DNA of 35,489 nucleotides from Curvibacter sp. GWA2_64_110 (lineage in GTDB: Bacteria; Pseudomonadota; Gammaproteobacteria; Burkholderiales; Burkholderiaceae_C), in assembly GCA_001797315.1 (NCBI GenBank), contig MGPC01000020.1, positions 1 to 35,489 on the forward strand, in the 5' to 3' direction. The notes under the pieces were generated by a model. That model was not told where the DNA came from. It did not search any database and was given only the letters and a program-made list of their open reading frames with translations. Shown piece by piece: positions 1 to 35,489 of the stretch (its first letter is position 1; each line of letters opens with the position of its first letter). The position numbers and the translations under genes are program-made.

Positions 1-1
1 C

Positions 2-88
2 AAGCTGATCAAGCGTATGGCCTTCGGGTATCGCAATACCGACTACTTCTTCCTCAAGATCAAGGCAGCATTCCCCGGAAATCCGTGA
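2..88 (+). CDS. transposase C-terminus, ISL3-like (partial at window edge)
   Basis: The first 28 codons of the window read without interruption to a TGA and give a tail containing KLIKRMAFGYR followed by YFFLKIKAAFPG. This resembles the extreme C-terminus of ISL3-type (IS204/IS1001/IS1165) transposases, where a basic KxIKRxxFGxR segment follows the last catalytic acidic residue. The rest of the gene lies outside the window, so whether it is intact cannot be judged. The terminal inverted repeat of the element should lie just downstream; none could be recognised with confidence. The family call rests on a short tail only. Confidence 0.6.
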   Translation, partial: KLIKRMAFGYRNTDYFFLKIKAAFPGNP

Positions 89-132
89 AGAACCTTTATT
101 TTTTCAGGGGGCTTGCGGGGTTCTCTTTTTTT
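89..132 (+). terminator. possible terminator after the transposase
   Basis: AGAACC (89-94) can pair with GGTTCT (119-124), and the second arm is followed by a run of T (126-132). The loop is long (24 bases), so this is a weak candidate. It could equally be part of the right end of the insertion sequence. Confidence 0.3.
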
Positions 133-137
133 CATGC

Positions 138-160
138 AAAATAGCACGATCGTTCGTTTT
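138..160. promoter_or_regulatory. candidate TetR operator upstream of the fatty-acid cluster
   Basis: The perfect 8-base palindrome ACGATCGT (146-153) sits in a longer imperfect dyad with A-rich left and T-rich right flanks, 19 bases before the ATG of the TetR gene. A weak promoter can be drawn just before it (TTGCGG at 113-118, CAAAAT at 137-142, spacing 18), so a bound repressor would cover the start of transcription. This arrangement is typical of autoregulated TetR repressors. Binding is inferred; the dyad itself is directly visible. Confidence 0.5.
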
Positions 161-171
161 ATTTTTTTGCC

Positions 172-927
172 ATGACCGTTGTCGAGCTATCCGCCAAGAC
201 CGCGCGCGCAGCAAGCCGCGATAACGCCCGGGAAGGGCGCGCCCTGCACAAGGGGCAGCAGACCAAGCTGGCCATTGTCGATGCCGCGCTCGGCCTGGCG
301 TCCCAGATCGGTCTTGAGGGCCTGAGCATCGGTGTGCTGGCCGAAGTCACGCGCATGAGCAAATCCGGCGTGTTTGCCCACTTTGGCTCGCGCGAAGAGT
401 TGCAGATTTCGGTGATCCGCGAATACTTCCATCGCTTCGAGCAGGAAATCTTCTACCCGGCATTGAAAATGCCGCGCGGCCTGCCCCGTCTGCAGGCCTT
501 GTTTGCCAACTGGATGAAGCGCGTGACCGTGGAGCTTCAGTCCGGCTGCATCTTCATCAGTGGCGCCGTCGATTTCGATGACCGGACCGGGCCGGTGCGC
601 GATGCGCTGGCGAGCTCCGTCAAAACCTGGCTGGCTGCCGTGCACCGCGCCGTGGTGCAGGCCAAGGAGGAAGGCCAGCTCTCCCCGGATGCCGACGAGC
701 GCCAGATCGTGTTCGAAATTCACAGCCTGATTCTGGGCCTGCACTATGAGGCACGTTTCCTCAAGACCCCAGGTTCGATCGAGCGTGCCAACAAGGGTTT
801 TGAGCGCATCCTGGCCCAGTACGGCAGCGAAGCCGCCGTCAGCGCCCCGGCGTTGAGAAGCCTCACGGCCAGAAGTGCCACCGTCAAGAACACCCGCAAA
901 TCCACGACCAAATCCACCAAGGAGTAA
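172..927 (+). CDS. TetR/AcrR family transcriptional regulator
   Basis: This 251-residue protein has a TetR-type helix-turn-helix at about residues 32-78, including the recognition-helix segment MSKSGVFAHFGSREEL. A helical ligand-binding domain follows. The N-terminal 30 residues and the last 15 residues (rich in Lys and Thr) lie outside the conserved fold and are probably disordered. It is the first gene of a run of beta-oxidation genes, and the acyl-CoA dehydrogenase starts five bases after its stop, so the likely role is an acyl-CoA-responsive repressor like FadR or PsrA of other bacteria. That ligand is inference. No Shine-Dalgarno is seen before the ATG, suggesting a short or absent leader. 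Confidence 0.9.
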   Translation: MTVVELSAKTARAASRDNAREGRALHKGQQTKLAIVDAALGLASQIGLEGLSIGVLAEVTRMSKSGVFAHFGSREELQISVIREYFHRFEQEIFYPALKMPRGLPRLQALFANWMKRVTVELQSGCIFISGAVDFDDRTGPVRDALASSVKTWLAAVHRAVVQAKEEGQLSPDADERQIVFEIHSLILGLHYEARFLKTPGSIERANKGFERILAQYGSEAAVSAPALRSLTARSATVKNTRKSTTKSTKE

Positions 928-931
928 ACCC

Positions 932-2724
<1,793 letters not shown>

Positions 2725-2728
<4 letters not shown>

Positions 2729-3240
2729 AGATGACTCCCCCCCGACCCGCCTTCGGCGTCTCCCCCCCAGGGGGGCGCACCCAGTGGCCCGGCAAAGCCG
2801 GTTCCACGGGTGCCCTCGGCTGGGCCTTTGGTGCGTTGCTGGCACTTGCAACGAGCTCGGCGCTGGCGCAGGCCACCCCGGTGGGTCTGTGGCAAAGCAT
2901 CGACGATGCGACCAACAAGCCCAAGGCGGAAATCCGCATCCGCGAGTCAGCCGGCGTGCTGACCGGCGTGGTCGAGAAATCGCTGGCGCCGTCGGCGTCG
3001 CCGAACTGCGATCTCTGCACCGATGACCGCAAGGGCCAACCCAAGCTGGGCATGGAGATCATCCGCGGTGCCCAGAAGGCCGAGGGCAAGGACGTCTGGG
3101 AAGACGGCAAGATCCTCGACCCCGACAACGGCAAGACCTACACGCTGCGCATGACCCCGCTCGAGGGGGGCAGCAAGTTGCAAATCCGGGGCTATATCGG
3201 CCCCTTCTACCGGACCCAGATCTGGGTTCGTGTGCAATAA
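2725..3240 (+). CDS. DUF2147 family exported protein
   Basis: This 171-residue protein has a mature part (from about residue 52, beginning near PVGLWQSIDD) that matches DUF2147, a small beta-rich periplasmic or outer-membrane-associated domain of unknown function. Two Cys residues in the segment NCDLC and the C-terminal YIGPFYRTQIWVR are visible. A signal peptide is present, with the hydrophobic stretch ALGWAFGALLALATSSALA at 30-48. The region before it (residues about 3-28) is encoded by a dispersed stem-loop repeat, so the n-region is unusually long and rich in Pro and Gly. The ATG overlaps the stop of the acyl-CoA dehydrogenase, suggesting coupling; ATG 2731 is an alternative start. The role in the fatty-acid cluster is unknown. 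Confidence 0.85.
2767..2805. repeat. dispersed stem-loop repeat (family 1, short form) inside the DUF2147 signal peptide
   Basis: The unit has a CCAGGGGGG core followed by CCGGC-AAA-GCCGG, a perfect 5-bp hairpin. By hand alignment it matches the copy at 16717-16755 at 31 of 39 positions. Here it is translated and forms part of the N-terminus of the DUF2147 precursor. Confidence 0.7.
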
Positions 3241-3255
3241 ACAAGGAAGACATTC

Positions 3256-5655
3256 ATGTCACGTTTCCAAGTCAGAAAAGTCGCCGTGCTCGGCGCCGGC
3301 GTGATGGGCGCGCAAATCGCCGCTCACCTCGTCAATGTCAAGGTGCCGGTCGTGCTGTTCGATCTGCCGGCCAAGGAAGGCCCGAAGAGCGGCATCGCGC
3401 TCAAGGCGATTGACAACCTGAAGAAACTCAAGCCGTCCCCGCTGGGTGTGGCCGATGATGCCGGCCTGATCCAGGCGGCCAACTACGAAGAACATCTGGC
3501 ACTGCTGAAAGAGTGCGACCTGATCATCGAGGCCATCGCGGAACGCATGGACTGGAAGCTCGATCTGTACAAGAAGATCGCGCCCCATATTGCCAAGCAC
3601 GCCATCGTGGCCTCCAACACCTCGGGCCTGTCGATCACCAAGCTGTCGGAAGCGCTGCCGGAAGAAATCAAGCCGCGCTTCTGCGGCATCCACTTCTTCA
3701 ACCCGCCGCGCTACATGTACCTGGTGGAGCTGATCGCCACGCCGACCACGCAGCCGGCCATCCTCGACCAGCTCGAAACCTTCGTCACCAGCGGCCTGGG
3801 CAAGGGCGTGGTGCGCGCCAAGGACACACCCAACTTCATCGCCAACCGCGTCGGCATCGCCGGCATGCTGGCTACCATGAAGGAAGTCGAGAACTTCGGT
3901 CTCAGCTACGATGTGGTGGACGACCTTACCGGCAGGAAGCTCGGCCGTGCCAGCTCCGGCACCTTCCGTACCGCCGACGTGGTGGGCCTGGACACCATGG
4001 CCCACGTCATCAAGACGCTGCAGGACAACCTGGACGAGAAGAGCGATCCGTTCTACGGCAGCTTCGGCACGCCCGCAGTGCTCAAGACCCTGCTGGACAT
4101 GGGGAACCTGGGCCAGAAGAGCAAGGCGGGTTTCTACAAGAAGGTCGGGCGCGACATCCTGCGCTTCGACCTGGCGGGCAAGGAATATGTGCCGGGCGAC
4201 CAGAAGGCCGATGCCGTGTACGAGCGCATGCTCAAGAAGCCGGCCGGCGAACGCCTCAAGCTGCTGCGCAACAGCGAAGGTGCACAGGGCCAGTTCCTCT
4301 GGGCCATTCTGCGCAACAGCTTCCACTATGCCGCCGTGCATCTGGCGGCAGTGGCCGATACGGCGCGCGACGTCGACCAGGCCATGCGCTGGGGTTTCGG
4401 CATGAAGCAGGGTCCCTTCGAGCTCTGGCAGGAAGCCGGCTGGCTGGAGGTGGCGAAGATGATCCAGGAGGACATCGATGCGGGCAAGGCCTTGTGCAAG
4501 GCACCGCTGCCCAAATGGGTGTTCGACGGTCCGGTAGCCAAGGCCGGTGGCGTGCACACGCCGCAGGGTTCGTGGAATCCGACTTCGGGCCAATTCGAGC
4601 CGCGCCGCCAGCTGCCGGTTTATGCGCGCCAGCATTTCCCCGAGCGCGTGCTGGGCGACGGCAGTGTGACATACCAGGTCGCCGGCAAGACGCTGCAAGA
4701 GAACAGTGGCGTTCGCCTGTGGACCCTGGACGATGAGGTGCTGATTGCCAGCATCAAGACCAAGATGCACGCCATCAGCCCGGATGTGGTCGAGGGCCTG
4801 ATGCAGGGCATCGAACTGGCGGAGAAAGACTACCAGGGCCTGGTGATCTGGTCCGGCGACGAGCCCTTCAGCGTCGGCGCCGACCTGCAGGCCATGATGC
4901 CGGCTTTCATGGTGGCGGGCGTCAGCGCCATTGACGGCGCCGAGCACGAGATGCAAACCATGATGCTGCGGCTGCGTTATGCCGGGGTGCCGGTGGTGTC
5001 GGCCATCCGCGGCATGGCGCTGGGCGGCGGCTGCGAACTGGCGGTGCATTCGGCCCGTCGTGTCGTTGCCATGGAGTCGTACATCGGTCTGGTCGAGGTG
5101 GGTGTGGGCCTAATCCCGGGCGCCGGCGGTCTGACCTACATCGCCCGCCGTGCCGCCGAGAACGCCGCGGCCTCCACCGGCAAGGACATCCTGCCCTTCC
5201 TGACCGAAGGCTTCACCGCCGCGGCCATGGCCAAGGTGGGAACAAGCGCGCTGGAGTCGCGCAAGCTGGGCTATCTGCTGGAGAGCGACGTTATCGTGCC
5301 GAACAAGGACGAGCTGCTGTTCGTCGCTTTGAACGAAGCCCGTGCCATGTACCAGGGCGGCTGGCGTGCGCCGCATCAGCGCCTGTTCCCGGTGGCCGGC
5401 CGCAGCGGCGTGGCCACCATCAAGGGCCAGTTGGTCAACATGCGCGACGGCGGCTTCATCAGCCAGCACGACTTCCACATCGCCAGCCTGATCGCCAACG
5501 TGGTGTGCGGCGGCGAGGTCGACCCCGGCACCCTGGTGTCCGAGGAATACCTGATGGCGCTGGAGCGCCAGGCCTTCTGCTCGCTCATCGTGCATCCCAA
5601 GACGCAGGAACGCATCATGGGCATGCTCTCCACCGGCAAACCGCTTCGCAACTGA
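3256..5655 (+). CDS. fadN: 3-hydroxyacyl-CoA dehydrogenase / enoyl-CoA hydratase fusion, FadN-like
   Basis: This 799-residue protein joins two beta-oxidation enzymes. The N-terminal NAD-binding fold shows GAGVMG at residues 13-18. The dehydrogenase motif with HFFNPP gives a catalytic His146, and helical dehydrogenase domains follow. The crotonase domain occupies about residues 490-700, with both expected catalytic glutamates visible in GGGCE and in GLVEVGVGLIPGAGG. The domain order (dehydrogenase first, hydratase last) is that of Bacillus FadN (about 790 residues), not of E. coli FadB. It hydrates enoyl-CoA and oxidises the product to 3-ketoacyl-CoA with NAD. AAGGAAG precedes the ATG. The thiolase follows after a structured 169-base gap. 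The family call is secure; the symbol is by analogy. Confidence 0.93.
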   Translation: MSRFQVRKVAVLGAGVMGAQIAAHLVNVKVPVVLFDLPAKEGPKSGIALKAIDNLKKLKPSPLGVADDAGLIQAANYEEHLALLKECDLIIEAIAERMDWKLDLYKKIAPHIAKHAIVASNTSGLSITKLSEALPEEIKPRFCGIHFFNPPRYMYLVELIATPTTQPAILDQLETFVTSGLGKGVVRAKDTPNFIANRVGIAGMLATMKEVENFGLSYDVVDDLTGRKLGRASSGTFRTADVVGLDTMAHVIKTLQDNLDEKSDPFYGSFGTPAVLKTLLDMGNLGQKSKAGFYKKVGRDILRFDLAGKEYVPGDQKADAVYERMLKKPAGERLKLLRNSEGAQGQFLWAILRNSFHYAAVHLAAVADTARDVDQAMRWGFGMKQGPFELWQEAGWLEVAKMIQEDIDAGKALCKAPLPKWVFDGPVAKAGGVHTPQGSWNPTSGQFEPRRQLPVYARQHFPERVLGDGSVTYQVAGKTLQENSGVRLWTLDDEVLIASIKTKMHAISPDVVEGLMQGIELAEKDYQGLVIWSGDEPFSVGADLQAMMPAFMVAGVSAIDGAEHEMQTMMLRLRYAGVPVVSAIRGMALGGGCELAVHSARRVVAMESYIGLVEVGVGLIPGAGGLTYIARRAAENAAASTGKDILPFLTEGFTAAAMAKVGTSALESRKLGYLLESDVIVPNKDELLFVALNEARAMYQGGWRAPHQRLFPVAGRSGVATIKGQLVNMRDGGFISQHDFHIASLIANVVCGGEVDPGTLVSEEYLMALERQAFCSLIVHPKTQERIMGMLSTGKPLRN

Positions 5656-5689
5656 TGAAGCTACTGCGCAGACCTCATGCCGCGTTGGG

Positions 5690-5785
5690 CGGTGCTCGCC
5701 ATCCTCACGTACAGGAAGTACGTTGCGGTGGCTGCGCTCCGTCCGCCTTGCCTGAGGCCTGCTCGCTACGCTTCCTCAGCCGCGA
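5690..5785. repeat. multi-hairpin intergenic element between fadN-like gene and thiolase
   Basis: The 169-base gap between the two genes holds at least two hairpins. ACGTAC (5707-5712) pairs with GTACGT (5718-5723) around AGGAA, and the arms extend to GCCATCC (5698-5704) and GGTGGC (5727-5732). CTGAGG (5752-5757) pairs with CCTCAG (5774-5779). There is no T run, so it is not a canonical terminator. It resembles a dispersed palindromic element or an mRNA processing site that could set the ratio of the two enzymes. The function is inference. Confidence 0.5.
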
Positions 5786-5824
5786 ACCTAATCGCTCTTA
5801 CAACGTGATCTTTGAAGGATCCAC

Positions 5825-7021
<1,197 letters not shown>

Positions 7022-7032
7022 GACCGCGATTC

Positions 7033-7056
7033 AGGCCACCGCAGAGTGGCCTTTTT
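7033..7056 (+). terminator. rho-independent terminator after thiolase
   Basis: AGGCCAC (7033-7039) and GTGGCCT (7046-7052) form a perfect 7-bp stem with a 6-base loop, followed directly by T residues. It begins 12 bases after the thiolase stop. Confidence 0.85.
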
Positions 7057-7077
7057 AACGACCTGGAGGAGCAAGAC

Positions 7078-7953
7078 ATGAGAGCAGAAGTCATACAGGC
7101 GAGTGATGGCGCCAGGCTCATGGCCCGCATTTACGAGCCCGACAGCCCGAGCCGGGGCAGTGTGGTGATCGGTGGCGCCATGGGCGTGCGGCAGGACTAC
7201 TATGCCGCGTTCGCGCAGTGGCTGGCGGGGCAGGGGTGGCGCGTGAGCACCTTCGATTACCGCGGTTCGGGCGACTCCGTGCCGGACACCCCGCATGGCC
7301 GCCTGCGCGGCTTCAAGGCCGATCTGTACGACTGGACGCGCGATTACGAAACCGTGATCGACCACGCCCACGCGGCGCAACCGGAGCAGCCGCTGTACCT
7401 GCTGGGCCACAGCCTGGGTGCTCAGCTCCCGGGCCTGCTCAACAACCAGCACAAGGTCAGCGGCCTGCTCAGCGTGGCCGCAGGCAGCGGCTACTGGCGC
7501 GAGAACGCGCCGCAGCTCAAGCGCATCGTGCCCTACTTCTGGTTCTTCCTGGTGCCGCTGGCCACCCGTCTGTGCGGCTATTTCCCCGGGCGCAGACTGA
7601 AGAAAGTGGGCGACCTGCCGGCCGGCGTCATGCTGCAATGGCGCAGGTGGTGCCTGCACCCGCGCTACAGCGTGGGGGCGGAGGGCGAGGCGGCGCGGCA
7701 AGGCTACGCCAGTGTGACCTTTCCCGTGCTGGCACTGTCCATCGCCGACGATGAGCTGATGACCCTGCGTGGCACGCGCAGCCTGATCGGCTTCTATGAG
7801 AACGCGCCACGCGAAATCCAGCGCATTGCGCCGGCCGATCTGGCGGTACGCCGCATCGGCCATTTCGGCCCGTTCCGGCGCGAGCATGAGGCCTTGCTGT
7901 GGCCCAAGATGGGGCAGTGGCTGGCCGGCCTGTCGCGTTCGGCGGCCGCATGA
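7078..7953 (+). CDS. alpha/beta-fold hydrolase
   Basis: This 291-residue protein is an alpha/beta hydrolase of the serine-aminopeptidase-like group (COG4757 type). The nucleophile elbow GHSLGAQ places Ser112, and the C-terminal RIGHFGPF places the catalytic His262. The acid is probably one of the two Asp residues in SIADDEL. The substrate is unknown; in this cluster an esterase or acyl-ester role is plausible. GGAGGA precedes the ATG at 7078. The same frame is open far upstream inside the thiolase gene, but that is a shadow. Its stop overlaps a possible ATG of the thioesterase gene, so the two are probably co-transcribed. Confidence 0.88.
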   Translation: MRAEVIQASDGARLMARIYEPDSPSRGSVVIGGAMGVRQDYYAAFAQWLAGQGWRVSTFDYRGSGDSVPDTPHGRLRGFKADLYDWTRDYETVIDHAHAAQPEQPLYLLGHSLGAQLPGLLNNQHKVSGLLSVAAGSGYWRENAPQLKRIVPYFWFFLVPLATRLCGYFPGRRLKKVGDLPAGVMLQWRRWCLHPRYSVGAEGEAARQGYASVTFPVLALSIADDELMTLRGTRSLIGFYENAPREIQRIAPADLAVRRIGHFGPFRREHEALLWPKMGQWLAGLSRSAAA

Positions 7954-7979
7954 GCAACACGGCTTGCCTGGAGCGCCCC

Positions 7980-8801
7980 ATGGCTGAGCATGCTTTCGAT
8001 GCGGCAATGGCGCTGACGGCGCAAGCCGAAGATCTGTTCCTGGGGCGGACCAGCCCCGCCTACTGGAACATGGTCGGGCCGTTCGGCGGCATCAGTGCCG
8101 CACAGGCCTTGCAGGCGGTGCTGCGGCATCCGAAGCGCCTGGGCGAACCGGTGTCCTTCACGGCCAACTTCGCCGCCGCACTGGGCGAGGGGCCTTTTCG
8201 CATCGAAGCCCGGCCGGTACGCACCAACCGTTCCACCCAGCACTGGCTGGTGCTGCTGTCGCAGACCGATCAGGCCGGGCAGGATGCGGTGGCGCTCACG
8301 GCCACGGTGGTAACGGCGGTGCGTCGCAGCACCTGGAGTGCCGCCGATGCCGTCATGCCCGAGGTGCCGACGCCCGGCAGCATTGAGCGCGGGAGCCTGA
8401 AGCGGCCGGTGGCCTGGCTGCAGCGCTACGACATCCGGCCCTGTGCCGGCGGGCTCCCCGAGCAGTGGGACGGCACTGAGGCCGACAGCCTGACCCAGCT
8501 CTGGATGCGTGACGACCCGCCGCGGCCGCTCGATTTCTGCAGCCTGCTGGCGCTGGCCGATGTCTTCCCGCCGCGCGTCTGGCGCCGCCGCGCCCGCATG
8601 ACGCCGGTGGGCACGGTGTCCATGACGGTGTATTTCCATGCCGGTGCCGACGAACTCGCCGCCACCGGCAGCGGCTACCTGCTGGGGCAGGCGCGGGCAC
8701 AATCCTTCTTCAACGGTTTTTTCGACCAGAGTGCCGAACTCTGGAACCAGGCCGGCCAGTTGCTGGCCACCTCGCATCAGATTGTCTATTTCAAGGAATG
8801 A
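7980..8801 (+). CDS. acyl-CoA thioesterase, TesB-like double hotdog
   Basis: The protein has 273 residues from this start and looks like two fused hotdog folds, the TesB-like arrangement. The N-terminal half carries SPAYWNMVGPFGG and the C-terminal half carries VSMTVYFHA and the tail ATSHQIVYFKE. It would hydrolyse acyl-CoA to the free acid and CoA. I chose ATG 7980 because GGAG lies six bases upstream (7970-7973). ATG 7950 overlaps the previous stop in ATGA fashion but has no ribosome site. It sits in the middle of the fatty-acid cluster and overlaps the following hydratase gene. Confidence 0.85.
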   Translation: MAEHAFDAAMALTAQAEDLFLGRTSPAYWNMVGPFGGISAAQALQAVLRHPKRLGEPVSFTANFAAALGEGPFRIEARPVRTNRSTQHWLVLLSQTDQAGQDAVALTATVVTAVRRSTWSAADAVMPEVPTPGSIERGSLKRPVAWLQRYDIRPCAGGLPEQWDGTEADSLTQLWMRDDPPRPLDFCSLLALADVFPPRVWRRRARMTPVGTVSMTVYFHAGADELAATGSGYLLGQARAQSFFNGFFDQSAELWNQAGQLLATSHQIVYFKE

Positions 8802-8806
8802 ACGTC

Positions 8807-9571
8807 ATGTCCGACATCCTCGTCCACACCGAAGACGGTGTAGCCACCCTCAGCTTCAACCGGCTGGAGCGCAAGAACTCCATCACGTCGGCCATGTATG
8901 CCGCCATGGCGGATGCCGTCGAGCAGGCGGCAGCCGATGCGGCCGTGCGCGTGCTGGTGATCCAGGGGCATGAGACGGTATTCAGCGCCGGCAACGACAT
9001 CGGCGACTTCCTGAACCAGCCGCCCGCCACCGAGGACGCTCCGGTGTTCCGTTTCCTGCGCGGTATTGCCGGCTTCCCGAAACCGGTGATCGCGGCCGTC
9101 AGCGGCCCGGCAGTCGGTATCGGCACCACGCTGCTGTTCCACTGCGACCTGGTCTATGCCGGCGACAACGCAGCCTTTTCCATGCCCTTTGTGAACCTGG
9201 GCCTGTGCCCGGAGGCGGCGTCCAGCCTGCTGGTGCCGCAGATGTTCGGTTACCACCGTGCGGCCGAGGCGCTGCTGCTGGGTGAACCCTTCATGGCCGA
9301 AGCGGCGCTGGAAGCCGGCCTGGTCAACCGCGTACTGCCGCCGACCGAGGCCAATGCCTATGCCCAGGCGCAGGCGCGCAAGCTGGCGGCCAAGCCGCTG
9401 TCGGCACTGGTCGAGACCAAGCGCCTGATGAAAAAGGGACAGGCGACGCGCGTGCTGGAACAGATGACCGAGGAAGGCGCGAGCTTCGGCCGCATGCTGC
9501 GCGAGCCGGCGGCGCGTGAGGCCTTCACTGCGTTCATGGAGAAGCGTCGTCCTGATTTCTCCAAACTCTAA
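8807..9571 (+). CDS. enoyl-CoA hydratase/isomerase family protein
   Basis: This 254-residue protein is a stand-alone crotonase. The oxyanion-hole segment FSAGNDIGDF lies near residue 60, and the segment GLCPEAASSLL places the likely catalytic acid at Glu136. Only one of the two classical glutamates is obvious, as in PaaG-like isomerases and delta3-delta2-enoyl-CoA isomerases, so an auxiliary isomerase for unsaturated acids is as likely as a hydratase. AAGGA lies nine bases before ATG 8807. ATG 8798 overlaps the thioesterase stop but has that AAGGA directly against it, so it is the poorer choice. Confidence 0.9.
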   Translation: MSDILVHTEDGVATLSFNRLERKNSITSAMYAAMADAVEQAAADAAVRVLVIQGHETVFSAGNDIGDFLNQPPATEDAPVFRFLRGIAGFPKPVIAAVSGPAVGIGTTLLFHCDLVYAGDNAAFSMPFVNLGLCPEAASSLLVPQMFGYHRAAEALLLGEPFMAEAALEAGLVNRVLPPTEANAYAQAQARKLAAKPLSALVETKRLMKKGQATRVLEQMTEEGASFGRMLREPAAREAFTAFMEKRRPDFSKL

Positions 9572-9579
9572 GTGCGCCC

Positions 9580-10068
9580 ATGAGCAAAGCTGCTTCTGTC
9601 GCGCCCGTGATCGAATTCGAGGAAGAGTTCGTTGCCGGGCTCAAGCTGATCTTCGAAGAAAAGATCGCTTTCAACCAGGTGCTGGGCCTGAAGATCACGG
9701 CGCTCGAGCCCGAGTTCGTGACGGCGCGCATCGACATGCGGCCGGCGCTGATCGGCCACTACGGGCACAACCGCATCCACGGCGGCGTCATCAGCGCCGG
9801 GCTGGATGCGATGGGCGGCCTGGCGGTGATGGCGGCCATCGGCGCGCGCCATATGGACGAGCTGCCGCTGCAGCGGCTGCACCGTTTCGGCAAGCTCGGT
9901 ACCATCGACCTGCGGATCGACTACCTGCGCCCCGGCATCGGCGAGCACTTCGAGTTGCGGGCCGAAGTGCTGCGGCTGGGCTCGCGCGTGGCGACCACGC
10001 GCATGGAGTTCTTCGGCCCCGACGGCAAGCTGCTGTCGGCCGGCGCGGCCGCCTACATCGTGTCGTAG
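9580..10068 (+). CDS. PaaI-like hotdog thioesterase
   Basis: This 162-residue single hotdog domain has the segment HNRIHGGVISAGLDAMGGLAV, the HGG-x-D active-site pattern of PaaI-type thioesterases. The family hydrolyses acyl-CoA or aryl-CoA esters, often to recover trapped CoA. It starts eight bases after the enoyl-CoA hydratase stop and is the last plus-strand gene of the fatty-acid cluster. No convincing ribosome site is visible before the ATG, which fits translation coupled to the gene before it. Confidence 0.87.
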   Translation: MSKAASVAPVIEFEEEFVAGLKLIFEEKIAFNQVLGLKITALEPEFVTARIDMRPALIGHYGHNRIHGGVISAGLDAMGGLAVMAAIGARHMDELPLQRLHRFGKLGTIDLRIDYLRPGIGEHFELRAEVLRLGSRVATTRMEFFGPDGKLLSAGAAAYIVS

Positions 10069-10090
10069 GCCCCTCGGCGCTGCGGCCGGC

Positions 10091-10507
10091 TCAGCCCTGC
10101 GGGCGGGGAAGCGGGCGCGGTTTGCCCTGATCGTCGATGGCGACGTAGGTCAGGCTGGCTTCCGTCACCTTGACGAACTGGCCCTGGGCGCGGAAGCGCT
10201 CGGCATAGACCTCGACCTTGACCGTCATGGAGGTGCGGCCCAGGCGGGTGAGTTTGGAATAAAAGGACAGGATGTCGCCGACCCGCACCGGCTGCTTGAA
10301 GATGAACTCGTTGACGGCCACCGTGGCCATGCGGCCGTCGGCGTAACGCGCCGGAATGACCGAGCCGGCCAGGTCGACCTGGGCCATGACCCAGCCGCCG
10401 AAGATGTCGCCATTGGCGTTGCAGTCGGCCGGCATCGGGATGACCTTGAGCACCAGCTCCTCATCGGAGGGCGGCTGGATCGGGGCGGTGCTTGAAATCT
10501 CGGACAT
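10091..10507 (-). CDS. acyl-CoA thioesterase, YciA-like
   Basis: This 138-residue hotdog protein has the segment NANGDIFGGWVMAQVDLAG and VNEFIFKQPVRVGD, matching the YciA/acyl-CoA hydrolase group, in which the Asp of GDIFGGW is catalytic. It would be a cytosolic thioesterase of broad acyl-CoA range. It converges on the PaaI-like gene and diverges from the ABC exporter. I chose the ATG at 10507; a TTG three codons earlier is also in frame. It is the third thioesterase in 3 kb. Confidence 0.9.
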   Translation of the reverse strand: MSEISSTAPIQPPSDEELVLKVIPMPADCNANGDIFGGWVMAQVDLAGSVIPARYADGRMATVAVNEFIFKQPVRVGDILSFYSKLTRLGRTSMTVKVEVYAERFRAQGQFVKVTEASLTYVAIDDQGKPRPLPRPQG

Positions 10508-10510
10508 GGG

Positions 10511-10545
10511 GGACAATCTTGGAACAACAACAACCTGGATTGTCC
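10511..10545. promoter_or_regulatory. inverted repeat between divergent thioesterase and ABC exporter genes
   Basis: GGACAATC (10511-10518) and GATTGTCC (10538-10545) are exact reverse complements 19 bases apart, inside a 41-base gap between the two divergent start codons. Each arm holds a -10-like GACAAT reading towards its own gene. It may be a pair of overlapping divergent promoters or a shared operator. No good -35 boxes are visible. Confidence 0.4.
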
Positions 10546-10548
10546 TCC

Positions 10549-12411
10549 ATGCGCCGCTTTGGCGATACCGCCTTGTCTTCCGCCGCCGGCACCCCGGCCC
10601 AGCCGGCCGTGCCGCATTCCGACTGGGACACGCTGCGGCGCCTGTTTCCCTACCTGTGGCAGTACAAGTGGCGCGTGCTGGCTGCGCTGGCTTTCATGGT
10701 GGGGGCCAAGCTGGCCAATGTGGGCGTGCCGGTGCTGCTCAAGAACCTGGTGGACACCATGGACATCAAGCCCGGCGATGCGGTCGCCGCGCTGGTGGTG
10801 CCGGTTGGACTGCTGCTGGCCTACGGGGCGCTGCGCCTGGCGACCACGCTGTTTGCCGAACTGCGCGAACTGGTGTTTGCCAAAGCCACCCAGGGCGCGG
10901 CCCGCAGCATTGCGCTGGAGACCTTCCGCCATCTGCATGCCCTGAGCCTGCGCTTTCACCTGGAGCGCCAGACCGGCGGCATGACGCGCGACATCGAGCG
11001 CGGCGTGCGCGGCATCGAATCGCTGATCTCCTATTCGCTCTACAGCATCGTGCCGACCCTGATCGAGGTGACGCTGGTGCTGACCATCCTGGCCGTCAAG
11101 TTCGACGTCTGGTTCGCCTGGATCACCCTGGGCGCGCTGGCGGGCTACATCCTGTTCACCGTGACGGTCACCGAATGGCGCACCCAGTTCCGCAAGCAGG
11201 CCAACGAGTTCGATTCGATCGCCCACAGCAAAGCCGTGGATTCGCTGCTCAACTACGAGACCGTCAAGTACTTCAATAACGAGGATTTCGAGGCCGGGCG
11301 TTACGACGAGAGCCTGGCGCGTCTGCACCAGGCCCGGCTCAAGAGCCAGTCCACCCTGAGTCTGCTCAATACCGGGCAGCAACTGGTCATCGCCATCAGC
11401 CTGGTGGCGATGCTGTGGCGCGCCACCCAGGGCGTGGTGGACGGGCGCATGACGCTGGGCGATCTGGTCATGGTCAATGCCTTCATGATCCAGCTCTACA
11501 TCCCGCTGAACTTCCTGGGGGTGATCTACCGCGAGATCAAGCAGAGCCTGACCGACCTGGACAAGATGTTCACCCTGCTGCAGCGCGAGCGCGAGGTGGC
11601 CGATGCGCCCGGTGCATCGGCACTGGTGCTGTCTTCAGGCAGGCGCTTGAGCGCGGCCGGGCCGTCCCAAGGCGCGAACGCCCCATCCGTGCGCTTCGAG
11701 GACGTCAGCTTCGCCTACGACCCCTCGCGTCCCATCCTGCACCACCTCAGCTTCGAGATCCCGGCCGGCAAGACGGTGGCCGTGGTCGGCCCCTCCGGCG
11801 CCGGCAAGTCCACGCTGGCGCGCCTGCTCTACCGTTTCTACGATGTGCAGCAGGGCCGCATCACCATCGGCGGGCAGGACATCCGCCAGGTGACGCAGGC
11901 CAGCCTGCGCCAGGCCATCGGCATCGTGCCGCAGGACACCGTGCTGTTCAATGACACGGTGGAATACAACATTGCCTATGGCCGCCCCGGCGCCGGTCGG
12001 GCGGAGGTTGAAGAGGCCGCCCGTGCGGCGCACATCCACGCGTTCATCAGCGCTACGCCCAAGGGCTACGACACCATGGTGGGCGAGCGTGGTCTGAAAC
12101 TCTCCGGCGGCGAGAAGCAGCGGGTGGCGATTGCGCGCACCCTGCTGAAGAACCCGCCGATCCTGATCTTCGACGAAGCCACCTCGGCGCTGGATTCGGC
12201 CAACGAACGCGCCATCCAGGCTGAGCTGCAGAGCGTGGCGCACAACAAGACCACCCTGGTGGTCGCGCACCGTCTCTCCACCGTGGTCGATGCACACGAG
12301 ATCCTGGTGCTGGAGGCCGGGCGCATCGTCGAGCGCGGCGCGCATGCGGCGCTGCTGGCGCAGAACGGGATCTACGCGCGCATGTGGGCGCTGCAGCAAA
12401 GTTCGGAATGA
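10549..12411 (+). CDS. ABC exporter, Atm1/HMT1-like, fused permease and ATPase
   Basis: This 620-residue half-transporter has an N-terminal six-helix permease domain (about 35-340) and an ATPase domain (about 380-615). The segment NYETVKYFNNE is typical of Atm1/ABCB7-type exporters, which move glutathione-derived compounds and metal-linked thiols. The ATPase shows Walker A GPSGAGKST, signature LSGGEKQ, Walker B ILIFDEATSALD and the switch His in VVAHRLST. The linker between the domains contains SAAGPSQGANAPS, encoded by a dispersed repeat. An in-frame ATG at 10492 overlaps the divergent thioesterase, so ATG 10549 is preferred. Expected location is the inner membrane as a homodimer. Confidence 0.92.
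   Translation: MRRFGDTALSSAAGTPAQPAVPHSDWDTLRRLFPYLWQYKWRVLAALAFMVGAKLANVGVPVLLKNLVDTMDIKPGDAVAALVVPVGLLLAYGALRLATTLFAELRELVFAKATQGAARSIALETFRHLHALSLRFHLERQTGGMTRDIERGVRGIESLISYSLYSIVPTLIEVTLVLTILAVKFDVWFAWITLGALAGYILFTVTVTEWRTQFRKQANEFDSIAHSKAVDSLLNYETVKYFNNEDFEAGRYDESLARLHQARLKSQSTLSLLNTGQQLVIAISLVAMLWRATQGVVDGRMTLGDLVMVNAFMIQLYIPLNFLGVIYREIKQSLTDLDKMFTLLQREREVADAPGASALVLSSGRRLSAAGPSQGANAPSVRFEDVSFAYDPSRPILHHLSFEIPAGKTVAVVGPSGAGKSTLARLLYRFYDVQQGRITIGGQDIRQVTQASLRQAIGIVPQDTVLFNDTVEYNIAYGRPGAGRAEVEEAARAAHIHAFISATPKGYDTMVGERGLKLSGGEKQRVAIARTLLKNPPILIFDEATSALDSANERAIQAELQSVAHNKTTLVVAHRLSTVVDAHEILVLEAGRIVERGAHAALLAQNGIYARMWALQQSSE
11650..11687. repeat. dispersed repeat (family 1, partial) in the ABC exporter linker
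   Basis: These 38 bases match 34076-34113 inside xerC at 35 positions by hand alignment and are read in the same frame, giving SAAGPSQGANAPS here and SAAGPSQGAKAPS in XerC. It lies between the membrane domain and the ATPase domain, where an insertion would be tolerated. Confidence 0.75.
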
Positions 12412-12416
12412 TTTTG

Positions 12417-12464
12417 TGCTCTTGGCCCTATGAAATATGCGCAAGCAGCTATTAAATTAATAGC
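12417..12464. repeat. dispersed repeat (family 2), intergenic copy
   Basis: This 48-base unit fits the pattern GCG-N4-CAGCT-N10-TAGC and ends in a 17-base dyad (12448-12464) that is perfect apart from its centre base. The same pattern with identical spacing lies at 29179-29226 and 32903-32950. It sits between the ABC exporter and the LysR gene. The A/T-rich dyad could also be read as a regulator site. Confidence 0.7.
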
Positions 12465-12478
12465 ATATGTGGGCGACG

Positions 12479-12484
12479 CATAAT
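12479..12484 (+). promoter_or_regulatory. -10-like box of a predicted leaderless LysR-type gene
   Basis: CATAAT ends seven bases before the ATG at 12492, and no Shine-Dalgarno is present. If used, transcription would start within about a base of the start codon. A -35 box is poor (TTAATA at 12457-12462). Confidence 0.35.
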
Positions 12485-12491
12485 CCGCGGC

Positions 12492-13430
12492 ATGGAAACC
12501 AAGTGGCTTGAGGACTTTGTCAGCCTGGCCGAGACGCACAGTTTCAGCCGCTCGGCGCAGCTGCGCCACGTCACGCAGCCGGCGTTTTCGCGCCGCATCC
12601 AGGCGTTGGAAGCCTGGGCCGGGACCGACTTGGTGGACCGTAGCGCCTATCCCACGCGGCTGACGCCGGCCGGCCAGACGCTGTACGGCCAGGCGCTGGA
12701 GATGCTGCAGGCCCTGCACAACACGCGTGCCATGCTGCGCAGCCATACGGCGGCCGGGCAGGACGTGATCGAATTCGCGGTGCCGCATACGCTGGCTTTC
12801 ACTTTTTTCCCGGCCTGGGTTTCCAGCCTGCGCGAAAAATTCGGACCGCTCAAGAGCCGGCTGATTGCGCTCAACGTCCATGATGCGGTGGTGCGGCTGG
12901 TCGAGGGCGGCTGCGATCTGCTGATTGCCTACCACCATCCATCACAACCGTTTCAGCTCGATGCCGATCGCTACGAGATGGTCAGCCTGGGGGAGGAGGT
13001 CATTGCGCCCTATTCCCGAGCGGACGCGCAGGGCCAGCCGCTGTTTCTGCTGCCGGGACATGCCGGGCAGCCCTTGCCCTACCTCGGTTATGCCCCCGGA
13101 GCTTACCTGGGGCAGGTGGTGGACTTCATGCTCAAGCAAGCCGGCACGCCCATCCATCTGGATCGCGTGTACGAGACCGACATGGCCGAGGGACTCAAGG
13201 TCATGGCGCTCGAAAGCCATGGCCTGGCCTTTCTGCCATCCAGTGCGGTGAGGAACGAGTTGCGCGCCGGCAAGCTGGTCAGTGCAGTGCCTGCCGACTT
13301 GCCGGGCCTGCAAATCACCATGGAGGTGCGGGCCTACCGCGAGCGGCCGACCCACAAAGGTGTGGCGCGCGACCTTGCCAAGGTGCGGGCTGACGCATTG
13401 TGGCGCTACCTGCTGGACCAGAAGTCATGA
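12492..13430 (+). CDS. LysR family regulator, HypT-like
   Basis: This 312-residue LysR-type protein has a winged helix at residues 1-60. The opening METKWLEDFVSLAETHSFSRSA followed by TQPAFSRRIQALE closely resembles HypT (YjiE/QseD), the hypochlorite-responsive regulator of E. coli, more than classical LysR proteins. The effector domain follows from about residue 92. It stands upstream of a glutamate-type ABC importer on the same strand, 96 bases away, so it may control that importer, though HypT-like proteins usually act on distant genes. HypT senses oxidants through Met residues; several Met are present but equivalence cannot be shown. Confidence 0.88.
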   Translation: METKWLEDFVSLAETHSFSRSAQLRHVTQPAFSRRIQALEAWAGTDLVDRSAYPTRLTPAGQTLYGQALEMLQALHNTRAMLRSHTAAGQDVIEFAVPHTLAFTFFPAWVSSLREKFGPLKSRLIALNVHDAVVRLVEGGCDLLIAYHHPSQPFQLDADRYEMVSLGEEVIAPYSRADAQGQPLFLLPGHAGQPLPYLGYAPGAYLGQVVDFMLKQAGTPIHLDRVYETDMAEGLKVMALESHGLAFLPSSAVRNELRAGKLVSAVPADLPGLQITMEVRAYRERPTHKGVARDLAKVRADALWRYLLDQKS

Positions 13431-13526
13431 GCGTTCGTGCCTGTGCTTGAGGCTGGCGTTCTTTTTTTCTGCCAATTCCATAGAATGCGCTTTACGTTCC
13501 TCAACCTGACACCTCAAGGAGATCGC

Positions 13527-14426
13527 ATGAAGAAACAAGTTCTTGCATTGGCTGTGGCCGTTTTGACGGCCGGCAGCGTGCTGGCGCAGGCCAATGACAC
13601 CCTCGCCAAGGTCAAGGCTTCGGGCAGCGTCACCATGGGTGTGCGCGACTCCTCCGGCGCGCTGTCCTACACCCTGGGTGACGGCAAGTACGCCGGCTTT
13701 CACGTCGAGCTCTGCCAGCGTATCGTCAGCAGCCTGGAAAAAGCGGTGGGCAAGAAGCTGGAGCTGAAGTACCAGTCGGTCACGTCGCAGAACCGCATCC
13801 CGCTGATGCAGAACGGCACCATCGACATCGAGTGCGGCTCCACCACCAACAATGCCACCCGCCAGAAGGACGTGGCCTTTGCGGTCACCACCTTCGTGGA
13901 AGAAGTGCGCATCGCCGTCAAGGCCAGTTCCGGCATCACCTCGATTGCCCAGCTCAATGGCAAGAACGTGGCCACCACCACCGGCACCACCTCGGTGCAG
14001 ACCTTGCGCCGCAACGAGCGCGCCAACGGGATCGACTTCAAGGAAATCTATGGCAAGGACCATGCCGACAGCTTTCTGCTGCTCGAATCCGGCCGCGCCG
14101 ATGCGTTTGTGATGGACGGCTCCATCCTGGCCGGCAACATCGCCAACGCCAAGAACCCGGCCGATTTCAAGATCGTCGGCGAGGTGCTGTCGGTTGAGCC
14201 GATCGCCATCATGCTGCGCAAGGATGACCCGGCCTTCAAGAAACTGGCCGATGACACGCTCAAGGGCCTGATGAAGTCCGGCGAGATCGCCAAGATCTAC
14301 GACAAGTGGTTCATGCAGCCCATCCCGCCGAAGAACAACAAGGTGGGTTTGCCGATCAGCGAGAGCGCCAAGGCCGCCTGGGCCGCGCCGAACGACAGGC
14401 CGATGGAAGATTACGCCAAGAAGTGA
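13527..14426 (+). CDS. gltI: amino acid ABC transporter substrate-binding protein, GltI-like
   Basis: This 299-residue periplasmic binding protein starts with the signal peptide KKQVLALAVAVLTAGSVLA, cut before QAND. The mature protein has the family-3 solute-binding fold, with VRDSSGALSYTLGDGKYAGFHVELCQ in two parts near residues 39-64 and the segment IECGSTTNN near 100. These match the glutamate/aspartate receptor GltI. AAGGAG precedes the ATG; the frame is open to 13437 but without a ribosome site. It is the first gene of a four-gene importer and is followed by a strong hairpin that would raise its level relative to the membrane parts. The exact amino acid is inferred. Confidence 0.93.
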   Translation: MKKQVLALAVAVLTAGSVLAQANDTLAKVKASGSVTMGVRDSSGALSYTLGDGKYAGFHVELCQRIVSSLEKAVGKKLELKYQSVTSQNRIPLMQNGTIDIECGSTTNNATRQKDVAFAVTTFVEEVRIAVKASSGITSIAQLNGKNVATTTGTTSVQTLRRNERANGIDFKEIYGKDHADSFLLLESGRADAFVMDGSILAGNIANAKNPADFKIVGEVLSVEPIAIMLRKDDPAFKKLADDTLKGLMKSGEIAKIYDKWFMQPIPPKNNKVGLPISESAKAAWAAPNDRPMEDYAKK

Positions 14427-14446
14427 CAAGCGGCTTCCTGGAAACT

Positions 14447-14490
14447 GCACAACCCTGCTGCGGCATTGCCCTTGGCAGGGTTTGTGCTTT
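14447..14490 (+). terminator. hairpin between binding protein and permease genes
   Basis: The arms at 14447-14458 and 14475-14487 pair over 12 bp with one bulged base and a loop of 16 bases, and are followed by three T. A hairpin here is common in binding-protein operons: it stops part of the transcription or protects the 3' end of the binding-protein message, so that receptor exceeds permease. Confidence 0.6.
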
Positions 14491-14539
14491 GAAGGCTGCG
14501 ACCCGACGCGCAACCCCATTTTCTTGACGGAGACGCCTT

Positions 14540-15262
14540 ATGACCTGGGACTGGCAGGTATTCCTCAACGATGACGGCAGTGGTCGAACCTACCTGCAAT
14601 GGATGATGGACGCCTGGGGCTGGACGCTCTCGGTGGCCGGTTGCTCCTGGGTGGTGGCTGTGGTGATGGGGGCGCTCATGGGTACGTTGCGCACCTTGCC
14701 CCATAGCCCCTGGCTGGTGCGCCTGGCCAATGTCTGGGTCGAGCTGTTTCGCAACATCCCGCTGCTGGTGCAGGTCTTCCTCTGGTACTTTGTCGTGCCC
14801 AAGATGTTCCCGGCCTTCCAGCAGGTGCCGGGCTTCGTGCTGGTGGTGTTCGCGCTGGGGTTCTTTACCTCGGCGCGCATTGCTGAGCAGGTGCGCGCCG
14901 GCATTCAGGCCCTGCCCCGGGGCCAGCGCTACGCGGCGCTGGCCATGGGCTTCACCTCGGCGCAGGCCTATCGCTACGTGATCCTGCCGATGGCGTTTCG
15001 TATCATCCTGCCGCCGCTGACCAGCGAGTCCATGAACCTGCTGAAGAACTCGGCGGTCGCCTTTGCCGTCTCGATTGCCGAACTCACCATGTTCGCCATG
15101 CAGGCGCAGGAGGAAACTTCGCGCGGGGTGGAGGTCTATCTGGCTGTGACGGCGCTCTACATGCTGTCAGCCTTCGCCGTCAACCGCGTGTTCGCCTTCA
15201 TCGAAAAGAAGGTGCAGATCCCCGGCTTCATCACCGCAGGTGGAATCGGCGGGGGGCATTGA
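14540..15262 (+). CDS. gltJ: amino acid ABC transporter permease, GltJ-like
   Basis: This 240-residue inner-membrane protein has about five hydrophobic segments. The EAA loop RAGIQALPRGQRYAALAMGFTS lies near residues 117-138 and contacts the ATPase. It belongs to the His/Glu/Gln permease family and would pair with the permease encoded next to form the channel of the glutamate/aspartate importer. GGAG lies upstream of the ATG. Its stop is one base before the next start. Confidence 0.93.
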   Translation: MTWDWQVFLNDDGSGRTYLQWMMDAWGWTLSVAGCSWVVAVVMGALMGTLRTLPHSPWLVRLANVWVELFRNIPLLVQVFLWYFVVPKMFPAFQQVPGFVLVVFALGFFTSARIAEQVRAGIQALPRGQRYAALAMGFTSAQAYRYVILPMAFRIILPPLTSESMNLLKNSAVAFAVSIAELTMFAMQAQEETSRGVEVYLAVTALYMLSAFAVNRVFAFIEKKVQIPGFITAGGIGGGH

Positions 15263-15263
15263 C

Positions 15264-15932
15264 ATGCTAGGCCTCGATCTCACCTTCCTCGACTGGGACA
15301 TCATCAGCAAGTTCGTGCTCGGTGGCTTCTGGTTCAGCGTCAAGCTGACCCTCATCGCCACACTGGGCGGCATCGTTTTCGGTACCCTGCTCGCGCTCAT
15401 GCGCCTGTCGGGCAAGCCGGTTCTGACCTGGCCCGCCGCGGTCTACATCGACAGCATGCGCTCCATTCCGCTGGTGATGGTGATCCTGTGGTTCTACCTG
15501 CTGATCCCGTTCCTCATCGGCAAACCCATCGGCGCCGAGGTCTCGGCCGTCATCACCTTCATCGCCTTCGAGGCAGCCTACTTCAGCGAGATCATGCGCG
15601 CCGGCATCCAGTCCATCCCGCGCGGCCAGGTCTTTGCCGGCCAGGCGCTGGGCATGAGTTATGGCCAGAACATGCGCCTGGTGGTGTTGCCACAGGCGTT
15701 TCGCAACATGCTGCCGGTGCTGCTGACGCAGACCATCATCCTGTTCCAGGACACCTCGCTGGTCTACGCCATCGGCGCCTATGACCTGCTCAAGGGCTTC
15801 ACCAACGCCGGCAAGATCTATGGCCGGCCGGAAGAGGCCTACCTGCTGGCCGCCGTGGTGTATTTCGTGATCTGCTTTGCCCTGTCCTGGCTCGTCAAGC
15901 GCCTGCAGGCCAAGATTGCCATCGTTCGCTGA
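15264..15932 (+). CDS. gltK: amino acid ABC transporter permease, GltK-like
   Basis: This 222-residue membrane protein is the second permease of the importer, with the EAA loop RAGIQSIPRGQVFAGQALG in its centre. The family motif is intact. I took ATG 15264 (MLGLDLTFLDWD), one base after the gltJ stop and preceded by a G-rich stretch that can serve as ribosome site; a GTG or ATG eight codons earlier would overlap gltJ. Tight spacing shows translational coupling across the operon. Confidence 0.92.
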   Translation: MLGLDLTFLDWDIISKFVLGGFWFSVKLTLIATLGGIVFGTLLALMRLSGKPVLTWPAAVYIDSMRSIPLVMVILWFYLLIPFLIGKPIGAEVSAVITFIAFEAAYFSEIMRAGIQSIPRGQVFAGQALGMSYGQNMRLVVLPQAFRNMLPVLLTQTIILFQDTSLVYAIGAYDLLKGFTNAGKIYGRPEEAYLLAAVVYFVICFALSWLVKRLQAKIAIVR

Positions 15933-15947
15933 GTGCTGGAGAAGACA

Positions 15948-16685
15948 ATGATTGAAATCAAAAACGTCTCGAAGTGGTATGGCCCGGTGCAGGTGCTCAA
16001 CGATTGCTCGGTCAGCATCAACAAGGGCGACGTGGTGGTGGTCTGCGGCCCCTCGGGGTCGGGCAAATCCACGCTGATCAAGACCGTCAATGGCCTGGAG
16101 CCGATCCAGAAGGGCGAGATCTTCGTCGACGGCGTGCCGCTGCACGACCCCAAGACCGACCTGCCCAAGCTGCGCAGCCGGGTCGGCATGGTGTTCCAGC
16201 ACTTCGAGCTGTTTCCGCATCTCTCCGTGACCGAGAACCTCACCATTGCGCAGGTCAAGGTGCTGGGGCGCAGCCTGGATGAAGCCCGGGCCCGCGGCCT
16301 CAAGATGCTCGACCGCGTCGGCCTGATGGCGCACAAGGACAAGTTCCCCGGCCAGCTGTCGGGCGGCCAGCAGCAGCGCGTGGCGATTGCCCGCGCGCTC
16401 AGCATGGACCCGATCGTGATGCTGTTTGACGAGCCGACCTCGGCGCTCGACCCCGAAATGGTGGGCGAGGTGCTGGACGTGATGGTGAACCTGGCCCGGG
16501 AAGGCATGACCATGATGGTGGTCACGCACGAGATGGGGTTTGCCCGCAAGGTGGCCAGCCGCGTGATCTTCATCGACGTCGGCGGTCGTATCCTGGAAGA
16601 CTGCAGCAAGGACGAGTTTTTCGGCCACCCGGAGAATCGTCAGCCGCGGACCAAGGATTTCCTCAACAAGATCCTGGGGCATTAG
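15948..16685 (+). CDS. gltL: amino acid ABC transporter ATP-binding protein, GltL-like
   Basis: This 245-residue ATPase powers the importer. Walker A is GPSGSGKST near residue 36, the Q loop follows in [12 protein letters not shown], the signature is [15 protein letters not shown], Walker B is [15 protein letters not shown] and the switch His is in [10 protein letters not shown]. This is the polar amino acid group of ATPases. GGAG lies before ATG 15948; a GTG directly after the gltK stop (15933) would add five residues and is less likely. It is the last gene of the operon and is followed by a repeat that can fold as a hairpin. Confidence 0.93.
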
Positions 16686-16770
16686 GAGGCCCCCCTGAGC
16701 GGCTGCGCCGCTTCCCCCAGGGGGACGCCACCAGCAGCCCGGCGGAGCCGGTTCTGCGGCGACCTCCGTT
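16686..16770. repeat. dispersed stem-loop repeat (family 1, short form), intergenic
   Basis: The stretch contains CCCCC/GGGGG arms around AGCGGC-TGC-GCCGCT, then CCGGC-GGA-GCCGG. Positions 16717-16755 match 2767-2805 at 31 of 39 bases. It lies between gltL and pyrC and could double as a transcription terminator for the importer operon. Confidence 0.65.
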
Positions 16771-16793
16771 TGGGCGTCCTTCCTCATGTCTGG

Positions 16794-16799
16794 GAAAAT
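16794..16799 (+). promoter_or_regulatory. -10-like box of a predicted leaderless pyrC
   Basis: GAAAAT ends six bases before the ATG at 16806, which places the expected transcription start on the A of the start codon. TTGGGC (16770-16775) stands 18 bases upstream as a -35. No Shine-Dalgarno is visible. Confidence 0.5.
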
Positions 16800-16805
16800 A
16801 GCGAC

Positions 16806-17837
16806 ATGACGCAAGAAATCACCCTCACCCGCCCGGATGACTGGCACCTGCACGTACGTGACGGCGAACCGCTGGCCACCGTGGTGCCGCACACGGCGGC
16901 CCAGTTCGGCCGCGCCATCATCATGCCCAACCTCAAGCCGCCGGTGACCACCGCGCAGCAGGCACTGGACTACAAGCGCCGCATCCAGGCTGCGGTGCCG
17001 GCGGGCCGGGCCTTCGAGCCGCTGATGACGCTCTACCTGACTGACAACCTGCCGCCGGACGAAATCAAGCGCGCCCGGGAGGCCGGTGTCGTGGCGGCCA
17101 AGCTCTACCCGGCGGGCGCCACCACCAACAGCGATGCCGGCGTGACCGATCTGCGCAAGACCTACAAGACGCTGGAGGCCATGCAGCGAGAGGGCTTGCT
17201 GCTGCTGGTGCACGGCGAGGTGACCGCGCCCGACATCGACCTGTTCGACCGCGAGGCGGTGTTCATCGAGCAGCAGCTCATGCCGCTGCGCCGCGATTTT
17301 CCCGAGCTGAAAATCGTGTTCGAGCACATCACCACGAAGGAGGCGGCGCAGTACGTGCAGGCCAGTGACGGCTATCTAGGTGCAACCATCACCGCGCACC
17401 ACCTGCTGTACAACCGCAACGCCATCTTCACCGGCGGCATCCGGCCGCACTACTACTGCCTGCCGGTGCTCAAGCGCGAAGTGCATCGCCAGGCCCTGGT
17501 GGCGGCGGCCACCAGCGGCAACCCCAAGTTCTTCCTTGGCACCGACAGCGCGCCGCACCCGGTGCACCTGAAGGAGCATGCCACCGGCTGCGCCGGCTGC
17601 TACACCGCGCATGCCGCGATCGAGATGTACGCCGAGGCCTTCGACCTGGCGGGTGCGCTTGACAAGCTCGAAGGCTTTGCCAGCTTTCATGGCGCCGATT
17701 TCTACGGTCTGCCGCGCAACCGCGGCACCATCACGCTGCGGCGCGAGTCGTGGACGCCGCCGGAGAGCTTCCCCTTCGGCCAGGCCGAGCTCAAGCCGCT
17801 GCGTTCCGGCGAGTCGCTGCCGTGGCGCATGGTCTAG
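16806..17837 (+). CDS. pyrC: dihydroorotase (pyrimidine biosynthesis)
   Basis: This 343-residue enzyme is a type II dihydroorotase like E. coli PyrC (348 residues). It interconverts carbamoyl aspartate and dihydroorotate in pyrimidine synthesis. All metal and catalytic residues are visible: His14 and His16 in DWHLHVRDG, the carboxylated Lys99 in [13 protein letters not shown], His136 in LVHGEV, His174 in EHITTKEA and Asp247 in GTDSAPH. The last two bases of its TAG stop already belong to the inverted-repeat element that follows. An upstream in-frame start at 16770 has no support. Confidence 0.96.
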
Positions 17838-18103
17838 GGTCTGTTCGCCCTGTTTTTTCATGGCGCGTTGCGGATCAAAAAGGTCATGCGGTAGGCGCGA
17901 AATGCTGCCGGAGTCTTCCTCCGGCAAGGCTTCGCAACGCCGCGCATGGCCTTTTTGGCCACAACCCGGAGGGAACGAGCTCCAAACCGCACCACTCGTT
18001 GTTGCACTTCTCGCCCAGACGGATAGTCTAGGCGTCGTCGTGCGCCTAGATTGGCGCGGTTTGGAGCTCGTTCGCGTATGAAAAAACAGGGTGAACAGAC
18101 CCT
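17836..18103. mobile_element. MITE-like element with inverted-repeat ends
   Basis: The outer arms 17836-17861 and 18078-18103 are reverse complements at 25 of 26 positions. Inside are a second arm pair (18-base arms near 17973 and 18056), an 8-bp hairpin TCTAGGCG/CGCCTAGA near 18027-18050, a stem TGCCGGAG/CTCCGGCA extended by GCGAA/TTCGC near 17899-17935, and a third pairing of two AAAAAGG/CCTTTTT blocks. It has no coding capacity. Left of it is CTAG, and its ends (GGTCTGTTC) look like those of IS5-type elements; that link is inference. It contains the end of the pyrC stop codon and the start codon of the DUF3025 gene. Confidence 0.7.
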
Positions 18104-18857
18104 GCCGATCGACTGGCAGGCGCCCTGGTTGGCGCCGTACCGCGAGGCGGGGCAGCCCCTGGCACAGCAGGTCCTTGACGGCGCTTCCTGCGCCGCGGCG
18201 CTCAACAGCGATCCGGCGATGCCGGTACGCTTTGTGCCGCAGGCGGCATTGCCCGATGGCATGGCCTACGAACAGTTCATCTTCGCGCAGGGCGGCGTGC
18301 CGACGCGCGACGGTCTGCACGATTTCTTCAACGGGATCATCTGGCGCCACTTCCCGCAGAGCAAGCGGCAGCTCAACCGGCTGCAGGCGGCGCAGATCGC
18401 GGCTGACGGCGTGCAGGCGGTGCGCGGTCCGGTGCGCGATGCCATCACCGTGTTCGATGAAAACGCCGCCCTGCTGTGCGCCCCCGATGCCTTGTGGGAG
18501 GCTCTGGCGGCTCGGGACTGGCAACGCCTGTTCATCGAGTTGCGGCCGCTGTGGGCGCAGGCCTGGCTGCTGTTGTTCGGCCATGCGCTGCTGGAAAAAC
18601 TGGTTGACCCAAGAAAACCGATCACAGCCCACGTCTATCGTGCGCAACCCGCTGAGAATTCGATAGAAAGCCTGGATGCCTGGCTGGCGCAGGACCTCAC
18701 GGCGGCCAAGCTGGCCGGCAAGCCCTTCGTGCCGCTGCCGGTGCTGGGTGTGCCCGGCTGGTGGCCGGCCAATGACAACCCGGTTTTCTACGACGACGCG
18801 CAGGTGTTCCGTCCGCCGCGCGGCGCGGCGCTTCCCGTATCATCCCGCGACCGGTGA
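18078..18857 (+). CDS. DUF3025 family protein
   Basis: This 259-residue protein matches DUF3025, a family of unknown function common in proteobacteria. Family-like segments are IDWQAPWLAPYREAG near residues 11-25 and HDFFNGIIWRHFPQSKRQLNRLQ (read in two parts) near 81-103. Residues 1-8 (MKKQGEQT) are encoded by the right arm of the inverted-repeat element, so the element supplies the present start codon. An ATG nine codons earlier (18051) lies deeper inside the element. No signal peptide or membrane segment is seen. The gene lies between pyrC and htpX, with no functional link visible. Confidence 0.85.
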   Translation: MKKQGEQTLPIDWQAPWLAPYREAGQPLAQQVLDGASCAAALNSDPAMPVRFVPQAALPDGMAYEQFIFAQGGVPTRDGLHDFFNGIIWRHFPQSKRQLNRLQAAQIAADGVQAVRGPVRDAITVFDENAALLCAPDALWEALAARDWQRLFIELRPLWAQAWLLLFGHALLEKLVDPRKPITAHVYRAQPAENSIESLDAWLAQDLTAAKLAGKPFVPLPVLGVPGWWPANDNPVFYDDAQVFRPPRGAALPVSSRDR

Positions 18858-18899
18858 GGCAAATGGCCACAGGTGATGGGGACTTTCCCTGTCTCCGTC

Positions 18900-18927
18900 T
18901 TGATTTTCGTCGTTCCGCCCTTACCAT
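18900..18927 (+). promoter_or_regulatory. candidate htpX promoter
   Basis: TTGATT (18900-18905) and TACCAT (18922-18927) are 16 bases apart, upstream of htpX. Read with the preceding C, CTTGAT and the C-rich stretch before CCAT also resemble a heat-shock (sigma-32) promoter, which would suit htpX. Sequence alone cannot separate the two. Confidence 0.4.
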
Positions 18928-18972
18928 TCGCGCCATCGGTCCGCGCGTGACGGGCTGTTGTAGAAGGAAAGC

Positions 18973-19842
18973 ATGAAACGCATTGTTCTGTTTGTTCTGA
19001 CCAACCTCGCGGTCGTGGTGGTGCTGGGCATCGTGGCCAGTCTGCTGGGCGTCAATCGCTACCTCACGGCCAATGGCCTGAACCTGGGGGCTTTGCTCGG
19101 CTTCGCGATGGTCATGGGTTTTGGCGGCGCCATCATTTCGCTGCTCATCAGCAAGCCCATGGCCAAGTGGAGCGCCGGCGTGCGCGTGATCGAGCAGCCG
19201 CAGTCGCCCGACGAGGCCTGGATCGTGAGCACCGTGCAGAAGTTCGCCGACAAGGCCGGCATCGGCATGCCGGAGGTCGGCATCTTCGAAGGCGAGCCCA
19301 ATGCCTTCGCTACCGGCGCCTTCAAGAACTCGGCCCTGGTGGCTGTCAGCACCGGCTTGTTGCAGGGCATGACGCGCGAAGAGGTGGAGGCGGTCATCGG
19401 CCACGAGGTGGCCCACATCGCCAACGGCGACATGGTCACCATGACGCTGATCCAGGGTGTGATGAACACCTTTGTGGTGTTCCTCAGCCGCGTCATCGGC
19501 TATGCCGTCGACAGCTTCCTGCGCAAGGGGGATGACCGCGACACGGGCCCCGGCATCGGCTATTTCGTGACGACCATCGTGCTCGACATCGTGCTCGGCT
19601 TCCTGGCCGCCATCATCGTGGCCTGGTTCTCGCGTCAGCGCGAGTTCCGCGCCGATGCCGGCTCGGCGCAACTGCTGGGCCGCAAGCAGCCGATGATCAA
19701 CGCGCTGGCCCGCCTGGGCGGCCTGCATGCGGGCGAGCTGCCCAAGAGCATGGCGGCCATGGGCATTGCCGGCGGCATCGGCCAGCTGTTCTCGACCCAC
19801 CCGCCGATCGAAGAGCGCATCGCTGCGCTGCAGAACGGCTAG
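18973..19842 (+). CDS. htpX: membrane zinc metalloprotease HtpX
   Basis: This 289-residue inner-membrane protease takes part in quality control of membrane proteins alongside FtsH. It has two N-terminal hydrophobic segments (about 5-25 and 37-60), the zinc motif HEVAH (His144, Glu145, His148), the third ligand Glu224 in REFRADAG, and two more hydrophobic segments between them (about 157-180 and 196-219). Length and topology match the family (about 290). AAGGAAA precedes the ATG. A perfect 15-bp terminator follows 38 bases after the stop. Confidence 0.95.
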
Positions 19843-19880
19843 GGCCTGTTCACACTCATTTCGCAAGCGCGAGCGCGATG

Positions 19881-19916
19881 AAAACCCCGGGAGAATGTTG
19901 GTTCTCCCGGGGTTTT
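19881..19916. terminator. strong terminator after htpX
   Basis: A perfect 15-bp stem (19881-19895 with 19902-19916) around TGTTGG starts with AAAA and ends with TTTT, so it can act in both directions. It makes the ATG at 19921, just past the stem, an unlikely start for the next gene. Confidence 0.9.
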
Positions 19917-20028
19917 CTTCATGGGGTGTAACCCGCTTGCGTCCAGGCGGGGACATGCCCACAATCAGGCGTGTCGCCAGTTCGACGGCGGGAGTTCGGC
20001 AGCGCACGCCCGTCATCCAGCCAAGAAG

Positions 20029-22755
20029 GTGAGACCCATTCCATTGCGGCCCCATGCAGTGCCTGTCTTGCGCAGTTTCGTGGCGCGGCTGGTGCTTGCT
20101 GTGCTGGCGCTCAATCTCGGCGTGATCCTGTTTGCCGCCTGGGCGCTGCAACAGAGCCGGCTGCAATTCGAAGAGCGGGCCGCCGTGACGACCGACAATC
20201 TGGCGCGCCTGATGGGGCACGACATCACGGCGTCGATGCGATTGATCGACCAGGTCCTGCTGACCATCGTCACCGAGGCCGAGCACCAGCTGGCCGGCAA
20301 CGCAGCAGTTTCGGACACGCTCAATACCCGCATTGAGCAGCAGCTCAAGCGGCTGCCGGAACTCGGCGGCTTGCGGCTGGCCAACGCGCAGGGCGAGCTG
20401 ACGCATGGCACCGGCGTCAGCCGGACAGACCGCGTCAGCATTGCCGACCGTGACTACTACAGCCTTCTGCGGCGCCAGCCAGATGCCGGCCTGGTCATCG
20501 GCCAGCCCGTGCAGGGGCGCATCAGCGGCAAGTGGGTCATCACGTTGTCGCGCGCCATCAGAGGGCCTGATGGAACCTTTGCCGGCGTGGTGGTGGGGGC
20601 GGTGCCGCTGACCCATTTCATTGCACAAAGCGTCCCCTTGCAGATTGGGGCCGGGGGCGCGTTCGCCCTCTTCGATGACAGTTTCCGGCTGGTGGTCAGG
20701 CACCCTTCGCCGGGCGACATGGCCCAGTCGGTGGGCATGCCTTTCGGTTCGCCCGAATTGCGCCGCCTGCTAGCAAGCGGACAAACCAGTGGCGCCTACA
20801 AGAGCCGCTCCAGTGTCGACAACGTGGAGCGAATCTCTTCCTTCCGCAAGATTGAGCCGGGCGCGCTCAATCTGGTCATCGGACTGGCGGCCGATGACTA
20901 TCTGGCTGGCTGGCGCGAAGAGGTGTTGAAGGCCGTGGCCATGGTGCTGCTTTTCATGCTGGCAAGTGCCGCCTTTTGCGCTTTCATCTATCGTGCCTGG
21001 CGCAATCAGAACAGCGCCGTGGCCGCCCTGCAGGCGGCCAACCGCACACTCGATGCCGAAAAACACCTGAACAAGACCATCATCCAGAGCTCTCCGTTTG
21101 CGATCTACACCCGCAACCGGCAAGGCATCATCACCGCCTGGAACCTGGCGGCGGAAAAACTGTTCGGTTGGCGGGCCGATGAAGTCGTGGGCAAGTCACT
21201 GCCGAGCGTGCCGGTCAGCAAAGAGGATGAGACGCGGGAATTGCGTGAGCGGGTCTTGAATGGCGAGAGCATCATCCAGCTCGAAGTGCAGCGGCAAAAG
21301 CGCGACGGTACCGCGTTCGACCTGAGCACCACCTTGGCGCCCTTGCGGGGCGCCTCGGGCGAAATTGACGGTTATCTGGCGATTGCCACCGACATCACCG
21401 AGCGCAAGCAGGCCGCACGGCAGATCGAGTTTCTCGCCTACCGCGACGTTCTCACCGGCCTGCCCAATCGCCTTTTGCTGCACGACCGTTTCGCGCAGGC
21501 GGTGGCCTATGCCGATCGGGCCAACCTGCGCGTGGCGCTGCTGTTCCTGGATCTGGACAATTTCAAGACCATCAACGACTCGCTGGGCCATGCCGTGGGT
21601 GACGCCCTGCTCAAGGAGATCGCGCTGCGCCTGGGCGCTTGCGTGCGCGAGACCGACACCATCAGCCGGCAAGGCGGCGATGAGTTTCTGATCGTGCTGC
21701 CTGACCTGTTGGACACCGACGCCATCTCGCCCGTGCTCGCCAAGATCCGGGAGCGCCTGCATGACCCGTTCGAACTGGACGGCCACGAACTCACCACGTC
21801 GGCCTCCATCGGCATTGCCATCTACCCGAGTGATGGCCGGGATTTCGACACCTTGCTCAAGAAGGCCGATACCGCCATGTACCAGGCCAAGGATGCCGGG
21901 CGCAACAGCTACCGCTTCTTCGACGAGCAGATGAATGTCAAGGCGGTCGAACACCTCAGCCTCAAGAGCGGCTTGCGTCGCGCCATTGCGCGCAGCGAGT
22001 TCGAGCTGCACTACCAGCCGCAGATCGATCTGGTCACGGGGGCGGTGGTCGGGGCCGAGGCCCTGCTGCGTTGGAACCATCCTGACTTGGGCCTGGTGTC
22101 GCCGGCCCGCTTCATTCCGGTGGCCGAAGACAGCGGCCTGATCGTGCCGATCGGCGAGTGGGTGATCCAGGAGGCCTGCAGCCAGGGCGCGGCGTGGAAG
22201 CAGGCCGGGCTGCCGCCGCTGGTCATGGCGGTCAACCTGTCGGCGGTGGAGTTCCGGCGCGGCGATGTCGAGCAAAAGGTGATCCGTGCGCTGCAAGACA
22301 GCGGTCTTGATCCGCACTGGCTGGAACTGGAGCTGACCGAGTCGATCCTGATCCACAACACCGAACAGGTACTGGCCACGGTGCAGCGGCTCAAGCGCCT
22401 GGGCGTGAAGCTGTCGATCGACGACTTCGGCACCGGCTATTCCAGCCTGTCCTATCTCAAGCGCTTCGAGGTGGACAAGCTCAAGATCGACCAGTCCTTC
22501 ATCCGCGACCTGGCCACCGATTCCGACGATGCCGCCATCATCCGTGCCATCATCCAGATGGCACGCAGCCTGAACCTGCGTACCATTGCCGAAGGCGTGG
22601 AAGACGCCGGCATGCTGGCGCAGCTGCGCCTCTTCGAATGTGACGAAGCCCAGGGCTATCTGTTCGCCCGGCCCATGCCGGCACCGGCTTTCACCGCTTT
22701 TGTGGCGGAATGGTCAGGCCGGCAGTTGTTGAGGGAAGGAGATTGGGTCATATGA
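20029..22755 (+). CDS. membrane Cache-PAS-GGDEF-EAL protein (c-di-GMP cyclase/phosphodiesterase)
   Basis: From the GTG at 20029 the protein has 908 residues. It has a membrane helix (about 14-35), a periplasmic double-Cache-like sensor, a second helix (about 305-325), a PAS domain (about 345-460), a GGDEF domain and an EAL domain. The cyclase site is intact (GGDEF) and preceded five residues earlier by the product-inhibition site RETD. The EAL domain has EALLRW, the NLSAVEF, ELTES, DDFGTGYSS, KIDQSF and AEGVED segments, so both activities are possible. The start is uncertain: TTG 20044 has AGGTGAG ten bases upstream; ATG 19921 abuts the htpX terminator. It is coupled to the next gene. Confidence 0.9.
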   Translation: MRPIPLRPHAVPVLRSFVARLVLAVLALNLGVILFAAWALQQSRLQFEERAAVTTDNLARLMGHDITASMRLIDQVLLTIVTEAEHQLAGNAAVSDTLNTRIEQQLKRLPELGGLRLANAQGELTHGTGVSRTDRVSIADRDYYSLLRRQPDAGLVIGQPVQGRISGKWVITLSRAIRGPDGTFAGVVVGAVPLTHFIAQSVPLQIGAGGAFALFDDSFRLVVRHPSPGDMAQSVGMPFGSPELRRLLASGQTSGAYKSRSSVDNVERISSFRKIEPGALNLVIGLAADDYLAGWREEVLKAVAMVLLFMLASAAFCAFIYRAWRNQNSAVAALQAANRTLDAEKHLNKTIIQSSPFAIYTRNRQGIITAWNLAAEKLFGWRADEVVGKSLPSVPVSKEDETRELRERVLNGESIIQLEVQRQKRDGTAFDLSTTLAPLRGASGEIDGYLAIATDITERKQAARQIEFLAYRDVLTGLPNRLLLHDRFAQAVAYADRANLRVALLFLDLDNFKTINDSLGHAVGDALLKEIALRLGACVRETDTISRQGGDEFLIVLPDLLDTDAISPVLAKIRERLHDPFELDGHELTTSASIGIAIYPSDGRDFDTLLKKADTAMYQAKDAGRNSYRFFDEQMNVKAVEHLSLKSGLRRAIARSEFELHYQPQIDLVTGAVVGAEALLRWNHPDLGLVSPARFIPVAEDSGLIVPIGEWVIQEACSQGAAWKQAGLPPLVMAVNLSAVEFRRGDVEQKVIRALQDSGLDPHWLELELTESILIHNTEQVLATVQRLKRLGVKLSIDDFGTGYSSLSYLKRFEVDKLKIDQSFIRDLATDSDDAAIIRAIIQMARSLNLRTIAEGVEDAGMLAQLRLFECDEAQGYLFARPMPAPAFTAFVAEWSGRQLLREGDWVI

Positions 22756-23060
22756 ACATCAACCTGCGAAACAAAGGTCCGCTGCGTGCCGCTTGGCTGC
22801 TGCCCGTGTTGCTGAGTACGACGATGGTACTGGCGCAGCCCTCCGCTTGCGAGCAGGCCTGGGCCGAGTACAACGACTTCAAGACACGCAACGTGATGGA
22901 AGAGTCCCAGTACCCGCTGACGGTGCAGGGCGCCGCCGTGCGTGCCGCCTGCGGTGCCGAGGCCTTGCCGGCGCCGCCCTGGGCGGACACGCCGCCGCCG
23001 CCGCGTGTGCGCAAGCCCAAACCGCCTGCGCCGCCGCCCAATCCGCCGCGAAATCCTTAA
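22752..23060 (+). CDS. small exported proline-rich protein, unknown
   Basis: This 102-residue protein has a signal peptide, with a hydrophobic stretch AAWLLPVLLSTTMVLAQP near residues 12-29. A short Cys-containing mature part follows (CEQAWAEYNDFKTRN near 33-47, a second Cys near 67). The last 30 residues are mostly Pro with a few basic residues (PPPPRVRKPKPPAPPPNPP). I do not recognise a family. The ATG overlaps the stop of the GGDEF-EAL gene (ATGA) and AAGGAG lies ten bases upstream, so it is co-translated with the c-di-GMP enzyme. The stop overlaps the stop of the convergent FAD dehydrogenase gene. Confidence 0.75.
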   Translation: MNINLRNKGPLRAAWLLPVLLSTTMVLAQPSACEQAWAEYNDFKTRNVMEESQYPLTVQGAAVRAACGAEALPAPPWADTPPPPRVRKPKPPAPPPNPPRNP

Positions 23061-24880
23061 GTGGGTTGCAGCATGTCCAGTGCCACGGCCTCGGCCACCT
23101 TGATGCCGTCCACCCCGGCGGACAGAATGCCGCCGGCATAACCCGCACCTTCGCCGGCCGGATAGAGGCCGCGCACATTCAGGCTCTGCAAGTCCTCGCC
23201 GCGCGGGATGCGCAACGGTGACGAGGTGCGCGTTTCCACCCCGGTGAGCACGGCGTCCTTCATGTCGAAACCCTTGATCTTCTTGCCGAAGGCCGGCAGC
23301 GCTTCACGGATCGCTTCGATGGCGTAGCCCGGCAGGGCGTTGGCCAGGCTGCCCAGGTGCACGCCTGGTTTGTAGGAGGGCAACACGCTGCCGAAATCGG
23401 CGGACGGCTTGTCGGCGATGAAGTCGCCCACCAGCTGGCCCGGCGCCTCGTAGGTGCCGCCGCCCAACACATAGGCGTTGGCTTCCAGCTTGCGCTGCAG
23501 CACGATGCCGGCCAGCGGGTGCGGCTGGGGCGGCTGCTGGCGTGCCATGGCCGCGGCCTGTTGCGCGTAGCGTTCACCGTCCTCCGGGCCGAAGGCGGCC
23601 TGCCAGTCGGCGGCGTCGTCCACGCCATTCGGGTAGTCCACCGGCTCGATGCCGACCACGATGCCGGCGTTGGCGTTGCGTTCATTGCGTGAGTACTGGC
23701 TCATGCCGTTGGTCACCACGCGGCCGGGCTCCGAGGTGGCGGCCACCACCGTGCCGCCCGGGCACATGCAGAAGCTGTAGACCGCGCGGCCGTTTTGGGC
23801 GTGGTGCACCAGCTTGTAGTCGGCCGCCCCCAACAGCGGGTGGCCGGCGTGCTTGCCCCAGCGTGCGCGGTCGATCACGCTTTGCGGGTGCTCGATGCGA
23901 AAGCCCACCGAGAACGGCTTGGCCTGCATCGCCACGCCGCGGTCGAACAATTTGGCAAAGGTGTCGCGCGAGCTGTGGCCCAGCGCCATCACCACATGCG
24001 AGGCCTTCAATTCGTAGGGCGTGTTGGTGTTGAGGTCGAGCACGGTGAGGGCTTGCAGTTGTTTGCCCCTGGGGGTGTCGTCAATCCTCACATCGGTCAC
24101 GCGCTGCTGGAAGCGGATCTCGCCGCCGAGCGCAATGATCTGCTCGCGGATGCTCTCCACCACCTTCACCAGCTTGAAGGTGCCGATGTGCGGGTGGGCC
24201 TCCACCAGAATCTCCTGCGGCGCGCCAGCCTGCACGAACTCGTTCATCACCTTGCGGCCCAGGTGGCGCGGGTCCTTGATCTGGCTGTAGAGCTTGCCGT
24301 CGCTGAAGGTGCCGGCGCCGCCCTCGCCGAACTGCACGTTCGATTCCGGGTTCAGAACCTGCTTGCGCCACAGCCCCCAGGTGTCCTTGGTGCGCTGGCG
24401 CACCGTGGTGCCGCGCTCGATCACGATCGGCTTGAAACCCATCTGCGCCAGGATCAGCGCGGCAAAAATGCCGCAGGGGCCGAAGCCCACCACCACCGGG
24501 CGTTCCTTCAAGCCGGCCGGGGCCTGCGCCACCGGGTGGTAGACCAGGTCGGGCGAGGGGTCGATGTGCGGGTGGCCGGCAAATTTTTTCAGCAGGCTGG
24601 CTTCGAGCGTCGGGGCGTGATCGAGCGGCGACGGGCCGCCCCTAGCCGCGAGGGCCCCCTCGGGGGGCAGCGAGGACACGTCAGTGCCGAGCGTGGGGGC
24701 TATCTCCACGTCGACGATGTAGACCTGCAGCAGATCGGCCTTGCGCGCATCGAAGCTGCGCTTGTAGATGGTGAAGCGGCTAATCGCCTCGGGAGTGAGG
24801 CCCAGTGTCTGGGCAATGAGCGCGGGCAGCGCGTCGGCCGCATGCTCCAGCGGGAGCTTGAGTTCAGTCAGTCGAATCAT
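23057..24880 (-). CDS. FAD-dependent dehydrogenase, COG2509-like
   Basis: This 607-residue flavoprotein has an FAD-binding fold in its first third, VVVGFGPCGIFAALILAQMG near residues 128-147, followed by VIERG. Near residue 185 lies FGEGGAGTFSDGKLY, typical of the COG2509 group of uncharacterised NAD(P)/FAD-dependent oxidoreductases. The N-terminal 60 residues form the small domain usual for the group. Residues about 60-83 (TLGTDVSSLPPEGALAARGG) are encoded by a dispersed repeat. Substrate is unknown. It lies 58 bases after cysK on the same strand and may share its transcript. No clear ribosome site precedes the ATG. Confidence 0.88.
   Translation of the reverse strand: MIRLTELKLPLEHAADALPALIAQTLGLTPEAISRFTIYKRSFDARKADLLQVYIVDVEIAPTLGTDVSSLPPEGALAARGGPSPLDHAPTLEASLLKKFAGHPHIDPSPDLVYHPVAQAPAGLKERPVVVGFGPCGIFAALILAQMGFKPIVIERGTTVRQRTKDTWGLWRKQVLNPESNVQFGEGGAGTFSDGKLYSQIKDPRHLGRKVMNEFVQAGAPQEILVEAHPHIGTFKLVKVVESIREQIIALGGEIRFQQRVTDVRIDDTPRGKQLQALTVLDLNTNTPYELKASHVVMALGHSSRDTFAKLFDRGVAMQAKPFSVGFRIEHPQSVIDRARWGKHAGHPLLGAADYKLVHHAQNGRAVYSFCMCPGGTVVAATSEPGRVVTNGMSQYSRNERNANAGIVVGIEPVDYPNGVDDAADWQAAFGPEDGERYAQQAAAMARQQPPQPHPLAGIVLQRKLEANAYVLGGGTYEAPGQLVGDFIADKPSADFGSVLPSYKPGVHLGSLANALPGYAIEAIREALPAFGKKIKGFDMKDAVLTGVETRTSSPLRIPRGEDLQSLNVRGLYPAGEGAGYAGGILSAGVDGIKVAEAVALDMLQPT
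24633..24700. repeat. dispersed repeat (family 1, long form) inside FAD dehydrogenase gene
   Basis: The 68 bases match 34085-34152 in xerC at 62 positions by hand alignment, without gaps. The repeat is read on the minus strand here and on the plus strand in xerC, and neither reading has a stop. It includes GCCCCC-TC-GGGGGGC, a GC hairpin. Confidence 0.85.
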
Positions 24881-24938
24881 GGCTTGTGTTGATCAAGCAG
24901 AAGAAGCCGGCAATGATACGCGTCTGGAGCGCAAGATT

Positions 24939-25856
24939 TCACGCCGGCAGAAAGCCCTCGACTGACAGATAACGCTCCCCGGTGTCGTAGTTGAAGCCCA
25001 GCACGGTGGCGCCGGCCGGCAACTCCGGCAGTTTCTGCGCAATCGCTGCCAGCGTGGCGCCGGAGGAGATGCCGACCAGCATGCCTTCTTCGCAGGCGCT
25101 GCGCCGGCCCATCTCGCGCGCGGCTTCGGCGTCCACCGTGATGACTCCGTCGAGCAGGCGGGTGTCGAGGTTCTTCGGCACGAAACCGGCGCCGATGCCC
25201 TGGATCGGGTGCGGCGCGGCCACGCCGCCGGAGATGACTGGCGAGGCAGCGGGTTCCACCGCAAACACCTTGAGCCGGGGCCACTTGGCCTTGAGCACCT
25301 TGGCGCAACCCGTGAGGTGGCCGCCGGTGCCGACGCCGGTGATGAGCACGTCGATGCCCTCGGGGAAGTCCTGGATGATTTCCTGTGCCGTGGTGCGGGC
25401 ATGCACCTCGACGTTGGCCGGGTTCTCGAACTGCTGCGGCATCCAGGCGCCGGGGGTGCTGGCCACCAGCTCCTCGGCACGGGCAATCGCGCCTTTCATG
25501 CCTTTTTCGCGCGGCGTCAGGTCGAAGCTGGCACCATAGGCCAGCATCAGGCGACGGCGCTCGATGGACATGCTGTCGGGCATGACCAGCACCAGTTTGT
25601 AGCCCTTGACGGCGGCCACCATGGCCAGGCCGACGCCGGTGTTGCCGGAGGTCGGCTCGATGATGGTGCCGCCGGGCTTGAGCTGGCCGCGCGTTTCAGC
25701 ATCCTCGATCATGGCCAGGCCGATGCGGTCCTTGATGGAGCCGCCGGGGTTGCCGCGCTCGGACTTGATCCACACGTTGTGGCCGGGGCCGAACAGGCGG
25801 TTGATGCGCACGTGCGGCGTGTTGCCAATGGTCTGCAGGATGTTGTCGGCTTTCAT
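24939..25856 (-). CDS. cysK: cysteine synthase A (O-acetylserine sulfhydrylase)
   Basis: This 305-residue PLP enzyme makes cysteine from O-acetylserine and sulfide. The PLP lysine is Lys42 in [11 protein letters not shown], the substrate loop is PTSGNTG, the phosphate-binding loop is [10 protein letters not shown], and QGIGAGF and SSGATL are also present. Length matches CysK. GAAGGAG lies before the ATG. It is transcribed away from rnpB, with about 65 bases between its start and the RNA. A CysM-type enzyme is possible but the motifs fit CysK at least as well. Confidence 0.93.
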
Positions 25857-25911
25857 GGCGGGGCTCCTTCGGTCGGTTTTTTTAATCAGTGCAGGAATTG
25901 TCGCCGCAGAG

Positions 25912-25917
25912 GATAAT
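25912..25917 (+). promoter_or_regulatory. -10 box of rnpB
   Basis: GATAAT lies seven bases before the expected first base of RNase P RNA, which is the right distance for a sigma-70 promoter. No good -35 box is seen at 17 bases. Confidence 0.6.
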
Positions 25918-25922
25918 CAGTG

Positions 25923-26256
25923 CTGTGAAGCCCGCCAGACCGCCGCTGGTGCAATCTGGGAAACCAGGCACTGGAGGAACGTCCGGACTGCATAGGGCAG
26001 CGTAGCAGCTAACAGCTGTCCACCGCGAGGTGAGGATCAGAGCAACAGAGACGAGTCGCAGCGGGGCAACCTGCTGCGGGTGAAACGGGCAATCTCTACG
26101 CGCAGCAATACCAAGTAGGCACACGTTGACGGGGCCCCCGGAGTGTGCGGGTAGGTAGCACCGAGCCGGTGGGGCGACCCCCGGCCCAGATTAATGGCGG
26201 TCACACCGAGGGCAACCTCGGCGCACAGAATCCGGCTTATCGGCGGACTTCACACT
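25923..26256 (+). ncRNA. rnpB: RNase P RNA, bacterial type A
   Basis: The catalytic RNA of RNase P, which trims the 5' ends of tRNA precursors. Signature segments are GAGGAACGTCCGGACT with GCATAGGGCAG, AACAGAGACGAG, GAAACGGGCAATCTCTACG, AAGTAGGCACACG, and AGAATCCGGCTTAT near the 3' end. The ends are set by helix P1: GTGAAG and CCCGCC at the 5' side (from 25925) pair with GGCGG and CTTCAC at the 3' side (to about 26254). The exact ends may differ by a few bases. It converges on the Rrf2-type regulator gene, 35 bases away. Confidence 0.97.
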
Positions 26257-26290
26257 TATTCATGGCGCCGCACCGCGCGGCGCTGCGTTG

Positions 26291-26827
26291 TCAGCGGCCG
26301 GAGGTGAGCAGGCCGCCCAGCGCGAACACCGAGTTCGGTACCGTCGATTTCGACGGCGCCGGCTTGCGCTGCGCGAAGATGCCGCGCTTGCTGGCCGGCC
26401 GTGCTGTCACCTGTACCTCGCCCTTGGCGCGTTGCTCTTCGCTGAGCTGGTGCAGCGTGATGGAGCGCAAGTGTTCCATCATCTTGCTGCTCAGGCTGGT
26501 CCACAGTTCCTGTGTCAGCGCGCAGCCGGCCTCGCCGGCGCCGGTAGCCGCTTCCATTTGCAGGGCGCGCGCGCCTTCGACGGCAATGATGATGTCGGCC
26601 ACGCTGATGCTCTGGGCCTTACGGCCCAGCGTGTAACCGCCGCCGGGGCCGCGCGTGCTTTCTACCAGACCCTGTTGGCGCAGTTTGCTGAACATCTGTT
26701 CCAGGTAGGAGAGCGAAATCTGCAGGCGCTCGCCGATGGAGCCCAGCGGCACCGGCCCGGCCTGCTCGCGCAGGGCCAGGTCGATCATGGCGGCGACGGC
26801 AAAGCGGCTTTTGGTGCTTAAACGCAT
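26291..26827 (-). CDS. Rrf2/IscR-like transcriptional regulator lacking the Fe-S ligand set
   Basis: This 178-residue protein has the Rrf2 winged helix of IscR: MRLSTKSRFAVAAMIDLAL, the recognition segment ISLSYLEQMFSKLR and the wing GPGGGYTLGR. In E. coli IscR, three Cys and one His bind a 2Fe-2S cluster. Here only one Cys (Cys102) is present in the whole protein and the His of LTHALW is replaced in LTQELW, so a normal cluster cannot form. No isc genes adjoin. The C-terminus carries an extra basic tail of about 25 residues. AAAGGA lies before ATG 26827. The target genes are unknown; it is divergent from nhaR. Confidence 0.9.
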   Translation of the reverse strand: MRLSTKSRFAVAAMIDLALREQAGPVPLGSIGERLQISLSYLEQMFSKLRQQGLVESTRGPGGGYTLGRKAQSISVADIIIAVEGARALQMEAATGAGEAGCALTQELWTSLSSKMMEHLRSITLHQLSEEQRAKGEVQVTARPASKRGIFAQRKPAPSKSTVPNSVFALGGLLTSGR

Positions 26828-26927
26828 GGCAGATCCTTTCAGCAATCTTGAACGGACGAAAAGTCCGAACACCCCTACTGTAGACCTTCTATGATTTTGC
26901 GTAAATTCGTATTTTTGGTTTAATCAC

Positions 26928-26942
26928 TTCGAAAAAATCGAA
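26928..26942. promoter_or_regulatory. candidate LysR-type operator between the Rrf2 gene and nhaR
   Basis: TTCGA-AAAAA-TCGAA is a perfect 5-bp dyad that also fits the T-N11-A rule of LysR-type sites. It lies 14 bases before the nhaR start, in an unusually AT-rich 129-base divergent region, so autoregulation by NhaR is plausible. Confidence 0.4.
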
Positions 26943-26956
26943 TCAATGGATTTGAC

Positions 26957-27853
26957 ATGAATTTCAAGCATTTGCATTATTTCTGGGTCACGGCACGCGC
27001 AGGTGGTGTCATGCGCGCAGGTGAGCAGTTACACACAACGCCGCAGACGCTGTCGGGTCAGATCAAGCTGCTGGAGGAGCGGCTGGGGTGCCGGCTGTTT
27101 CGCAAGAGCGGCCGCCAGCTGGAGCTGACCGACGACGGCCGCCTGGCGCTGGGTTATGCCGACGACATCTTTACCCTCGGCGCCGAGCTGGAGTCGGCCC
27201 TGCGCCAGCCGCGCAGCGGCGTGCGCGCGCTCGACTTCCGGGTCGGCGTGGCCGATTCGGTGGCCAAGTCGGTGGCCTACCGGCTGCTGGAGCCGGCCAT
27301 GAGCATGGACGAGCCGGTGCGGCTGATCGGCAGCGAAGGCAAGTTCCCCGACCTGCTGGCGCAGCTGGCACTGCAACGGCTCGACCTGGTGATTGCCGAT
27401 GAGCCGCTGACGCGCCGCATCAGCGTCAAGGCCTTCAACCATGCACTGGGCACCTCGCCCATGAGCTTCTTCTGTGCCCCGGCGCTGAAAAGCCGGCTGC
27501 AGGGTGAGTTTCCGCAGTGCCTGCATGACGCGCCGATGCTGATCCAGGGCGCCGCTTCCTCGGTGCGCCAGCAGCTCGACGGCTGGCTGGCGCGCCAGCA
27601 AATCCAGCCGCGCATCGTGGGCGAGTTCGACGACGGCGCATTGATGACGGCTTTCGGCCGCGAAGGACGCGGTGTCTTCATGTCGCCCAGCGTGCTGGAG
27701 GCCGAGACGGTGGCGCACTATGGCGTGGAGGTCATCGGTCGCAGCGACGAGCTGGTGGAGGAGTTCTTCGCCGTCTCGGTGGAGCGGCGCATCACGCACC
27801 CGGCGGTGGCGGCCATCACGCAGGCGGCACGTGGCCGGCTGTTCAGCGCTTGA
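26957..27853 (+). CDS. nhaR: LysR family regulator NhaR
   Basis: This 298-residue protein matches NhaR, the sodium-responsive activator of E. coli. Shared features are the opening NFKHLHYFWVTARAGGVMRAGEQLH (in two parts), TPQTLSGQIKLLEERL in the helix-turn-helix, VGVADS near residue 97, GEFDDGALMTAFG near 218, and HPAVAAI near the C-terminus. In E. coli NhaR activates the sodium/proton antiporter nhaA; no antiporter gene adjoins here, so the targets must be elsewhere. The segment GVMRAGEQL replaces the more usual GSVVGAAEAL. Two hairpins follow the stop. Confidence 0.9.
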   Translation: MNFKHLHYFWVTARAGGVMRAGEQLHTTPQTLSGQIKLLEERLGCRLFRKSGRQLELTDDGRLALGYADDIFTLGAELESALRQPRSGVRALDFRVGVADSVAKSVAYRLLEPAMSMDEPVRLIGSEGKFPDLLAQLALQRLDLVIADEPLTRRISVKAFNHALGTSPMSFFCAPALKSRLQGEFPQCLHDAPMLIQGAASSVRQQLDGWLARQQIQPRIVGEFDDGALMTAFGREGRGVFMSPSVLEAETVAHYGVEVIGRSDELVEEFFAVSVERRITHPAVAAITQAARGRLFSA

Positions 27854-27857
27854 AGAG

Positions 27858-27889
27858 GTTTCGCTGCCGGGCCCGCCCCCAGGCGAAAC
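27858..27889. terminator. hairpin after nhaR
   Basis: GTTTCGC (27858-27864) pairs with GCGAAAC (27883-27889) around a GC-rich loop that can itself fold (GGGC/GCCC). No T run follows, so it may be part of a longer 3' structure rather than a terminator on its own. Confidence 0.45.
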
Positions 27890-27898
27890 GCGGCCCCA

Positions 27899-27938
27899 GG
27901 CCCCCGTGCAGCGCAGGGCAAGCCTGCGTGGGGGCTTT
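27899..27938. terminator. terminator between convergent nhaR and pseudouridine synthase genes
   Basis: GCCCCC (27900-27905) and CGCAGG (27912-27917) pair with GGGGGC (27930-27935) and CCTGCG (27923-27928) around GCAAG, with a bulge on the left arm, followed by TTT. It can serve the plus-strand nhaR and lies three bases from the end of the minus-strand gene. Confidence 0.7.
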
Positions 27939-27940
27939 AT

Positions 27941-28717
27941 TCAGAAGCGTTCGTACGGCATCAGGTAGCGCCATTGCCCTTCAGGCAGGCCGGCCAGCGG
28001 CAGGCGTCCGATGCGGATGCGCTTGATGGCGAGGATCTCCAGGCCGAGTGCCGAACACATGTGCGCGATCTGGCCGGGCCAATAACCCTTGAGGGCAAAG
28101 CGCAGGCCGGTGACATCACCCGTCTGCCGGCTCACGCTGACGCGGGCCGGCAGCATGGCGCGGCCTTCGATCACCGGCGCACGGTTCAACTGTTGCAGCG
28201 CCTCCGGCGACACCGTGCCGCGCACGTCGACCATGACTTCGTGCTCGACCAGGGCCGCATCTTCCACCAGCTTGCGTTTCACGTGCCAGTCCTGCGTGAA
28301 GACCAGCAGGCCGCTGGCACCGGTCTCCAGTGGCGTGGCAACCTCCAGGCCGCGCAGGTGGCGCTGCAGCAGGCGGATGCCCGAGCGGTCGCTGCTGTGG
28401 CGACGCTCGGCGCGCAGCAGGTCGATGGCCGCATGTTTCCCGCCAGCCGGGGCGTTGTCGACGGTGCCCGCTGGCTTGTGCAGCACGATGGTGATGGGGG
28501 TCGGGGCGGCTGCGGGCTGGCGCAGCGCGGCGGGATCGAGTTCGACGGTCTGGTCCAGCACCCGGAACTGGGGTACCTCCACCACCTCGCCGTTGACGCG
28601 CACCCAGCCGCCTTCGATGTAGAGCTCGGCCTCGCGGCGCGAGCAGCCGGCCAGTTCGGCGACGCGGCGCGCCAGGCGCACGCCTGCGGCGGCTGAAGGA
28701 TGGGAAGAAAGGGTCAT
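27941..28717 (-). CDS. RsuA/RluB-like pseudouridine synthase with altered active site
   Basis: This 258-residue protein has an N-terminal S4 RNA-binding domain (about residues 12-60, RLARRVAELAGCSRREAELYI followed by GGWVRVNG) and a pseudouridine-synthase-like domain. Where the family has RLDxxTSGLL, with the catalytic Asp, this protein has PLETGASGLLVFTQD, so the Asp is replaced by Glu and the preceding Arg by Pro. The rest of the fold is present to the C-terminal RIRIGRLPLAGLPEGQWRYL. It is either a divergent enzyme or a non-catalytic RNA-binding protein. ATG 28717 is four bases after the upstream Nudix-MBL gene, so the two form an operon. Confidence 0.85.
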   Translation of the reverse strand: MTLSSHPSAAAGVRLARRVAELAGCSRREAELYIEGGWVRVNGEVVEVPQFRVLDQTVELDPAALRQPAAAPTPITIVLHKPAGTVDNAPAGGKHAAIDLLRAERRHSSDRSGIRLLQRHLRGLEVATPLETGASGLLVFTQDWHVKRKLVEDAALVEHEVMVDVRGTVSPEALQQLNRAPVIEGRAMLPARVSVSRQTGDVTGLRFALKGYWPGQIAHMCSALGLEILAIKRIRIGRLPLAGLPEGQWRYLMPYERF

Positions 28718-28721
28718 GAGG

Positions 28722-30401
28722 TCAGTCGTTGCCGGGCGGCAGGGCGCGCAGGCGTTCCACGTGGGCCAGCAGCGAACGCTTGGCCACCGGCCAGATGCGT
28801 TCGGGCACATCGTCGTAGGCCTGCGCCACCCACTCGTCCAGCGTGCCTTCGGGCAGGGCCTGCATCACACGCAGGATCTTGGCTTCGCGCTGCAGCCGGT
28901 GGGCGCGCAGTTGTGTTATGGCCTGCCGGGCCGCGCCCAGCACGTGGCCGTGCGCCGGCAGGATGAAATCAATGCCGTGCTCGGCACAGGCGTCATCGAG
29001 CGCGTCGAGCGAGTCGAGGTAGGCCGTCATGTCGCCGTCCGGCGGGTCGATCACCGTGGTGCTGCCGTTGAGGATGTGGTCGCCCGAGAACAGCAGGCCG
29101 TCTTCCACCAGCACCAGGCACAGATGGTTGGCAGCATGGCCGGGCGTGTGGATCACCTGCAGGGTATGGGTGATTTCGGGCTCCAGGCCTTGTGAAATAA
29201 GCGTCAACAGCTCCTGATGTTGTAGCGCCCGGTCGGGCGTGAAGTGGCTGGCAGCGCGTGCGGTGGGCGCCGAGGGCAGGCCCAGCACCGGCGGCACGCC
29301 ATGGCCTTGGCCGGCGTTGAGGCACAGTGCCTGCAGCGGGCGCGCACCCGGCGAATGGTCGGCATGCGAGTGGGTGCAGACGATCATGCGGATGTCGCCG
29401 CCGGCGGCACGCCACAGGCGCTCCAGATGCTCGGGGTCGTCCGGGCCCGGGTCGATGACGATGTAGCCGGTGCGCGGGTCGCCCACCAGGTAGCTGTTGG
29501 TGCCGGGGCCGGTCATCACGCCGGGATTGGCGGCGGTCAGGCGCTGCACGTTCTTCAGCAGCGGCACCGGCTGCTCGTTCTGCCAGTCGAGAGGGTGCAG
29601 CATCTGGCCGTCGGGGCAGACCAGGGCCAGCTCGCCGAAAGGTGCGTCGCCTTCCATGTAGCGCGCTTCACGCCCCATCAACAGGCCGGCGCGCGGGCAG
29701 CTGGTCCACAGCGGTTCTTCGGTTTCGGCGCAGGCCTGCAGCACGGTCGCCACGTCCGGGAAGTGCAGCAGCCGTTCCAGCGTGCGCACGGTGGGGAAGA
29801 TCATGAAGAAGCTGCCTTCGCGGTGGTGTGCCAGCGCATCCGCCGGGCGCACCCACACCGGGTCGAACTGCTCGCGCTCGTCGGCCACCGGGGTCTGCTT
29901 GTGCGGCATGCGCGCCACCAGGAAGGGCACGTCGAAGCGGCGCGGCAGATCGCGGTCGGTGATCCAGCGCGCCAGCACGAAGACCTCGTCCGCCGCCAGC
30001 GTCAAGCCTTGTGCCTGGCATTGCGGCAGCAGCGCGGCGTGGCGGTCGAGCCGGGCCAGGTCGCTGGCGTCAGCCGCTGTGCCGTCGGCGCGGCGCGCCA
30101 GCAGAATGCCGAGTTCCTCGAAGCTTTCGCGGATGGCGGCAATGGCTTGCGTCAGGTGTTCGTCGCGCTGGCCGGGGCGACGGCGTGCCAATGCATGGGC
30201 TTGCGCATCGGCGGTATCGATGCCACCGCCGGGAAAGACGTAGGCGCCGGGCGCAAAGCTGGCGCTCAGCGAGCGGCGCGTCATCAACACTTCCAGGCCC
30301 TGCGGCCCGTCGCGCAGCAGGAGCACGGTGGCGGCATGCAAGGGGACAACGGGTTCACGCTGGGCGTGCAGGAGCTGGTTCAGGCGCGGCATGGACTGCA
30401 T
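28722..30401 (-). CDS. Nudix hydrolase / metallo-beta-lactamase fusion
   Basis: This 559-residue protein joins two hydrolases. The Nudix domain (about 20-280) has GAYVFPGGGID at 52-62 and the Nudix helix RESFEELGILL at 91-101, with a long insert between them as in NUDT19-like proteins. The metallo-beta-lactamase domain (about 285-490) has HSHADH (344-349), His422, Asp441 and HGH (484-486), and the C-terminal winged helix of LACTB2-type enzymes follows (about 505-555). LACTB2 is an endoribonuclease, so a role in nucleotide or RNA turnover is plausible. Residues 392-408 are encoded by a dispersed repeat. ATG 30392 is an alternative start, with CACAAT just upstream as a possible leaderless -10. 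Confidence 0.88.
   Translation of the reverse strand: MQSMPRLNQLLHAQREPVVPLHAATVLLLRDGPQGLEVLMTRRSLSASFAPGAYVFPGGGIDTADAQAHALARRRPGQRDEHLTQAIAAIRESFEELGILLARRADGTAADASDLARLDRHAALLPQCQAQGLTLAADEVFVLARWITDRDLPRRFDVPFLVARMPHKQTPVADEREQFDPVWVRPADALAHHREGSFFMIFPTVRTLERLLHFPDVATVLQACAETEEPLWTSCPRAGLLMGREARYMEGDAPFGELALVCPDGQMLHPLDWQNEQPVPLLKNVQRLTAANPGVMTGPGTNSYLVGDPRTGYIVIDPGPDDPEHLERLWRAAGGDIRMIVCTHSHADHSPGARPLQALCLNAGQGHGVPPVLGLPSAPTARAASHFTPDRALQHQELLTLISQGLEPEITHTLQVIHTPGHAANHLCLVLVEDGLLFSGDHILNGSTTVIDPPDGDMTAYLDSLDALDDACAEHGIDFILPAHGHVLGAARQAITQLRAHRLQREAKILRVMQALPEGTLDEWVAQAYDDVPERIWPVAKRSLLAHVERLRALPPGND
29179..29226. repeat. dispersed repeat (family 2) inside the Nudix-MBL gene
   Basis: These 48 bases fit GCG-N4-CAGCT-N10-TAGC with the same spacing as the copies at 12417 and 32903. 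The 22 bases before GCG match those of the 12417 copy at 16 positions. It is translated on the minus strand as residues about 392-408 of the metallo-beta-lactamase domain, where no catalytic residue lies. Confidence 0.7.
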
Positions 30402-30544
30402 TGTGCCGCCAAGCGGTCTCACCTGGCTGCCGCAGCGGCGCGCCAAGGCAGGCTCTAGGCGTAAACCCGATTGGTAATTTCCGCAGCGTGCAGAACGGAT
30501 GGCGCGCGGATACTTCCACCACAACACGACCCGAGGAGACAAGC

Positions 30545-31528
30545 ATGACCTTGAAACGACACGCCCTGCGCACACTGGGCATTCTGGCCGCGGCCACCGC
30601 GCTGGCCGCGCCCCTGGGCGCTCTGGCCCAGGCCTGGCCGGGCAAACAGCCGATCAAGCTGGTGGCGGTGTTTCCGCCCGGCGGCTCGGTGGACCAGGTT
30701 TCGCGCCTGCTGGCGCCCCATCTGCAGCAGGAGCTGGGGCAGAACATCATCGTCGAGAACAAGGGCGGCGCCTCCGGCTCCATCGGCGCCGCGGCCGTGG
30801 CGGCCGCGCCGGCCGACGGCTACACTTTCGCCGCCGTGTTCGACACCCACGGCGTCAACCCGAGCCTGATACCGAATCTGCCCTTTGATTCGAGGAAGGA
30901 CCTGAGCACCGTCATCGTCATCGGCACCTCGCCCATGGTGCTGGCCACCCATGCCTCGTCCGAATTCAAGACCTTTGCCGACGTGGTGGCGGCCGCCAGG
31001 CAGGCCAAGGGCGCGAGCTTCGGCTCCATCGGCTCGGGCAGCCTGGGCCACCTGGCCATGGCGCTGCTGGGCAAGAACAACGGTCTGAACTTCACGCACA
31101 TCCCCTACAAGGGCGGCGGCCCGCTGATGAACGACGCCGTGGCCGGGCACGTGCCGCTGGCAATCGGCTCGGTGTTCGTCGTCAAGCCGCACGTGGACAG
31201 CAAGCGCATGCGTGCCCTGGCGGTCACCACCTCGAAGCGCGCACCGCAGCTGCCCGACGTGCCGACAATTGCCGAAAGCGGCTTCGCCGGTTTCGATGCG
31301 CCGGCCTGGTGGGCCATCCTGGCACCGGCCAAGACCCCGCCGGAGGTGGTGGCACGCATGAACGAGGCCATCAACAAGGTCATGAAGAACCCCGACGTGG
31401 CCAAGCGGCTCGAAGCCCAGGGCATCGACGTGGTCGGTGGCACACCCCAGGCCGGGCAGGCTTTCATCGAGCGCCAGATGGACATCTGGGCCAAGGTGGT
31501 GAAAGACAACAACATCAAGCCGGACTGA
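30545..31528 (+). CDS. Bug/TctC-type tripartite tricarboxylate transporter receptor
   Basis: This 327-residue periplasmic binding protein has a signal peptide (RTLGILAAATALAAPLGALA, cut before QAWPG). The mature part has the Bug-family pattern: PIKLVAVFPPGGSVDQVSR, VENKGGASGSIGA and GYTFAAV near the N-terminus. Bug proteins bind small carboxylates and are very numerous in Burkholderiales, usually without a neighbouring transporter, as here. The ligand cannot be read from sequence. GAGGAG precedes the ATG at 30545; the frame stays open far upstream but that part is antisense to the Nudix-MBL gene. A perfect hairpin follows the stop. Confidence 0.92.
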   Translation: MTLKRHALRTLGILAAATALAAPLGALAQAWPGKQPIKLVAVFPPGGSVDQVSRLLAPHLQQELGQNIIVENKGGASGSIGAAAVAAAPADGYTFAAVFDTHGVNPSLIPNLPFDSRKDLSTVIVIGTSPMVLATHASSEFKTFADVVAAARQAKGASFGSIGSGSLGHLAMALLGKNNGLNFTHIPYKGGGPLMNDAVAGHVPLAIGSVFVVKPHVDSKRMRALAVTTSKRAPQLPDVPTIAESGFAGFDAPAWWAILAPAKTPPEVVARMNEAINKVMKNPDVAKRLEAQGIDVVGGTPQAGQAFIERQMDIWAKVVKDNNIKPD

Positions 31529-31536
31529 GTCGCAAA

Positions 31537-31573
31537 CTCCCATGAACGAGGGATGATCCCCAGTTCATGGGAG
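31537..31573. terminator. long perfect hairpin after the Bug receptor gene
   Basis: CTCCCATGAAC (31537-31547) and GTTCATGGGAG (31563-31573) are an exact 11-bp stem, and the enclosed bases hold a second stem GGGAT/ATCCC. No T run follows. It may end or stabilise the receptor transcript. Confidence 0.55.
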
Positions 31574-31606
31574 GCCAAAACGCCGGCTTTGCTCTATGGT
31601 TGAGCC

Positions 31607-31849
31607 ATGTGGTTTTCTGAAGCGAAACTCACCATGGCTTCCTCGCCTCGCCCCGCGTCGTTCGTCCGTGACTGGTTCGCGCGCCATCCGAAGTGGCTGG
31701 CCGGGCTCCAGTACACCGTCTCCACGCTGGTCATCGGGCTGCTGCTGGCAGGGGCCACCGTGCTGGTGACCCGGCTGGAGGCGCAACTGCCCTCGCCATT
31801 CAAGCTGGCGGCTGCGGTGCCGGCGCTGGCTTTCAGTGCTCTGGGGTAA
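31607..31849 (+). CDS. small membrane protein, unknown
   Basis: This 80-residue ORF encodes a basic N-terminus (WFARHPKWLAG near 23-33) and one clear membrane helix (YTVSTLVIGLLLAGATVLV at about 36-54), and ends in a second hydrophobic stretch. I do not recognise a family. Its last 17 bases overlap the convergent carboxymuconolactone-decarboxylase-type gene. ATG 31634 is an alternative start. No good ribosome site is present, so it may not be translated, although the helix preceded by a positive cluster is not what chance antisense frames look like. Confidence 0.45.
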   Translation: MWFSEAKLTMASSPRPASFVRDWFARHPKWLAGLQYTVSTLVIGLLLAGATVLVTRLEAQLPSPFKLAAAVPALAFSALG

Positions 31850-32378
31850 TGCCCAGCGCCACCAGAAAACGCGCCACCATGTTGTAGGTGGCGATGGCGC
31901 TGGTCAGCTCCACGATCTGTGTCTCGTCGAAATGCTGGCGCAGGGCATCGAAGACCGCGTCGCTTACCTGCACGTCCAGCGTCATCTGCGCCGCATAGCG
32001 GATCACCAACTGCTCCACCTCGCCCAGCGACGGGTCGCCCGGGATGCCGCGCGGGTCGGCCTGGACGAACGCGTTGAGCGCATCAAGCTGGGCCTGGGTG
32101 CCGCCGGCGGCCAGGAAGTCGGGCGCATGGTGGTGGTACTCGTAGTGCGCACCGGTGAGCAGCGCCACGGTGCAGATGCCGAGTTCACGCAAACGGCGGC
32201 TGGTCGGCAGCTCGGTGCGCACGGCCTTGAGGTAGGTGTTCCAGCCGCGCGCCAGCGGCTCGCTCCACAGCAGGGCTTTGTCGAGGTTGAGCAGGGCGCC
32301 GCCGCGGCGCGCCAGGATGGCGTCCACCAGATCCTGCGGTTGGGCTTTGCGTTCGGGGGTCCAGTCGGGCAGTCGCAT
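31833..32378 (-). CDS. carboxymuconolactone decarboxylase family protein
   Basis: This 181-residue all-helical protein belongs to the CMD/AhpD-like fold. The segment GAHYEYHHHAPDFLAAGG near residues 76-93 matches the conserved YE-xx-H-xxx-A pattern. The Cys pair of AhpD-type peroxidase partners is absent; the only Cys is in GICTVAL. So a disulfide reductase role is unlikely and the true substrate is unknown; relatives include gamma-carboxymuconolactone decarboxylase. It is divergent from dapF, 81 bases away. Confidence 0.85.
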   Translation of the reverse strand: MRLPDWTPERKAQPQDLVDAILARRGGALLNLDKALLWSEPLARGWNTYLKAVRTELPTSRRLRELGICTVALLTGAHYEYHHHAPDFLAAGGTQAQLDALNAFVQADPRGIPGDPSLGEVEQLVIRYAAQMTLDVQVSDAVFDALRQHFDETQIVELTSAIATYNMVARFLVALGITPEH

Positions 32379-32445
32379 GTCGGTTGTCTCTGAGGGGTTG
32401 AAGTAACAGGCTGTCAGTCCTCAAGGATAAGGGCAGAAATCAGCG

Positions 32446-32451
32446 GATAAT
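32446..32451 (+). promoter_or_regulatory. -10-like box of a predicted leaderless dapF
   Basis: GATAAT ends eight bases before the ATG at 32460 with no Shine-Dalgarno, predicting a transcript that starts within two bases of the start codon. No clear -35 is visible. Confidence 0.5.
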
Positions 32452-32459
32452 TTGCCGAC

Positions 32460-33347
32460 ATGCGAATTCGCTTTACCAAAATGCAGGGGGCTGGCAACGA
32501 CTTCATCGTGCTGGACGAGACGCGCGGGCGGCTCGGTCTCACGACGGCTCAGTACCGCTGGCTGGCCGACCGCCACTTCGGTGTCGGCGCCGACCAGATC
32601 CTGACCGTGCGGCCGGCACCCATGCCCGGCATCGACTTCGAGTACGTGATCCACAACGCTGACGGCGCCGAGGTCGAGCAGTGCGGCAACGGTGCGCGCT
32701 GCTTTGCGCGTTTTGTGCACGACCAGGGGCTGACCCCGAAGGACACCATCCGGGTCAAGACCCTGGGCGGCGTGATCGAGCCGCACCTGACTGCGGACGG
32801 CCGCGTGACGGTGGACATGGGCGCGCCGGTGTTCGATCTGCCGCGCATCCCCTTCGACGCCACCGGCCTGACGCCCGAGCCCAGCGATTCATGGCAAAAA
32901 TGGCCGCTGGACCTTGCCGCCAATGCGCAGACAGCTACTGTTTTTGTAGCGATCGTGTCGATGGGCAACCCGCACGCGGTGCAGGTGGTGGACGATGTGG
33001 AACACGCGCCGGTGCTGACGCAGGGCCTGCTGATCGAACACCACCCGCGCTTCCCGCGCCGTGTCAACGCCGGTTTCATGCAGGTGCTGGACCGCACGCA
33101 CATCAAGCTGCGCGTCTGGGAGCGTGGCGCCGGCGAGACGCTGGCCTGCGGCACCGGGGCCTGCGCCGCGGTGGTGGCGGGCATCCGCCTCGGGCTGCTG
33201 GATGCGCGCGTCGACGTGCAGACCCACGGCGGCGTGCTGACGATTGAATGGGCCGGCGAGCGCAACGGGGTTGCCGCGCCGGTGATGATGACGGGACCGG
33301 CCACCACGGTCTTCCAGGGCGAAATAGAACTACCTGAACTGACATGA
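32460..33347 (+). CDS. dapF: diaminopimelate epimerase
   Basis: This 295-residue enzyme converts LL- to meso-diaminopimelate for lysine and peptidoglycan synthesis. It has the opening [13 protein letters not shown] and both catalytic cysteines, Cys75 in QCGNGARC and Cys230 in [10 protein letters not shown]. It is about 20 residues longer than the E. coli enzyme (274). Part of the extra length, near residues 148-164 before VSMGNPH, is encoded by a dispersed repeat. It is the first gene of dapF–DUF484–xerC, the same order as in E. coli apart from a small gene. Its stop overlaps the next ATG. Confidence 0.96.
32903..32950. repeat. dispersed repeat (family 2) inside dapF
   Basis: The unit fits GCG-N4-CAGCT-N10-TAGC and contains the dyad GCTAC-N7-GTAGC (32934-32950). 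It may begin a little earlier, near 32890. In frame it encodes the stretch around [10 protein letters not shown] in DapF, between the two conserved halves of the enzyme. Confidence 0.65.
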
Positions 33348-34030
33348 GCAACCAATACCTGAACCCGATGACCGAGGACGACATTGCCGACTACCTGGGC
33401 AACAATCCCGAGTTCTTCGAGCGCCACGCCGAGCTGCTGGCCGCGGTGCACCTGACCAGCCCGCACAACAAGCGTGCGGTCAGCCTGCAGGAGCGTCAGG
33501 CCGAAATGCTGCGCGACAAGATCCGCCTGCTCGAAGCCCGCATCATGGACATGATCCGTCACGGCAACGACAACCTGGCGCTGCTGGACAAGCTGCTGAT
33601 CTGGGCGCGCGACCTGTTCCTGACGCTGGATTTCACCAATCTGCCCGGCACCATCGCCAGCTCGATCCAGTCGCAGTTTGCGGTGCCGCAGGTGGCCATC
33701 AAGGTCTGGGATGTGGCGCCCGAATTCGCCAGCGCCGCCTTCGCGCAGAACGTCAGCGATGACGCCAAGGTGTTCGCCTCCTCGCTGCGTGAGCCTTTCT
33801 GCGGCGTCAACTCCGGCTTCGAGGCCGCCAGCTGGCTGGACGAGCCGGCGCAGGCCGCTTCGCTGGCGCTGTTGCCGCTGCGTGCCGCGGCCAGCGGCAA
33901 CACCACGCCGGCCTTCGGCATGCTGGTGCTGGCTTCGCCCGACGCCCAGCGCTTTGCCAGCACCATGGGCACCGACTTCCTGGAGCGCATTGCCGAACTG
34001 GCCAGCGCAGCGCTCTCGCCGCTGAGGTAA
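33344..34030 (+). CDS. DUF484 family protein
   Basis: This 228-residue protein matches DUF484. Its N-terminal segment [25 protein letters not shown] is followed by a short coiled coil ([19 protein letters not shown] near 47-65) and a GAF-like C-terminal domain. The function is unknown. It is almost always found between dapF and xerC in proteobacteria, as here, with a four-base overlap with dapF and three bases to xerC. Confidence 0.93.
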
Positions 34031-34033
34031 ACC

Positions 34034-35077
34034 GTGGCGCCGGACCCGGTCCAGGCAGGTGACGATGAGGCGATGAGCGCCGCCGGGCCGTCCCAAGGCG
34101 CGAAGGCCCCCTCGGGGGGCAGCGAGGACACGGAAGTGCCGAGCGTGGGGGCCCTGATCGAGCGTTACCTGGAACACGTCCGGGTCGAGAAACGGCTGGC
34201 GCAGCGCACGGTCGAGCTTTACGCGCTTGATTTGCAGAAACTCAGCGACTTCGCCGCCCAGGTGCCGGTGGCGCTGACGCATGTGCAGAACGCCCACATC
34301 CGGCGCTGGGTGGCGCAGATGCACAGTGGCGGGCGCAGCGGCCGCGGCATTGCGCTCATCCTCTCGGGCTGGCGCGGCTTTTATGCCTGGCTCGGACGCG
34401 AGGGGCGGGTGGCCAGCAACCCGGTGCAGGACGTGCGCTCGCCGAAGGCGGCCAAACCCTTGCCGAAAGCGCTCAGCGTGGACGACGCGGTGCAACTGGC
34501 CGCCTTTCGCAACGACGAGGCCAATCCCTGGCTGGAAGCGCGCGACGCCGCCATGGTGGAGCTGCTCTACAGCAGCGGCCTGCGCGTGGCCGAACTGACC
34601 GGGCTCGATGTGGCGGCCAGTGCGGCGGCGCGCGGCTGGATTGACCTGCCATCGGCAGAGGCCCATGTGCTGGGCAAAGGCAGCAAGCGCCGCAGCGTAC
34701 CGGTGGGGCGCGAGGCGCTCACCGCCCTCTCCAGATGGTTGACCTTGCGGGCCCAGATGGGGGTGCCGGCAGAACAGACAGCGCTTTTCATCGGCCGCAA
34801 CGGCACGCGCCTGACGGCGCAGTCAATCTGGCAGCGCCTCAAGCGCCGCAGCCAGCAGGCAGGTCTGGCCACGCCGGTGCATCCGCACATGCTGCGCCAC
34901 TCCTTTGCCAGCCATGTACTGCAGTCCAGCAGCGATCTGCGCGCGGTGCAGGAACTGCTGGGCCACGCCAACATCAGCACCACGCAGGTCTACACCCGGC
35001 TGGACTTCCAGCACCTGGCCAAGGCCTACGATGCAGCGCATCCGCGGGCTCGCAACAAGGGGCCGTCCAAGCCCTGA
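34034..35077 (+). CDS. xerC: tyrosine recombinase XerC
   Basis: This 347-residue recombinase resolves chromosome dimers at dif together with XerD. All catalytic residues are present: Arg184 in SSGLRVAEL, Lys215 in GKGSK, His285 and Arg288 in HMLRH, His311 in LLGHANISTTQ and the nucleophile Tyr320. The core-binding domain starts near residue 38. The first 37 residues are extra compared with typical XerC (about 300) and are largely encoded by a dispersed repeat. GTG 34034 has GAGG six bases upstream; ATG 34073, which begins the repeat-encoded part, is an alternative. It ends the dapF operon. Confidence 0.95.
   Translation: MAPDPVQAGDDEAMSAAGPSQGAKAPSGGSEDTEVPSVGALIERYLEHVRVEKRLAQRTVELYALDLQKLSDFAAQVPVALTHVQNAHIRRWVAQMHSGGRSGRGIALILSGWRGFYAWLGREGRVASNPVQDVRSPKAAKPLPKALSVDDAVQLAAFRNDEANPWLEARDAAMVELLYSSGLRVAELTGLDVAASAAARGWIDLPSAEAHVLGKGSKRRSVPVGREALTALSRWLTLRAQMGVPAEQTALFIGRNGTRLTAQSIWQRLKRRSQQAGLATPVHPHMLRHSFASHVLQSSSDLRAVQELLGHANISTTQVYTRLDFQHLAKAYDAAHPRARNKGPSKP
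34076..34152. repeat. dispersed repeat (family 1, long form) at the xerC 5' end
   Basis: Positions 34085-34152 match 24633-24700 at 62 of 68 bases, and 34076-34113 match 11650-11687 at 35 of 38. It contains the hairpin GCCCCC-TC-GGGGGGC. In frame it gives SAAGPSQGAKAPSGGSEDT, a disordered-looking extension ahead of the XerC core-binding domain. Confidence 0.85.
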
Positions 35078-35099
35078 GCGCAGCCGGGGTGGTGGTGCT

Positions 35100-35489
35100 T
35101 CAGGCGCTGAGCAGGGGCAGGCCCTCGTGCTGCGTGAGCTTGAACACCGCCACGGTCTGCACCAGATCCCGTGCCTGGCTGCGCAGACTGGAAGCGGCTG
35201 CGGCCATCTCCTCTACCAGCGCGGCATTCTGCTGCGTCGCCTGGTCCATCTGCGTCACGGCTTCACCCACCTGCGCCACCCCCTGGCTCTGCTCTGAACT
35301 GGCGGCGCTGATCTCGCCCATGATGTCGGTCACACGGCGGATCGATGTCACCACTTCGTTCATGGTGCTGCCGGCCTGGTCCACCAGCGCCGTGCCCTGC
35401 TCGACGCGCTGCACGCTGTCGGTGATCAGGGTCTTGATTTCCTTCGCCGCTTCGGCACTGCGACCGGCCAGGCTGCGCACCTCTGCGGC
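35100..35489 (-). CDS. methyl-accepting chemotaxis protein, C-terminus (partial)
   Basis: The frame is open from the stop at 35100-35102 to the window edge, giving 129 residues. It opens with [19 protein letters not shown], part of the conserved signalling hairpin, and continues as a heptad-patterned helix with [17 protein letters not shown] and QNAALVEE, a typical adaptation region. The domain sends the signal of a membrane receptor to CheA and CheW. The end lacks the NWETF-type CheR-docking pentapeptide. The sensor and membrane parts are outside the window. Confidence 0.95.

Follow-up and report, generated by a model that had tools for sequence, protein, structure and literature searches.

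The best-known palindromic repeats read in frame within genes are those of Rickettsia; other bacteria have cases among the REPs. According to PMC2229807 and PMC10969869, which draw on Ogata et al. (2000), RPEs are short stem-loop repeats that occur between genes as well as in frame within conserved protein genes; PMC2229807 gives them as 105-146 bp long, with terminal inverted repeats, in Rickettsia, and treats bacterial MITEs (Correia, 107 bp; ERIC; YPAL) as small non-autonomous repeats whose ORFs can be fused to other ORFs. GTAG/CGTC REPs, according to PMC3733652, lie near gene ends, some of them giving the stop codon, and some lie in ORFs, where many encode 20-30 residues.

The window considered here, the whole analysed stretch of 35,489 nucleotides from Curvibacter sp. 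GWA2_64_110, carries what is, with good confidence, an ~84-nt non-autonomous, hairpin-forming interspersed repeat of its host bacterial family, copied often and keeping the reading frame where it has survived within genes. Judging by the named matches, that family would be the Comamonadaceae.

Extent and copy number of the repeat

The copies in the window and the genes that carry them are as follows.

10492..12411, plus strand: MsbA-like ABC transporter gene (ORF), host of the half copy
11647..11684, plus strand: half copy, left hairpin only, upstream of the ATPase part of the transporter gene, LSAAGPSQGANAP (repeat search)
23057..24880, minus strand: FAD-dependent dehydrogenase gene, 607 aa, host of copy A (ORF; alignment of 26 proteins; Pfam FAD-depend_C on a fragment)
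24604..24616, plus strand: CGAGCGTCGGGGC, a 12/13 near-copy of the element's right end (24688-24700), 84 nt apart
24617..24702, plus strand: copy A, full length, read antisense in the dehydrogenase gene, APTLGTDVSSLPPEGALAARGG (covariance model R1, 90.1 bits, E 4.3e-14)
34034..35077, plus strand: xerC, 347 aa from the GTG at 34034 (ORF; TIGR02224 XerC at 333.8 bits, just below the cut-off of 335.15)
34069..34154, plus strand: copy B, full length, read in sense at the 5' end of xerC, AAGPSQGAKAPSGGSEDTEVPSVGA (covariance model R1, 89.4 bits)

The sequence-only reading had reported an ungapped match of 62/68 bases between 24633-24700 and 34085-34152, with a peptide from the plus strand in XerC and from the minus strand in the dehydrogenase, and both the match and the translations were reproduced. 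Its 68-bp unit stands as a repeat but not at that length, the covariance model widening it to 24617-24702 and 34069-34154 and a third, half-length copy being added; the aligned block between the two window copies is 78 nt at 90%. An element of ~84 nt has a predicted peptide addition of ~28 amino acids on either strand. The half copy is in the same sense frame as copy B and gives a BLAST match at 11649-11703 (E 1.1e-11).

A genome-wide search for further copies, as the earlier reading had proposed, found 35 places altogether in the 3.4-Mb genome (30 BLAST matches and 33 covariance-model matches). A lack of other copies, which that reading had named as a refutation, is therefore not what the genome shows, and of its "mobile or copied unit" dispersal and copying hold, whereas mobility is what we infer. 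Three relatives' genomes hold 24, 35 and 32 copies, bringing the four genomes to 126; the repeat is present in 22 of the 26 genomes of the genus at 4 to 44 copies per genome, and two relatives have tandem arrays with an 84-nt period.

Hairpin structure

Across a 52-copy alignment the element folds as three hairpins, the left one with strong covariation, placed in copy B as follows.

34074..34104, plus strand: left hairpin, stem 34074-34081 with 34097-34104, inner stem 34085-34087 with 34092-34094
34106..34120, plus strand: central hairpin, GCCCCC-TCG-GGGGGC, 97.1% of cells paired
34122..34144, plus strand: right hairpin, two-sided changes in 4/7 pairs, 65.7% of cells paired (MAFFT register)

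All 8/8 pairs of the left outer stem have changes on both sides among the 52 copies, and the covariation score of 0.228 compares with a shuffle mean of 0.074 (0/500 shuffles reach 0.228) and with at most 0.072 in slid versions; the central pairs are nearly invariant, which makes a covariation test impossible there. The left arm stays paired in intragenic copies (5.91 of 8 pairs versus 4.13 in re-paired controls; 44/45 copies used) just as it does in copies outside genes (6.17 versus 4.36; 78/81 copies used), and 0/2000 re-pairings reached either value. Five single-strand folds of the window copies have energies within the shuffle range; it is covariation that bears the structural claim. Rfam gave nothing over the element at the gathering threshold and nothing at E <= 1 for 34000-34220, and with no covariance-model match a known Rfam RNA family was ruled out.

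Copies within genes

Across the own genome and three relatives, all of one genus, 45/126 copies are intragenic and in frame, occupying 34 sites; "internal" here presupposes an open frame, and gene context comes from a codon-usage score without annotation; the host genes include LigA, RecQ, UvrA, PurL, RibF, HrpA and PheS. The dehydrogenase copy is, on comparison with its relatives, a clear internal insertion: the segment is absent from 79/80 named relatives kept in the comparison, by which an ancestral protein segment was ruled out. The dehydrogenase had no NCBIfam match at 1e-10. The direct repeat CGAGCGTCGGGGC beside this copy may possibly represent target homology or a duplication.

The XerC copy falls in an N-terminal extension, the TIGR02224 profile beginning at residue 43, downstream of the element. 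Three in-frame starts are available, namely GTG 34034, ATG 34073 (within the element) and GTG 34145 (at its right end), which leaves the translation of this copy uncertain, and it may be partly or wholly untranslated. In the testable relatives, the 150 nt leading up to the xerC core contain no element-like string, so an ancestral segment was ruled out here also (32/32).

Six further genes followed through nine genomes gave 51 segments, of which 15 bear an insert and 36 do not, and 51/51 keep their length modulo 3; the insert is 84 nt in RibF, in LigA (genomes G000 and G005) and in one PurL. The other refuting case named by the earlier reading, that distant orthologues share the segments as ancestral features, was answered by their absence from most compared orthologues, and the idea of a source of new predicted peptide segments is upheld by in-frame copies on either strand and by absence in 79/80, 36/51 and 32/32 comparisons. 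Three additional copies, in the relative G003, are each flanked by different frames of an apparent single gene, these genes being, as we take them, ValS-, UvrA- and HPPD-like; the shift would reflect gene breakage, sequencing errors at homopolymers, or recoding.

Choice of reading frame

At the centre of the element, the three frames are used at 18/4/0 of the 22 sense sites and 10/2/0 of the 12 antisense sites. Relative to how often each frame is open in non-coding copies, the skew has a one-sided p of 6.5e-5 (sense) and 1.1e-3 (antisense), each to be multiplied by three because the frame was chosen post hoc, in a tally that left out 2/126 copies having no alignment anchor. A peptide-based tally gave 8/12 antisense sites (p 0.012), the alignment anchor adding two degenerate copies to reach 10. 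The frame preferred on each strand is the least charged, with a mean net charge of +0.8 and +0.5 in coding copies, the other frames lying at 4.4 to 6.0. Both ends vary in frame (GPSQ or GRPK on the left; SVGA, AWG or ERGG on the right), so the preference is firm for the centre only. With one benign frame on each strand, either orientation would be able to survive.

The suggestion that the unit is selected, or preadapted, to be open in both directions was not borne out, as non-coding copies are often open in all six frames (each frame in 39 to 67 of 79), and openness thus follows largely from high G+C. Where selection does show is in the frame that is retained: a single one on each strand, the least charged.

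Alternative explanations

A chance likeness of two G+C-rich, low-complexity coding segments has practically no probability: high G+C and mostly open frames would favour it, but it is ruled out by the 35 places in the genome, by two occurrences of the core 25-mer in the window against a mean of 0.00 in 100 shuffles, and by the covariation. It is also very improbable that no peptide is made because the inserts are removed or bypassed, by a hop or in an intron-like manner, ahead of translation or in its course. The well-conserved host genes, the hairpins and the three frame-shifted G003 copies would suit such a mechanism; length modulo 3, open frames and a preferred frame would, however, be irrelevant to a skipped insert, and what is observed is frame kept in 51/51 segments and skewed frame use. 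Considerably more weight, if rather short of even, is given to a primarily structural role at gene ends, as RNA or DNA: the unit would act like a REP on the mRNA 3' end, transcript stability or supercoiling and be selected there, the intragenic copies being tolerated by-products without a role. In its favour, the stem is conserved by covariation, and 81/126 copies are not classed as lying inside an open gene, a group that takes in the three G003 copies, terminal fusions and the copy in xerC. Where coding flanks on the same strand enclose a copy (18 cases), 12 copies begin no more than 8 nt from the stop codon of the upstream gene, 4 of them supplying that stop through a TGA of the element itself. 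Against it stand the lack of a T-run terminator at 33900-34300 and the unremarkable folding energy of the window copies, and it leaves the frame preference unexplained, though it is compatible with the favoured account of a frame-keeping interspersed repeat.

Inserts at the same site may go back to a single old event, later spread or lost through homologous recombination among relatives, or to repeated insertion; the call is close to even, the single old event being a shade the less probable. In RecQ, G000 and G006 carry inserts with the same unusual shifted centre, and the six sites need 2, 2, 2, 3, 1 and 3 tree changes, numbers that loss or transfer can yield too. In the dehydrogenase, on the other hand, the window insert and that of Polaromonas L079 have, by eye, the same left junction but unlike second halves, the one in L079 being another repeat, so that these two look independent.

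Origin and spread of the repeat

For the interspersed repeat preferred here, the conserved pairing suggests that some trans-acting machine may recognise or copy the unit in folded, single-stranded form. Most copies have arisen in places outside genes, frequently directly at an upstream gene's stop codon, and others within genes; the element may insert beside sequences like its own right end, as hinted at by the dehydrogenase target and the 84-nt tandem arrays. Intragenic copies would persist if the frame is kept and the peptide is low in charge, rich in Pro, Gly, Ser and Ala and probably disordered. The own genome has one Y1_Tnp transposase gene, flanked by GGGGTCAGATTCCAATTA inverted repeats (by eye); no element was found in the 4 kb around it or at the genes of eight relatives, and a REP/RAYT pairing was ruled out on that ground. 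Phage records gave no match and plasmid records 5/72,556, a search on which spread by phage or plasmid was rejected. A bolder proposal seems unlikely: that this is a portable 28-codon cassette outside Rickettsia under constraint at three levels (pairing, a benign sense frame and a benign antisense frame), which would repeatedly enter the same housekeeping-protein loops, at preferred targets like its own end, acting as an ongoing two-stranded supplier of disordered segments.

Relation to known repeat families

A search of the open-licence literature found no paper describing this repeat. As a family present in 22/26 genomes of one genus, it makes repeat movement testable, together with the neutrality versus use of the added segments. 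Small, non-autonomous and ORF-fused, the element resembles Correia, ERIC and YPAL as PMC2229807 describes them, but neither terminal inverted repeats (52-copy alignment, by eye) nor a TA duplication were seen; a direct repeat, the 12/13 match 84 nt apart, stands at the dehydrogenase copy. It is like RPEs, as portrayed in PMC2229807 and PMC10969869, in being a short stem-loop found between genes and in frame within them, and the functional features agree: it is dispersed and multicopy (126 copies, 45 intragenic, in four genomes), with in-frame insertions and empty sites in relatives except at the three frame-shifted G003 copies. By those same descriptions it is set apart by its ~84 nt, the lack of a terminal inverted repeat by eye and its occurrence in Comamonadaceae. 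With GTAG/CGTC REPs it has in common the palindromes, gene-end copies, a stop codon of its own and copies in ORFs, and the targets uvrA, DNA ligase, RNA helicases and tRNA synthetases also recur in PMC3733652, whereas neither GTAG nor CGTC stands at the palindrome end (52-copy alignment, by eye) and no RAYT is linked. This overlap with REP-bearing genes of unrelated bacteria suggests that a common rule of tolerance or targeting may apply.

A repeat shared by two conserved genes

The sequence-only reading had reported a gap-free 68-bp match between a FAD-dependent dehydrogenase gene and xerC, and both the match (62/68 identical bases) and the peptides given for its two readings were confirmed, the latter on re-translation. 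The matching block of the two segments reaches 78 nt at 90%, and the core 25-mer of the repeat is present twice in the window, whereas 100 shuffles contained 0.00 copies on average. The copies of this unit of about 84 nt, and the other features of the window, are as follows:

24617..24702, copy in the dehydrogenase gene (23057..24880, minus strand), which reads it antisense
34069..34154, copy in xerC (34034..35077, plus strand)
11647-11684, half-length third copy within an MsbA-like ABC transporter gene, ahead of the ATPase part
2755-2830 and 16714-16775, a second palindromic repeat distinct from the element (core CCCGGCAAAGCCGGTT; 40 BLAST matches in the same genome); the copy at 2755-2830 lies within the signal-peptide-like N-terminal part of ORF 2725-3240
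17836-18103, two nested inverted repeats (17836-17861 with 18078-18103, 96%; 17973-17997 with 18049-18073, 92%), MITE-like or regulatory
25927-26255, plus strand, RNase P RNA class A
5707-5781, plus strand, match to sX9, an sRNA family of Xanthomonas (49.4 bits; cut-off 44)

In the genome of Curvibacter sp. GWA2_64_110 itself (3.40 Mb, 41 contigs, 95.6% complete), BLAST returned 30 matches, two being halves of one long copy, and a covariance model 33. The unit is multicopy, with 35 places analysed, including two partial copies found by BLAST only. The repeat is real, dispersed, and structured, and adds in-frame segments, on either strand, to predicted housekeeping proteins.

Hairpin structure

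A three-hairpin structure was drawn by hand from 52 full-length copies (22 from this genome, 28 from genomes of relatives, and 2 from further records) and tested for covariation on the same alignment, scoring 0.228 against a shuffle mean of 0.074, with 0 of 500 shuffles as high. Kinship among sequences alone may push covariation above shuffles without any structure, but this artefact is disfavoured because the structure slid by 1 to 3 columns scored at most 0.072. Two-sided changes were found in 8/8 pairs of the left stem; the central hairpin is almost invariant and so gives no covariation test, and just 65.7% of cells are paired in the right hairpin, which we think is partly due to two length types placed in different columns. 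Left-arm pairing amounted to 5.91 of 8 pairs in copies inside genes (44 of 45 used) versus 4.13 in re-paired controls, and to 6.17 versus 4.36 outside genes (78 of 81 used), with 0 of 2000 controls as high in either class. The folding energy of single copies was ordinary.

Reading frame, charge, and target genes

Contexts were judged for 126 copies in four genomes by the codon usage of the flanks, excluding the element. Forty-five copies, representing 34 sites, lie inside a gene with an open frame: 11/35 in this genome, and 17/35, 12/24, and 5/32 in the relatives G003, G008, and G019. At the element centre, sense sites read PSGGS (18/22) or PLGGQ (4/22) and never the third frame, while antisense sites read PPEGA in 10/12 (8/12 by an earlier peptide-based tally) and another frame in 2/12. 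Non-coding copies (79 counted, two left out) are open 63, 39, and 67 times across the sense frames and 56, 63, and 67 times across the antisense ones; the preferred-frame share expected from openness alone is 0.40 (sense) and 0.36 (antisense). The excess of the preferred frame has one-sided p-values of 6.5e-5 (sense) and 1.1e-3 (antisense), each to be multiplied by three because that frame was picked post hoc. Since the frames at both ends vary (GPSQ or GRPK on the left; SVGA, AWG, or ERGG on the right), the rule is limited to the centre.

Coding copies have a mean net charge of +0.8 and +0.5 in the used frames versus 4.4 to 6.0 in the remaining four; for non-coding copies the values are +1.5 and +1.0 versus 3.2 to 5.2. 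A simple reading of these data is that inserts encoding strongly basic peptides are lost, although the frame skew may also stem from a phase bias of insertion or from codon preference.

Targets were searched with fragments around the 34 sites, so that several scores fall under curated cut-offs. NCBIfam identified LigA, CobQ (two sites), RibF, RecQ, HrpA, PurL, HemW, GlnD, UvrA, MoaE, a formate-dehydrogenase-type protein, an MsbA-like transporter, AroA-cytidylate kinase, a GlcD-like protein, and an RND permease. Pfam added two more UvrA-type sites, a Phe-tRNA synthetase, an aminotransferase, a formyltransferase (presumably Fmt), another EPSP-synthase site, two sites of molybdopterin-dehydrogenase type, and sites in ABC ATPase, alpha/beta hydrolase, and HerA-like helicase genes, as well as proline dehydrogenase, a T2SSE ATPase, a second helicase, a fatty acid hydroxylase, and an M16 peptidase-type protein. 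One target, L236, matched neither NCBIfam nor Pfam.

Copies also occur at gene ends, 12 of the 18 between same-strand coding flanks beginning at most 8 nt from the upstream stop. In G003, a single contig, three copies outside the 45 intragenic ones (L279 1629-1715, L280 1628-1712, and L287 1626-1700, in reading orientation) are exceptions, with coding flanks in different frames of apparently single genes, which we take to be ValS-, UvrA-, and HPPD-like. Each copy contains at least six consecutive C; the three represent broken genes, homopolymer assembly errors, or recoding. A fourth G003 copy (L250) resembles an ordinary junction between two genes.

Empty and filled sites in relatives

In 79 of the best 80 of 588 candidate dehydrogenases from a contig scan, the segment is absent and the sequence reads straight through (for example L032, VDIEVSPALETS). 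The sole exception among these, L079 from Polaromonas, carries an insert at the same point and in the same antisense frame, the second half being a different repeat (by eye, a hybrid with the second palindromic repeat of the window). Of 80 loci, 32 include the start of the conserved XerC core, and in none of these did a pattern search of the preceding 150 nt find the element. XerC N-termini without the element differ in length, and the profile match to the window ORF starts at residue 43, directly behind the element.

Six other insert-bearing genes of this genome were compared across nine genomes.

Inserts in six genes (remnants scored as absent and the extra HrpA copy of G006 omitted in counting tree changes)
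Gene; segments with insert; changes needed on the nine-genome tree
CobQ; 2/8; 2
RecQ; 2/8, plus a possible remnant; 2
RibF; 2/8; 2
LigA; 4/9, plus a possible remnant; 3
HrpA; 2/10, the second within the extra copy of G006; 1
PurL; 3/8; 3

Segment length was divisible by three in 51/51; the insert measures 84 nt in RibF, LigA (this genome and G005), and one PurL, and the other inserts span 60 to about 117 nt. Given the changes needed on the tree, inserts are patchily distributed, a pattern for which insertion more than once, loss, and recombination cannot in general be distinguished.

Distribution

BLAST matched the repeat in 34 of 60 genomes: this one, 22/25 others of the genus, 9/10 of the family's other genera, and 2/24 of the order, both weakly. 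The covariance model found 4 to 44 copies per genome in 22/26 genus genomes, the negative ones being three of 1.7-1.9 Mb and G017 (3.0 Mb). The small genus genomes (G015, G020, and G023, 1.7-1.9 Mb; G001 and G011, 2.6 Mb) hold 0 or 4 copies and the larger ones 7 to 44, with the exception of G017 (0); the richest, G006, has 44 copies and 5% contamination. Tandem copies are spaced by 84 nt at G031:C30:7876-8206 and G001:C29:694-852, and by about 83 nt at G006:C255:1264-1433. Matches were found in 5 of 72,556 plasmid records and in none of the phage records searched. The repeat family comes with a testable set of genomes.

Relation to known systems

The element was absent near the single Y1 transposase gene of this genome (L031, G000:C36:71138-71464), which by eye has inverted GGGGTCAGATTCCAATTA repeats on its flanks, and near the Y1 genes of eight relatives. 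Such a gene, mostly single, is present in 25/26 genus genomes, some of them without the element. Neither the element's sequence strings nor a description of the repeat was found in the open-licence literature searched. Unlike REPs, it shows by eye no GTAG/CGTC tags, and it has no linked RAYT; unlike the Rickettsia palindromic elements (RPEs) and small repeats that it resembles, it shows no terminal inverted repeats by eye. REPs are reported inside ORFs in a number of species, with uvrA and genes for ligase, helicase, and tRNA synthetase among the targets (PMC3733652), and in-frame fusions are described for RPEs and further small repeats (PMC2229807, PMC10969869). The present element behaves alike, being a small repeat in frame within genes; the kind of phenomenon is already known, and the repeat family itself is apparently undescribed.
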